From: Eublepharis macularius
Lineage: Eukaryota > Chordata > Lepidosauria > Squamata > Eublepharidae
NCBI RefSeq assembly: GCF_028583425.1
Contig: NC_072795.1
Location: 4,983,001 to 5,047,000, forward strand
Length of the DNA stretch: 64,000 bases
Direction: 5' to 3'
Below are positions 1 through 64,000 of this stretch, piece after piece. Every line of letters begins with the position of its first letter. The first letter of the stretch is position 1. Made by a program: the position numbers and the translations under genes. The notes under the pieces were generated by a model that had not been told where the DNA came from, made no database searches, and saw nothing but the letters and a program-made list of their open reading frames with translations.

Positions 1-80
1 CTGTGTGACACAGTGCTGGACTGGTTGGGCCATTGGCCTGATCCAACATGGCTTCTCTTATGTTCTTATGTTCTTAATTC
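1..80 (+). repeat. CR1-type LINE 3' end (cut by window start)
   Basis: The stretch reading as GLIQHG-FSYVL when translated (gcctgatccaacatggcttc) is the same 3' end that follows the recognisable LINE protein end at 21831-22100 and lies antisense at 18713-18790. Only the last ~80 bases are inside the window. Confidence 0.7.
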
Positions 81-262
81 CCTGGAAGATGATTAATCCT
101 TCCATTATACATAAATAACCGTTTAGGTGATCTCGCCATTTAGGATCAAGTGCTGGAACTCAGCCTGGTTCTGAAACTGGCTCACAACAGCCCGATGAGA
201 GGGTCTTCAGCACCATGCAGTCATGGGAGGGCAAGGCACAAGGGCAGAAGAAACCCTGAACT
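79..262 (+). repeat. Duplicated segment, copy 1 (partner at 22309-22475)
   Basis: Sequence just after the LINE tail continues to match the sequence after the second LINE tail at 22309-22475 at roughly 90-95% identity by eye, including the phrase ataaataaccgtttaggtga. The match stops near 260. It is either a longer repeat that ends here or a segmental duplication. Bases 262-430 hold nothing I recognise. Confidence 0.65.
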
Positions 263-431
263 GCCACTCTTGATTTCCTCTCCCCCTTCCCTTTCCCTCC
301 TGCTAGCACCTAATAGTTCTTATAAAAACAAAACAAAAACCCACTTAACCATAGAGTGTAAGAATGTGCGCTCCACTTTTTATAACATTCATCTTGATGC
401 TTTTACCAATAAATTTAACTGTTGTCATAGA

Positions 432-640
432 TCCAGAGGAGTTAGCCTTGTTAACATGTAGGTGTAAAATAGTAAAGAGTCCAGTAGCATCTTTAAGACT
501 AACCAACTTTATAAGCTTTTGAGAACCACAGCTCTCTTCATCGGATGCATCTGACGAAGAGAGCTGTGGTTCTCAAAAGTTTATGCTACAATAAAGTTGG
601 TTAGTCTTAAAGGTGCTACTGGACTCTTTATTATTTTTAA
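432..640. repeat. Inverted pair of short element with hammerhead-like core
   Basis: Two head-to-head copies of the sequence gagtccagtagcaccttt...aagctttcgagaaccacagc. The + copy at 547-586 has stem GCAT, core CTGACGA, a short hairpin, AAAA in place of GAAA, and closing ATGC. Other copies lie at 29015-29640, 34431-34765, 34930-35103 and 49451-49618. Assignment to Penelope-like element termini is inference from the ribozyme-like core and the inverted arrangement. Confidence 0.6.
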
Positions 641-761
641 CTGTTACGAGGCTAAAAAAGCCCGTCCTGCTGCCTATCTCCCACCCACCCAGCACAGTTC
701 TCCTTGGGCTCTCTGGGAAAGTCCTAGAGAATATATATGTTCCCTTTTTTGCTGAGATGCT

Positions 762-1147
762 CTCTGTGTGTGTTTGTGATGTGCTGTCAAGTTGCCTCCG
801 ACCTATGGTGCCCCTAGGAATGAAAGACCCCCCCCCCTCCAAAGGTCATATTGTTAACAAACTTGCTCAAATCCTGCAAACTGGAGGACATGGCTTCTTT
901 TATTGAGTCAAACCATCTCGTTTTAGATTTTCCTCTTTTCCTCCTGCCTTCCACTTTTCCTAGCATTATTGACTTTTCCAGAGAATCTTGTCTTCTCATG
1001 AAGTAACTAAAGTATGATAGCCTCAGTTTTGACATTTTAGCTTCTAGGGAGAGTTCAGGCTTGATTTGATCTAGTACCCACTTATTTGTCTTTTTGGCTG
1101 TCCATGGAATCTGCAAAACTCTTCTCCAGCACCACATTTCAAATGAA
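762..1147 (-). mobile_element. BovB (RTE clade) LINE, 3'-terminal fragment
   Basis: The minus-strand translation of 814-1185 contains FEMWCWRRVLQIPWTAKK, then LDQIKPELSLEAKMSKLRLSYF and DSLEKSIMLGKVEGRRKRGK, which is the characteristic C-terminus of the BovB endonuclease/reverse transcriptase polyprotein. The 3' end reads into a TG/CA-rich tail at about 760, as in the other copies in this window. It is strongly 5'-truncated and not functional. Confidence 0.88.
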
Positions 1148-1404
1148 AACCCTATGCTGAGACAATCCAAAATAAGATGCAGCATGGATTACAAAATAAT
1201 ATCCAGAAAGGATAAATGGAAAGGCTATTTTCTTTTTCAGTGAGAATGTGTATATTTATGGGATCCTCAATTATATTTCTTAGGTATCATCGTAACTAAG
1301 TTACATCAAAAAATACAGCTTGGGGAGAGTGTTTTGGGTTCCTCCTTTGGTCTTCAGTCTTAACTGCATTGCGAGTGCCGAAAAAGGACAAGAGAGGAAG
1401 AAAC
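1148..1404. other. Left flank of the large transposon, no feature seen
   Basis: AT-rich DNA of ordinary composition with no convincing ORF or repeat. Composition changes sharply to GC-rich at the terminal inverted repeat that starts at 1408. Confidence 0.5.
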
Positions 1405-1407
1405 AAA

Positions 1408-1423
1408 GAGCCGAAACAGACGT
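1408..1423 (+). repeat. Left terminal inverted repeat
   Basis: Perfect 16-bp inverted match to 18491-18506. It sits exactly at the composition break. Confidence 0.85.
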
Positions 1424-1432
1424 GACGCATTT

Positions 1433-1492
1433 CACGTGCCGTCCACGCGATTGCACTTACACGTGTCTCCAGCGGGTTTTGCTGTTCACGTG
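1433..1492. promoter_or_regulatory. Subterminal CACGTG motifs, left end
   Basis: CACGTG occurs at 1433, 1460 and 1487, spaced exactly 27 bp apart. Further CACGTG copies are near the right end at 18362, 18464 and 18476. Subterminal repeated motifs are typical binding sites for transposase or for the accessory Myb-like protein; that role here is inferred. Confidence 0.55.
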
Positions 1493-1962
1493 CTGCCAGT
1501 GTGTTTCGGAACCCCCCCTACACGCGTTCGCGGTCGACCGTCCACGGGTTCTCGGCTGTACTTCTGTGACGCGCTTCCCTTGGCGCATGCTCACAGGAAA
1601 ATGGCCGAGAAATAGGCCATCAGTTGCTGCACCTGAAGTGGCCGGCAGGTGGCGTCATGCATTGATCGTCACTATAAGTTGGCATCGCGTCATAGCACTC
1701 TATGCGCGCTGTCCGGGTTTGCCGACGCTTGTTGGGGTTTGCTGAAAGGGCTGTTCGAAGTGACGCGGGGTGCCAGCCCCAAGAGCAGCGGGCAGGTCCT
1801 GCACCCGGCATGACCGTTGCCTATATTTTCCCTTAACCTTTGTTGCATGCAGAATGCACACTACACAGTTTGTTTAAAAAGCTTTATTGTTTTCTCTTAA
1901 AAGATTGCATTCATTTTAAAAAACTCCAAACTTTTTGTGTGCCACTCTGGGCCTTGCAAGGG

Positions 1963-2213
1963 TCAACCCAGCTTCTTCGCAGGCCTTGTCTTGTTAGATT
2001 GTCTCTGGTAGAGCCCGCCACACGCTGACTGGCCGCATGTGTGCAGGACCCACGGCTGTGCAGACACCTGTCGGCGTCTCTGGCCTGAAGCACTGGGCTC
2101 CCCGGTCCTGTGCCCGCCGATTCTGTTACGTCTTGAGGGCCGGCTCCCCGCCTGCATGTCCGCCCAATGAACATTTTGCTGACATTCAATTCCCTGGATG
2201 GTCCAATCCACCT
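1963..2213 (-). CDS. Possible 3'-terminal exon of an unplaced minus-strand gene
   Basis: On the minus strand an open frame ends with a stop at 1963, and a poly(A) signal (AATAAA, plus-strand tttatt at 1883-1888) follows about 75 bases later. The peptide, read as VDWTIQGIECQQNVHWADM at its start, resembles nothing I know. No matching upstream exon was found, and the region overlaps the promoter of the plus-strand gene at 2377. I include it because an otherwise unexplained poly(A) signal lies here. It may equally be chance. Confidence 0.2.
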
Positions 2214-2329
2214 TTCTTTGTGGTGGGGGCGGATCTTGGGGTTGCCGAATCGGGGCGCCTCGTGATGATTGACGTGTTCCGCATCCCCTCGGGGTGCGTG
2301 GAGTGTGGCTGTGGACCGTTCGCCGAGGG

Positions 2330-2336
2330 GATATAA
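2330..2336 (+). promoter_or_regulatory. TATA-like box of the left SANT gene
   Basis: GATATAA in a GC-rich setting, 41 bases before the ATG at 2377. The distance implies a very short 5' leader. Confidence 0.5.
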
Positions 2337-2376
2337 CAGTCCTTCCAGACGCGAGCGCGCCGCACAGCGTGGAGCG

Positions 2377-3648
2377 ATGCCGCCTCGTGTCCGAGCGCGC
2401 AGCCCCTGGCGTCGGTTCGAGGTCCACATGCTGCTCTCAGCGATCCTGCGCATGGGCTACGCGGGGGAGCTAATGCGCGGGGCGCGGGCACGTGCACCGC
2501 ACGCCTGGGAGGCGCTCTCCCGCGGCCTGGCGGTGTCGGGCGTCGCACGCTCGCCACAGGAATGCCGTGGGAAGTTCCGCCAGCTCCGGGACCGCTTCCT
2601 GCGCTGGCGCCAGGGGGGTCAGCTCCGACCACCGCCACACCACCGCGCAATGGAGCGCCTTCAGGAGGAGTCTGAACGGTTGGCGGCGGCGGGCCAGCAG
2701 CCGAGAGGTGAGCAGCTTTTCCGCTTTGCGCGCTTTGCGCCGGCCCTGACTTTATTCGCACGCCCCCTTTGCCGGTGGGGGACAAAAAAGAGCGCGGTGC
2801 GCCTGCTTGGCGGGCCAGGGGAGCGCGGCGCTGGAGCTCTGTGTCTTGACTGTTTGCTCTTCTGCAGGGGAGGAGCACGGGGCAGAGATCATATCCGTGA
2901 CCAGTGGAGAGGAGGCGGAGGAGGTGCCGGGCGCGGTTGTCCTCCGTGCGCCGCCATCATCGCCCACCGGAGTGGTGGCGGATACCCCGATCCGCCCTGA
3001 GTCCGCCACAACCATGGAGCCAGGTGGGTCTGCAGGTGTGACACGGATGTGCGGATGAGGGCGGGGGAGGGCTCCCCCCTGCCGCGGCCAGGGCGCTTGA
3101 TGGGCCTGGCGTTGGCAGAAGTGAATTTTTTGCCCGCCCTTGAAATCCCTGAACACATAACGTTTTGTAACGGCACAGACTCATCCGGTTCCAGCGCGGG
3201 GACTTCGCGGGATGAGGGGCGCAGGGCAGAGCTGGAGCGGGAGGATGTGCCCATAACAGTGCGTGGGCAGGTCGCGGTGGAGGCCTGCCTCAGAGTGTGT
3301 AAGTGGGGTGCCATTTCTGCTTCGAGAGGCGGGTGGGCCATCAGGGTTTTGAGCCACTGGCGACGGCGAAGATCTGTGGCTATGTGGTGGCCGCGGTATT
3401 GATCGCCGTGCCGGCAAGATCCATTGTCCTATGTTTCCCCAATGGAGACAGGTGGGGGGGAAGGGAACCCATTACTGGAGATGGGGTGAGATGGCGGGTG
3501 CGTGGCTCTCATTGTGCTCTCTCCTGCAGTGAACCGAACCGAGGCGGCGGTGACCAGGATGGCGGAGGAGATCACGACGATTGGTCAAGCGGTCCAGGAC
3601 ATGCGCCGGGACATGGCCACACTGCTGGGGAGGGGGGGGGGCGGGTGA
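2377..3648 (+). CDS. Trihelix/Myb-SANT-like DNA-binding protein, four exons (left gene)
   Basis: Predicted 241-aa protein from exons 2377-2707, 2868-3023, 3179-3298 and 3530-3648. Every donor is GT and every acceptor AG (donors gtgag, gtggg, gtaag; acceptors tctgcag, ggcacag, cctgcag), all introns are phase 1, and the joined frame stays open to TGA at 3646. Residues about 10-80 look like a Myb_DNA-bind_4 trihelix domain: WRRFEVHMLL, then HAWEALSRGL and CRGKFRQLRDRFLRW. The middle is acidic and Ser/Thr/Pro-rich. The last ~60 residues, with AAVTRMAEEITTIGQAVQDM, look coiled-coil. This layout (SANT head, coiled-coil tail) matches the gene at 6604-7791 and the accessory protein of Harbinger elements, which helps the transposase enter the nucleus and bind transposon ends. 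That role is inferred. An in-frame upstream ATG exists at 2269, but it lies before the TATA-like box. Confidence 0.7.
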
Positions 3649-3707
3649 CGGTGCACACTCATAAAGAGAGCCTGCTGTGATTGGGGTTTGTTCAAGGTTG
3701 TTTTGTA

Positions 3708-3713
3708 AATAAA
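3708..3713 (+). terminator. Poly(A) signal of the left SANT gene
   Basis: AATAAA 60 bases after the TGA at 3646-3648, followed by a T-rich stretch. Confidence 0.65.
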
Positions 3714-3797
3714 AGTTTCTTGTTTCCCTGTTTACAGTCGTTTCGTGAGGAGACACCCCCCACCCCCCACCTCCAGGGGCCACACTACCCTGCGCGT

Positions 3798-5215
3798 GCC
3801 TGGACATGTCCCAAGCTGAGAGGGACAAGGGGCTGGGGAAGCCTTCAGGTGGCTCTTGCCAGGCAGAGGGGGCACACATGGCACCCATCTTTGGCATGCA
3901 GGCTTGCAAAACTTCTCCTTTGAGGCCTACTGGGTGGGTGCCTGGCGTGGGACGGGCGAGAAGCGTGCCTGGACATGTCCCAAGCTGAGAGGGACAAGGG
4001 GCTGGGGAAGCCTTCAGGTGGCTCTTGCCAGGCAGAGGGGGCACACATAGCACCCATCTTTGGCATGCAGGCCTGCAAAACTTCTCCTTTGAGGCCTACT
4101 GGGTGGGTGCCTGGCGTGGGACGGGCGAGAAGCGTGCCTGGACATGTCCCAAGCTGAGAAGGACAAGGGGCTGGGGAAGCCTTCAGGTGGCTCTTGCCAG
4201 GCAGAGGGGGCACACATAGCACCCACCTTTGGCATGCAGGCTTGCAAAACTTCTCCTTTGAGGCCTACTGGCTCTTGCCAGGCAGAGGGGGCACACATAG
4301 CACCCATCTTTGGCATGCAGGCTTGCAAAACTTCTCCTTTGAGGCCTACTGGGTGGGTGCCTGGCTTAGGACGGGCGAGAAGCGTGCCTGGACATGTCCC
4401 AAGCTGAGAGGGACAAGGGGCTGGGGAAGCCTTCAGGTGGCTCTTGCCAGGCAGAGGGGGCACACATAGCACCCATCTTTGGCATGCAGGCTTGCAAAAC
4501 TTCTCCTTTGAGGCCTACTGGCTCTTGCCAGGCAGAGGGGGCACACATAGCACCCATCTTTGGCATGCAGGCTTGCAAAACTTCTCCTTTGAGGCCTACT
4601 GGGTGGGTGCCTGGCTTAGGACGGGCGAGAAGCGTGCCTGGACATGTCCCAAGCTGAGAGGGACAAGGGGCTGGGGAAGCCTTCAGGTGGCTCTTGCCAG
4701 GCAGAGGGGGCACACATAGCACCCATCTTTGGCATGCAGGCTTGCAAAACTTCTCCTTTGAGGCCTACTGGCTCTTGCCAGGCAGAGGGGGCACACATAG
4801 CACCCACCTTTGGCATGCAGGCTTGCAAAACTTCTCCTTTGAGGCCTACTGGGTGGGTGCCTGGCGTAGGACGGGCGAGAAGCGTGCCTGGACATGTCCC
4901 AAGCTGAGAGGGACAAGGGGCTGGGGAAGCCTTCAGGTGGCTCTTGCCAGGCAGAGGGGGCACACATAGCACCCATCTTTGGCATGCAGGCTTGCAAAAC
5001 TTCTCCTTTGAGGCCTACTGGGTGGGTGCCTGGCGTAGGACGGGCGAGAAGCGTGCCTGGACATGTCCCAAGCTGAGAGGGACAAGGGGCTGGGGAAGCC
5101 TTCAGGTGGCTCTTGCCAGGCCGAGGGGGCACACATAGCACCCATCTTTGGCATGCAGGCTTGCAAAACTTCTCCTTTGGGGCCTACTGGCTCTTGCCAG
5201 GCAGAGGGGGCACAC
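3798..5215 (+). repeat. 169/250-bp minisatellite array, left
   Basis: Units start with gcctggacatgtcccaagc at 3798, 3967, 4136, 4386, 4636, 4886 and 5055. Spacing is therefore 169, 169, 250, 250, 250, 169. The 250-bp units carry an internal duplication of 81 bases beginning gctcttgccaggcagagg. Units are more than 95% alike by eye. The many overlapping ORFs here are a side effect of the repeat and are not taken as genes. Diverged copies lie inverted at 15690-16420. Confidence 0.95.
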
Positions 5216-5344
5216 ATAGCTTACAAGCTTGCTCTTTTCTCCCCTAGGGCCAAGCTGGGCACCAGGGGGGGGCCTGGGTGGACCTCCGTCAGGAAAGGAG
5301 GGGCTCGTGGGACGCCTGTCGCCATGGGCGGGAGCATCGTGCGG

Positions 5345-6040
5345 AAAAGGACAAAATGCGCATGCGCGGTCGGTTGATCAGTACTCCAACCGCCCACGTA
5401 TGCGCACACCGGGTTCGAACGCGGGGCGCCATAGGCAGTGGGCGAGCGCCGTGCGCACTGCCCGTGGGGCCCCGCTAAGGGTAGCTGGTGCTATTCGGGC
5501 TTATCTCTCGCCCTGTAAGGGGGGGCCGGCCTCGGCCAACAGAGACCCCGGGGAATGGGGGGGCGTGCCCTGGGGGGGAAAGGTCCAATCGGTTAGGGGG
5601 GGGAGGGTCTGCAAATCATTTGTTTGGATTGGCGGGAATTTGGGGGCGGGAATGAAGTGAACCAAAAATGTTTCCTGCAGCTTAAAAGTGGCAACCATTG
5701 GGCAATTAAACGGGAAAGGAGCCAATGGGCAATGAGCCCGAGGAAGCCATCACATCACCCCGTGATGGGGCTTTGGGGGGTCGGTGTGTGTGCTTGCTCT
5801 TTATTCTCCCAACCGCGTTCCCTCACTGGCCCGGGGGGGGGGCCGTCACGGTGCAGGGTGGCGACTGATAAAAGTGCACACGCGTGGATGACTGCTTGAA
5901 TGTTGCGATCATCCACGTGTGTGCACTGCGGATTCGAACGCGGAGCACCGATGACAGTGAGCGGGCTACTTGTTCACTGGCCGCGGTGCCCCGCCAAGGG
6001 CAACGGGTCTATTCGGGCTTATGTCATGGCCGGGAAGGGG
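5345..6040. repeat. Two related ~180-bp units with box-B-like motif
   Basis: Blocks at about 5350-5530 and 5865-6040 share the order: paired sequence around an ATGCGCA or GTGTGCAC core, then gttcgaacgcgg or attcgaacgcgg, then gccccgc-aagggta/caacgg, then attcgggcttat. The TTCGAAC piece resembles a Pol III box B, but no convincing box A or cloverleaf is visible. Function unknown. Confidence 0.55.
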
Positions 6041-6260
6041 GGCGTTCCCTCGGCGAAGTAGGAAACATAACTTTACATGTATTGTTCTCTGATAAAATGG
6101 GCAGGGAATGGGGGGGGAGGGCGCGCTTCCTTGCAGAAGGAGGTGAGGCAGCGTAGTTTGGGGTGGGGCGAAGTGAATGTAAAAGGGAGGAAAGACTTTT
6201 TCCCCTTTACCAATCCCCAGAGTTTGCTAGAAAGACAAGCAAAGCGGTCGTGAAAGTTTC

Positions 6261-6266
6261 TTTATT
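6261..6266 (-). terminator. Poly(A) signal of the second SANT gene
   Basis: Minus-strand AATAAA, about 340 bases beyond the stop codon at 6604-6606. Confidence 0.55.
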
Positions 6267-6603
6267 CAGGAAAAAAAACATGGTGCGCTCAATTCAAGCA
6301 AACATTAGAAGTGCTGGAGCACAAGTCAACGAGGGTGGTGCTGGATAACAAGCAACCGCCCCACAGCCGCCACCGGTTAGAAACAAAAAGTAACCCCCTC
6401 AACATTGGGAGAACACATTAATAGGAATGCCCGATAAGACGATTAGACCCCGGTGCAGAGGGGCCTCATACACCCTACAGCCGGTAGCGTCGTGGTGGGC
6501 AGCGCTGCCTTTTTGCAAACAGGTAGCCCCTAGGAAGGGGTTCGGGGTCGGCCCGGACACGGAACCTCTTTGCACGTGGAGCGGGCGGCTCCGGCGGCCG
6601 GTT

Positions 6604-7791
6604 CTAATCTGCGGCGGGATCCGCCGTGGGAGCGTGGTCGGGAGCGTCGGCTGTGGGGGCGTCACCGTCTGCGGAGTCCCTGGGGCCGGCAGTGCTTGAT
6701 GGTGGGGCAGCGGGGGCCTCAACCGCGGAGACCATCCTCTCCAGGAGGCGCACCATGTCGCGCATGCAGCTTTCTGCCGTGGCTGCTTGGCGCTCTGCCG
6801 CTTCGACCGCCCGGCTAAACAGTTCTTTTTGCTCGCCTCGGTCAGCAGCCTCACTCTGCCGCGCCTCCTTCTCCATTGCGCAGGAGTCGGTCAGCTCCGA
6901 CGATATTTTCTCCACCGCACGCCGAGTCGCCTCCATGCACACGATCGCCTCGTTGCGCGGGCGCTCCCGGCGCCGAAGTCGGAGGTTCGACATTCGCTCC
7001 GCCGGAGACAGACGGCGTGTCCCGGCGGCCGTGGTGTCGGCTGGGTAGCGTGTAAAGAACGAGGGAGACGGTGTTAGATGGGGGCCTCCCTCCCGCGGGC
7101 ACCCCGCATTCCCGACCGCACAACTGCCCACGGGACATTACTCACCGATGGTCTCTGCCGCGGAGTGGTCGCCGGCCGCTGCTGCCACAGATCGATCTGG
7201 GAGGCAATCGCCGGCGGGCTCCTCGAAGGTGTCCTCGGTGTCCTCCGTTCCAACGCCGGCCACATTGTCAGTACCCCCCTCCGGTTCCCCCTCAGTGGCT
7301 CTGGCCGAACGTCGACGCCGGTCAACGACGGTTGGGGGGACGCCAGTGCCCATCACCCGTGGCACCACCAGATCCTGCTCCAGACGCAGGAACCGGTTCA
7401 GTTCCTCAAAGAAGGGCCAAACCCTCCGCCCGTGTCCCGAACGACTGTTCCCGTCCACACACTCCTTGTAGCCCCTTCTCAGAGTCTTCGCCCGCTCACG
7501 ACACTGCTCCCAGTCCCTGGGGAAACCCCTGGCCGCCATCTCGTTCGCGATCCACTGGAACTGGCTCACATTCCTGTAGCTTGCGGAAAGCCTGCTCTGC
7601 ACAGCGTCGTCCCCCCAAATCTGGATGAGGGCTCTCGTTTCCTCGTCAGACCAGGGGGCGGCCTTTGCCTTCTTGCCTCGGGCCGCCGGGACCACCGAGA
7701 GTCCGGCACCGGTGCAGGACGTGGGGCTGGTGCTGAGGGTGATCAAGAGAGGCAGACTGCTTGCGGGTTCGGGAGGCGTGGTGGAGTCCAT
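6604..7791 (-). CDS. Myb/SANT-like Harbinger accessory protein, two exons
   Basis: Predicted 360-aa protein. Exon 1 is 7791-7146 and exon 2 is 7040-6604, with a 105-bp phase-1 intron (donor gtgagt, acceptor ctacccag). Residues about 46-135 form a Myb_DNA-bind_4/SANT domain: APWSDEETRALIQIW, then RNVSQFQWIANEMAARGF and WEQCRERAKTLRRGYKE. After an acidic linker, exon 2 encodes a Glu/Ala/Arg-rich coiled coil (KELFSRAVEAAERQAATAES and on) and a low-complexity Ala/Pro/Asp tail. It is divergent from the transposase with 306 bases between the start codons, the gene pair expected of a PIF/Harbinger element. By analogy the protein binds transposon ends and recruits the transposase. Start chosen as the first ATG of the open frame. 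Confidence 0.8.
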
Positions 7792-8097
7792 GTTGCGGTT
7801 GGTCGTTCAGGGTGTCCTTTGCTGGGCTCGGGAGCAACAAACGATCGTCAACGGCGGTCTTCGCGGTCAGTTTCGGGCTGCCTTTACAGTAAGTTGGAGG
7901 GGGGCGCGACGCTGACGTGGCCGGCAGGGGACCAATCGCCTGTCCACTCGCTGCAAGAGACGGCTGCTCGAGAGCATCTGGGCGTCACACTCGCGCGGCA
8001 TTGGACAGTGTCGGCCACGTCACGAGGGGGCGGGGGGCGGACGTCTAAGGAGAAGGGGCCGTTGTGGGGCGGGAACCGTTGCGGTCGCCGTCACGCC
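7792..8097. promoter_or_regulatory. Bidirectional promoter between SANT gene and transposase
   Basis: The region holds an inverted pair, TGACGTGGCCG at 7913-7923 and its exact complement at 8012-8022. Each arm is accompanied by a CCAAT box pointing inward or outward (accaat at 7931, attgg at 8000). This symmetry fits a shared divergent promoter. The CRE-like TGACGTGG and the GACGTG/CACGTG theme recur at the element ends, so self-regulation by the encoded SANT proteins is possible; that is inference. Confidence 0.55.
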
Positions 8098-9423
8098 ATG
8101 GCGCCCGCTCACGGGAAGAGGAGCAGCAGGGGCCAGCCGCCGAGAGAAACACTCCGTGCCTTTGCGGTCGCGCTCTCCTTGTTCGCGCGGACGGTCATCC
8201 GCTCTACGGCTGCCACAGCTGACACTGTGGCCCTGCTCGGGAGGCAGCTGGGAGAGGAAGTTAACGGCCGCCGCGCGCGACATAGAAGAAGACTGCGGCA
8301 GTTGGTGGCAACACTTGCGTCCGTGGAGGAGATGGCGCAGTGCTTCATTGTTGCTTTCCCGCCGAGGAAGGCATGGGTGCTTCCCCGGGCATGCCCTCAC
8401 TGGTGGCCATGGTGGGAGCGCTACGAGTTCAGTGACGGGCAGTGGCTGCAGCAGTTCAGAATGCGACGTGCCACGTTCGAGTACATTGTTGGGGAGCTTC
8501 GCGAAGACCTCGTCCGCGAGACGACCCACATGCGCGACCCAGTCCCTCCCGAGGAGATGATCGCCATCACCATCTGGAAGCTTGCCACGGGAACCACAAA
8601 CTCCGCGACACTGCCCGCATTTGGCCGTGGCGTCTCTACCGTCTGCGGGATATTCGACGAGGTCTGCGAGCTCATCGCTGCAAAGCTGACCGAGAAGTGG
8701 ATCTGCATCGATTACCTCGAGGACATTATCTCCGGGTTCGAGGAGAGGGGATTCCCCAATGCCTGGGGCGCCGTGGACGGGACACACATCGAGATCCGTT
8801 CTCCGCCTTTCTCTGGGGACAAGTACATCAACCGCAAGGGATACTGCTCCATGATTCTCCAGGCGGTGGTGGACAGCGATGCACGATTCCTGGACATTTT
8901 TGTGGGCTTCCCGGGAAGGGCGCACGACGCGCGTGTGCTCCGTAACTCGCCCCTGTTCAAGAGACTCGAGGATGGCGCCCGTCGCCCGAAGCGGCCGGTC
9001 ACTCTGGAGGGGGTCACATTCGACCCGGTAATCATCGGGGACCCCGCCTATCCTCTTCGGCCCTGGCTCATGAAGCCCTATCCGGCGCCATCAACGCGCG
9101 CCCAGGAGCGCTTCAACTACAGACTGAGCCGGGCGCGCATGAGTGTGGAACGCTCGTTCGGAATTCTGAAAAATCGCTGGCTTTATTTACAGCGGCCCCT
9201 ACTTGTCAGCGAGCGCCTCATGGTCGCGGTAATCACCACCTGCTGCATCCTTCACAACATTTGCCTCTCGCGCGGGGACATCGTTTACGGGCCGTTCCCG
9301 CGCGAGCCGCTGATGGAGCCCGGGGATGAGCGGCCGCAGATTCCCTGGTCCGAGGCCGCTCTTACCGCGCGGGCAGTATCGATTCGTGCCGCCATAAGTG
9401 CGCACTTCCAGCAATACCGATAA
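8098..9423 (+). CDS. PIF/Harbinger DDE transposase (HARBI1-like), intact
   Basis: 441-aa protein, the usual length range for Harbinger/HARBI1 proteins. The C-terminal half is a DDE_Tnp_4 nuclease domain. Catalytic residues visible are D227 in WGAVDGTHIEI, D315 in IIGDPAYPLRPWL, and E351 in RMSVERSFGILKNRW, giving 35 residues between the second D and the E. The family motif FVGFPGRAHDARVLRNS is also present. The N-terminal part (MRRATFEYIVGEL, then IAITIWKLATG) is the helix-turn-helix-like region typical of the family. The frame is open upstream to 7078, but the ATG at 8098 is preferred because it lies beyond the divergent promoter and gives the family's usual N-terminus. No frameshift or missing catalytic residue is seen, so it may be active. 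It should cut at the terminal inverted repeats of the surrounding element with help from the Myb/SANT protein. Confidence 0.92.
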   Translation: MAPAHGKRSSRGQPPRETLRAFAVALSLFARTVIRSTAATADTVALLGRQLGEEVNGRRARHRRRLRQLVATLASVEEMAQCFIVAFPPRKAWVLPRACPHWWPWWERYEFSDGQWLQQFRMRRATFEYIVGELREDLVRETTHMRDPVPPEEMIAITIWKLATGTTNSATLPAFGRGVSTVCGIFDEVCELIAAKLTEKWICIDYLEDIISGFEERGFPNAWGAVDGTHIEIRSPPFSGDKYINRKGYCSMILQAVVDSDARFLDIFVGFPGRAHDARVLRNSPLFKRLEDGARRPKRPVTLEGVTFDPVIIGDPAYPLRPWLMKPYPAPSTRAQERFNYRLSRARMSVERSFGILKNRWLYLQRPLLVSERLMVAVITTCCILHNICLSRGDIVYGPFPREPLMEPGDERPQIPWSEAALTARAVSIRAAISAHFQQYR

Positions 9424-9426
9424 TTC

Positions 9427-9432
9427 AATAAA
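9427..9432 (+). terminator. Poly(A) signal of the transposase
   Basis: AATAAA four bases after the TAA stop codon (9421-9423). Confidence 0.75.
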
Positions 9433-9510
9433 GCTGTGACCGGTACAGCCGGTTTCAGACTGTGTGTCTCTATCCGGGGCGGGGGGTGGGATGGTGGTGA
9501 GGCGGGCTGA

Positions 9511-9650
9511 GGGACAGCATCTGTGTGTTTGGGCGAGCACGGGGGAGGGGGGCCGCGTCGAAGGTGGTGGTGGGCGGGGGGCGGGCGGGCGGAGGAACAG
9601 CATCTGTGTGTTTGGGCGAGCACGGGGGAGGGTGGCCGGGTCGAAGGACT
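9511..9650 (+). repeat. Two-copy ~83-bp direct repeat
   Basis: The phrase acagcatctgtgtgtttggg occurs at 9514 and 9597 with similar GC-rich sequence after each. From here to 10770 I see no gene, only a (GT)n microsatellite at 10330-10352. Confidence 0.7.
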
Positions 9651-10773
9651 GCTCTTTGGTGCCGTTCGGTGCCGTTTTAGGCAGAGGACCCCATGGGCAT
9701 GAGGATAGAACGACGGTTTTGTGCTCATGGGGATCCTCGCTCGATCCTGGGCGACCCATCACGGTCGCGGTTTTTTGGTTTATTGCCGGGGAGAGGCCTC
9801 TAGAGGCTAGGCTGGTGCTTGGACCGCCCGCCTGACCGGAGTTAGGGCAACCCTCTACATGCTCTGACTTTTATTTTTCAAGAGATCGTGCTGTTGCAGC
9901 CTGGCGGTTGCTCTGGCCTGGGGGCGGGAACCGCTTCGAGTTGGGGTTCACACGGCATACCACGGGGTTGGTTTGCTGTGTGTTCCCTATCCCCAGGTCC
10001 CATTCCGACCGGAGCATACAAATGGATAGAGACACACACAAAAAAAACCCATCATGGAAGACTTCACCCCAAAATGTGTCTCAACCTATAATGATGTTTA
10101 AAATCGTCTCTTGCTAAGCAAAGTCCAGCTCCCGGGTAGCCGTTCTTAAAATAACCCCACCCCAAAATTGCTTCTAGTCTGGCTTTCACTAGATTCCAAC
10201 AATTTCCTGAAACTTTATATACCATTGATAAATATCTAGCAGTCACTCTTTATAACACCTAATGAGTTCATTGCGCTGTTTGGTCACCTGAATTAAACAT
10301 GACCCCCTCATAGGGTTGCGGCAAACTGTTGTGTGTGTGTGTGTGTGTGTGTGCGCTTGCATGTGACATTTTGGTTTAACAAAACAACTATAAAGAATTG
10401 GCTCAACTGCATGAGGTAATCATATTTTCTTTGGGCAGAATCTCCCACATTTGGTGACATGGAAAACCAGCAGACTCCTCACTAAAGGCAAATCTGGAAG
10501 CTGCTTGCAGGGAGAGTTCTCACAGGAAGGGCCCGGGGGGAGCCTTGACTGTGCTCTGGGCCAGGAGCGGGAGCACACGCCTGGGATATTTTCCGGGAAA
10601 TAATACAGAGGGGAGCCTGGTTGGCAGGCCTGGGAGCAGGGACACAGAGCTGGGATTACTGGGGGTGGCACATACAGCCTACTGGGCTTCGCTTTGTGTG
10701 CGCCTTTCAGGATGCCTGGTGCTCTGCTAATGTCCTTTACCAAGAGATCGGGAGGGTTGCGTGAGGGCCCTCC

Positions 10774-11491
10774 CTTATTCAGAGCCAAATTCGAAGGCCA
10801 GGCTGTTGGATCTTTAGTCTAATCCGGCCTGGTCCGGGCATTGCTGCACGAAATTTACCCACAAAGGAGTGCAATGGTGAGAGTCCCGGTTCCACGTGGA
10901 ATCGGGGCCCTCCACCACCCTGCCGGCCACAGTGCAGCAGCAGGGCCATGTGGGTTTTCGGCGGCGCCCATGGAGATGTGGCGACTACGCCGCCTGCACA
11001 CCACGCAGCGATCGTGACGTTTCAGTCATGGTGGGCGCCAAGGCAAACCGCAATCCAGCCTCTCCGCAGCCTTGTGAAAGCCCAGGTGTGCTTGCAGCGG
11101 GGAAAGAATGTGCTGACTGTGCCTGCTCCTGCCCGGCGCCCGCCCAACCATTGCAGCTACTCTGCTCCCATGTTCTCTGCTCTCAATTTACATACGAATA
11201 AGCGGGTTGGCCAGCCAGTCATCCAGGCTCCGCTCCACCCACAGGACTTCCCCACCCAGGCCTACTCATGGTGATGGCTTGCCCATTGTCTGCGCCCTTC
11301 CTTTTGTGACTGTTTTGTCGGGCCCCCGCGGGGGCCCTAAGCGTTGTTTCGTCTCAGCAGAAGCTGAGTTCATGGGTGGGCATATGACCGCAAGCATTTT
11401 TCGAGCTCGCGAGAAAGCCTTCTCCACGTGGAAACGGGGCTCTCACCAAACCGCCACATAGCGCGGCGGTCGAATTTGGCTCTGAATAAAG
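10774..11491. repeat. Nested ~720-bp element or fold with inverted ends
   Basis: cttattcagagccaaattcg at 10774 matches the complement of 11471-11491. Further in, tggtgagag-cccggttccacgtgga near 10873-10897 matches the complement of 11422-11444. No gene is recognisable between the arms. It may be a non-autonomous element inside the large transposon. Confidence 0.5.
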
Positions 11492-11934
11492 AAGTCGCCC
11501 TCATATTCCCCGTTTTAACGCCCACAGGCTCCATCCCAGCCCTCTTGCGGTCAGGTCACGGGTGCTCGAGGCTGCGTGGCGGATGCCAAGTTTCAGCATC
11601 GGGCGAAGACGAGGGGATGGTGCTTGGTCGGTTATGGGCTGAAAAGCCTTACTTTTCGGGGCGCACACCGGTTAAATACCGGCAGTACCGGGCGGATAGG
11701 CGTGCGCTATAGGAAAAATCTGCATATTCCTTCCCAGCCTGCCGTTTCTCGGGGGAGGGGGAGGACTCTCCCCACCACTGTTCCAACGGAGCAGGTTTCG
11801 TTCGGGGGATCAGATGGGCGCGCGGCAAGAGGGATGGCTTTGAGTCCATTGTGATCCCCGTTCGATTCTTGCCTGGCCCGCATCGCCTACTTCTTTTTTT
11901 CTGGGGCCCAAGTTGCTGTGCAGGCAGTGTGATT

Positions 11935-14879
11935 TGCACATGTTTCCACGACAGGCATGCCCTGGCCGCGCCCCGGGGACCTCTCTTTTGTCCTTCAGAT
12001 CACTCCTGCGAGAAAACACTAGCCTCTCATTGAATTTGAACGACTGGCCAGCCGCGGCCTCTGCTCTCCAAATCTTCCTTGTGTCCTGTCCTGCTTCTCC
12101 CTCCCTGCCCCCCCCGATCACAACATGGAGGACACAGGCCACTTCGGGGAGACTTGGCGAAGGACTCCCCAAACCCCCCTGCCGTTTCTTTTCTCCTGAC
12201 TTTGTGTTTGAGGCACAATTATAGGACTTGTAGGAGAGATTTGCCTTGTGCCAAGAGTGGCGGAGGGTTTCCGGTGATGCCTGCCGCGGGGCTCTACCCT
12301 GAATAAGCGACCTGGCACCTGGTTCCAACAGAGCAGGAACAGGTTTTGGGGGGCAGATTTTGCATGTTCTCCTCTCAGGGCCGCAAGTTGGTTTGCGGGC
12401 CGTTTCATTTGCACATGTTTGCGCGACAGGCATGTATTCGACGCGCCCCAAGCGCCACTCCTTTGTCCTTCATATTTCCCTTTTGTGCGATGCAAGGCTG
12501 AAGTCATCCGATGTTAACATGCGCTCTGCCTCTCCCCCCCTGAATTCCCTCCCCGACGGTCGCAGCCGAAATATGCATGCTATCAGAAGGGACTGCCGCA
12601 CAGGAGTCCCGTAGAGCAACAAGCAGGAAGGCCTGCTTAGTGCCCTGGGACTCCTTGTTCGAGCCCCGCATCGCCGCCCGCCCGGCCCGCCTCCCTTTTT
12701 CGCGTCTGCTGAGACCGACGGGTGGGAACCGCGCTGGCGGCCGCCGGTGTCCCCATGAATTTTTCACCGACCAGGGGGGGGGGCGCGATTCTCCAAATCT
12801 TCATTGTGTCCTGGCCCTTTGGCAAGATTTGCACATGTTTCCGCGACAGGCATGCCCTGGCCGCGCCCCGGGGGCCTCTCTTTTGTCCTTCAGATCACTC
12901 CTGCGAGAAAACACTAGCCTCTCATTGAATTTGAACGACTGGCCAGCCGGGGCCTCTGCTCTCCAAATCTCCCTTGTTGTCCTGTCCTGCTTCTCCCTCC
13001 CCGCCCCCCCCCCCGATCTCAACATGGAGGACACAGGCCACTTCGGGGAGACTTGGCTAAGGAGTCCCCAAACCCCCCTGCCCCCCCTCTTGTGTCAATA
13101 TTGAGCCAGAAAAGGGTTTGCTCCAGGCCTTCCCATGCCTGGGGAGACAGGGCAGGGCCTTGCATGGCTCTTCCCAGCCATGGGCCGGCGGAGAAAGGAG
13201 CAGCCCTGCCAGATCTGTGTTCCTTCCCACCCCCCGCCCAAATCCAGGGTGCTGGTTCCAGGCCCTTGGGCCAGATCACCCCCCAGGTGTGCCCTGGACC
13301 TCATGTGCCAATATTGAGCCAGATAAGGGTTTGCTCCAGGCCTTCCCATGCCTGGGGAGACACGGCAGGGCCTTGCATGGCTCTTCCCAGCCATGGGCCG
13401 TTGGAGAAAGGAGCAACCCTGCCAGATCTGTGTTCCTTCCACCCCCCCGCCCAAATCCAGGGTGCTGCTCCCAGGCCCTTGGGCCAGATCACCCCCCAGG
13501 TGTGCCCTGGACCTCATGTGCCAATATTGAGCCAGAAAAGGTTTTGCTCCAGGCCTCCCCTGCCTGTGGAGACACGGCAGGGCCGTGCATGGCTCTTCCC
13601 AGCCATGGGCCGGCGGAGAAAGGAGCAGCCCTGCCAGATCTGTGTTCCTTCCCACCCCCCGCCCAAATCCAGGGTGCTGCTTCCAGGCCCTTGGGCCAGA
13701 TCACCCCCCAGGTGTGCCCTGGACCTCATGTGCCAATATTGAGCCAGAAAAGGTTTTGCTCCAGGCCTCCCCTGCCTGTGGAGACACGGCAGGGCCGTGC
13801 ATGGCTCTTCCCAGCCATGGCCCGGCGGAGAAAGGAGCAGCCCTGCCAGATCTGTGTTCCTTCCCACCCCCCGCCCAAATCCAGGGTGCCGGTTCCAGGC
13901 CCTTGGGCCAGATCACCCCCCAGGTGTGCCCTGGACCTCATGTGCCAATATTGAGCCAGAAAAGGGTTTGCTCCAGGCCTTCCCATGCCTGGGGAGACAG
14001 GGCAGGGCCTTGCATGGCTCTTCCCAGCCATGGGCCGGCGGAGAAAGGAGCAGCCCTGCCAGATCTGTGTTCCTTCCCACCCCCCGCCCAAATCCAGTGT
14101 GCAGGTTCCAGGCACTTTGGCCAGATCACCCCCCAGGTGTGCCCTGGACCTCTCATTGAATTTGAACGACTGGCCAGCCGCGGCCTCTGCTCTCCAAATC
14201 TCCCTTGTTGTCCTGTCCTGCTTCTCCCTCCCCGCCCCCCCCCCGATCTCAACATGGAGGACACAGGCCACTTCGGGGAGACTTGGCTAAGGAGTCCCCA
14301 AACCCCCCTGCCCCCCCTCTTGTGTCAATATTGAGCCAGAAAAGGGTTTGCTCCAGGCCTTCCCATGCCTGGGGAGACAGGGCAGGGCCTTGCATGGCTC
14401 TTCCCAGCCATGGGCCGGCGGAGAAAGGAGCAGCCCTGCCAGATCTGTGTTCCTTCCCACCCCCCGCCCAAATCCAGGGTGCTGCTTCCAGGCCCTTGGG
14501 CCAGATCACCCCCCAGGTGTGCCCTGGACCTCATGTGCCAATATTGAGCCAGAAAAGGTTTTGCTCCAGGCCTCCCCTGCCTGTGGAGACACGGCAGGGC
14601 CGTGCATGGCTCTTCCCAGCCATGGCCCGGCGGAGAAAGGAGCAGCCCTGCCAGATCTGTGTTCCTTCCCCCCCCCCCGCCCAAATCCAGTGTGCTGGTT
14701 CCAGGCACTTTGGCCAGATCACCCCCCAGGTGTGCCCTGGACCTCTCATTGAATTTGAACGACTGGCCAGCCGCGGCCTCTGCTCTCCAAATCTTCCTTG
14801 TGTCCTGTCCTGCTTCTCCCTCCCTGCCCCCCCCCCCCCGATCTCAACATGGAGGACACAGGCCACTTCGGGGAGACTT
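11935..14879 (+). repeat. Higher-order satellite block (213-bp and ~173-bp units)
   Basis: Unit A is about 213 bp. It begins at caatattgagccag: 13096, 13309, 13522, 13734, 13946, then 14326 and 14539. Unit U is about 135-173 bp. It begins tctcattgaatttgaacgac at 12025, 12920, 14151 and 14744, and separates the runs of A. A further direct repeat (cacatgtttcc-cgacaggcatg) precedes U at 11937 and 12834. Long overlapping ORFs here come from the repeat and are rejected as genes. Confidence 0.9.
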
Positions 14880-15073
14880 CCCCCAAATCCAAGTTGTGTG
14901 TGTGTTCCAGCCCCCCGGCAAGAGCACCCTCCAGGCTTCCCCAGCACCTTCTGTTTAAAGATTATCGCAGAAAATGGGTTCCCAAAACATGCAGACATGC
15001 TCAAAGCGCAACCCGTTTCCGGATCCAGGACATGTGTATTCAGTGTGCGGAGCCTGTTAAGTTTAAACATAGC

Positions 15074-15079
15074 TTTATT
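15074..15079 (-). terminator. Poly(A) signal of the right-end gene
   Basis: Minus-strand AATAAA, about 62 bases beyond the stop codon at 15141-15143. Confidence 0.6.
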
Positions 15080-15140
15080 TTGCCGACAGACAGGGCTCAC
15101 CATGGCAGGCGGGAACCCCAGGCCCCCTGTGTCCATTCAC

Positions 15141-17588
15141 TCAACTGTCCATCGAGCCAGACGGCCCCCCCCTTCGACGGCCAAGCACCTGGGCAAAGCT
15201 CGGGACACGCGAGAATGCCCTAACTCTTTTTGGCGATGGTGGACGCGGGGTCGAAGTCCCAGGCTCTTCGCAGAGTTGCTCGGGTGCGTGCGGTCTTCCA
15301 CGCTGAGTTGCCGCGAGAAAGGCGGCAGGAGACATCCCACCATCCAGCAGGTCAATCTCCTCCTCCTCCTCCTCTTCCTTCCCCGCAGTGGGGCCTGCTG
15401 TCGGGAAACCAATTGGAAAGCAATAAGCAGTCTTTGCCCCGACCAACCATACTACTGAGCATTGTGGAAACACCGACCAAAGCCCCCATCTAGGCGCCCT
15501 CTGTCGACCCAACAGTGACCTCGCAGCGCCCAGTGGGCCGCCATTAGCCACTTACTCCAAAACTGGTCCCGGCGTGCCTGGATTCTCTCATGGGCCAACC
15601 CCACAGCCTCCATCCGTCGCTCGGTGTCACTGGCTGAAAGAAAGGCGGTGTAACGATTAAGGAATTTCAATCGGTTGGTGATGCCCATCCCCAAACCTGC
15701 AAGCCGTGTGTCCCTTCTCCCTGGCAATCGCCACCCCCAGCCTTCCCCAGCACCGCTTCTGTCATATTGGGGGATGACCGGGCCCGCTTCTCTACCGACC
15801 GTAAAATTGTCTGGACACGCTTCTCGCCCGACCTATGCCGAGTGCAAAAGTGGAACTTGCCCGGGCATGCTGCCGGCCCAGACCATGCTCCGCTTTAGCC
15901 AGCTAGGCCTAGAGAGGAGAAAGGAGCAAGCCTGCAAGCTATGTGGACCCTCCCCAAACATGAGTGCTATCTCCCTGTCAGTTCCACGCTCCAGGCTGCA
16001 CCAGGACACACAGCGTGCATATCCGCTGGACTCTTGTTGGTCATATTGGGACGTGTCCGCGCACGCTGCCGGCCCAGCCCATGCTCCCCTTTAGCCAGCT
16101 GGGCCTCAAAGGAGAAGGGAGCAAGCCCGCAAACTGTGCGGCCCCTCCCCAAACATGCGAGCTGTGTGTCCCTTCTCCCTGGCAAGAGCCACCAGTAGCC
16201 TTCGCCAGCACCTTTTGTTGACCTATCCCCAGCACCCAGAGTATAAAAGTGGAACTTGCCCGGGCACGCTGCGAGGCCGCAGGCCAATGTCCCCCTTTGG
16301 CCAGCTAGGCCTCAGTGGAGAAAAGAGCAAGCCTTCCAGCTGTGCGTCCCATCCTCAAACATGAGCGCTGTGTTTCCCAGCTGTCTGGCAGCTCGGCCTG
16401 CGCCTGGCGCCACACAATCGGCTGTACAGTCGGTTTGTTGATGTAATATTGCCTCTGACAAGCAGAGCTTCAGCCTTTTGTTTATGCTCACTTCTGTATC
16501 ACCATCAATTGCTGACCATAATCATTATAACCATTAGATATCATTTTAATATTTCACAGTTTATTCAATCCTGTTAAGAGCAAGCACAAAAGAAATCAGC
16601 TCTTTAAAAGTTCTCCTTTTGGAGGTTGGGTGTAAAAAAAAGCATATAAAACCTGCATTGGTACTGCTGCATAGTCCTTTACCTAACCTCTTTCCAAAGT
16701 GCAGAATCTTGTGATCTCAATCACATTCTTCAGATGGTAGATGCTAAAATAGCATGCCACACCCCAGAACTTCCTATATAGTAAAACGCACACAAAAGTT
16801 TTAACACTGGAAGCTCTCTATCTTGCTTCAGGAGGTAGAACCATGCAGGCAATGTACTGTGCACTGAGCCCGGCTTCTACTGAAATCAATAGAAATGCTT
16901 TTCTAGGTTGTGGGACACTTGGGTGCAGACAGGATTTCTGGAACTCAGCGGAGAACCTAACTTTGGAGTGCTGACCAGCCAAATACCAGCTGGTAGAGCT
17001 GTGACTGACCCAAGGCCATGCAGCTGGCTTCAAGTGGAGGGGTGGGGATTCAAACCTGGTTCTAATAAAAATAACCGCGCTGTGCGGCCGCAGGCCAATG
17101 TCCCCCTTTGGCCAGCTAGGTGTCAGAGGAGAACAGAGCCGGCTTGCAAGCCGCTAGGCTAGGCCTCAGAGGAGAATAGAGCAATGGAGCTTGGGCCGCC
17201 CAACAGAGAATATAGTTTGGGCTGCCCAAGCACCTGGAGATCAAAGGTGTAACATTCCTTGGCCCGCTGCAGAACACTGCACCCATCGAGGAACAGCTTC
17301 CGGGGGCCGCCGCCCACTTGTTTCTTGACCAGACTTACTTCGTGGTCGCTCGCCCAGAAACTCCTTCTCCACCATGTCGACCTCGATGTCCTCCACCACA
17401 GCGGTCAAGTTCCTGCGGACCGTGTGGGCGAGATCGACACGGTCAGGGAACAGCGACTCCAGGCGGAACGGCACCATGGTCTCCTCCGCCGCCTCCCGCT
17501 CGTGCTCCGTCAGCCCCTTTTCCTCCATGGCCGCGGCCGCCTGCTCCGCCCACTCCTCACGCCAGTTGCTTGGCACCCACTCTGCCAT
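15141..17588 (-). CDS. Unknown three-exon gene near the right end (cargo)
   Basis: Predicted 194-aa protein. Exons are 17588-17339, 15633-15556 and 15397-15141. Introns are 1705 and 158 bp, both phase 1, with donors gtaagt and gtaagt and acceptors ctttcag and cgacag. The last acceptor is a tandem NAGNAG site, so one residue may be optional. Exon 1 begins MAEWVPSNWREEWAEQAA and is acidic, probably helical (DLAHTVRRNLTAVVEDIEVDM). Exon 2 encodes SDTERRMEAVGLAHERIQ. Exon 3 starts with a run of seven Glu, then a Pro/Arg-rich tail ending in SMDS. I recognise no family. The perfect splice consensus, kept frame and poly(A) signal argue that it is real. In position and strand it mirrors the left SANT gene. 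Alternatives are a third accessory factor of the transposon or captured host sequence. An ATG eight codons upstream (17612) is also possible. Confidence 0.6.
15690..16420 (-). repeat. Diverged inverted copies of the 169-bp minisatellite
   Basis: Three degenerate units lie in the opposite orientation to the array at 3798-5215. Shared pieces include ggcctcaaaggagaag (16098), ccttctccctggcaagagcc (16171), cttccccagcacc (15740) and a ccgggcatg/cacgct piece. They are inside intron 1 of the right-end gene. Another fragment lies at 17084-17195. Confidence 0.75.
16996..17060 (-). mobile_element. tRNA-derived SINE fragment inside the transposon
   Basis: gagctgtgactgacccaagg followed by cagctggcttcaagtggagg matches the full SINE at 29272-29541. 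It sits in a ~620-bp less GC-rich stretch (16440-17060) that separates two copies of ggccgcaggccaatgtcccc (16273 and 17084), as if inserted or spread apart. Confidence 0.7.
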
Positions 17589-18361
17589 GCTTTGCGACGA
17601 TGGCGGAGGCACGTCTGGTCGGCAGGGGAAGCCTCACGAGTTTGCGGGGGTTTGCGCGGGCAAACCAACCGCACAGCCAATTGCGTTGCACCACGCGGAG
17701 GCCGAAAGCTGGTTGGTCGTAGCCGAAAAAGCGGGAATCGGTGACACCGACCGGGTCAATGCGGCAGGTCAAGAGCTGATCAAGCCCCCCCCCCAATTCC
17801 TGGGGCCTCTGAACGGAAAACCAGACGCAGCCGTGATGGGGTCCCCCCGGAGGCACCAGGGGCAGTGCGCCCCTGGATTTTGGGCAAGAAAATTTTTTTG
17901 GACAGACATGTCTTAGACCTCGCCCGTGCACTCCCCCCAAGCCCTGGGCGGGCCCTGGGATTTCGGAAAGTCCCGTGTGTGTGTCTCACAAACATGTTCC
18001 ACCCTCCCCAAGTGAAGACATGTCTGTGTTTGCCTGTGTTTGTCAAAGGCATGCCCCCCCCAGTGGACAAGCACCAACCAACGGACAGGGCCCCCCGCCC
18101 CGCTTCGAAGCCCTCAGGCAGCCGGGCAAGATCCCGGAGTGCGGGGGGGAGCCAGGGGGGCCATCTCTGACAGGAAGCCAAACAGTCATCCAATCTTTTG
18201 AGGCCCGCGTTGGAGGCCCCCGGACCAGTCCATTGCGCGTCACCTGCTCGCTCGCAAGCTGCAGGCAATAGCGCCATCTAGCAGTCATTGAGAGGTCCAC
18301 AGCCCTCGGGATGGTAAAAATAGCCGCTCTGTTCTGGGAACTCGCTGGTCGTCAGGAGGGG

Positions 18362-18490
18362 CACGTGCAGACGCGGACACACAATCACAGGTCTGGTGCG
18401 GGCAGGACACGCGCCGAAATTCTGAAACAGCCACGGGCGGGCCGAAACAGACGGGAGCGCGGACACGTGCGCAACCACGTGTAGTTCTTA
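18362..18490. promoter_or_regulatory. Right subterminal region with CACGTG and TIR-like repeat
   Basis: CACGTG occurs at 18362, 18464 and 18476. GCCGAAACAGACG at 18441-18453 repeats the core of the TIR in inverted orientation to the right TIR 50 bases away, so the end can form a hairpin. Confidence 0.55.
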
Positions 18491-18506
18491 ACGTCTGTTT
18501 CGGCTC
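18491..18506 (-). repeat. Right terminal inverted repeat
   Basis: Exact complement of the 16 bases at 1408-1423. Confidence 0.85.
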
Positions 18507-18712
18507 AAATTCATCAGTTGTGTATAAACTGGGATGAGAGTGAATGGAAATGGGAGAATTGGAGGTGTTTGTTGGGCATATTTCCCGGTCTCCATGGAAA
18601 CTGATGTGTTGTGAGTGTGAAGTAGATATTCTGCCCAAAAACGTGCAATTATATCTTGAACATGTTGATGATTCTAATAGCTCAATCTTCATCACAGATT
18701 TCAGGCTGAATT

Positions 18713-20460
18713 AAGAATATAAGAAGAGCCGTCCTGGATCAGGCCAAAGGTCCAGCTAGTCCAGCGTTCGGTGTCGCACAGCGGTCGAGTAGCTGCTTCG
18801 AAGAAGCCACGTGCAGGGCGACTGCAACAGCACCCTTCCGGTAATCCCTTGCAACTGATATCTAGCGGCATAATGCTTCTGGTACTGGAGGGAGCAGATA
18901 TCCACCATGACCAGTAGCCATAGATAGCCCCGCCCTCCATGAATTCTTCTGCTCTCCTTTTAAAGCCTTTCAAGATGATGGCAACCACCACATCCTTTGG
19001 CAGTGAGTTCCACAAGTTAACGATGCACTGTGTGAAGTACTACTTTTCCCCCCCTCCTGAATCTCCCACCCATCGGCTTCAGTGGATAGCCCTGAGTTCT
19101 AATATTATGAGAGGGGAAGAAGTGCATGATTTTATAGACCTTTGTCATGTCTCCCCTTACTCATCCTACCTCCCTACATGCTTTGTACATGGCCAGCCCT
19201 ACCCTACATGCTCTGGTGGTGAATTTCACATTTTAATCACTCTTTGTGTAAAGAATTATTCCTGTTTGTCCCTCCTGAATTTACTGCCCAGCATCTTCCT
19301 TTGACGCCCTCAAGTTCTAGCATTTTAGGAGAGGGAGGAAAAGTTCTCTCTCCACTCTTTCTATCCAGCATAATTTCATAAAATGATATCATGTCTCCCC
19401 TTTAGTAGTCTCTTCTCTAAACTGAAAAGTCCAGCCTGTTCAGCCTTTCCTTAGAGAAAAAGTGCTCCAAACCTACCTTCCTTCCTTCCTATCTCTCTCA
19501 TCTCTCTCTATCATCTCTCTCTCTCTCTCTAGTATTGCTCATACGGCTATTGCCTTAAGCAGAAACTAAAATGGAAAGAACCGTACTTAATATCATGTCT
19601 CTGACGTTTAATTATTGCCCCTATATATTTTGCCACAGAAACTGTAACGGAATCATTTGGTATCCGATAGTAACCACGTCATCTGTGTTCTCATATTAGG
19701 TCGTTCCATATTTTTAAGTAGAGGAATGATTAAGCTAGCCCTCAGCTCATTAAATATGGGACACTCTATAATCATATGTTCAATGTTTTCAGTTTTATCA
19801 TACGGGCATCTGCATGTTGTATTAGCTGGTGGTACTTTCTTGTATCTACCCTCCAAAAGTGCCAGGGGAAGAGCGTTCGTTCTTGCCAGTGTAAAAGCTC
19901 TTCTGAGCTTTGGTACCGTCAAATGATAAAACCCACAATCTCCTTGGTTGTCCTGTAATTGTTTCAGTTCTGCAGTGTCCTTTATGAGATAACAGTGACC
20001 AGAACTGCACGCAGCATTCTAACAGAGGCTGCACCATAAATCAGCACAGGTGCATTATAATATTGGCCATTTTATTTTAAATCCTTTTCTTAATAATCTC
20101 AAGTGTATAGTTTGCCTTTTTCACTGCAGCGGCACGCTGGGTTGACATTTGCATTTTGTTATCTACAACAACCTCCGGTCTCTCTCTCTCTTTGTCTCAG
20201 AAAGTTCATATCCGTTAGTGTGGACTTAAAGCTGGGATTTTTTTCTTCCAGTGTGAGTCACCTTACACAACCTCTACGGAACTTCACTTGCCACATTGTT
20301 GCCCACTCATCCAGTTTGTGGAGATTCTCTCGGAGCTCGTCGCAGTCAGTCTCGGTTTCTCACCCTGAATAATTTTGCGTCATCTGCAAACGCAGCCGCT
20401 ACATCGCTCATCCCTAGTTCCAGAGAATTTCCCCTCAGCAGGCTTTGTTTCTCAGTGTAC
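18713..20460 (-). mobile_element. CR1-like LINE, interrupted, with FADD RT motif
   Basis: Minus-strand fragments encode the reverse-transcriptase motif FADDAK (near 20367-20397), later VRPHLECCVQFW-type sequence near 19960-20030, and the C-terminus MWNSLPKDVV (near 19015). The 3' end matches the GLIQ-G-SYVLN tail at 22270-22310. The copy is broken by many stops, by a TC-rich microsatellite at about 19480-19532, and by another LINE fragment at 19646-19960. Confidence 0.7.
19646..19960 (-). mobile_element. Second non-LTR retrotransposon fragment, C-terminal zinc knuckle
   Basis: Minus-strand peptide PKLRRAFTLARTNALPLALL followed by CRCPYDKTENIEHMIIECP, a CC-H-C motif seen at the C-terminus of some non-LTR reverse transcriptases. 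It is inserted in the CR1-like copy around it. Confidence 0.6.
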
Positions 20461-20589
20461 TTAATAATTCTATTTGTAATAACAATTTCTACCTACATTA
20501 GCAAATTGGTACTCTCAGTTATGGGACCACTACATTATAGAGAAAATCACAGATGGCCTCCTTCAAGCTGAAATGTACCCCAGAACTAC

Positions 20590-20680
20590 AGATTTTACAG
20601 AAAAAATGGCTCCCCTTCATTGAACATCTAGCCAAGAACGACATACAACCAAAAAAAATCCTGTGTACCAAACCATGATG
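20590..20680 (+). mobile_element. L1-like LINE 3' fragment
   Basis: Translates as LQKKWLPFIEHLAKNDIQ, the EKW-PF end of L1 ORF2. It is a short remnant. Confidence 0.45.
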
Positions 20681-20775
20681 TTACGAAAATTTCAAATCTA
20701 TGAACACTCGTGACTATTCATCCTTAGTCAAACCTCGCACAACCACAAATGAAACATGCAAACAACTTATTCCGT

Positions 20776-20900
20776 CGTATTGTCGAAGGCTTTCACGGCC
20801 GGAGAACGATGGTTGTTGTGAGTTTTCCGGGCTGTATTGCTGTGGTCTTGGGCTGTATTGCCAAGACCACGGCAATACAGCCCGGAAAACCCACAACAAC
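20776..20900 (+). mobile_element. Short Penelope-type terminus, copy A, 13-bp duplication
   Basis: The 125-bp insertion starts attgtcgaaggctttcacgg and folds back on ttttccgggctgtattgc. It is flanked by the direct repeat caacttattccgt (20763-20775 and 20901-20913). From memory the sequence is like Penelope-like element termini; the class is inferred. Confidence 0.65.
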
Positions 20901-21454
20901 CAACTTATTCCGTTGTTTGGTTCATCATGATACATCTTATCCTCCTAATCGATAACAAAATAAAGCTCTTAATCTTGTGCAATATCAAAAGAATCCACAC
21001 AGATAACCTGAATTACTGACTCAACAGACATATAACATAGGAATGTCAATATTGTACCATGCAGCAGTTGATTTTATTGTTATCTTTAATGTTATTGTTT
21101 ATCTTTAATGTTATCATTGTTTATAAGAAGTTAAAATCAATTTTAATAAATGTTTTAAAAAAGCAGTTTCTACTAGCTGAAGTTCTGGAGGGTGAAAACA
21201 CACTTCTGAAATTACACATACATGGAGATATATGCATAGGTGGCTGGGTCCTACCTTGTCCCCCTCTGATGCAAGAGAGAGAAGGGGGCTCTTTGGACCC
21301 ACAAGGTTATGATGGGAATTTGCCTTGCATGGATGGGGGTGCCATAAGAGTGGGAGGGGCTAGGAGAACAGAAAAGCTGTCATGAGCCAATCCCATGGGC
21401 CAGACTGCTGCTTCCATTTTATCCCTTACCCTCACCAGTAAAAAGATAAAAGTA

Positions 21455-21735
21455 GTCCCCTGTGCAAGCACCGAGTCATTACTGACTCATGGGGGGAACA
21501 TCACATCACAACGTTTTCTTGGTAGACTTTTTGTTATGGGGTGGTTTGCCATTGCCTTCCCCAGTCATCTGCACTTTACCACCAGGAAACTGGGGACTCA
21601 TTTTACCGATCTCAGAAGGATGGAAGGCTGAGTCAATCTTGAGCTGGCTTCCGCCAGGATCGAACTCAGGTCGTGAGCAGAGCTTGGGCAGCAGTACTGC
21701 CGCTTACCACTCTGTGCCACGGGGCCCTCACCAGA
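21455..21735 (-). mobile_element. tRNA-derived SINE (full head)
   Basis: On the minus strand, box A TGGCACAGAGTGGTAAGC lies near 21720-21703 and box B GAGTTCGATCC near 21669-21659, 50 bases apart as in tRNA promoters. It is a common squamate SINE with tail tggtttgccattgccttcc (plus-strand wording). Confidence 0.75.
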
Positions 21736-21789
21736 TCAGACCATAAATAAGTCTGAGTTTTTGCTATTTTAGAACAGGCACCGCCAATG

Positions 21790-22315
21790 GGGAAGGGACA
21801 TGGAGAAACGACGACAGACTGAGGGGTGACATGATAGAGGTTTACAAGATTATGCACGGGATAGAGAAGGTAAAGAAAGAAGTATTTTTCTCCCTTTCCC
21901 ACAATACAAGAACACGTGGGCGCTCAATGAAATTGCTGAGCAGTCAGCTTAGAACGGAGAAAAGGACGTACTTCTTCACCCAAAGGGTGATTAACACATG
22001 GAATTCACTGCCTCAGGAGGTGGTGGCAGCTTCAAGCATAGACAGCTTTAAGAGGGGATTGGATACACATATGGAGCAGAGGTCCATCAGTGGCACTTAG
22101 CTACAAGGTATAGATGGCACTCTCTGTCTAGGGCAGTGATGCTCTGTATTCTTGGTGTTTGGGGGGGGGCAATCAGTGGGAGGGCTTCTAGTGTCCCTTC
22201 CCCACTGGCAGACCTCCTGAGGACACCTGGGTTTTTTTGGCCACTGTGTGACACAGAGTGTTGGACTGGATGGGCCATTGGCCTGATCCAACATGGCTTC
22301 TCTTATGTTCTTAAT
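21790..22315 (+). mobile_element. CR1-type LINE 3' end
   Basis: Translates as MIEVYKIMHGIEKVKKEVFF, then RTEKRTYFFTQRVINTWNSL and PQEVVAASSIDSFKRGLD, the typical last ~80 residues of CR1-group reverse transcriptases. The 3' UTR then ends in the same tail as at 1-80. Confidence 0.75.
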
Positions 22316-22475
22316 TCCCTGGAAGATGATTAATCCTTCCATTGTACATAAATAACCGTTTAGGTGATTTCACCATTTAGGATCAAGTGCTGGAACTCAG
22401 CCTGCTTCTGCAGCTGGCTGACAACAGCCCACCATGCAGTCATGGGAGGGCAAGGTGCAAGGGCAGAGGAAGGTT
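22309..22475 (+). repeat. Duplicated segment, copy 2 (partner at 79-262)
   Basis: See the entry at 79-262. The similarity continues well past the LINE tail and ends near 22475. From here to about 23340 I see no gene or clear repeat. Confidence 0.65.
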
Positions 22476-23344
22476 TTCTTATTTTCACCCACCACGAGTC
22501 AGAGGTTCTGGAGTCTCTCTGTGCGGCAGCCACAGCAATGCTAAAGCGCCCATGTGCCTATTGTGATGGTCCTTCCTGCAAAGCAGGCCATCTTCCTTTG
22601 AGCTAATGACACACCCTAGGCCGGATGTTCCAAGGCTGTACGTGGGCAGAAGGTATCTTAACTAGACCAGACATATGCTCCGGGCATCCGTAAGGTCTGG
22701 CAGCTCACATTCCCTGGGCTTGGCATAAGAAGACAGAAAAGAGCTGGCCTGGCCTAGTGATTAAAAAACAGGAGAGAACTGATTCTGGAGAAGGTACACT
22801 TTGCTCCGTACATACCCCTCCCCACCCATCCAATTGCCTTTTAAGATATCCTGCAACCCGTGGCACCGTAGTTTGGGATCGTCGGCCGGTGACGGCCAGC
22901 CCTTCTGTTCAAGGCACTGCAGAGTCTGTCTCTCCCGGATGCTGGAAGAGCTCTGCCACAGAGAAACGGAGAGCATGTCCTAACCTAGCCCTGCATCACG
23001 GGGAGGGAGCAGCACTAACGGCACGTACGACCTTCCTCCTCCTTCACAGCCGCTAAGCTGCCTTCCAGAGCTGCCTTCGGGTTGATTTAGGAGGGGTGCT
23101 GGGCGACGTCAAGGCTGAAATGGCTTTTCTGCCCTTGGGTGGCTGTGAGGCGGAATGGGAACTCAGCAGACACCAGCGGAGGGAGGGAGGCGCTGATGTG
23201 ATTAATGAGAAGTGTTTTCTCCATTTCTGAGGATGAAGGGAAGATCATTTGTCTTGCATGTGTTGCCCTGGGATGCGAGAGCAGGCGTGGCCAGCTGCAG
23301 ATTTCTACTCTCTTGCTCAGCATTAGAGGGTACCAGATCTATGG

Positions 23345-24045
23345 CATTTGTTTATTTATTTATTTGTTTGTTTCAACTTTCTATTCCGCCCTCCCCATGA
23401 GACGGCTCAGGGCGGATACAAAACACAATAAAAACAACATATTAAAATACAATAAAAATCCATACACATTTAAAACAGGATGGTGGACAGCCTTCAGAGG
23501 GAGGGTTAAGATTTTATACACCCCCTTTTTTTTCAGACCGGCAGAAGCCCAGCCTCAGCCATATGCCTGGCAGAACAACTCTGTCTTGCAGGCCTGGTGG
23601 AAGGATAGTAAGTCCTGCCGGGCCCTGATCTCAGCAGACCGAGCGTTCCACCAGGTGGGAGCCAGGACCGAAAAGGCCCTGGCTCCAGTCGAGGCTAGGT
23701 GGGCCTCCTTGGGGCCAGGGACCACCAACAGCTGTTTGTCCCCTGATCAGAGTGTCCTCTGGGGAATATATGGGAGAGACGGTCCCGTAGATATGCTGGT
23801 CCCAGTCCACACAGGGCCTTATAGGTCAATACCAGAACCTTGAATCTAATCTGGTACTCCACTGGCAACCAATGCAGCTCACGTAAGAACAGTGTTATAT
23901 GTGCCTTCTTTGGCACTCTTGTAATAACACACACCGCTGCATTTTGTACCAGCTGTAATCTCCGGGTCAGGCTCAAGGGCAGCCCCACATAGAGTGAGTT
24001 ACAGTAATCTAGCCTAGAGATGACCGTTACTTGGATCACTGTAGT
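23345..24045 (-). mobile_element. L2-type LINE 3' fragment
   Basis: Minus-strand translation of 23695-24039 contains VISRLDYCNSLYVGLPLSLT, RRLQLVQNAAVCVITR and LRELHWLPVEYQIRFKVL, the standard L2 reverse-transcriptase C-terminus. The 3' UTR ends at the T-rich stretch near 23345. Confidence 0.85.
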
Positions 24046-24299
24046 TAAGTCAGGTAAGGGAAAAGTTTAAACTGACCACTGAGATTGCTTTCCCCTTGAT
24101 CCAGGAAAATACAAAAAAAAAAACACACCTGGGGAAATGATCCTAATAGTATCTAATGATGCCTAATAAACAATCAATAATTACACAATCAGTTTTATAA
24201 GAAGTGCTCAGTGAATTACAAAATTCAAATATATATATATATACAATTCAAGAATCCATCATACTGAATCAATACAGGAAACAACATATCCCTCTTACA

Positions 24300-24640
24300 A
24301 CAGACCGTAGCCTACAAACACTCTCTCAACATTGAATATAGTCTCTTGTTAATAAGGTGAAATGTCCACAATCTCCAAATGTCAAAATGTTGAGGAGCCC
24401 CACGTCGCCGTCTGTTCAAGGGAAAGCGGGTATCTTGAAAGGTGAGAGAAGTCCATACAAGGTAGCAACAACTTCTGATACACTTTTTGTCTTTATCTCT
24501 CTCAGCAGGTGGGAAAAGGTAGAAAACAGCCCTACAAGTGGCCGGCAAAGATTTTCTGCTTGTTTCACCCCACAAGAACTTCCTCAGGAGCCAACAGAGA
24601 ACCCACCACTCAATATTCAACTACAACAACAGAGAATCTC
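24300..24640 (-). repeat. Possible Penelope-like terminal fragment
   Basis: The minus strand has ctcctgaggaagttcttg-gggtgaaac, with the order CTGAGGA ... GAAAC as in hammerhead-type Penelope termini, but stem II pairing is poor. Low confidence. The bases to 25105 hold nothing clear. Confidence 0.3.
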
Positions 24641-25109
24641 ATGTGCGGTTGATTCTGTGCACAACGAGGTCGGTCAGAATGGGCATTCTACCCACTCCCT
24701 TCATCCAGGTATTTCAGTTGGAAGAAAGCCCCCCTTAAGTTTATTTATGCCAATAGAAGCCTTTTAAAAGCCCCCTTTTTCCAACACCCCAGGAGCGGCA
24801 TTCTGCAGTCTGTACTGTATTCGAAACCGGATGACAAAGCTAGCAAGAGAAAAGCAAGACTAAAGGAAAGGGTCTGAAATTCAGGAAGGTTTGGAGACAG
24901 GGCCATTTCAAGATACTTGTTTGTCACACGACATGAGGAAACAATCTACAGCACCAGTACTCGGTCCTCAGTTTACAAACAGGCACACTTGCAATTACCC
25001 TCCACCCAAAAGGTCCCATTTACGTCCATCTCCTGCACTTCAGGGAGGCTTGTAGCTTCCCCATTCCCCTGGTGGCAGCTGTTTTGGGTGGCAGCCACCT
25101 CTCACCGAT

Positions 25110-25595
25110 ATCTCTCTCTGGGAACCAAGATCAAGAAAATCCAAACTCTGGTATTCCCCATTACGATGTATGGATGTGAAAGTTGGACGGTGAAGAAAGC
25201 TGATGAGAAGAAAATTGATTTATTTGAAATGTGGTGCTGGAGGAGAGTTTTGCGGATACCAAAAAGACAAATGGATGGCCAAAAAGACAAATAAGGGGGT
25301 ACTAGATCAAATCAAACCTGAATTTGCCCTAGAAGCTAAAATGACAAAACTGAGGCTATCGTACTTTGGTCACATCAAGAGAAGACAAGATTCTCTGGAA
25401 AAGTCAATAATGCTTGGAAGGCAGTTGGAAAAGAAGATGACCCAAAATGAGATGGCTTGACTCAATCAAAGAAGCCGCGTCCTCCAGTTTGCAGGACCTG
25501 AGCAAGTCTGTTAATGATAGGATGTTTTGGAGGTCTTTCCTTCATAGGGTCGCCATAGGTCAGAGGTCACTTGACAGCACATAACACACACACAC
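25110..25595 (+). mobile_element. BovB LINE 3' fragment
   Basis: Translates as FPITMYGCESWTVKKADEKK, FEMWCWRRVLRIP, then LEAKMTKLRLSYFGHIKRRQ and DSLEKSIMLG. It ends with the 3' UTR phrase ttgacagcacataacacaca. A short internal repeat of gacaaatggatggcc and a frameshift make it defective. Confidence 0.88.
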
Positions 25596-25956
25596 CTATT
25601 ACCCACAAGCTCTATGGGTCAAGGGCCTTCCCCACTTTCTTGCAATGTGGGGCGTGTACCACGTTGGGGAACGATGCTCAGAAGAGCCACTACTTTTAAA
25701 GGCACTACGGCATCCGCTGCTAGAAGTCTCCATGTTTTCCTCAGCTAACCCACTTCCGGTTTCATTCCCTCTATCTTTTTCTTTTTCTCACACCAAAGCC
25801 AGACCACAGGCTGTTCAATTCTCACACATCCACTGACCCTAAGTAGGTGGTAGCCCTGTGCTCAGGGAATGCCTGAGAAAAAAAAGATCCGTACCTGGAT
25901 ATATGTGCGTTTTAGACTGCATTCAGCTATATATGGTTTGAAAATAACATAAGAAT

Positions 25957-26510
25957 TGTGTGTGTGTGTGCATTATGTGCCGTCAAGTCGTCTCCGACCT
26001 ATGGCGACCCTATGAATGAAAGACCTCCAAAACTTTCTATCTCGAACAGACCTACTCAGATTCTGCAAACGGGAGGACGTGGCTGCTTTTATTGAGTCAA
26101 ACCATCTCGTTTTAGGTCTTCCTCTTTTCCTGCTGCCTTCCACTTTTCCCAGCATTATTGACTTTTCCAGAGAATCTTGTCTCCTCATGATGTGACCAAA
26201 GTATGATAGCTTTAGTCTTGTCATTTCAGCTTCTAGGGAGAATTCAGGCTTGATTTGATCTAGTCCCCACTTATTTGCCTTTTGGGCTGTCCATGGTATC
26301 CGCAAAACTCTCCTCCAGCACCACATTTCAAATGAATCAATTTTCTTCCTGCCAGCTTTCTTCACCGTCCAACTTTCACATCCATACATGGCAACGGGGA
26401 ACACCATAGTTCAGATTATCTTGATCTTGGTTCCCAGAGAGACCTCTTTATCTTTAAGGATCTTATCTAGCTCCCTCACAGCTGCTTTTCCAAGTCTCAA
26501 TCTCAGTGCA
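25957..26510 (-). mobile_element. BovB LINE 3' fragment, opposite orientation
   Basis: The longest BovB piece here. Minus-strand translation of 25973-26407 gives MVFPVAMYGCESWTVKKAGR, SFEMWCWRRVLRIPWTAQK, then SLEAEMTRLKLSYFGHIMRR and SFIHRVAIGRRRLD. Homology to the family continues to about 26510. The (TG)n tail is at 25959-25970. Confidence 0.9.
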
Positions 26511-26699
26511 TATACAGAGAAAATTCAAAGGCACAAGGTACATGGATTGCATGTGCAGTCCCTGTAATAGGGCTGGTGTCTGGCTCTATATACTATCTGG
26601 TCAAAGCCCCGTCAGCCAATCAATATCCACCACATCCTAGCCAACCAATGAGAGTGGGTAGAATGCCCACTAGCTGACCCATCATTTATGGCCTATTTG

Positions 26700-26800
26700 G
26701 ACGCCTCTATAAATCTGCCATTTTTTCCAAGGGAACTGTAGGCTGGAGATCAGTCTTAATTCTGGGAGAACTCCAGGTGGCATCTGGAGATTGGCAACCT
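26700..26800 (+). repeat. Fragment of the GTTGCCA-type short repeat
   Basis: Contains ggctggagatcagtcttaat and ends in tggagattggcaacc, as in the full copy at 32785-33005. Confidence 0.6.
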
Positions 26801-27079
26801 TACATGAGCAAGGGTGCGGGCTTGGCCCTGGCCCCTCCGGATCCTGGCTCCCTGGTACTGAAGGGCTCAGCCCTTGACCATAGAGGAAAGGATGGGCGGT
26901 TCTTCTGACTCAATTTTGTCCTGCAGATGGAGCTATAGCTCTGCTGGTTGGGTTTTCTATACCGCCTACCTCCAATCTGTGGTTCCCTCTTTGCACAGGG
27001 GATTGCTAATTATCAGCAACTGGGGTGGCTACTGGTGCTTTTGATACCATGCAGGGAAAAAACATATGTGGGGAAGGCA

Positions 27080-27640
27080 TAGTTTCTACGCATTTTTTAA
27101 TTAAAAGGTTCCTTTTTTTTAATTAAAATCTTTATATAATTAAAAACAAACCTAAACGGGTACAATTACATATATACTAATAAAACAAACAAAAACAACT
27201 AATCAACATACAAAAATATACATAATACAGGAAAAAAACAACAAAAAGAATCAAACCTAAACTAAAAGATTTCCAATTTTCTCCAAAAACAAATATTTGT
27301 ATCATGTCAAATCTATACTTTCTCTATGTAATGATCAACAGCTCTCTTTTTCCTAATTTTAAAAACCCTTAATCCAGAAATCATCAAATAGCCTATGAAG
27401 GGTTTCCGTTAATCAACAAACAAACTTATTGACTGTATTCTAATCAGTGAAGTAAGCGTTGCCAGCTCAACCAGTTCCATCATTTTTGTCAACCATTCCT
27501 CCATTGTAGGAAGAGTCGAATTCTTCCCATTTTGAGCCTATTTCCACTTTTCCATGAAGTCTTTGGAACAACCTCTTAGTTCTCGTGTATGAATGAACTG
27601 AAATGCTTATTCTTGCCCTGTTTATCCTCTCCCCTTTCTT
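27080..27640 (-). mobile_element. L1-like LINE fragment, antisense
   Basis: T-rich start then an A-rich 3' UTR-like stretch read in antisense, followed by accattcctccattgtagg-type sequence that recurs in squamate L1-like repeats (from memory). No ORF. Confidence 0.4.
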
Positions 27641-27847
27641 ACTTCTGTCTCTTCCCCACCCTCCCACGAATTTCAGATTGGAAATCCATCAGAACAGAGA
27701 ACTGCCTTCTAGTTTGTTACTCTGTACAGTGCTGTGCATTGTATGAATTCACAATAATATTTTCTGATAACTGTTGGTATGGATTGTATTTTCACCTTAA
27801 CTTCTGGTTAGTTCTTATGGATGTTGATATTAAGTATTGTAGTTCAT

Positions 27848-27955
27848 GAATGCACTTTATGCACTTTATGCACTGTTATGTTATGCACTTTATGCACTGA
27901 TATGTTATGCACTTTATGCACTTTATGCACTGTTATGTTATGCACTTTATGCACA
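27848..27955 (+). repeat. Minisatellite of tatgcacttt units
   Basis: About ten head-to-tail variants of atgcactttatgcactgtta over ~105 bases. From here to 28760 I see nothing else beyond LINE-like AT-rich sequence. Confidence 0.9.
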
Positions 27956-28762
27956 GTAGCACTTTTCACTATGATATTTATTCTGAATGATTGATTTATT
28001 ACAGTTCTAATTGCAATATCTGTGGCTGACTATCCTTGGGAAAGGGGTTTCCCTTTTGTTGGTAGCTGCATTATTCCCAAGAATGCCTCTCCTTTTGTTT
28101 TTTATTAGGTTCTCCTTGTTACCAGATTGCCTAATATAGATCTTGTTGTGCTTTTTAGATGCAAAATATATTTATGAAACTGTAGAACGGAATGGAGAGA
28201 CTGGAAAGAAACCTTTCTCCACTCCCCTAATACTAAAACTCACGGACTCCTAATGAAATAAATTGGCTTTAAGTTCTCAGAACAGATTCAAGGGAGGCAC
28301 GTTTCCCAAGCCAGGGAAAATTAACTTATGACATTTAATGCTAAAAGTTGGGATGATGATAGCTCTAAAGAAGGGCTAATTCACAGAGGGCAGGCCTGTT
28401 TGACAGCTAAATGCAACCTCCAAATCAGGGGCCGCGGACCTCCAAATTCATTTATCGGATGGCTCCTGCCTTTCATGCCATTGGCCAATGCTGGAAATAG
28501 CATGCTGGGCCTGGTGGGGTTTTTGGTCTGATCCTGCAAGACTCTTCCTACAGTTTTCCTCTGCACTGGCTCAAGGATCTGCAGTGCCAGTGCAGATCCG
28601 TTCACAATTCACACGTGCAAACTGGCTGCTTGACTTTCTGCGATTGCTTCCAGGCTGGGTATGGGATTGAGTGGGAATATGTCTGTACAAGCCAAAATCT
28701 TTTGCATGCTTGTAGCAGCAGCAAAAGTCACCTTTAACTCGCCTGTACCTTACTTCTTTCAG

Positions 28763-28950
28763 GTGGGTAGCTATGTTGGTCTGTAGTTGAAAAGCCAGAT
28801 TGAGTCCAATGGCACCATAAAGACCAGCTGGATTTCTAAGGTACGAGCTTTTGAGAGTCAAAGCTCCCTTTGTCAGGTATCAGGTATCTGACAAAGAGAG
28901 TTTTAACTCTCGAAAGCTCATACCTTGGAAATCTAGCTGGTCTTTAAAGT
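28763..28950. repeat. Inverted pair of short element, second hammerhead-like family
   Basis: The arms read cctgg/aaatctagctggtcttta. The + copy at 28883-28924 has stem GGTAT, core CTGACAA, hairpin GAGAGTTTTAACTCTC, GAAA, GCTC, and closing ATACC. Confidence 0.65.
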
Positions 28951-29078
28951 GGGACTGGGTCCGGAACTTGCTCTATAGCTTACCTATTACCTGTAATGTG
29001 CTGCTTTCCATGGTCATAGATCCAGAGGAGTTAGCCATGTTAGTCTGTAGTTGTAAAATAGTAAAGAGTCCAGTAGCA

Positions 29079-29218
29079 CGATGGTTGTTGTGGATTTTCC
29101 GGGCTGTATCGCCATGGTCTTGGCACGAGCATGTCGCGGTCTTGCCAAGACCACAGCGATACAGCCCGGAAAATCCACAACAACCATCATTCTCCAGCCG
29201 TGAAAGCCTTCGACAATA
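29079..29218 (-). mobile_element. Short Penelope-type terminus, copy B, 12-bp duplication
   Basis: Same element as 20776-20900 in the opposite orientation, 140 bp, folding on ttttccgggctgtatcgc. It is flanked by agtccagtagca (29067-29078 and 29219-29230), so it landed inside the short element of the previous entry. Confidence 0.7.
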
Positions 29219-29271
29219 AGTCCAGTAGCACCTTTAAGACTAGCCAACTTTATTGTAGCATAAGCTTTCAA

Positions 29272-29541
29272 GTGATGATAATAATAATAAAAACATTCGA
29301 TTTATATACCGCCCTTCAGGACAACTTAATGCCCACCCAGAGCAGTTTACAAAGTATGCTACTATTATCCCCACAACAAAACACCCTGTGAGGTGGGTGG
29401 GGCTGAGATTGCTCTGAGAGAGCTGTGACTAGCCCAAGGTCACCCAGCTGGCTTCAAGTGGAGGATTGGGGAATCAAACCCAGCTCTCCAGATTAGAGTC
29501 CCGCGCTCTTAACCACTGCACCAAACTGGCTCACCAAACTG
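29272..29541 (-). mobile_element. Full-length tRNA-derived SINE
   Basis: On the minus strand it starts gagccagtttggtgcagtgg, with box A TGGTGCAGTGGTTAAGAG and box B GGTTTGATTCC. The body has gaccttgggctagtcacagc and the tail gggcggtatataaatcgaat followed by (ATT)n. Confidence 0.85.
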
Positions 29542-30311
29542 CATGGCTTCTGACGAAGAGAGCTGTGGTTCTCAAAAGCTTATGCTGCAATAAAGTTGGT
29601 GGGTCTTAAAGGTGCTACTGGACTCTTTATTATCTGTAAGCAATCTCTGTGAGCTGTCTGATTTTCATTGAGGTTTTTGAAGAAGTGAATGATTGGTGTG
29701 TACAAATGGGCTTGACTCTTGTGGGATGACAAAAAGTGTTTGCCTGGTTCATACACTTGTTTCAAAAGAGGAACACAGGGGTGCACACATGGATGGCACA
29801 CAAACAAGTTGTGTACGACTGTATAAAAGTGAGTGGATGACAACCCACAACCCATCTACAAGGCAAACAGGGAAAAAACGACTCCCCTGTTTGCAATAGA
29901 AAAGAGTAGCGGAAGCAGAGAGGATTTGGATGGATGCCTGCTCCACCAATTTAGCGCCCACGCTGTTCACCGCTTGGGGAGTGGTGGAGGGAGGGGGTTT
30001 TATCCTGAGGAGCTTATTTGTTTTACAGCCAGGCTTCTGGAATCACATTCTGGAGCCTGATGAAGTTATCAAACGTGACAGCTCAAGTTCCAGGGGAACA
30101 GCAGAGGCGAGTCCGGGCAGAGGCGTGAGATCATCCTCCCGATGTTTTTCTCTTCAACCGTCAGAGGCGGCCGACAGAAGCTCCTCTCTTCTTTGTGAGC
30201 GTTCCCATCTGTAAGAGAAACAGAGGAGAAGCCTGAAAGCTCTTGTCTCTTGCGCTGTTGTGTGTGTGAAATTCCTGGGTGGGATTTAATCAAGTGCGGA
30301 TCTTTTTCTAA

Positions 30312-30443
30312 TGTCAGATCTGTGGCTAAATAATAATTGTAATCCAAAGTGCAGCTTTGGAATCCATCTTCTCCGGCTTAGGCATTGGAAAAATGTGATT
30401 CGTAACAAAATGTCAGATCTGTGGCTAAATAATAATTGTAATC
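30312..30443 (+). repeat. 34-bp direct duplication, 97 bp apart
   Basis: atgtcagatctgtggctaaa and the next ~14 bases occur at 30311 and 30408. The rest of 29640-31010 has no feature I recognise. Confidence 0.85.
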
Positions 30444-31013
30444 CAGACTACCTTCTGCAATCAGACAAGAGTCCGTTGTTTCCAAAAGATTTACTGAAAA
30501 ATGCAACCATTATAGTCCACTGGCCCAGATGCAATATCTGGGCTGGTACACGTGTATTGTTACGAATGACAGGCAAAGCATAAGGTACAAAGTATCAGAT
30601 CCCAGCAGACCCAACCTCCCCCATAGTTCTCAAAACAATCTCTTTGAAGCTGAGAAAGCGAAAGTTTCCCAAGGCTGGAAAAGCGGTAGCCAAAACAATC
30701 CTCTTCTGTGAGATAGCTGCTTGGAACATCCTGGCACCTGTGAATAAAGCACTTAGAATACTGAAAGGATTAATATGGAGTCCCTTTGGTTACACGCACA
30801 GGAATAACATTCCAACCCTGACATCTAAAACCTAAAAAAAGGGACCAGTCCGCTGGGATGGCCTCATATACAAGTCATTGAAACCAAGCAGAGCTGTGCA
30901 AATGCAGACTTGTGGATGAAAGGCAGGCCACGCTGGATCAGATGAAGGATGTATGAACTCCAACCATTCAAATCTCTCCGAAGATATTCCTTTCACAACT
31001 CTTAAAAGACTTG

Positions 31014-31126
31014 CAGTGAAATCCTAAGCAAAGTTACTCCCATCTAAGCCCAATGGGCTTGGACTGGAAGTGAAGTGGTCCCAATGGGCTTAGACTGGAG
31101 TAACTCTGTTTAGGATTTCATTGCCA
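31014..31126. repeat. Palindromic MITE (GCAATCCTAA-type)
   Basis: Arms gaaatcctaagcaaagttac and the complementary gtaactctgtttaggatttc. A second full copy is at 58045-58130 and a half copy at 45050-45095. Confidence 0.7.
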
Positions 31127-31162
31127 TTCTCCACACACACACGCAAAATTTAAATTGTCATT

Positions 31163-31380
31163 TATAGATTTGCCAACCTCCAGGCAGGGCCTGGAGATCT
31201 CTCAGAATTACAACTGCTTTCCAGACTAGAGATCAGTTCCCCCCGGAGGAAATGGTTGCTTTGGAGGGTGGACTCTTTGGCGTTATACCTAGATGAGGTC
31301 ACTTCCCTCCCCAAACCACACCCTCTCCAGACTCCACCCCCCAAATATCCAGGAACCTGGGGAAGGCAGAGTTTGGAGAG
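31163..31380 (-). repeat. GTTGCCA-type short repeat
   Basis: Antisense to the full copy at 32785-33005, running from tgccaacctccaggcagggc to the ccaccccc-aaatatccagg stretch. Confidence 0.65.
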
Positions 31381-31507
31381 GGGAAGAAGCTCCCAAGAGA
31401 TGTCATGCCAGAGTCCAAACTCTAACGCTTCTGTTTTCTCCAGGGGAATTGATCTCTGTGGTTTGAACTGGAGATCAGTCATAATTCTGGGAGTGGAGTT
31501 AAGGGCC

Positions 31508-32122
31508 AGGTGGGGAAATTCCTGGAGATTTGGGGGTGGAGTCTTGGGCAGGGTGTGGTTTGGGAAGGGAAGTGGCCTCATCAAGTATGATGCCGTAACC
31601 ATTATATCTCTGAAAAACTATATGATAAACTATATCAAGCAGAACGTTTCCTGAACACAACGAACTTTATTGAGAAATGGTTCCCTTTCTTTGATTACTT
31701 AGAAACTAATAGTTCTCTACCTGGATTAAAAATCTTTAATTTATACACAAATATGTAAGAGACATATATTGTAGCACCACGTTTGATATTGTTAACATAT
31801 TCTCCCCAAAAAAGCAATTATATAACTAGATATGTCTTCTTGTTTTGCAGAAAGCTTCACATTGTTTATATTAATTATTATTACTAATATTATTGTTATT
31901 GCTATTTATTGCTATCCATTGTTATTTATTGCTATTTACTGCTATCTCAATGTTGTTATAGATTTTACAATTTCAATAAAATTATATTTAAAAAAAAAGT
32001 ATGATACCATAGAGTCTACCTTCCAAAGCTGCCATTTCTTCCAGGGGAATGGATCTTTGTCCTCTGGAGATCAGTTGTACTTCTGGGAGATCTCCAGCCC
32101 CCACCTGGAGGCTGGCAACCCT
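31508..32122 (+). repeat. GTTGCCA-type repeat split by an L1 insertion
   Basis: Left part ends at agtatgatgcc (31585-31594). Right part resumes at agtatgatacc (31998-32008) and ends at ggaggctggcaaccc. The piece between is the L1 3' end listed next. Confidence 0.75.
31595..31996 (+). mobile_element. L1 LINE 3' end with poly(A) and target duplication
   Basis: Translates as FLNTTNFIEKWFPFFDYLET and ends FNLYTNM-stop. It is followed by a short 3' UTR, caataaaattatattt and A8. Flanks aagtatgatgcc and aagtatgatacc form a 12-bp target-site duplication with one difference. Confidence 0.8.
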
Positions 32123-32167
32123 ACCTGAGTTTTCCCAGAATTACAACCAGTCTCCATGAAAATAGTT

Positions 32168-32310
32168 TCCGGTGTGCAGCCATGTTGACCTGCAGTAGAG
32201 GAGCAAGATTTGGGTCCAGTAGCTCCTTAAATACCAACTAGATTTCCGGGGTCTAAAGCTCATACTCTGGAAATCGACTTGGTCTTTAAGGTGCTACTGG
32301 ACCCAACCTA
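32168..32310. repeat. Degenerate copy of the second hammerhead-like family
   Basis: Arms gggtccagtagctccttaaa and gtctttaaggtgctactgga are present. The core between them (32250-32262) is decayed. Confidence 0.55.
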
Positions 32311-32784
32311 ACCAGTCTTCAGACTACAGAGACCAATCCCCCTGGAGAACATGGCACCTGCATAATGCAAGTTCTGACTGCCCCCTGCCCCATTCAACCC
32401 TCCACGGACAGTGCCCTCAGATCTCCAGGAATTTCCCAACCTGAAGTTGGCAACCATTAGCACTGCAAACCTATTCAATAGGGATGTTCTTGCAGCCCTT
32501 TTTAGAAGGCATTTTAAAAGAGGGGAAATAGTGAAGATTTTCACTACCACACCTCATTGGGTCCTAAAATTTGCTTGCTACAAAATCCAAATTATTTTTT
32601 GCTCCGTGGGAGCAACCTAGCAAGATTTTGAATGCAGAATTCATATTATTTATTTGACTAAAAATTATTCTTCTAAGGGACATTGGGCAGCTTTTATGGT
32701 TCTCCCCTCCCCCAGTTTTCCTCACAATAACCCTGTAAGGGAGGTTAAAATGAAAGATAGTAATTGGTTCAAGGTGAGTGTCAC

Positions 32785-33005
32785 ATGGGATTGCCAGCTC
32801 TGGGTCGGGAAATTCCTGGAGATTTAGGGGGTGGAGCCTGGAGAGGGTGGGGTTTGGGGAGGGGAGGGGCCTCAGTGGGGTGTAATGCTATAGAGTGCAT
32901 CCTCCAAAGCAGACATTTTATCCAAAGGAACTGATATCTGTCACCTAGAGATCAGTTGTAATTCTGGGAGATCTCCAGACACCACCTGGAGGTTGGCAAC
33001 CCTAG
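32785..33005 (+). repeat. GTTGCCA-type short repeat, full copy
   Basis: Starts gattgccagctctgggtcgg and ends acctggaggttggcaaccc, so the ends are short inverted repeats. Other copies: 26700, 31163, 31508, 35340, 50174. Confidence 0.7.
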
Positions 33006-33218
33006 AGCAGGGAGCGATTTGAATCCAGACCTCCCAGGCCCTAGTGTGAAACTCTATCTCCCCACACACAGATGTAAAATATCTATACTTTGCTTTTTGT
33101 TCCGGAGCGCCAAGTGACTTACAATTTTTTTAAAAATCACAAAATATAATAACATTAGAACCAGCCATTAAACAAATTGAAATCACAGGCATTTAAATGT
33201 AGCAACATACAGAGCTTA

Positions 33219-33336
33219 GGGCCAAGCTACAAGTGACGAATGACACTTGAACGGCAAGTGGATTGAGTGGAGGGCAAGTGAACAGGGAGAAATACACTTG
33301 CCGTTCAAGTGTCATTCGTCACTTGTAGCTTGGCCC
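33219..33336. mobile_element. 118-bp palindromic MITE
   Basis: Near-perfect inverted arms: agggccaagctacaagtgac to the left and its complement at the right end, about 44 bp per arm. No clear target duplication. Confidence 0.75.
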
Positions 33337-33759
33337 TCAATTGTTGCATGATTTTTGCTCCATCCTTATCAAAGTCCAATTTAGGGAGTAGGATCCCAGA
33401 TATTTGCTTGTGTGTTGCTCCTACCTAGTGTGCGGCAGAGGTTATCTGGACCTTTTGTTTTTTTTTTGCCATGCGCCTGCTTTCTGCATGTGGCGCACAG
33501 ACAGGCCGTCTCCACTTGTCAGTCAACCACTGGAGCATGATAATTTTGTACCCAGCCTGAACATTGCTGTAAATACCAGGGGTGCATTGCCACTCCGATG
33601 TGAGCAATTGGAGAGTGACTTTAATCGCTGGGGGGTGGGGGCGGAAATTCAATTTTCAACACCACTGTTCCCCTCGCCCTCCTAAAAATAAAGATTGTGA
33701 ATCAGTGCGAGATCTAGAGGGTGCACCAGAGTCCAACAGCACGTGGAGGAATCTCAGCT

Positions 33760-33973
33760 GGGCCGATTCCAGACGACTAACCTTAAATCGCTCCATGCCG
33801 CCCTCTTCCGGATCGCGACGGGGAAAATGCGAAATATCGCGTTTCCTCGCGCGAGTTTTGCGCGACGACGCGCAAAACTCGCGCGAGGAAATGCGATATT
33901 TCGCATTTTCCCCGTCGTGATCCGGAAGAGGGCGGCATGGAGCGATTTAAGGTTAGTCGTCTGGAATCGGCCC
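33760..33973. mobile_element. 214-bp near-perfect palindrome (foldback MITE)
   Basis: Arms of about 105 bp (gggccgattccagacgacta...) differ at only two positions that I can see. The centre is gcgcgacgacgcgc. GC-rich arms would form an extreme hairpin. ORFs on both strands are shadows of the palindrome. Confidence 0.85.
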
Positions 33974-34129
33974 TGGTGCGGCCAGGGGCAGAGTTCACAG
34001 GCCCAGCGCAGCGCCACATTACACTTTCACTTTCGGCAAGCGCTAGAAGAAAGAAGCCGAGTTAAAAGGCCCGTAAGGCAGGTGGGTTCCATGCTTGCAA
34101 AGCTATTTACCTCCATCACCAGTGGGGGG

Positions 34130-34320
34130 AACAGTGGTTAGAATTCTAGACGTGGAATAATGGGAGAGGCCTAAATTCAGATCACCACTCGGTCTTTGAG
34201 CAGAGGCTGCCTCTCAGCCTAAACAACCTCACAGCCTTGCTAGGGAGATAAAAGGTAGATAACCCTCTGAGCTGACTTGAACTCTGTGGAGGAAAGGTGG
34301 AGTATAAATGTAATAATCAC
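34130..34320 (+). mobile_element. tRNA-type SINE, diverged
   Basis: Body aacagtggttagaattctag through gaggaaaggtggagtataaa matches the squamate tRNA SINE class of 50055-50170. Confidence 0.55.
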
Positions 34321-34430
34321 TGTGCATGCATCTGATTCTCTGTCTCAGTCTCTCGCTCTCTGTAGAGGGAGGCCCAAAAAAGAGTGAGCAAATCGGAAGA
34401 CAAACCTTGCAAGAGATATAGCTCTTCTGA

Positions 34431-34765
34431 CGAAGAGCTGATGCATCTGACGAAGAGAGCTGTGGTTCTCGAAAGCTTATGCTACTGTAAAGTTGGTTAG
34501 TCTTAAAGGTGCTACTGGATCTGGATTAGATCCAGAGGAGTTAGCCATGTTAGTTTGTAGTTGCAAAATAGTAAGAGTCCAGCAGCACCTTTAAGACTAA
34601 CCAACTTTATCATAGCATAAGCTTTCGAGAACCACAGCTCTCTTCATCAGATGCCATGCTTCTCTCAGAAGCTTATGCTACAATAAAGTTGGTTAGTCTT
34701 AAAGGTTCTACTGGACTCTTTACTATTTCGCAACTACAGACTAACACGGCTAACTCCTCTAGCTC
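34431..34765. repeat. Three joined copies of the first hammerhead-like element
   Basis: +, - and + copies in a row. The core at 34443-34482 is complete: GCAT, CTGACGA, AGAGA...TCTC hairpin, GAAA, GCTT, ATGC. The last copy runs into cagactaacacggctaactc. Confidence 0.7.
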
Positions 34766-34929
34766 TTCCATAGTAAATAATCTCAAAATAGCTCAAGAAA
34801 AGTGGACATTCACCCTCTTGATCCTTCCCCTGCTGCCCATTTTTAAAGCTTATTGTGTGAGTATGTGTGTGTGTGGGGGGGGTGTTGCCTACCCCTTTGC
34901 ATCATTTTATGATTCCATACTAATGAAAT

Positions 34930-35103
34930 AGTAAAGAGTACAGTAGCACCTTTAAGACTAACCAACTTTACCGTAGCATAAGCTTTCGAGATTCACAGCT
35001 CTCTTCGTCAGATGCATCTGACGAAGAGAGCTGTGGTTCTCGAAAGCTTATCCTACAATAAAGTTGGTTAGTTTTAAGATGCTACTGGACTCTTTACTAT
35101 TTG
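34930..35103. repeat. Inverted pair of the first hammerhead-like element
   Basis: Arms gagtacagtagcacctttaa and its complement. Core at 35014-35053 ends in ATCC instead of ATGC. The centre gatgcatc joins the two copies head to head. Confidence 0.7.
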
Positions 35104-35339
35104 GCTCAGGATTGTTCTTGTTCTGGAATGGCTGGTGGGTGAGTTCAGAGTTTATGACCTGGAAATATGGTAGTCTTTGTGAGTGGGGCGAGGAATGGCT
35201 TTCTCTCCTTTTCCTCAATTATCCTGATTTTCTAAGTGGGATTAAGGGAACTTGTATGTTGCTGCCTGAAAAACTGGGCCCTGTAGACCAAAATGGACCC
35301 AATTCTTGCTATTTTGCCATCTTTAAGGAAAGAGACCTT

Positions 35340-35503
35340 GGGCCATGCAGAGGGTGAGGTTTGGGAAGGGGTCCCAACAGGGGAAAACGCCTTAGAGTCC
35401 ACCCTCCAAAGCAGCCATTTTCTCCAGAGGTAGAAGTGATCTCTGTAGTCAGTTGTAATTCCAGGAGATCTCCAGGTCCTACTACCTGGAGATTGGCAAC
35501 CAT
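35340..35503 (+). repeat. GTTGCCA-type short repeat
   Basis: From gaggtttgggaaggggtccc to ctggagattggcaaccat. Antisense-strand copy relationships as in 32785. Confidence 0.6.
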
Positions 35504-36245
35504 AAGGAAGTGTGTGTGTGCGTGCGTTTGGGTAACTGGTAGGTTTATCTGCTTGTGCGCCCATGAAAGAGCAAGAGGGGATATTTGCATGTATTTCGTT
35601 CATCCGTCATACATTTGTTTGGAAAAAAATCCGTGTGCGGTGGGAAGACAAGGTGCGTCTTCTGTATAACAGGCTAATGATATTTAGAACATCATATTTG
35701 CCTGCAGTGGGATGGTTTTGTTTCAAATTAGTCTTGCCGAAATGTACCCTGTCTCCCATTTGCTATCTTTAGAACCTCACAAACTGATTGTTTAACAAAA
35801 AACTAAATTAGGTACATTGAAATCATTTATTTATTCCGAGAATTTATATCCTGCTTTTTAAGGTCAAACCCCTTCCCCCAGCAGGTAACAAACTCATTTT
35901 AAAATTACAATAAAACACAAAATTGCAATTAAACAACTTGGCATCTCATAGGGAACAGGCTGGTTGGCGGGGGGGGGGACGTGGAGGCACGCCGGTGAAT
36001 ATCGCTTAACTTAACTCACGGAGGCTTGTGGGTTTTTTTGGCTGGCAGTTGCCGAGCAGGAGCTCCTTGTGTAGGCAAGCGGGTGGGCCTGATCCCAAAC
36101 CCAGCAAGGGCCTCCCCTTCTTCTAGACTTGTCCAGGCTAGAGCTGTTTATGGAGTTGGGAGAGACAGACTCTTGGGGAAAATACTTTCCTCTTCCTCCA
36201 ACAACTAGCTCCAAATCTGATAGAGCGGTTTGAATGATTTACTAG

Positions 36246-36412
36246 CAGAGTGTTTTTTTCTGGGAAAAGAGGCGGCGGAAATCTCAAGAGGGAAATGAGG
36301 AAGAAACACACGGGATTCTTTGAAATCATATTATTTCCACGCACTGTTGCCGAGTATTTGCAAGAGGTGCCGGAACTCCGTTCCACCGCGTTCCTGCTGA
36401 AAAAAAGCCCTG
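36246..36412. mobile_element. 167-bp non-autonomous hAT element
   Basis: Ends CAGAGTGTTTTTTTCTGGG and AAAAAAAGCCCTG are imperfect CAGGGCTTTTTTT inverted repeats. Flanks tttactag (36238-36245) and cttactag (36413-36420) match at 7 of 8 bases, the 8-bp duplication of the hAT superfamily. Confidence 0.75.
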
Positions 36413-36534
36413 CTTACTAGACTTAGGCCTTCGAGCAGGAGAATGAAGCTCTCTCGCAAGTGCCTGCCTCTCCCAGGCCCATTTTTCTAAACAGTTCTGG
36501 CCTGGGCACGTTGGATGGTGATAGGATCCAGGCT

Positions 36535-37090
36535 ATTTTATTTATGTCATTTATAGTCCACCTTTCTCGCTGAGACTCAAGGCGGATTACACAGTGTGAG
36601 ATTAGTACAATCAGTGGCAAGGACAAGGGCAGGCATTTCAGTTCAGTGTCAAGAACATTTCCATAAACAATGCCATAGGGTCAATGACAATGAATTCAAG
36701 TTTACAAAGACATAGCATACAGAGTTGAAGAAATGCTGCAACAGAGCATGAGCAATTCTAGGACTGACATTAGACAACATGAAGCACAGGTAGTATATAG
36801 GAGTACATATTCAAAGCAACAGATAATGTGCAATACAACATAGTGGTGAAGTCTATGGTTTCTAACTCATTAGTGAAACGTCTGGGACCCCTTTACTACA
36901 ATGCCGCCCTCTTAGCTGGGGAAAAGGCCTTTTTGAATAATTTAGTTTTGCATCTTTTGCCGAAAGCTAGGAGCATGAGGGCTCTCTTGACCTCCTCAGG
37001 CAGGCCGTTCCATAGGGTAGGGGCCACCACAGAGAAAGCCCGTGTACGGGTTGCTGTTGATTTTGCCCATGTACAGGCTGGCACTTGCAA
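36535..37090 (-). mobile_element. L2-type LINE 3' fragment
   Basis: Minus-strand peptide TRAFSVVAPTLWNGLPEEVK is the L2 C-terminus. The 3' UTR includes agtccacctttctcgctgag-type sequence shared with 49133 and 61255. Confidence 0.75.
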
Positions 37091-37329
37091 GAGACTCTGT
37101 TCAGATGAGCGAAGCTGCTATGGAGGCCCATCTGGCCTTGCCCAGAGACAGTTCATTATGGCCTGGAAATCTGGTAGTCTTTGTGAGTGGGGCAAAGGAT
37201 GGCTTTTTCCCTTTCCTCAATCATGCTGATTTTCAAAGTGGGATCATGACCCAAAGCATCCTGTTTCCAGCAAATCCCAGCTTGTAATTAAAACAGCAGC
37301 ATCAAAATTTAATTTTGGCTAAAATAACA

Positions 37330-37520
37330 TTTCTAGATAGAATCATAGGGTTGGAAGGGATCTCCAGGGTCATCTAGTCCAACCCCCTGCACAATGCGGG
37401 AAATTCACAACTACCTCTCCCCCTCCCACACCCCCAGTGACCCCTGCTCCATGCCCAGAAGATGGCAAAACACTGTCAGGATCCCTAGCCGAACTGGCCT
37501 GGGGGAAATTGCCACCTGAT
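37330..37520 (-). mobile_element. CR1 LINE 3' end
   Basis: agaatcatagggttggaagg and tctagtccaaccccctgcac are the classic CR1 3' UTR in antisense. From here to 38680 I see no further feature. Confidence 0.75.
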
Positions 37521-38689
37521 ACAGTAGCTTGTTATTTCTATATTTTATCTCTATTTGAACATTTTTGTTAAAATGCTATTTTACTGGCTGTTTTCTGTTA
37601 TATGGTGGCACGGGGAAGTTGTATGTTGGGGTGTACTTTCAGTGTTCTTTACCCTAGGGGAAAAAATTACAGCCATGATTCTGGACACGTTGACACGGGC
37701 AGAATATAGCAACAACAGTTCAAACAAACAAATACGAGCTTTTTAGTTCCCGAATGCTATTTTAAATTCCTTTTGGACAACGCCAGTTCCAATTATGTTT
37801 AATAGCCTTGATTTTCTTTTAAAGTTCTGTTTCATTTAATTAACATCAGTCATATTGACTAGATCCAAAACAGATGCTCTAGTTTTTCCAGGGCAGAGTC
37901 GGGTGGTTAACACCAAGCTGGGTGGTTCGCGTCTTCCTACTTTTCTCTCTGGTGGTGCATAAGGCAGCAATTTCCAGTTTCTTGTCTGCCTTCTTTAGGC
38001 TGATGGGACTGTTGCCTTCTAGAGAATGACAGGAAATGATGTCAACCCTACCCTATGAAGGGCGCTATGAAGACTGCTCTAACCAGTTGGTCCCCATAGT
38101 TCCCCTTTAACCTGCTCCAGGCAAAGAGTCACAACTCACACAGCACTTACTTCATAAATAGCTAGGAGACATTTCGGACAATCACAAGTTCTGAATTGAA
38201 AATGCATGCATACCGGACAGTGAATGAATTACCTCCCGGCCTGCTTATCCAATGCATTAAATCAAACAACAAAATAAACTTTCCAGACAGAAATACTATA
38301 CATTGCCCCAAAAAAGACACTCTGTATGCACTCCAAGGTCCATTCATTATATTTTAACATGTCTCCAGAATGATCTGTGTGAAATTCAAATAAATTCCGG
38401 GGCTGAATTTTGGACCCTGAAGACAAATATCCCAATTTGCCCATTATTATTATTATCATTCATATTATTATTTAATTATTGATAATGATTTTAGATATTC
38501 TGCAAGAACGGCCTGAGAATGTGGGCCACATTCCAAAGGTGGAGGGGGAGAAGAAGGAAAGATTCTCAAGAAATTCTGAAGGCTGTCTGGATAAATTTAA
38601 GATTAAAACATGACAAAGCAACACATTTTGAGTACACTTATTATGGTCATTTTATAACACCTCGTACTAGCTATCGCCTTGTTATTGGG

Positions 38690-38885
38690 TAGTGGAAAGT
38701 GCCCTTAGGTCACAGCCAATGCATGGGTTTTCAAGGCAAGAGATGTCCAGAGGCGGTCTGAGAGGTGGTTTGCCAATGCCTGTCTCTGTGCGGCGAATGT
38801 GTTCCTTGGTGGTCTCCCATCCAACTACTAGATTCCCAGATCTGATGAGATCCAGCGAGCCTGGACAGTCCAGGTCAGGGCAGCG
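38690..38885 (-). mobile_element. 5S rRNA-derived SINE
   Basis: Antisense ggtggtctcccatccaacta and gatctgatgagatcc correspond to the 3' and middle parts of 5S rRNA. The SINE body follows (ggtttgccaatgcctgtctc). Confidence 0.7.
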
Positions 38886-38899
38886 AAGTTGTTAGTTTT

Positions 38900-40330
38900 T
38901 GTAAAGGCGAAAGAGATTTGCGTGTGCGGCTGTGTCAGCTCTCGGCGTCCTTGAATGACTCTCCTATCTGTAAAGCCTTTCCAGTGAAAAGGGCGCAGCC
39001 AAGGGGGTCTTGGCCGAATATTGCCTGGCTCAAAGCAAACTTCTGCAGTTTCCTATTGGTCGGCGGCTGCCATTTCCAGCCAGGAAAAGGGGCAACAACG
39101 TCCCCCCCCCCGAGCCGCGCCAATCCGCTCCAGAGAATTAACCCCCAACCCACCCCAGACCCCCAGGCCGCCCTGCCCCAGCCCCGTCCCTCCGAACGCG
39201 AGCGGCACTTGGCTGGTCTGGCGGCTTGTCCTGGGCATCCTCCGGCCGGGATGCAGGAATGGCTGGACCACTGGCGCATCCCGTCCAGAGCGCCGGCCGG
39301 CCAAGCTGCGCAGTCATCGCGGCCCGTTATATAATGCGGGGGGGGGGGATTAATTCTTGGCGGGGGGCGCCTGTCCTCGCCCGGCCACCGGCTCCTGCCC
39401 CGCTCGGCGTTAACCCCTCGTTGCCCGGGCCGGCTGCTGCTTCGCTGCGCATCGCTGAAGGCAGGGCAGCAGCGAAGGCCCCTGCAAGAAGCCCCCTTGC
39501 CCACCGCCCACGGCCGCTTACGCCCCACCCGAGGGGGCCGGGAGAAGCAGGCGGGAGCCCGGCAAGTCCAGGGTTCGAGGCCCCTTTAAGGGGAGGTGGA
39601 GCGGGCGGAGCTCGGGCGAGGAGGGAAGGGAGCGACCGACACACGCTCCGGGCGACTTTGGAGTGGCGCAGCGGCCGGGGGCGCCGGGAGGGCGGCCGGG
39701 GGGGCGCCAGAAAGTGGCCGGAAGGGGCCCCCGAGGGGCGAGGGCGGCTTGGAGGGGCAACTCCTGGGCGATCCAGAAGGGGGGCAGTGGGGAGGGGGCT
39801 GCGAGGAGTTAAGGCGAGGAGTTAAGGCAGCTGGGCCGAGGGGCGCGCGCGGGTGGGGGGTTCAGGGGTGCCAACTTTGGGAAAAGGTGCGCTGAGGAAG
39901 GGGGGTCTTGGGGGAGGGGGTCCGGGAGAAAGAAAGAAGGATCGGGAAGGGCCGGGGGTCTGGGGAGGGGGGGCGCTGGGCACGGTGCAGGGAGGAGGGT
40001 CCCGGCTGCCAGGGAGAGGGAGGCAGGTGCCCACCCCCCACCCCCGGGCTAGATCAGAAGGTGGGGACAGATTGCAAAGCGGGGCGCTTGGTCAGGGCGA
40101 GGTTTGTCGGGCCCAGCTGTGAGAACAGGAGAAGGGGCTGAGGATATTCTGAAGAGGAGGGCCGGAAAAGCCGAGTCGGGGCCAGGCAGCAGGCGGAGAG
40201 AGTTCTGTATCAGCAAGGGGCTCTTCGGCTAGAGGCAGTAACAGATCAAGGCAGTAAATCGCACCGGTCTTTCGGGGTGGGGGGTGGAGGGGGCTCCGCA
40301 GTAGCTTTGCCCGAGCCATCCGGCGCCTGG
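38900..40330. promoter_or_regulatory. CpG island with TATA-like box, likely host promoter
   Basis: Very GC- and CpG-rich DNA without interspersed repeats. TTATATAATG at 39327-39336 sits in CG-rich sequence. Several GGGCGG boxes are present. It resembles the 5' end of a vertebrate gene. Strand is not certain; the + strand is favoured by the ORF at 40333. Confidence 0.5.
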
Positions 40331-40332
40331 CA

Positions 40333-41193
40333 GTGCAGGCGGGCAGCGAGCGCTTCTGCCAGGAGTTGCTGGGGCTCGCTCAGGGGGTCCAGGAGGCGTG
40401 GGGCTTGGCTGTGGGGGTTCAGGAGCAGGCCTTGAGGCCGGGGGTGCAAGAAGAGGCGCTGCGTTGGGGTGTGCAGGAGCAGAGCAGAGGGCAGGTAGCT
40501 GCGGCAGCTGGACCGTACCCAGGCGTGCCGGAGGGGTGGGTGAGGGAAGAGGGGCCCTGGGCCGGGCTCCCTGGAACAGAAGAGGAGGGCCAGTTGCCCT
40601 GGGGAAAGGAGAGGCCTCGGGTGAGGGTTCCACAGACCCCCGAGTGGCAGATCCAGTGGGCAGGTGAGCAGCGCCAGCGAGAGGGCGCTGGGGCGCTAGA
40701 GCAGGCCGGGCAGCAGTGGGCAGAGCGCGTGGGTGTTGAAGAGGAGCACCCGCCTCTGGGTGAGGAGGCACCCTTGGGGGCCTGGCAGGGAGTGCCGCCG
40801 GAAGAGCAGCCATTCGGGGCTGGAGTGGGTCCCGGCTTGCTGGCGGAACAGGGCCTGGGCCTGGGGGGGCAGCAGGAGCAAGGCCTGAGCCTGGGGGGGC
40901 TCCAGGAACAAGAGGGGAGGGCGAGGGTGGAGCAGGAGGTAGGCCTGCACGCTCAGCAGCAGCCTCAGGGGGAGAAGGATGTGAGCCTGGGGCTGCTGGT
41001 GGAGCCCCGGTGGGGGGCACAGCAGGTGGTGCAGCATTCAGCTCTGCAGGAAGGGGGGGTGAGCCGGGGGGTGCAGGAGGAGGGCGGCCTGAGGCGCGGG
41101 GTGCAGGAGCAGTGGCAGGTGCCCGAAGGCTTAGGGTGGGGGGTAGAGGAAGGTGTGGGGAACTCAAGCAGGCAGCAGCCGCAGCAGGGATAG
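40333..41193 (+). CDS. Gln/Glu/Gly-rich ORF beside the CpG island (candidate)
   Basis: 286-aa ORF, not recognised. It starts MQAGSERFCQELLGLAQGVQ and contains repeated VQEQ/VQEE motifs: GVQEQALRPGVQEEALRWGV near the start and SRGVQEEGGLRRGVQEQWQV near the end. An in-frame reading continues upstream of the ATG, and an acceptor-like ctccgcag lies at 40311-40318, so this may be part of an exon. The opposite strand has an even longer Pro/Ala-rich ORF (41290-40229), which GC-rich DNA produces easily, so coding status is uncertain. No domain is visible beyond low-complexity and possible coiled-coil sequence. Confidence 0.3.
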   Translation: MQAGSERFCQELLGLAQGVQEAWGLAVGVQEQALRPGVQEEALRWGVQEQSRGQVAAAAGPYPGVPEGWVREEGPWAGLPGTEEEGQLPWGKERPRVRVPQTPEWQIQWAGEQRQREGAGALEQAGQQWAERVGVEEEHPPLGEEAPLGAWQGVPPEEQPFGAGVGPGLLAEQGLGLGGQQEQGLSLGGLQEQEGRARVEQEVGLHAQQQPQGEKDVSLGLLVEPRWGAQQVVQHSALQEGGVSRGVQEEGGLRRGVQEQWQVPEGLGWGVEEGVGNSSRQQPQQG

Positions 41194-41199
41194 AGGCAT

Positions 41200-43860
41200 G
41201 TGTAGGTGGTGGATCGGGAGCACCCCAGGTGTATGAATAAGCACCCCACCAACTGCCTGCTACATGTTTGCCGGAAGCTCTTTGCACCAAGAGCTGGGAA
41301 AGCTGGCTCCTAGCCGCCTCGGGTGAAGTTCAGAAGTACGGTTCATGCCTCTGGAGCCATCCTTGTGGCCCACTGGCACGTTGCCACTCCAGCTCTTGTA
41401 TTCTGAGTCCTGATGCCATGCCAGCTCTGGCCGCTGGGTCCTTCTGAAGTGTTGTGATGGTCTCCGTTGCCGTCTCGGCCTCTTCCCTCCTGCGCCATGT
41501 GCTGGGAACACGTTTCGCTGTGTTGTGTCCCCTGGTGTAACCCGGTTCCTTTGGAGTAATGTAGCAGTGCTGTGATTGCCTTTAGCGCATGCTGCAAGCT
41601 TTGTGGTGTGTTATTCCTGTGCCAGCTTGCAGAGTGCTTGCTCGAAATCCTAGACGTTTTGTGCAGCGCTGAAGAACCTACGAGGCATCACCAACTCCAT
41701 CTCGTCTTGCATGTTCCTCTATCTAGATTGCAGCTGCTGCTGCAACCTGTTTCTCCTTGCAGCAAGTTTGTTCAAAGAATACGAGTTGCATGTAACACGT
41801 AACTGCAATATACGGCAAGCTGCAGCCCATCCCTCCTGCTTCCATTTAAACCCCTGCAACAACTTTTCCCCATGCAATGTGAAATTGCAGCAGTGGCCAG
41901 TGAAGGACTGAGCGTAGCAGACTAGCAAAGGGGGCCGTAAATGGCCACATTGGCTTGCGTGAAGTATCCCTCACCTTGCAGCAGCGATGCTTTCCTCGTG
42001 TGACAACCTGCGCAGCGTGCAATTGCAAGTACTGAACTCGGCGGCGTCATGTGTGGCTCTGCGATGAAACCGTTGCATGTGCTGTGCTCGCTTCAGCAAT
42101 GTCGCCTTCCTGCCTGTTTCCCTGAGAAGCCGTCTTGGCAGCTTGCAGCCACCAGAGTGCGTGCAGCGACTGGCAGTCGGCAGCCACCGAACACACCGCT
42201 TGCAGTGAGAGGCTGCCCGTGCATGTCAACAACACTTGGCCCTCCCGGCTTTGAAAGTCAGCGACAGGGAGGGCAGCAAAACAAGGCAGCCTTTGGAGCG
42301 CACTGAACATCATTGCATGAGAGTGTGGCGGCAGGAAGTGGCGGCAGCCTGGTGCTGGAGGGCCAGAAAGGAAGCAAGAGGCTTACAGGTAAGGGGTGAG
42401 TGCCGGGGGGGGGGTGGGACAGCAGCTGCAGTTACTCCCTCCCTTGAAGAGCAAGTTCTGAGGCTGGTGCAATCCTGTTAGGCCCCTAAACATCAGCAAG
42501 AACTCCCTGTCTGTTTAGGTTGATGCAGCCTGTAGCTAGAATTCATCACAAAAGGCAGTAAGATCTATGACTGGGGAGGGAAAGGGGTGCGTTGAAATTC
42601 TCTTGGATTATGTGTTGACTCAGCAAGGCCACCCCCTCAAGAATGTATGCCTTATATATTCAATTAAAATATTTTTTAAAACCCAAAGGAGAAGACAACC
42701 ATCAAACAGGAAAAAGAGCCTCCCGTCACAAGTTTTCATGCAAACAGCCCACGTGCGAGCAGGTCATTGTGTTATCTAATGGAGGGAGAGTTTGGGGTCT
42801 AGCCGGAGGCACGGGCCCATGCCAGCTGATGGGCTGCAGTGCTTCGATGGGAAAGTTCAGGAATATTGTGTGTGATGTGCCCGGAATAATTTATCCGGTG
42901 CTTTCAGTCTGTCAGGGTAGAGAAGGTTCTAAAACAACGGAGAAAAGGTAGGAAAGTTCTAACGTGTCCCCAAGCGCTCCGTACTTGTTGGTGGCTTGAA
43001 AGCCCTGCTTTTATTGGCTTTCCTGTGCAGAATCTGGAATTCGGCATGAAAATAGAAACAACAGAAACAAGCTTCTGGCTCTTGCCGTCGCACATACTTC
43101 TGAAAAAAACAACTTGTGGCTGCTTATAGTGGAGAGTTTTGGTATCCTGGGAACAGACTTCTTTGTAAGGGAATCACACAGCACTGATTCTGTAAGTCTG
43201 AAACTTTGCACTTTGCTTACAGTTTGTTGCTGTGTCCAATTCAAAGTGCTCTTTTGTTAAAAAAGAAAAGAAAAGAAAGAAAGCGGCTGCTCTAAACAGC
43301 TTGCCTCTTAAATACCTGATGAATCTAATCATGCTATAAATGGGCCTTTGATCTTCTGACAGCGCCGTCTTACGGAAGCTGCACTTGCAGATATAAGATT
43401 GGCGGATATACATGATAAGAAGATTTTTATTCCCACAGATGTTGCCTGCAGGTTATGGAATTCCCTGCCCTTTGAAGCGTGTTTGGCCGTATCCCCCTTC
43501 CCTTTCCGTCAGAAACACATCTGTTTGGGAGGGCGTTTGCAAGTTAATTTTATCCTGCATACAGTTTCACTGTGATCGGGTTTTATTTCCGCTCGTGCTG
43601 GAAGGGGGTATGAGCTGTTTGCTGCATTTGACTCGGTTTCGGCTGCTTTGGACTGGTTTTTAGTTGCCTGTGGATCTTTATGGCGGCTGATTCTTTTCAA
43701 GGCTTTTATAATGTTGCTCTGTTTTTGAGGTTCCAGGATTCTCTCGTTGTTTTTCCGTGTTTTTTTTTAGGTTGGCTGTATTTTTGTTTTTGTGAGTGTA
43801 AGCGGCTCTGAGCGCTCCTGAAAAACAGCGGAAAGGCAGGGTAGAAATAATCTCAACACA
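41200..43860. other. Moderately GC-rich DNA after the island, no clear gene
   Basis: No recognisable repeat until 43870, itself notable beside the dense repeats elsewhere. A strong splice-donor-like site, cttacag|gtaaggg, lies at 42388-42389. This may be the end of a first exon, 5' UTR or intron of the gene whose promoter is the island. Confidence 0.35.
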
Positions 43861-43869
43861 TATATACAA

Positions 43870-44460
43870 TTTGGGGTTTATTTAATACTCTGAGGAACTC
43901 AGGGCTGCACGTATGGTTCTCCTTCATTTTATCCTCACAACCAGGGCTTTTTTTCAGCTGGAACGGGGTGGAATGGAGTTCCCGCACCTCTTGAAAATAG
44001 TCACATGGCTGGTGGCCCCACCCCCTGATCTCCAGACAGAGGGGAGCTTAGATTGCCCTCCGCGCTGAGTGGCGCGGAGGGCAATCTCAACTCCCCTCTG
44101 TCTGGAGATCAGGGGGCGGGGCCACCAGCCATGTGACCATTTTCATCAAGGGTGATTTAAACTTTTAAAAACTCCCCCCTTGTTCCAGCTCCCCCAAAGT
44201 GACATCATTGGTCCTGGGAGGGTTCGCACACTTTGTGTGCTCGCATGTGGTACCAGTGCCACCACCTCCCGCCAAGAGTTGCCCCCTGTGCTGGCAACCC
44301 ACTGAGTTCCACCACCTCTTTTCCCAGAAAAAAAGCCCTGCTCACAACAACCGGTTGCGGTAGGTTGGAATGAAAGAGAGAGCGGGTGGGAAAAGGTCAG
44401 CCAGTGAGCTTTATGGCGGAGCAGGGATTAGATCTGAGTCCAACACTCTAGCCACTGATT
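43870..44460 (-). mobile_element. tRNA-derived SINE (host of a hAT insertion)
   Basis: Antisense body atcctcacaac...aaccggttgcggtaggttgg through tccaacactctagccactga. It is split by the element at 43942-44340. Confidence 0.65.
43942..44340. mobile_element. 399-bp non-autonomous hAT with exact 8-bp duplication
   Basis: Ends CAGGGCTTTTTTT and AAAAAAAGCCCTG are perfect 13-bp inverted repeats. Flanks ctcacaac at 43934-43941 and 44341-44348 are identical. An internal palindrome spans 44001-44137. No transposase ORF. Confidence 0.92.
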
Positions 44461-44754
44461 CCTTATCTGTTACCCTGGGGCCAGGGTGAAGTACGTGAAT
44501 ATGGCCATTCACACATGTACCCTCCAACTCTGGAGCTCTTGGGGACTTAATTGTAGATTGGGGTGGGCTTTTTAACACCGATAATAGGACTGTGCTATAG
44601 GAAAATGGATTGGGATAGTAGACTGTACTACTGCATACTGCCTGTTGCTGTAACTGTGCTTCTGCTGGATAGCTCCTCATTGTTTAATATGTCATGTCAG
44701 TTTGCTTCTGTTTTGTCTCAGCAATATTTCAACTCTGTATTGGATTTCTGCTGG

Positions 44755-44875
44755 AAACCCTTACACTGTGTGATCCGCATTAAGTCTCAGTGGCCTCACT
44801 TCAAAAAGGACATGGCCAAAATCGAGAGGGTGCAAAAGAGAGCAATGAGGATGATCAGAATAAAATATTTCAAAT
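44755..44875 (+). mobile_element. CR1-type LINE fragment
   Basis: Translates as WPHFKKDMAKIERVQKRAMR, matching the minus-strand copy in 53133-53669 (RPHFKKDVAKIERVQRRAPR). The rest of 44460-45280 holds only a half copy of the palindromic MITE at 45050-45095. Confidence 0.65.
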
Positions 44876-45283
44876 ATCTAATTGGCTTAGTTCTCAATTC
44901 AATAATTGCTAAAATCTTTGATAATCCCGATGCCCGTCGTCCATGTGGGACATGCGTGGATGTGCGCATGTCTCTGAAGAACATGGCCAAAGGAGAGAAG
45001 GAGAATGAAAAATAAGGGGAGGGGCTGTGATAGTGGAGTCAAACTAACAGTGTAGTCTTAAGAAGAGTTAATCCAGTCTAAGCCCATTGAAATCCTTTGC
45101 TCTGCTAATATTTGTTTGGGGTGATAGTTAAATGTTGGCTGGAGATGTTCTTGATATTGTGATTAAGAAAAACGTAACGACTGAATATTTGCTTACAGAT
45201 GTGTCGGCACTCAGGAGATAGCTTTTTATAATTAACTCTGGAAGGAGATCAGTTTGCCCTGTTGGAGGTGTTCGACATTAATA

Positions 45284-45425
45284 GATTCCGCACACGTTGG
45301 ATAACGCACTTTCAATGCACTTTATCCATCCTTTGAGGTGGATTTTTTGTTCTGCACACGAAAAAATCCATTCCAAATGATCTATAAAGAGGATTGGAAG
45401 TGCATTATCCAACATGTGCGGAATC
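45284..45425. mobile_element. 142-bp inverted-repeat MITE
   Basis: Arms gattccgcacacgttggata and the complementary tatccaacatgtgcggaatc. Confidence 0.75.
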
Positions 45426-46209
45426 ACTCGTCGCCTTAAGAATCGCAGAAGGGTTTTTTTTGTCTTGTTACAAACACTCAGCATTCTTGCCTGGCTGAAA
45501 TCTGAAATGATTTTAGCAAGTCAGGAATGTCTCCTGTTAGGAACTTTCTTTGCAAAATGTGCCTCATTTTGTTTTGCATTTTAATGGTGTTTTTGTCAAC
45601 TTATTTCCTCTGGCCAAGCTGCTTCTTACCCTGACCTTTTGGGATCTGTTCTCTGGGTCCAAAGGCAAGTGGGAAGTGCCTTTACCGGCCCCCTTTGACT
45701 ATGTTCTAGAGTGGCCTGGGGCCCAGATAACTAGGAGTGGGTGATCTGGAGGAAAAAGCCAGATGTGTGCTGATCCAGTTTAATCCAGCTTTTCCAGGGT
45801 CAGAGTAGAGAATTCCAAATCCTATCCAGGAACCCAGATCAAGAAGCCCAGATAAATCCAGGTTAATCCGAGAAATGTGGCTCCAGCCTCCTGGACGTCT
45901 GGTTCCTGGGCTGCTCCCATGTTTTTTTCCCAGTGGGAGGAGGGGAAGTGAGGCGGAGGCAGGGGACACTGTTCTCCTACTGGCCGTGGGTTCTGTATAG
46001 CTATTGTGAATTACACTCATTCTGTTAGATTAAATTGTTACAGTGTCCCCTGCTTCCGTTTGCTTTGGGTGGAATTTGCCTGTTTTGACATGGTTCTTTG
46101 GTTTGATGTTGGTCCTCTTGCTTCATTTTGTTTCTGTTGAGCTTCCTTTGGCTTGAGCTTGTATTTAGGGGTGTGCCTCTGGCCAGTGGAAGCCTAGCCC
46201 CTGTGTGTT

Positions 46210-46470
46210 TCTACCTAGGAGCCACCTTGGAAACTTTCCCACCATAGGAAACAATGGAGTGTGGCGGAGGGCACCTTGTTCAGAGGCTCATAGAATTGGA
46301 TCCCTGGGTCCAATCTTCCTGAATCTTGGAGGGTCTTTAGTGAACAGTCAAAAGTAGATTCTACACAAATTTGGTGGCGTTTGCTTGAAAAATGCTCCCC
46401 CAGCCACTCAGATAGTTTTTCCCATATGGAATAATGGCTGGATAAATCTGGGATTCTCTAATCTTGCTGA
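46210..46470 (+). repeat. Probable interspersed repeat with inverted ends
   Basis: Contains ccataggaaacaatggagtg and, 170 bases on, ttttcccatatggaataatg, which look like diverged inverted ends. I recall similar repeats in squamates. The remaining sequence between 45430 and 47630 has no gene I can support. Confidence 0.4.
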
Positions 46471-47639
46471 AATGGATCAGATAATGATTCCCAGATTTCA
46501 GCAATCACAGGACTTTTTGTATCCCTGAAACTCGGATCTGGATTACCCAGATATTTTTTTTTGGTGTACATCCATATAGAAAACTATATGGCAGCTGGCA
46601 TAACATATCTCTTACCCCAAAAGGAATAACCTTTTATCACCAGACAATCACAGATCTGCATAGTAAAATGAGGCTACGACATTCTGCTAGCAGAGAGTTG
46701 GAGATATGCTGTTGGAAGGTTTCTGTGATTGATTTGGGGGCAGCCTCAAGATTTAGACACCCATATGGATTTCTGAGTGTTGTTAAATTGAACTTGTACA
46801 AAAAAGATGTACAGTTTGTCAAGTTCTCCGCCATGGGGAAAGAAGGGTTTGTGATGTCAGCCTATGAGGGACACCACAAGTTTGAGTTGTTCTGAGTGCC
46901 TGGTCTGATAAGTGGCTCCATGTTCGTTATGCTATCTACGGCCCTTCCGCCAGTCTTAAAAATGGAATTGTGTGGAGCAGATTAAAATCCCATATTTAGC
47001 TCTCAAATTGATGCCTCTGCATGGCTCTCGTGCTGCATTGTGCCTCTGGTGGGAAGAACAAGGAGAAGGCTAGAATTGATGATGTGCAGTTTATTTAATT
47101 TATGTAGATATCTGTGATTCCGACGCTGATATTCTGTTATAAAAAACTCGTTCCTGTGCACAGATATAAACTGACATTGGCTTTGTTAAAAAAAAATGAA
47201 ATCATGCAATTGAGGCGGAAACCGTGTTAAAGAATAGGCACTTTCATTTTATTTTTTAATATTGATTTGATATGTTCATTTACCACCATTCCGCCATTGC
47301 AGTCGAGGTGCTTTACAATTCTGAATTCACCAACACTGTGAGAAACACAGCACAAATAGAAACTGAGATTAAAGGGGGAAGAGGAAATCAGGCATATTCC
47401 GGCTGCAGTTCTTATATCTTCTGTGTTCTAAAGTTGGGGCAGCCAGGGAGTTCTTCCAAATGAGAAAATATGTCCTCGAGATGGAGAGAGATGTGATTTT
47501 AGGAACTGCAAGATTAGAATAATATAACATTGTCTCTCTTATTTGACCTTGGGCCTCTTGAGCAGTGAGTCGCTGGGGCATTCCATTTTTATGGTTTCTT
47601 CCTCGCATGCCTTTTTAAGATGGGCAAATATTTCTTAGG

Positions 47640-47785
47640 ATCGGAGGCGGTTTGCCATTGCCTGCCTCTGCATAGCCACCTTGGGCTTCCTTCGTGGTCT
47701 TCCATTCAAATACTTAAAAGGGCTGACCCCACTTCCAAGATCTGATAAGATTGGGCTGCCCGGACCATCCAGGTCAGGGCCAGGA
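47640..47785 (-). mobile_element. 5S rRNA-derived SINE
   Basis: Antisense cgtggtcttccattcaaata, then ccaagatctgataagattgg, then gaccatccaggtcagggc; the order matches 55195-55390 reversed. Confidence 0.65.
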
Positions 47786-47899
47786 TTGCAAAAATTAGAA
47801 ACAGTGCAAAAAAGCATCAGACGTGATAGATCAAGTGATGAAGAAATTGGAATTGCATACATAGACAACAAGGTCATAAGAGCAGGGTAATAGTACAAT

Positions 47900-48370
47900 A
47901 GATGGGTAATACATACTGTACACAGTAGCATAGAATATAGTCCTGTTCTTTTTATGAAAGTACCTTCCTGAACAACTCTGTTTTATGTAGTCTGTGGAAT
48001 ATCAGAAGGCTGGGAGCCTTCCAGACCTCTTTAGACAGTACCATATGCCCTTGTGGCTGATCTGTCGTCGGCAGAATTAAGAGGCCCACAGAAAGGAAAC
48101 TTCTTGCTTAAGTGGTAACGCTGGTATGGCCTGCAACTCAGAGCGGTCCCCACAAACCTTTTCGATTTTCTGTTCCCATTCAATCCTGGTTCATCCTCTA
48201 GTATCCATTCAGACAGGCCGTTCCACAAAGTGGGGGGCCACCACAGAGAATGCGCTGTGTCTATCCTTCCTTTCACCGCTCCGTCTTCCTTGTGAACATT
48301 CGAAATCTGCCTTTTGTGGTGTTGGACTCTTGGTCCTGCATTCCCTGCATTGACTGGCAACCTTGCTGCA
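47900..48370 (-). mobile_element. L2-type LINE fragment
   Basis: Minus-strand peptide WWPPTLWNGLSEWILEDEPG corresponds to the L2 C-terminus (compare APTLWNGLPEEV at 36896-37090). Strongly decayed. Confidence 0.5.
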
Positions 48371-48469
48371 GCCAAGAGAGGCCTTTCCCCCAGTCCTTGT
48401 ATCTGAGGAATTAACCCGGGGTCACCTCTGACTTGAGGGCACTCCCCACCAGCGCCTTCTGCTCATGCA

Positions 48470-48680
48470 CGAACACGCATGGAGCTGCCCTATATTGAAT
48501 CAGGCTCTTCGTCGATATTGTCTGCTCTGATGGGCAGGAGACCTCCAGGGACTCAGGCAGAGCTCTTTCACATCACTTATGACCTGAACCTTTTTTTAAA
48601 ACGGGAGATGCCGTGGATTAAACCGGGGACCTGAAAGCCAAGCAGATGTTCTATGACAGAGCTGCAGCCCCTCCCCAACG
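48470..48680 (-). mobile_element. Sauria SINE, near full length
   Basis: Minus strand reads ggggctgcagctctgtcata (tRNA-like box A region), gtccccggtttaatccacgg (box B), then the body and gagcctgattcaatataggg near the tail. Sauria SINEs occur across Squamata and are mobilised by BovB. Confidence 0.8.
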
Positions 48681-49234
48681 TGCACCAGGTTGATGTTGAT
48701 TGTTCGCAGTGTTGGCACAGCAGACATTCCAGATGCCGATGCTACATAGCTGCCCCCCATGTGACTGGATGCCCATTTACCCATTGCTTACTTTCCAGCC
48801 CTGTTTAAGGCTTTGGCAACTGCGTGAGCTCCCCGACCCCCCTGCTTTGCAGCAAGTCCTGAGTCTCCCTCCGTGATGCCTCTAGCAAACGGTGCGAGTG
48901 TATGGGTGGGGCAGTTTCTGTTTTTCGGAGCACTGCTGTTTCTCTGTAGGCCCAGCTGTTGCACAGATGTGCCCCAGAGCACTTCCTTTTCATCTCTTGC
49001 TCTTCCTCCCTTTGTTCGCCTTCTGCTTTTCAAGGCACGGCTGGGGGGGCCGCGTGCCGTGGCTCAGAGCTGGGAGTTGGATCTCAAAATGCCTGAGAGC
49101 AGGGGTGGGGGATCTCAGGAATTCATGTATTTATTTATTTTTATTTATGTTATTTATAGTCCGCCTTTCTCACTGAGACTCAAGGCAGATTACACAGTGT
49201 GAGATTAGTACAATCAGTATCGAGGACATTTCCA

Positions 49235-49675
49235 TACATGACTAGAGTATGATAGCTTTAGTTCTGGCTATCATGAGAAGACAAGAGCCTCTGGAAAAGT
49301 CAATAATGGTCGTAAAAGTGGAAGGCAGCAGGAAAAGAGGAAGACCTAAAACAAGATGGCTGGACTCAATAAAAGAAGCCACATCCTCCAGTTTGCACGA
49401 TCTGAGCAAGTCTGTTAATGATAGGATACTTTGGAGGTCTTTCCTTCATAGGTGCAGATTGCCTCTTCATAGGTGCCCTAATTGCCTCTTCTCTCTCCTC
49501 TTCTTCTGTATTTGACCAGTCTCTGTATCAGGCATCTGACGAAGAGAACTTGATTCTCGAAAGCTTATGCTACAATAAAATTGGTTAGTCTTAAAGGTGC
49601 TACTGGACTCTTTTTGATTTTCCTTCATACGGTTGCCGTAGGTCGGAGGCAACTTGACGGCACATAACACACACA
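49235..49675 (+). mobile_element. BovB LINE 3' fragment, host of a hammerhead-like element
   Basis: Peptide IMRRQEPLEKSIMVVKVEGS, RKRGRPKTRWLDSIKEA. The 3' UTR is interrupted at ggtctttccttcata and ends tgacggcacataacacacac. Confidence 0.85.
49451..49618 (+). mobile_element. 168-bp insertion with complete hammerhead-like core
   Basis: Flanked by tttccttcata at 49440-49450 and 49619-49629 (11-bp duplication). Core at 49532-49570: GCAT, CTGACGA, AGAGA...TTCTC hairpin, GAAA, GCTT, ATGC. The 3' side ends ggtgctactggactcttttt. Confidence 0.75.
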
Positions 49676-50054
49676 AAGACATAGCATTAGCAAGGATCCA
49701 ACATAGAGTTGAAGAAATGCTGGCTCAGAACATAAGCAGTTCTAGGACTGACGTTAGACAACATGGAGCACTGGTGGTATATTTGAAGCAACAGATAATA
49801 TGCAAGGCAACATAGTGGTGAGGTCTATGGTCCTTAACTCATTAGCAAAGCATCTGAGACCCCCTCCCTACAAAACTGCCCTCCTATCTGAGTAAAAAGT
49901 GTATGTGACTAATAAGATGACAGTATTGTAAGTTCTTCCCAGGTTCGGATCTTGATTGCTTGAGTGGCTTTTTGGGCATGAGACCACCAGTTTTGACCAT
50001 AAAGGATGGGGAAAGTCCTTGCATTGGACCACCAATAGAGAACTGCAGCCTGGT

Positions 50055-50170
50055 GACAGCGTGATGTAGTGGTTAGAGTGCTGGACTAGGATCTGGAAGG
50101 CCCAGGTTCGGATCTCCGCTCTGCCCTGGAAATTTGCTGGGTGACCTTGGGCCAGTCACACACTTTCAGC
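50055..50170 (+). mobile_element. tRNA-derived SINE head
   Basis: Box A gtgatgtagtggttagagtg and box B ggttcggatctc, then gggtgaccttgggccagtca. Confidence 0.75.
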
Positions 50171-50173
50171 TTA

Positions 50174-50395
50174 AACAGCGTTGCCAGCCTCCAGGTGGTG
50201 GCTGGAGATCTCCCAGAATTACAACTGATCTCCAGGCCATAGAGGTCAGTTCCCCTGGAGAAAATGGCTGCTTTGGGGGATAGCCACTAAGGCATTATAC
50301 CCTGCTAATGACTGACCCTTCCTCAAACTCTGCCCTCTCCAAGCTTCACCTCCAAAATCTCCAGGAATTTCCCGACCCGGAGCTGGCAACCCTAT
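50174..50395 (-). repeat. GTTGCCA-type short repeat
   Basis: Antisense full copy from gttgccagcctccaggtggt to gacccggagctggcaaccc. Confidence 0.7.
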
Positions 50396-50510
50396 TAACC
50401 TACCTCACAGGGTAGTTGGAACTCGTCCAGTGTTGCTTCATGATCTTGTTGCCGGAGAATCTTTTTGGCTTCAGAGGAACCGCTGCCTTCCTCCATTGTT
50501 TGGGAGTACC

Positions 50511-50678
50511 CAGGGGGGTTTTTTTCTGGGCAAAGAGGTGGAGGAACTCTCAAGAGGGAAATGAGGAAGAAACACACAGGATTCTTTGAAATAATAATAT
50601 TTTCCAGCACTATTTCCAGGTATTTTCGAGAGGTGCCGGAACTCCATCCCACCACGTTCCCCCTGAAAAAAAGCCCTG
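50511..50678. mobile_element. 168-bp non-autonomous hAT element, same family as 36246
   Basis: Ends caggggggtttttttctggg and aaaaaaagccctg. Internal aggaagaaacacacaggatt is shared with 36246-36412. No target duplication seen, so the left border is uncertain. Confidence 0.65.
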
Positions 50679-51163
50679 TTAAATCCTTGCTAAGTCAACT
50701 CTGGCCTGGCCTTTGTTCCTGGCTGTGGATGGCTGGGATAAGCAAGATCCCTGCTTGGCCTGGATTTCTTAAAAGGAAATGATCGGCAAGGGGGGGGGAA
50801 TGGCTCATTTATTAGCCATGAAGATATTTGGCATCAGTTGGGTTAACCCTCTAGGACTGCCAGCTGGTCTTTGCTGATAGCTAAACTTGTGGGTAGCGAG
50901 GCGCTGTCTTGGCTTTTCCTTTTGTTGGGTGGAGGTACGTTGGCCGAGGGTGGGTATTGGGGGCGGGGAGCTTCCCCCCTCTATGACACATGCAGTGTCC
51001 TGATTCTACAAGTGAAGGCAGAGATTCCACAGTGGAGAAAACTGCATCTTCGAGATAGCTGTTGTCCTGCAGCTGATAAAAGCACATTGCCCGTATGGTT
51101 GCTAACTGCCTGGAGAAAAAAAAGGAACCGCTCCTTTTAATAGAGGCTGAATGAGAATAATAG

Positions 51164-51765
51164 AATCATACAATCATAGGGTTGGAAGGAGTCTTTAGGG
51201 TCGTCTAGTCCAACCCCCTGAACAATGCAGGAAATTTGCACCTCCCTCCCCCCCCCACACACACATTCCCAGTGACCCCTGCTCCATGCCCAGAAGATGG
51301 CAAAACACTGTCAGGATCCCTGGCCAAACTGGCCTGGGGCAAATTGCTACCTGATCCACAAGGTGGTGATTGGCATTACCCTGGGCATGTAAGAAGTAAG
51401 CAATGATGTAGCCCTTCCTGCCCTCCCTCTCATGATCTGCCCAGGGTCACAGAATCAGCATTGCTGTCAGATGGCCACCTAGCCTCTGCTTAAAAGCCTC
51501 CAAAGAAGGGGAGCCCACCGCCTCCCGAGGAAGCCTGTTCCATTGAAGGACTTCTCGACCTGTCCAGAAGCTCTACCTAATGTTTAGCTGAAAATTCTTT
51601 TGATTTAATTTCAACCCATTGGTTCTTGTCTGACTTTATGGGGCAAAGGAAAACAACTCCACCCCGTCCTCTATATTGCAGCCCTTCAAGTACTTGAAGA
51701 TGGTTATCCTATCACCTCTCAGTCATCTCCTCCCCAGGCTAAACATACCCAGCCCCTTGTTACTT
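51164..51765 (-). mobile_element. CR1 LINE 3' fragment
   Basis: 3' UTR gaatcatacaatcatagggt, gtccaaccccctgaacaatg; upstream coding remnant gaggaagcctgttccattga and ctcagtcatctcctccccag. Many stops. Confidence 0.75.
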
Positions 51766-51812
51766 ACAAGGTGAAGAACTTCAGTGGCCTATTTCTGTAC
51801 ATTAATGTTATA

Positions 51813-51990
51813 TTGCCTGACTTGGATGGCCCAAGCTAGCCCGATCTTGTCAGATCTTTGGAGCTGAGCATGGTGGACCCTCATAATACTTGGATGGGAA
51901 AAGTCCAGGCAGGCAGTGGCAAACCACCTCTGTTCACTTCTTCTCTTGCAGAAGTCGGCTGTGACTTGATAGTGCTTTCCACCAATAGCC
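51813..51990 (+). mobile_element. 5S rRNA-derived SINE, diverged
   Basis: cccgatcttgtcagatcttt, then tacttggatggga, match the 5S rRNA A-box/C-box segment. The tail is shared with 55195. Confidence 0.65.
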
Positions 51991-52289
51991 CTATATTAAA
52001 ACGATGGGACATTTTTCTCCAGGTCTGTTGGCAACCCCGATTTTGCAGAGGAGAAAGGTGTCAGCCCGGGATGTGAGGCTCCCTGGGTGAAAAGGTTTCA
52101 GATAAACTTCTAAAGACTTTTCTGTTTGCTGTTGGGGATTGCCTGGAGCCGGAGGGGGTAGTAGATATTCCCTGTGAAGAACGTTATCGGATGTACAGCC
52201 AAGATCAAATGAAGTAATTTGAACACGTGCGCTATGGTTACGGAAGCCTGCCTGACACCGGGCCAAATGTACAATGATTGTGGCAGAGG

Positions 52290-52365
52290 TTAACAGGAGC
52301 CTTGTAGCACCTTGAAGACCGATAAGGTTTTATTTCGTGTCACCGATGATTATGCTAGAATAAAC
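52290..52365. repeat. Degenerate hammerhead-like short element
   Basis: ccttgtagcaccttgaagac and gattatgctagaataaa are remnants of the inverted short element. Core lost. Confidence 0.4.
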
Positions 52366-52599
52366 ATTTGTCGCTCCTCCACCAAAGACTCCTCTTTATC
52401 TTTGCTGCGACTAATTCATCTGCTCTCCGTGGTCACAAACAGAAGGTCTTTCCTGGCTGTGCTTCGTGACATCCCGGGACCGAATGTACATTCGGGGCAG
52501 TATTCCACCACCGAGTTGTGGCCCTTCCACCAAACACCCGTGCAAAGGCCGACTGCTGGGTCAATATTATTAACTCTTGACCGGCAGCTTTTCCCACTC

Positions 52600-52690
52600 C
52601 TGAGATTCTTTCTAACTGAAGATGGCAAGATTTGAATTCAGGACTTTCTGCCTACAAAGCACGTGCCCTCTGCCATGAGCTGCGGTGGTC
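52600..52690 (-). mobile_element. Sauria SINE head fragment
   Basis: Minus strand: cagctcatggcagagggcac, ggcagaaagtcctgaattca, matching the tRNA-like head of the copy at 48470. Confidence 0.6.
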
Positions 52691-53024
52691 TGGTTTCTGC
52701 CCTGAACGGGTTGCAGTCAGGGTTCGATGGGTGGGATTTCTCCTGCTCTTACTCAGAGTATTTTTACAGGCTGTAATTGGGGGGATGATTGAGTCACTTC
52801 AGCGAATGAGACTAAAGAACCAGAGGAACGTAGTTTCAGAGTCACACGTTGAGAGTCAAAGAGAACCACTACTATCCCCGGGCTCTCCAGTTCTGTTCTG
52901 TGCTGTCAACTTGTGGCATCTCAAGCTAAATTTCTTAGCTAAGCATCCCACCCCTCGCAGGAACCGAATTGATGTTTCTCCTTCAAGAGCTTAAAAGCTC
53001 TCTCTGTGGGGGAGAGGTGTATTT

Positions 53025-53640
53025 TCACAGAATCACAGAGTTGGAAGGGACCTTACAGACCTTCTAGTCCAACCTCTTGCCCAATGCGGGATGAGCCTAA
53101 AGGATCCCTGACAAAGATTCATCCAGCCTCTTCTAGAAAACCGCCAGTGAAGGGGGGCTCACCACCTCCCTAGGCAGCTGATTCCACCTTGGAACTACTC
53201 TGACGGTGAAAAAGTTCTTCTTAATATCCAGCTGGTACCTTTCTGCATGTAATGTAAGCCCATTGCTTCGCGTCCTACCCTCTGCTGCCAACTGAAACAG
53301 CTCCCTGCCCTCCTCCAAATGACAGCCTTTCAAATATTTAAAGAGAGCAATCATGTCCCCCCTCAGCCTCCTCTTCTCCAAACTAAACATTCCCAAGGCC
53401 CTCAGCCTTTGCCCGTAGGGCTCAGTCTCCAGACCTCTGATCATCCTCGGCGCTCTCCTCTGCACCCTCTCGATTTTGGCCACATCCTTTTTGAAGTGAG
53501 GCCTCCAGAACTGCACACAATACTCCAGGTGCGGCCTGACCAGGGCAGTATAGAGAGGGGCCATGACCTCTCTATACTCCCTTGAAGCGATGATGAGCCT
53601 GGGGGTGTCAAACCCAGCATCCTGGCCCCAGTTCCTTTCC
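53025..53640 (-). mobile_element. CR1 LINE 3' fragment, best-preserved coding end
   Basis: Minus-strand peptide MAPLYTALVRPHLEYCVQFW, KKDVAKIERVQRRAPRMIRG, then NFFTVRVVPRWNQLPREVV. The 3' UTR ends at cacagaatcacagagttgga. 5'-truncated. From 53640 to 54430 I see only GC-rich DNA with no supportable gene. Confidence 0.85.
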
Positions 53641-54429
53641 TTCCCCACAGCTGCTTTATTGCCCTTCAATTATCCAACTGGGGAGCTCAGTGCTGGGTGT
53701 TGCGGGACTCTGTGATCCTTGCTATGTGGATCCCTTTGTTTCTGAGAAGGTTCCCTAAAGGCAGGGCAGCTCCTAGGCCAGTGTGGGGAGGTGCCCCCTC
53801 TGCTCTTTCCCGTCCGTTTGCCCCTTTCTCCCACCCCTTTCGCCCGCCTCCTGGTCTGGCCTCTCCCTTGTTTGTGTCTCATTCCAGAGCCTTCTCCGTT
53901 GCCTTTCCTGTTTGCTTTGGCACTGCTGGCTGCCCACTGTTCATCACTCTGCCTGGGGAGGGGGGCTGTGCTGGAGGGCTGAGGGTGGGTGGGGGGTTGG
54001 CACATCAGCCCGTCTTACTAGAGGGCGGCGGCTGGCTTCCCTGCTAAAGAGACATGGCAGACAGGCTGTGCCAGTCCAGGGAGTGGCTTTGCCAGTTCAC
54101 CCTTTGCTCACATGGCTCCAGAATAGCCATTTGGCCTGGGGGTGACGGTGAGGAGATCTTCTGGGAGAATTGCAAAGAATGCCCCCCCCCGGTCAGCTGT
54201 AAGGCAGTGGGGCTTGAAAAAGAAGTTTCCTTCTCCTCTCCCCTTTTTTCCTGACCCCCCTGCACGTTATCTGGGGCAGGGGGGTGCTGTGAGTTGCTGA
54301 AGTGTCTCTTGGCAACTTATAGGGAAGGAAGGCAGCTCAGTTGCTCTCTGTCTCCCCCCTGGCACATTTTTATCCTGCCCCTTCCTCCGAGGAGATCAGT
54401 TGGGTGTTCATCGCTCGCTCTTCCTCTAC

Positions 54430-54545
54430 TCTATCCTCACAACAACCTTGCGGGGTAGGCGACTGGCCCGGGGTCACTCAGGGAACTTTGTTGTAGAGTC
54501 TGGATTTGAACCTGGGTCTCTTGAGTCTTGGTCTGATTAACCTTG
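54430..54545 (-). mobile_element. tRNA-derived SINE, antisense
   Basis: tatcctcacaacaaccttgc, tggatttgaacctgggtctc and the final gattaacc. Confidence 0.65.
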
Positions 54546-54954
54546 TTCACAAGTGACAGTGAATGCACATACAATCCGTGGACGCTTGATTGTGGGTTGA
54601 GTAATTCGATGCATGTACAGCTGAAGATGTGACGGAAACCCCACATTTATCCGGCGTGGATCTCCAGTTTCGTTTGTAAAGTAAATGCACATTGGCTCTT
54701 TCTTACAAACAGATGTGCACACATCCAGGCAAGATGTACTGTAACCCCAATGGTTGTCATAGTACATTACACCACCCTGACTTTCTTTGTGGGGTTTGTA
54801 GTCTCAAGCATCACCTGCCTTGCCTTATTACAATCCTGACTGTGAGCATACGGGTGTACCATCGCAGCAGTGCAGAGAAAGCTGGCACCTGAGAGAAGAG
54901 TGGAGGTGGGCAAGAGAAGAGGGCAGGGAGGTGGCATTGGGCCCAGAATGAGAG

Positions 54955-55170
54955 AGAGCTTGGTTAAAATGTTGGAATAGGATCTGGGAATGCCGGGTTC
55001 AAATCCTCACTCTGCTGTGGAAGCACACTGGATGATATTGGGCCAGTCAGTCACATACTCTCAGCCCAGTCTACCTCACAAAAATGTTGTGAGGGTGAAA
55101 TGGAAGAGGAGCAAACAGTGTGCTGCTCTATGCTTCTTGGCAGAAGAATGGGGTAAAATACTGTGTTTTT
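54955..55170 (+). mobile_element. tRNA-derived SINE
   Basis: agcttggttaaaatgttgga, box B gggttcaaatcctc, then attgggccagtcagtcacat. Confidence 0.7.
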
Positions 55171-55194
55171 AATGTTTATATCATGCACTAAATG

Positions 55195-55390
55195 TCTTGA
55201 CCTAGATAGCCCAGGTGAACCTGATCTTGTCAGATCTCAGAAGCTAAGCAGGGTCGGCCTTGGTTAGTAATTGGATGGGAGACCTCCAACGAAGACCAGC
55301 ATTGCAGAGGCAGGCAATGGCTAACCACTAACCACCTCTGTTAGTTTCTTGCCATGAAACCCCCCGGCTATGACATGAGGGCATTCTCTG
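55195..55390 (+). mobile_element. 5S rRNA-derived SINE, clearest copy
   Basis: Reads cctgatcttgtcagatctca, gaagctaagcagggtcggcc and gttagtaattggatgggaga, collinear with about 60 bases of vertebrate 5S rRNA, then a SINE body. Confidence 0.85.
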
Positions 55391-55546
55391 CCACCACCAT
55401 GTGTTAAATAAAGAATGGCTTGTGCAATTTTCTGTCAAGGGGCCGGGTAGAGACGGAAATGGGAAAATCCAATCTTGCCTTGCCCATAAACTGACATCAC
55501 AGCCTCACCCCCCACCCCAGGGTAAAGATAACACTAACCTATCTTA

Positions 55547-55981
55547 CAGGGCTCATTTCAAGGGGGAACGCGCAAGAACGCAGTTCTGGCAGTTCCCCAA
55601 AGAGGTCACATGTCAGGCTGCCCCGCCTACCCGACTCGGCCATTTTGGGCCCGTTTTGGCCTGGATTGGGGCCCGAAATGGCCCAGATCAGGCCTCTGAC
55701 GGGTGGTGGATCACTCTCCCACTCAGCAGCGGCCTGATCCTGACCATTTTGGGACCTTTTTCAGCCATTTCCAGCCCCTTCCTGCCATTTTTGGCCCAAT
55801 TTCAGCCTTGAAAGGCCAGGATTGGGTCCAGAACAGCCAGGATAGGTGATGTCAGGGGTGTGTGGCGTATGCAGATCAGTTGTGCTAATGGAACACTTCC
55901 GGTGATGGCAAGGGGTGTGGCATATGCTAATGAGTTATGCTAATGAGTTCCTCCAGCTCTTTTTCTAAGAAACGACCCCTG
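55547..55981. mobile_element. 435-bp hAT-like element
   Basis: Ends CAGGGCTCATTTC and GAAACGACCCCTG are imperfect inverted repeats. The phrase cctatctt flanks it at 55538-55545 and 55984-55991, so the target is duplicated, but the right copy is displaced by 2 bases from the CAGGG-type end. Confidence 0.6.
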
Positions 55982-55984
55982 AGC

Positions 55985-57592
55985 CTATCTTGCAGGGTTG
56001 TAAGGATCATCGAGATAATACAGGCAAAGCATTATAAACAAGTAGCTAAATAAGTGTCTGGTCTTTTGGGCCCCCAAAAAGGTGGGATGTGAATCGGCAG
56101 TGAGTAATCTAGCTAGTGTCAGTCAAAGGATTTCCTTTCGGAGGGCCTGAAGGCAGCGGAGGCCACAGGGCGTGCAGGGCCCTTTTCCAGGCACCGCAAA
56201 GGGCGGAACGGGTTGGCGTCATGTGAATTTGTGAGAAAGGCAACGGGGGGGCAAAAATGGGTGGAAAGGGAAGTGAGGACAGCCAGCTGGTTAGTTCTTT
56301 AAAACACCCGTACGTCGCCTTTCAGGGCGGCTCGCCATCCAAAGTCAAATAACGTCAAATAAAGTCCAGAGAAATTAAAAGAGCCAGTTTGCAAAACTTG
56401 CTGGAGGGTAGTCAGATTGGCAGGCAGAAATTTATATATATATAATCCTATTATTCCTCACCAAAATACTGGAGAGAATAGAATTGTTTTAATGTGGCAG
56501 CTGAAAATTGGAAGGGTCCAGATGTCTCGGAGTAGCCTATCCCGTAAGCAGGGTGCTGTTATAGAATGGCATTTCCCCCGGTTGCCTCCTATCTATCCTT
56601 GGAAGGTGGAAGCACCTGGAGCGGAGTCTCAGGTGAGGTTGTGTGGAGGAGGAGGACAGGTGAGGTTGTTAGGCTAGAGAGAGGGAGTAGTGATAAAAAT
56701 TGAGGACTAGAAACTTAAAGGTATGATGGAGGATGAGGGACAGCCAGGCCCAAGATCCTCTGATCTACTATTAGATAAAAGGTGAGCCGTATTGGTGACG
56801 ACGCACCTTTTTCCTGGTGCAGGCGCAGTCCGAGTGAGCCTCTGCAGCCTCAGAAGGGCCCGCAGAAGATCTGCTCCGTCTTTTCCAGACTCAATCGGGC
56901 CGGGGCTGGCAGCGGGAAGGACGGTTGTGCCTTTGCAGCCCTTCCCAGCCGCAATTGGGGTGACACTGGGGCAGGAATGCTTGGCTCGCCTGTGCTGCCC
57001 CCCCAGCCTCAATGGGGGGGGGCAAGGCAGCACGCATGTCCAGCTCACTTCCGCTGCCGCCCCCCGGCCTCGAATGCACCAGCCCAATTTCTGCCCATTT
57101 GAGTCAAATCGGGCTGCTGCGGGGTACAGGAACGCTGTTGGGGTGGTATGATGGGTCCTGGAGTGCTCCTACACTCTACACCGGCCTGATTTCCGCCTGT
57201 TTGAGGCCGAAATTGGCCCGCTGTGGAGCGCAGGAATGCTGCTGGGGCAATGCATGCCCTCACAAGACCCCACCAGAGCCTGTTGTAGTGTTAAACACAA
57301 CGGGCTTTGTTGCTAGTCTTTTATAAGCATGAAACCCAGATTTTCCTGAAGCCAGCTGCTCGTCTGCGTTCTTGTAGCTCCAACTGGCCGTGATCAAGAA
57401 CGATCATGAGATCTAGAGATCTTGTGTCACTTAAGTACGCTTTGTTCCATGTCTTGCAGGTCCTGTGTGACTCAGCTCCATGGACCACGCTGTGTCACCG
57501 CCCTTCGTGGCCTCCAGATCCTCTGCCTGAGGCACCCTGTGATACTCTGATACGGCTGTAGGCTTAGATGGCCGTTGATTTCCTATTCCAGG
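55985..57592. other. No supportable gene; GC-rich low-complexity part at 56790-57270
   Basis: The 56790-57270 part has loose internal repeats (gcaggaatgctgctggggca, gcaggaatgcttggctcg) and overlapping ORFs on both strands, none convincing. Confidence 0.4.
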
Positions 57593-57702
57593 AAAAGAAA
57601 AGCGTCAAAGGGTGCGGCCAAAGGATTGTCCTCCGTGGCGGCCTCTGGGGAAGAAATTCAGTGTTGGAATCAGAGAAAATGACTCAGGCGGCACAGCCTC
57701 AG
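57593..57702 (+). CDS. Possible internal exon of a host gene
   Basis: 110 bases bounded by a good acceptor (gatttcctattccag) and donor (cag|gtaggtgag). Two of three frames are open: EKKSVKGCGQRIVLRGGLW and KEKRQRVRPKDCPPWRPLGK. I recognise neither. If real, it may belong to the gene starting at the CpG island 17 kb upstream on the same strand. Such splice-like pairs also arise by chance. Confidence 0.3.
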
Positions 57703-58044
57703 GTAGGTGAGCGTGCTAGCTGGAGCAGCGTTGGGAAGTGAGATCGTTGTAAGAGGCTACCTGGTCTTCCGACCCTCTGTGCATTTACTTCGACGTAAGT
57801 TCCACTGAGTAAGTCTATGGTGGTTAGCAAGTCTTAGACCAGCAGTCCATCCAGATCAGTAGCCACCGCATGTACCATAAAAATTGACAGCATAACAAAA
57901 TCCCGACGTGTTGAGCGTGGAGACGTCCTCGGGGCTTCATAAAACCCTTCTTAAAGGGAGGGCAGTCAGCGCTTGAAGACGCCTTTCACAAGTGTCAATG
58001 GCTGTAAATATTTTATTTTCCCCTGAATTCCGAAGTACGTTGAC

Positions 58045-58130
58045 AGTAAAATCCTAAGCAGAGTTGTTCCAGCCGAAGCCCATTGATTTCAGTGGGCTTA
58101 GACGGTCGTAACTCTGTTTAGGATTGCACT
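58045..58130. repeat. Palindromic MITE (GCAATCCTAA-type)
   Basis: Arms agtaaaatcctaagcagagt and the complementary actctgtttaggattgcact. Same family as 31014-31126. Confidence 0.75.
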
Positions 58131-58639
58131 TTGAGACTTAAAACGACTGCTTGTTCTTGTAGCTTCTGTTATTCGTGTTGTTATAAAATATATATATTTA
58201 GCGCTCCTTGGAAGGATGGTGTAGTCCTTGACCTTAGAAGCAGGATCCAAATCTCAGTTGTGTATACACAGGTGGTGTTTGCATCTCAGCCTTTTTTAAA
58301 CACCTGGGCTTTGTGGATATCCAGTGCACACCTTTGCCCCAATGTAGCAAAGGCCACTGAGCCGGTGAAGGTTATATAAACCCATAGATGGATGGGGAAT
58401 TGCAAGCATAAACATCTGACAGCTGGAGGCTGCATATAAGAGAGACTGTTCAGGATAGCGAAAATCCCACATCAGTTGTTTGAGAGGTTGGATTTAACGT
58501 CCCCTAACTCAGTGGAGTAGCTGTGTTGGGGTGAGTTTGCAAGGTCTCAATGCACATTGCAGATAGTTTTTGTGCAAATATGGCTTAGTTCTCACGTGCA
58601 GTAAGCCTGAATCTGGGCAGAGCCATTTCAGACATTGGG

Positions 58640-59450
58640 TGAAGGTTAAGCACATTTTTATCCCGCCATTCCTCCAAGAAGCTCAAGATGGAATATATCA
58701 TTCTCAGCTCCCTATTTTACTTCACAACAGCCCTGTGAGGTAGCGTAGGCCGGGAGTGGTATTTTTAGTAGAAATGTTTATTTTATTAATAGAGTTTAAA
58801 GCCCAATGAAAGGGCAAAGAAAAAAAAGAAAGAAATAATGAAAAGAGCATACAAAGAAAGAAAAGAAAGACAGAAATGAGAAACAACAGAAAACAATAGC
58901 TCATGTTTCATTTTCCATTTTTCTCAACAACACCTATCTTATTTTAACAAACATCATACTTTAAATTTTAATCTCTCCAAAATTTCCTTTTTCACTACTG
59001 CCCTCCCTTTCTATTGATTTTTTCCCAGATTTATCTTCTTAAAAACCAAAACCACAAGTCGTCAAATCATTTTTCCTTCTTTCATTCAGGAAGTCAATAA
59101 GAGGTTTCCAGTTAGCCATAAAAATAGACAATGTTTTATCTCTTGATAGGCAGGCCGAGAGTGTTGAGATGTAGAGTGCCATGTGGGCTGTCTTAATATG
59201 GTTTTCATGCTGTATTTATATGATTGCTACCAGTGTTTTATATCTGTTTTTATTATATGCATTTATATGCTGTTAATCCGCTCTGAGCCTGCTTGCGGGG
59301 AGAGCGGACTATAAATTAAATAAAATAAAAGTGAAAAGCATGTGATGGGTCCAAGGTCACCCAGTGGGCCCCTCATTTCAGAGACGAGGTTTGAACCCGA
59401 GGCCATGACACTGAGCACTCGCCCTGCTGCCTCTCTGTTCTCTGTACACA
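58640..59450 (-). mobile_element. tRNA-SINE-like copy split by a LINE insertion
   Basis: Left part tttatcccgccattcctcca to gtagcgtaggccgggagtg, right part gggtccaaggtcacccagtg. The insertion of about 580 bp (58757-59335) includes A-rich antisense LINE-like sequence and an L2-type end, gagcctgcttgcggggagag. Confidence 0.5.
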
Positions 59451-60340
59451 GAGAATGATCCTGTTGGGGGAGAAAGAGAGCCTTGTTAGAATCTCCCTGG
59501 CATGCTAGATTTCTATGTGCAGAGATTTTTTCTTTTCGGTTGTGTGAGCCTCTCCCTGCAATCTCAAGCGGCCCAAACCGCACACGGGCTTATAATAACT
59601 GCAGAAGAAATGAGCCCCAAATACATGGTCTCTGCAAGACCATCGAGGATGTGGCGGCACGGCATGGATTCGAGTTCTAGTGTTTGTAAGATTGCATGTC
59701 TTTTTCCCCCCATTGTGTCTCACTCTTTGGTTTTAGGCAGGCATGTATTGTCTCCATATCTCCGAAGTTGGTTTTGACTGTGCAGTAAAGTATTCGTTTC
59801 CTGTATGAGAAAGCCGTTACTTTAGTGGCCGCAAGGAAACCTCATCTCATAGAGGCTGGTGGAAAAATACAAGCAGAGCAGAAAAACAAAACAAAACTCT
59901 ACAACCCCCATCGCCTCGGAGAAATCCCCACAGACTGACCGGTTTATGAATTTCCTGTGCCCCTGGGCATGCTTAATAATAATAGCCTTTGCTGCTGTTG
60001 AAAACCCTTCCCATAGATTATCCTGTTCTTATGCTTACGACAACCCTGTATGGTAGGCTGGGTTTTATGAGCCACATATTGCAGGTGAGGAGCCTGGGCT
60101 GACAGATGACTTACCTAAGGCTCACCTGCTGAGTTCTTGGCAGAGGGGAGGTGCCAGGGACTTCTCAATTCGTCGGGCATCTTCTGGGCGCAAACGACAA
60201 CCAGTTCTATGTGTGGCTACGGCCCTGCCTGGGATCCCAATTTTACAGCAGAGGAAAAATTAATGGCACACGGCTCTTGCGGTTTCTGTAATGCATTTTT
60301 ACCCTTCCTTCCTCTGGGGAGCTCATGGCAGGCAACATGA
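59451..60340. other. No gene seen
   Basis: Ordinary sequence with a weak antisense SINE remnant near 60030-60130 (gacaaccctgtatggtaggc). Confidence 0.4.
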
Positions 60341-60600
60341 GTCACCCCTCTTCCACTTTGGCCTCTTAACAACCCTGTGAGGTAGGATAAGGAGGAGTCT
60401 TGCATCCTTAGCTCACTTTTCCCTCCAAGGAGCTCAGGGCAGCAGACATGATTCTCTCCGTCTCTGTTTTATCTTCACAACCTCCCTGTGAGGTAGGCCA
60501 GGCTGAGAGGAGGTGGCTGGCCCAAGATCACACAGTGTGCTCCGTGACCGAATGGAGATTTGAACCCAGCCTAACTATTCATCAAGCTGGCTTCACACTG
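60340..60600 (-). mobile_element. tRNA-derived SINE, antisense, two joined remnants
   Basis: aacaaccctgtgaggtagga (60369) and cacaacctccctgtgaggta (60476), then ggagatttgaacccagccta. From 60600 to 61255 nothing further is recognised. Confidence 0.6.
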
Positions 60601-61254
60601 GCTGGAGGTATGACCTGGGGGCACAGCTAAGGCAACGGGCAGGGCGGGAAGCAGCAAAGGTGCAGCTGCTGTTCACTCCAGAATGCCACTAGGGGGCATC
60701 CAATGCCAGGGAACATGAGCGGGCAGTCAGTCAGCAACTGGGAGGGGGGGCTCGTTATGTTCAAAGCTTGTATTATATCTGTGCAACAGTCCTGTAAGGT
60801 AGGCCAGTCTCACCGTTAAAAGCACTACTGAAATGCAACTATGCTGAAGGGCATTGGGAGTGACCAGGTAATGTAAAAAAAAAAAAGCTGGCTGCAAAGA
60901 AGGGGATTTTGATGTTGAGTGCTTGGTACGTTTGAAACGTTTTCTCCAGACTTTGGGCCACCTCCAGTTCTGCGCGGGAAGAGGTCACAGGCTGGGGGTG
61001 GCAGGGGATGGATAAGCCCTTGGCCCTGCAACCCTCCTTTGGCATGAAACTCTCTTCTCTTCGTCTCCCTTTTGCAAGAGTCTCTCTCTGTTTCGCTAGC
61101 CTGGATTTGCCTGGCTGGGCGCCAGGGCCTCTGATCAGCTGGAGTCTCCTTCCCAGTTTCAGTGTTGAAAGAAACCCGGTTCTCTTGGCTGTTATTTGTA
61201 TGCGCTTGGCAAGTGCCGTATCGTGGAAGGTGAGGTGGGGCTCTTCTCGGTTTG

Positions 61255-61630
61255 CATTGATTTATTCGCTATGTTTCTAGTCTGCCGTTTTCGCTGAGAC
61301 TCAAAGTGGATTACGCAGTGTTAAGTGGATGCAATCAGTACAAGGGAATGTAATAAGCAATGCGCTACAGCTAGGATTACCAAAACTGGAATGAACCTAA
61401 CGTAATAGGCCCAAGCGAAATATGGTATTGCATCAGCAGATCACAAAGAAATGACAGGATAATACATACAGCAAACACATAATACGTCCTATACACATGG
61501 GGTAATTCTCAGTCTCTTTCCCTTAATGAAGTTCCGTCCTGAACCTTTCTGCTGTAGTGTAGGTTTGTCTAGTCTGGTATTGTCTGTCTGACCAGCGGGG
61601 GCTTTCCAAGCCCTTCGATTTGAAATCTTT
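61255..61630 (-). mobile_element. L2-type LINE 3' end
   Basis: tctgccgttttcgctgagactcaaag-type 3' UTR, as at 36555 and 49160, with decayed upstream sequence. Confidence 0.6.
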
Positions 61631-61679
61631 TAATGGATTTCAAAGCCTCGAGCTATGTTTTTTCCCCCAAAAGTCAGTT

Positions 61680-62095
61680 TCAGGTTGGTAGCTGCGTTTG
61701 TCTGTAGTAGAAGAGCAAGATTTGGGTCCAGTAGCGCCCCAAAGACCAACTAGATTTCCAAGATAGGAGCTCTTGATTGATTGATTGATTACACTTATAG
61801 CCCGCTCTCCCCACAAGCCGGCTCAGGGCGGGCTACAGCAATAGATAAATTACAATAGATAAAACAGTAGAACCATAAAATCACATCTCAACGTATCAAC
61901 CTACATTTCAGTATCCCTGACGGGGTGCCCTGCACACCATACACACGGGGAAAGAGGGCGGAGATGTGGGTTGGTGAGTCAGAGCTCCCTTCGTCAGATA
62001 CCTGGTATCACGAAGGGACCGCTGACTCTCAAAAGTCATACCCTGGTAATCTAGTTGGTCTTTAAGGTGTTATTGGACCCAAATCTTGCTCCCAA
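61680..62095. repeat. Second hammerhead-like family, split by an L2-type tail
   Basis: Arms aagatttgggtccagtagcg (61709) and gtctttaaggtgttattgga (62059). An insertion at about 61769-61975 (gattgattgattacacttat, agccggctcagggcgggcta) sits at the head-to-head junction. The core near 62000 is decayed. Confidence 0.6.
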
Positions 62096-62099
62096 AAGT

Positions 62100-63030
62100 C
62101 TGTGTCTTTTGACCCTTGCTGCTCCAGCTCTAAAGGTGGACCTCAGGCCAGGCTGTGAGGGATTCGGTTTACTAGTTGGGTTGTGTCTCATTACCGTTTC
62201 GGTATACTGTTTTAAAATCGTATGTAGGCTGCCTTGTTGTGACAATCCGTTGAACTAATAAAATGGCCTGCACATTTTTGCACACTGGGAGAGGATAGCT
62301 TAAGAGGGGAGAAGGGGGGAACAAAGTTTGCAATCTAAGCATGGATCTTGCTTGTCCGACTCTAGACTAAGCAGACGGGCAGCCCTCCCGGACTTTATAT
62401 CTGATGCAATTCTAGCTTATAGGGAAGGGGTTAGAGTGGGAATAAAATGGGCTGTTTTGTGCTGGCGTCAGGGGGTGGCGAAGCAGCTTAAAGCAGAGAT
62501 TGGGAAAGCTTTCTCCAGAACCCGTTCTGGTTCTTGATCTGGAAGCAAAAAATAAAGTTTTAAAAATTGCAAGGGGGTGTTAGGATGACGGAGGCTTCTA
62601 CAGCTGATAACAAATTAAAGTAGGGAGAAATGAGAAGACCCCGCCCCCCTCTGAATTGCAGGCAACACAAAATGAGGAATGTGAATGAAAGGAAATGGGG
62701 CAGTGAGCCATTATCTGAGGGTAGCAGCTTTACAACACCGTGTTACTCTTTGGAGCCTCTTCAACCTCTCTAAGATAGTTCATCATGTCCCAGATGTATT
62801 TATTCAAATTATTTGTCTTGCCTTTCCACCTGTTGAACAGACTGTAGCATAAAGCAAGCTAAAATAACCATCTGAGCATGGCATCGCAAACAAAATCAAT
62901 GGCCAGCTCTCCTTTGCCTCTTGTATCACCCCCCAAAAATAGTGACATAAAAAGCAACAAGCAAGGTCTGCCTCTTTAATGATTACCGACTTCCATTGAT
63001 GCTGGTTTTAAGCAGATAGCAGTGTAGCCA
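62100..63030. other. No gene or clear repeat seen
   Basis: Several short ORFs without features. Confidence 0.4.
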
Positions 63031-63036
63031 GCAGGG

Positions 63037-63225
63037 TTGCCAGCCTCCAGGTGGTGGCTGGAGATTCAGGTAGCAATTTTCCCCAGGCCAGTTTGGCCAG
63101 GCATGGAGCAGAGGCCACTGGGGGTGTGGGAGGGGAGGAGGTTGTGAATTTCCTGCATTGTGCAGGGGGGTGGACTAGATGACCCTAGAGGTCCCTTCCA
63201 GCCCTAGGATTCTCTCATTCTATGT
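63037..63225 (+). mobile_element. CR1 LINE 3' end
   Basis: tgcattgtgcaggggggtgg, actagatgaccctagaggtc, then the terminal ctctcattctatg. It follows a fragment of the GTTGCCA-type repeat at 63033-63066. Confidence 0.75.
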
Positions 63226-63659
63226 AGAATGGCTAGCCACTCCTACAGCCCCTGCACTTTGGAGAAGAAATTATTAGGGGGAGCTCCAGGTTTGATCACT
63301 TCCTTTGTGTCAGCTGGCAAGTGCTCTTTGTGGACCACACCAGCCCAGCCAAAAAAATCCAGGGCAATGCCAGGAAGCAACCCAACAGGTGCAGCGCACC
63401 CCAGTTTTGAAGGTGCAACAATGGGGAAGAGGTGGCAAGTCCTATGTGAGGAAGGTCACCAGGTGCTACTGTTTCCTTTCCATTGGACTCCGATATTCCA
63501 GGGAGCGCAGAGTGGGCGTACGTGTCTCTCCGTGCCCCATTTGATTCTCACAGAAACCACATGAAGTGGCTCAGGCTGGCCCAAGGTCACTCGAGGAGCT
63601 TCACAGTGGGTCTCCCAGGTAATAATCCAACTCTAAAACCTCTTCACCACCAGGGCTGG

Positions 63660-64000
63660 AGAGGAGACGACTGAGTGGTGATATAATAACCATCTTCAGA
63701 GACCTTGGGGTCTGATAGCAATTGAAGGGCTGTCATATAGAGGACAGCAGGGAGTTGCTTTCCATTGCCCCAGAAGATCGGACCAGAACCAATGGGTTGA
63801 AATTAAATCAAAAGAGTTTGGGGATAAACATTAAGGACTTCCTGACAGTTAGAGCAGTCCCTCAATGGAACAGGCTTCCTCGGGAGGTGGTGGGCTCTCC
63901 TTCTTTGGAGGTTTTTAAGCAGAGGCTAGATGGCCATCTGACAGCAATGCTGATTCTGTGAACCTGGGCAGATCATGAGGGGGGGGCAGGAAGGGCTGCA
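63660..64000 (+). mobile_element. CR1 LINE 3' fragment (cut by window end)
   Basis: Peptide RTRTNGLKLNQKSLGINIKD, then VRAVPQWNRLPREVVGSPSL and EVFKQRLDGHLTAMLI. Similar to the copy at 53025-53640 in the opposite orientation. Confidence 0.85.

What the first reader, a model, noticed from the sequence alone, without database searches (positions are those of the whole stretch)
1408..18506. A 17.1-kb multi-gene PIF/Harbinger-type transposon
A perfect 16-bp inverted repeat marks both edges of a sharply GC-rich block holding a catalytically complete transposase and three spliced genes. Known Harbinger elements usually have two genes in a few kb (established). The size, the extra genes and the structured satellite content suggest a giant Harbinger lineage that I do not know to be described.
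Basis: partly seen in the sequence, partly recalled or inferred. Interest (0 to 1): 0.95.

Follow-up and report, generated by a model that had tools for sequence, protein, structure and literature searches.

The report
Giant four-gene Harbinger transposon in gecko
A jumping gene of a normally small type (about 4,000 letters, two genes) exists in the leopard gecko in a 17,000-26,000-letter form with four open genes and two satellite arrays, in nearly identical copies, so it has moved very recently.

Summary
The finding is real and its borders are right. Window 1408-18506 is a complete copy of a repeated DNA transposon in a 2.24-Gb genome, by protein match that of the leopard gecko. The 16-bp terminal repeat occurs 286 times against 1 for a control. 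The window and six further pairs, 17.6-26.2 kb long, have the same ends, gene order and four open genes; 7 of 7 have an exact 3-bp target-site duplication. They differ by 0.06-1.0% over 12.6 kb: recent movement. Genes: DDE transposase, the usual Myb/SANT gene, a second Myb/SANT gene and a three-exon orphan. Nearly all length variation comes from two tandem arrays. A 12.6-kb sister element (transposase 67% identical, related TIR, matching TSD) has only the two standard genes between inverted arrays, suggesting growth first by arrays, then by two genes. It belongs to the Harbinger (PHIS) superfamily, but its TSDs are AT-rich, not strictly TWA. I found no described Harbinger of this size in the open-access papers searched. 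The role of the extra genes and arrays is inferred; 5 of 11 close transposase loci checked lack an exact right TIR; a genome-wide tally of ends could not be run.

The parts
1408..1423 (+). left terminal inverted repeat (16 bp), start of the element
   Evidence: exact 16-mer, 286 in genome vs 1 control; same left 60 bp in 7 of 7 giant copies
18491..18506 (-). right terminal inverted repeat (16 bp), end of the element
   Evidence: an extra 13-bp copy of the repeat lies at 18441-18453
1405..1407 (.). target-site duplication AAA, left copy
   Evidence: 7 of 7 giant copies have identical 3-bp flanks
18507..18509 (.). target-site duplication AAA, right copy
1433..1492 (.). three CACGTG motifs at element positions 26, 53, 80; three more within 250 bp of the right end
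   Evidence: same left positions in 7 of 7 copies; 0 of 5000 shuffles of the window element's ends reach 6; the sister element has motifs at 26 and 53 too
2377..3648 (+). gene A, second Myb/SANT protein, 241 aa, exons 2377-2707, 2868-3023, 3179-3298, 3530-3648
   Evidence: Myb_DNA-bind_4 1.7e-10; open in 7 of 7 copies; no homologue at E<=1e-3 among 7980 candidates
3794..5190 (+). left tandem array, 169/250-bp units
   Evidence: 1.46-3.12 kb among 7 copies
6604..7791 (-). gene B, the usual Harbinger Myb/SANT protein, 360 aa, exons 7791-7146 and 7040-6604
   Evidence: Myb_DNA-bind_4 7e-22; open in 29 of 30 loci
8098..9423 (+). gene C, DDE transposase, 441 aa, single exon
   Evidence: DDE_Tnp_4 6.3e-35; 42 of 95 genome hits at >=98% identity over residues 1-439 or more
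11900..14880 (+). right tandem array region, 212/213-bp units in larger blocks
   Evidence: 2.58-11.65 kb among 7 copies
15141..17588 (-). gene D, orphan protein, 194 aa, exons 17588-17339, 15633-15556, 15397-15141
   Evidence: only hit in a search of 5.8e9 proteins is a gecko gene model with the same junctions but for a NAGNAG shift

Best explanation
It is a very recently active, most likely autonomous cut-and-paste transposon of the Harbinger (PHIS) superfamily, enlarged to 17-26 kb. SHOWN: shared ends, 3-bp duplications, four open genes, near-identical copies. INFERRED from known Harbinger biology: the Myb/SANT protein B carries the DDE transposase C into the nucleus and to the ends, where spaced CACGTG motifs next to the TIR look like binding sites; C excises the element and inserts it with a 3-bp stagger at AT-rich sites. 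The sister element suggests how it grew: first tandem arrays in inverted orientation around the B-C core, then a second Myb/SANT gene (A) and an orphan gene (D). Most likely A and D help transposition or expression of so long an element (A as an extra end- or array-binding protein), but this step is a hypothesis.
For: 286 vs 1 TIR matches. Seven whole copies with the same ends; 7 of 7 TSDs, a result that 0.065% of 20,000 permutations reach. Divergence 0.06-1.0% over about 12.6 kb non-array. 42 of 95 transposase hits at >=98%, 40 of these without a stop. A-D open in 7 of 7 with splice sites kept. Per-site nonsynonymous/synonymous ratios of 0.36, 0.27, 0.19 in A, B, C, on few changes. Core CpG o/e 0.80 (transposase 1.05) against 0.22-0.37 outside. 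Terminal CACGTG at fixed spacing. Sister element of 12,641 bp, TSD ATA/ATA, 11 of the first 16 TIR bases equal to the giant's, inverted 130-bp arrays, genes B and C only. Short empty site for copy E5.
Against: D shows no sign of constraint (1 synonymous, 4 nonsynonymous changes; tiny numbers), so it could be a passenger. A has no relative found beyond its Myb domain. 5 of 11 close transposase loci had no exact right TIR (109). Of three short TIR pairs only 1 has a matching 3-bp flank. The empty site is one AT-rich 44-bp match at 84%. The sister's lack of A and D rests on one copy and tblastn E<=0.01. No expression or mobility data. Many copies could be moved in trans by a few.
Confidence: 0.92

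Rival explanations
1. An ordinary 4-kb Harbinger (B+C) inserted in, or carried by, a GC-rich satellite or segmental-duplication block; the far TIRs are chance or belong to neighbouring MITEs.
For: The TIR is shared by short elements (660-735 bp pairs M1-M3), so TIRs are common; 16 bp alone is weak; 5 of 11 close transposase loci have no exact right 16-mer (109).
Against: Seven copies share both ends and the internal order, each with its own flanks and a matching 3-bp TSD (31, 109). The three short pairs match the giant only in the first 20 bp (58).
Confidence: 0.02
2. A and D are captured passenger or host-derived genes with no role in transposition; the element moves with B and C alone.
For: The sister copy has B and C only; D shows no constraint; A and D found no relatives outside the gecko in the protein search.
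Against: A and D are open with splice sites kept in 7 of 7 copies (85), though the copies are young; A carries a Myb/SANT domain, the class that binds Harbinger ends (69), and its few changes are biased to synonymous per site (89).
Confidence: 0.4
3. A virus-transposon hybrid (as Teratorn or Polinton are; recalled) rather than a grown Harbinger.
For: Size and gene number are in that range.
Against: No viral Pfam family among the hits of A, B, C, the gecko model of D, or three further ORFs of the element (not every ORF was scanned); no relative of the transposase in viral contigs (80).
Confidence: 0.01

Closest known systems
PIF/Harbinger group of the PHIS superfamily (PMC4482050, passages read)
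   Same: DDE transposase, separate Myb/SANT gene, 3-bp TSD, short TIR starting with G
   Different: mean autonomous length there about 4,124 bp, mostly two ORFs, TWA TSD; here 17-26 kb, four genes, TSDs AAA, ATA, TAT, TAT, TGA, TTA, TTA
Harbinger elements of teleosts (PMC9179366, passages read)
   Same: transposase plus Myb-like gene, both said to be needed for transposition in vitro
   Different: the passages give two ORFs; no second Myb gene, orphan gene or arrays mentioned in them
Harbinger-Snek of sea kraits (as told in PMC10379679, passages read)
   Same: lineage-specific autonomous Harbinger burst in a squamate
   Different: said there to have come by horizontal transfer, likely from a sea urchin; size not given in the passages
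Coelacanth Harbinger (Smith et al. 2012; not held; recalled only)
   Same: vertebrate Harbinger, larger than usual as I recall
   Different: smaller by my recollection; not checked
Giant DNA transposons: Polinton, KDZ, EnSpm, Sola-1 (PMC6431247, PMC12477816, passages read); Starships (search listing)
   Same: over 10 kb, extra genes
   Different: other transposase superfamilies; 'Harbinger' and 'PIF' occur 0 times in the main text of PMC6431247, and in the passages of PMC12477816 the giants named are KDZ, EnSpm and Sola-1
Foldback-type elements with TIRs made of tandem repeats (recalled)
   Same: inverted tandem arrays near both ends, clear in the sister element
   Different: here the arrays lie inside a short conserved TIR of a Harbinger

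Membership tests
Harbinger (PHIS) superfamily | transposase alignable over the catalytic DDE domain | tested here: met
   DDE_Tnp_4 6.3e-35; catalytic D, D, E in a 15-row alignment
Harbinger (PHIS) superfamily | second gene with Myb/SANT domain (in most PHIS groups; not ISL2EU or Spy) | tested here: met
   gene B 7e-22, gene A 1.7e-10
PIF/Harbinger group, strict | TWA target-site duplication | tested here: not met
   2 of 7 giants TTA; others AAA, ATA, TAT, TAT, TGA; the wider TNA pattern fits 3 of 7
PIF/Harbinger group, strict | 3-bp TSD | tested here: met
   7 of 7 giants and the one sister copy; short pairs 1 of 3
PIF/Harbinger group, strict | TIR mostly under 60 bp, first base usually A or G | tested here: met
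   16 bp perfect, 31 bp at 84%, starts with G
PIF/Harbinger group, strict | typically two genes in about 4 kb | tested here: not met
   four genes, 17.1-26.2 kb in 7 copies; a norm rather than a strict criterion
ISL2EU | AT dinucleotide TSD and YqaJ protein | tested here: not met
   3-bp TSDs (109); no YqaJ hit in nine ORFs or in A, B, C and the gecko model of D
Polinton or virus hybrid | PolB, capsid or other viral genes | tested here: not met
   no such Pfam hit in the proteins scanned; not every ORF of the element was scanned

The most novel reading that the evidence does not exclude
A gecko-resident clade of Harbinger transposons broke the usual size limit in two steps: inverted satellite arrays built inside the TIRs (12.6 kb, two genes), then recruitment of a second DNA-binding Myb/SANT gene and an orphan gene that together make transposition of 17-26 kb efficient, giving the first known giant, autonomous and presently mobile PIF/Harbinger element.
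Probability: 0.4. Interest if true: 0.85.

Novelty: new variant of a known kind. Interest (0 to 1): 0.75.

Why it matters
DNA transposons are thought to lose efficiency with length (PMC6431247, passage), and the giant ones named in the papers seen belong to other superfamilies. A young 17-26 kb Harbinger with extra genes in a vertebrate that is bred in captivity makes the question 'how does a small cut-and-paste element become giant?' testable: a 12.6-kb two-gene sister and the four-gene giant sit in the same genome, with conserved end motifs and arrays of varying length. It also matters for annotation: copies of two of its genes (C and D) are listed as uncharacterized gecko genes.

Tried and rejected
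Chance TIR: rejected by 286 vs 1. MITE pairs mistaken for one element: rejected for the seven copies by TSDs and shared interior. Viral origin: the viral contig scan with the transposase found no relative; the three single 16-mer hits in viral contigs (81) are taken as chance and were not studied. Fold of gene D: single-sequence model of the gecko protein P0121, pLDDT 55, helical where ordered, too poor for a fold search. Solved structures: none matched the transposase ORF (13). A and B as recent duplicates: best BLASTP E 0.13. First-look idea that the sister starts at a TIR-like string near its gene B (94): rejected when its real 29-32 bp TIR was found.

Not obtained: a whole-genome list of giant ends with flanks, genome searches with genes A and D, and a genome-wide empty-site search; the search machine was busy on every try.
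Full report
WHAT WAS CHECKED. The 16-bp inverted repeat is exact (1408-1423, 18491-18506) and has AAA outside on both sides. Inside GC is 0.598, the 400 flanking bases 0.378. In the genome that holds the window (G000, 2.24 Gb; the window is C6:4983001-5047000) the 16-mer occurs 286 times against 1 for the reversed control.

HOST. The best protein match of the transposase is LOC129323443 of Eublepharis macularius, 99% identical over 73% of the query, on a 235,967,456-bp contig; C2 of G000 has 235,964,284. The other 119 of the 120 relatives listed (335 found) are at most 47% identical. I take the host to be the leopard gecko; this is an inference.

OTHER COPIES. One search lists the first 100 of 286 places; among these, six +/- pairs lie 17.6-26.2 kb apart. 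All six were fetched. With the window there are seven elements of 17,099, 17,636, 19,961, 23,197, 26,215, 18,067 and 20,368 bp; their outer 60 bp are the same on the left and differ at one base on the right. 7 of 7 have identical 3-bp flanks: AAA, ATA, TAT, TAT, TGA, TTA, TTA; shuffling the flanks among copies gave 7 of 7 in 0.065% of 20,000 trials. Three short pairs (660-735 bp) share the first 20 bp with the giant but not the interior; 1 of 3 has a matching 3-bp flank. These look like MITEs that use the same ends.

The transposase search gave 95 hits at E<=1e-20 (95 of 1,847 candidates were scored, so a lower bound): 42 are at least 98% identical over residues 1-439 or more, the window's own included, 40 of these without a stop. 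Of the 30 best loci, which were fetched, 28 keep the transposase open and 29 gene B. In the part of the genome covered by the listing, 11 of 11 transposases at >=98% have an exact 16-mer 6.8-10.9 kb upstream in the right orientation; 6 of 11 (the six fetched) also have one downstream. The other 5 may have a changed right end or be truncated; not resolved. In one locus (L057) the left array runs up to the transposase and gene B is missing.

AGE. Over about 12.6 kb outside the arrays the seven copies differ by 0.06-1.0% (21 pairs). Eight loci of a second group (L049-L056) are 99.5-99.9% identical to each other over 4.3 kb. CpG observed/expected is 0.80 in the core, 1.05 in the transposase, 0.22-0.37 in the flanks. 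All point to recent movement; no date was computed.

GENES. A (+, 241 aa, 4 exons; Myb_DNA-bind_4 1.7e-10), B (-, 360 aa, 2 exons; 7e-22), C (+, 441 aa; DDE_Tnp_4 6.3e-35), D (-, 194 aa, 3 exons; no domain above cut-off in the gecko model). All have a poly-A signal downstream. In 7 of 7 copies all four are open and the splice dinucleotides are kept. C-termini vary: A 241-247 aa, D 194-196 aa with changed last residues in two copies, B five residues longer in the other six copies than in the window; copy E1 lacks one codon of B near residue 208, frame kept (the 138 differences that one search prints there come from comparing position by position). Codon changes across the 7 copies, synonymous/nonsynonymous: A 4/4, B 5/4, C 10/6, D 1/4; per-site ratios 0.36, 0.27, 0.19, 1.23. 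C looks constrained, A and B perhaps, D not shown; the numbers are small. D has one relative in a search of 5.8 billion proteins, gecko LOC129344153 isoform X2, 97% identical over 96% of the query, with the same junctions apart from a NAGNAG choice at exon 3 and another frame at its very end. A has none at E<=1e-3. B was not searched there, and A, B, D were not searched in the whole genome.

ARRAYS. Outside two regions the seven copies differ in length by at most some tens of bases. The left array is 1.46-3.12 kb, the right one 2.58-11.65 kb; they explain nearly all the length variation. The left unit is similar, inverted, to stretches at 14.9-16.2 kb on the right (69-85%).

END MOTIFS. CACGTG stands at element positions 26, 53 and 80 in 7 of 7 copies, with three more in the last 250 bp; 0 of 5,000 shuffles of the window element's ends reach six.

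SISTER ELEMENT. The transposase at C6:114846241-114847407 is 67% identical over 417 aa. Around it (L061-L063) is an element of 12,641 bp: TIR of 29-32 bp starting GAGCAGAAC, 11 of the first 16 bases equal to the giant's (0.15% of shuffles), TSD ATA/ATA, CACGTG at 26, 37, 53 and 131 and twice near the right end. It has a B homologue (69% and 47% in two stretches) on the opposite strand and the transposase, between a 130-bp tandem array and the same array inverted. No A or D was found in it at E<=0.01. One copy only.

EMPTY SITE. The joined flanks of copy E5 (one TTA kept) align through the junction to window 49129-49171 at 84% over 44 bp, an interspersed repeat without the element. AT-rich and short: supportive only. 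For the other six no match through the junction was found in the sequence held.

MECHANISM. By established Harbinger biology (PMC9179366, passages), the Myb-like protein binds the ends and helps import the transposase, which excises the element. Open genes for both are here. That A and D assist is inference; the passenger reading is nearly as likely.

LITERATURE. Ten searches of an open-access library. The PHIS survey gives about 4,124 bp, two ORFs in most and TWA for PIF/Harbinger (PMC4482050, passages). The review of giant transposons does not contain 'Harbinger' or 'PIF' in its main text (PMC6431247, passages and counts). In Ectocarpus the giants named are KDZ, EnSpm and Sola-1, and TNA is given as the classic Harbinger target (PMC12477816, passages). 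One paper holds both 'Eublepharis' and 'Harbinger'; its passages do not report this element (PMC10379679). The newt paper (PMC5741667, passages) reports a Harbinger expansion but no giant in those passages. I therefore know of no described element of this kind; subscription papers, preprints and Repbase were not searchable.

VERDICT. Real, correctly bounded, recently active; a new variant of a known kind.

Noticed in passing
L001-L008, L025-L027: Short elements share the giant's TIR but have another interior (MITE-like); L003-L008 also share the outer flank, as if one MITE was copied within a larger repeat.
   Followed up: partly
G000 C11:19101060 (-) and C11:19119839 (+): Two transposase copies, both 100% identical to the query, lie 19 kb apart in opposite orientation; nested or neighbouring insertions.
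   Followed up: no
G000 C9:100169531, C4:69278931, C4:164578162, C14:37755273: A separate Harbinger-like family at 43-45% identity with 481-aa open frames in all four places.
   Followed up: no
window 39001-41000: A second GC-rich block (68-70%) with short tandem repeats and no TIR match; not part of the element.
   Followed up: no
window 817-1188 (-) and 25976-26410 (-): Two ORFs in copies of one repeat (86% at DNA level) that look like the end of a retrotransposon reverse transcriptase (recalled impression); the first lies some 200 bp left of the element.
   Followed up: no
window 18441-18453: A third copy of the terminal 13-mer, in direct orientation, about 50 bp inside the right end; the part of it visible differs by one base in copies E1 and E3.
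   Followed up: partly
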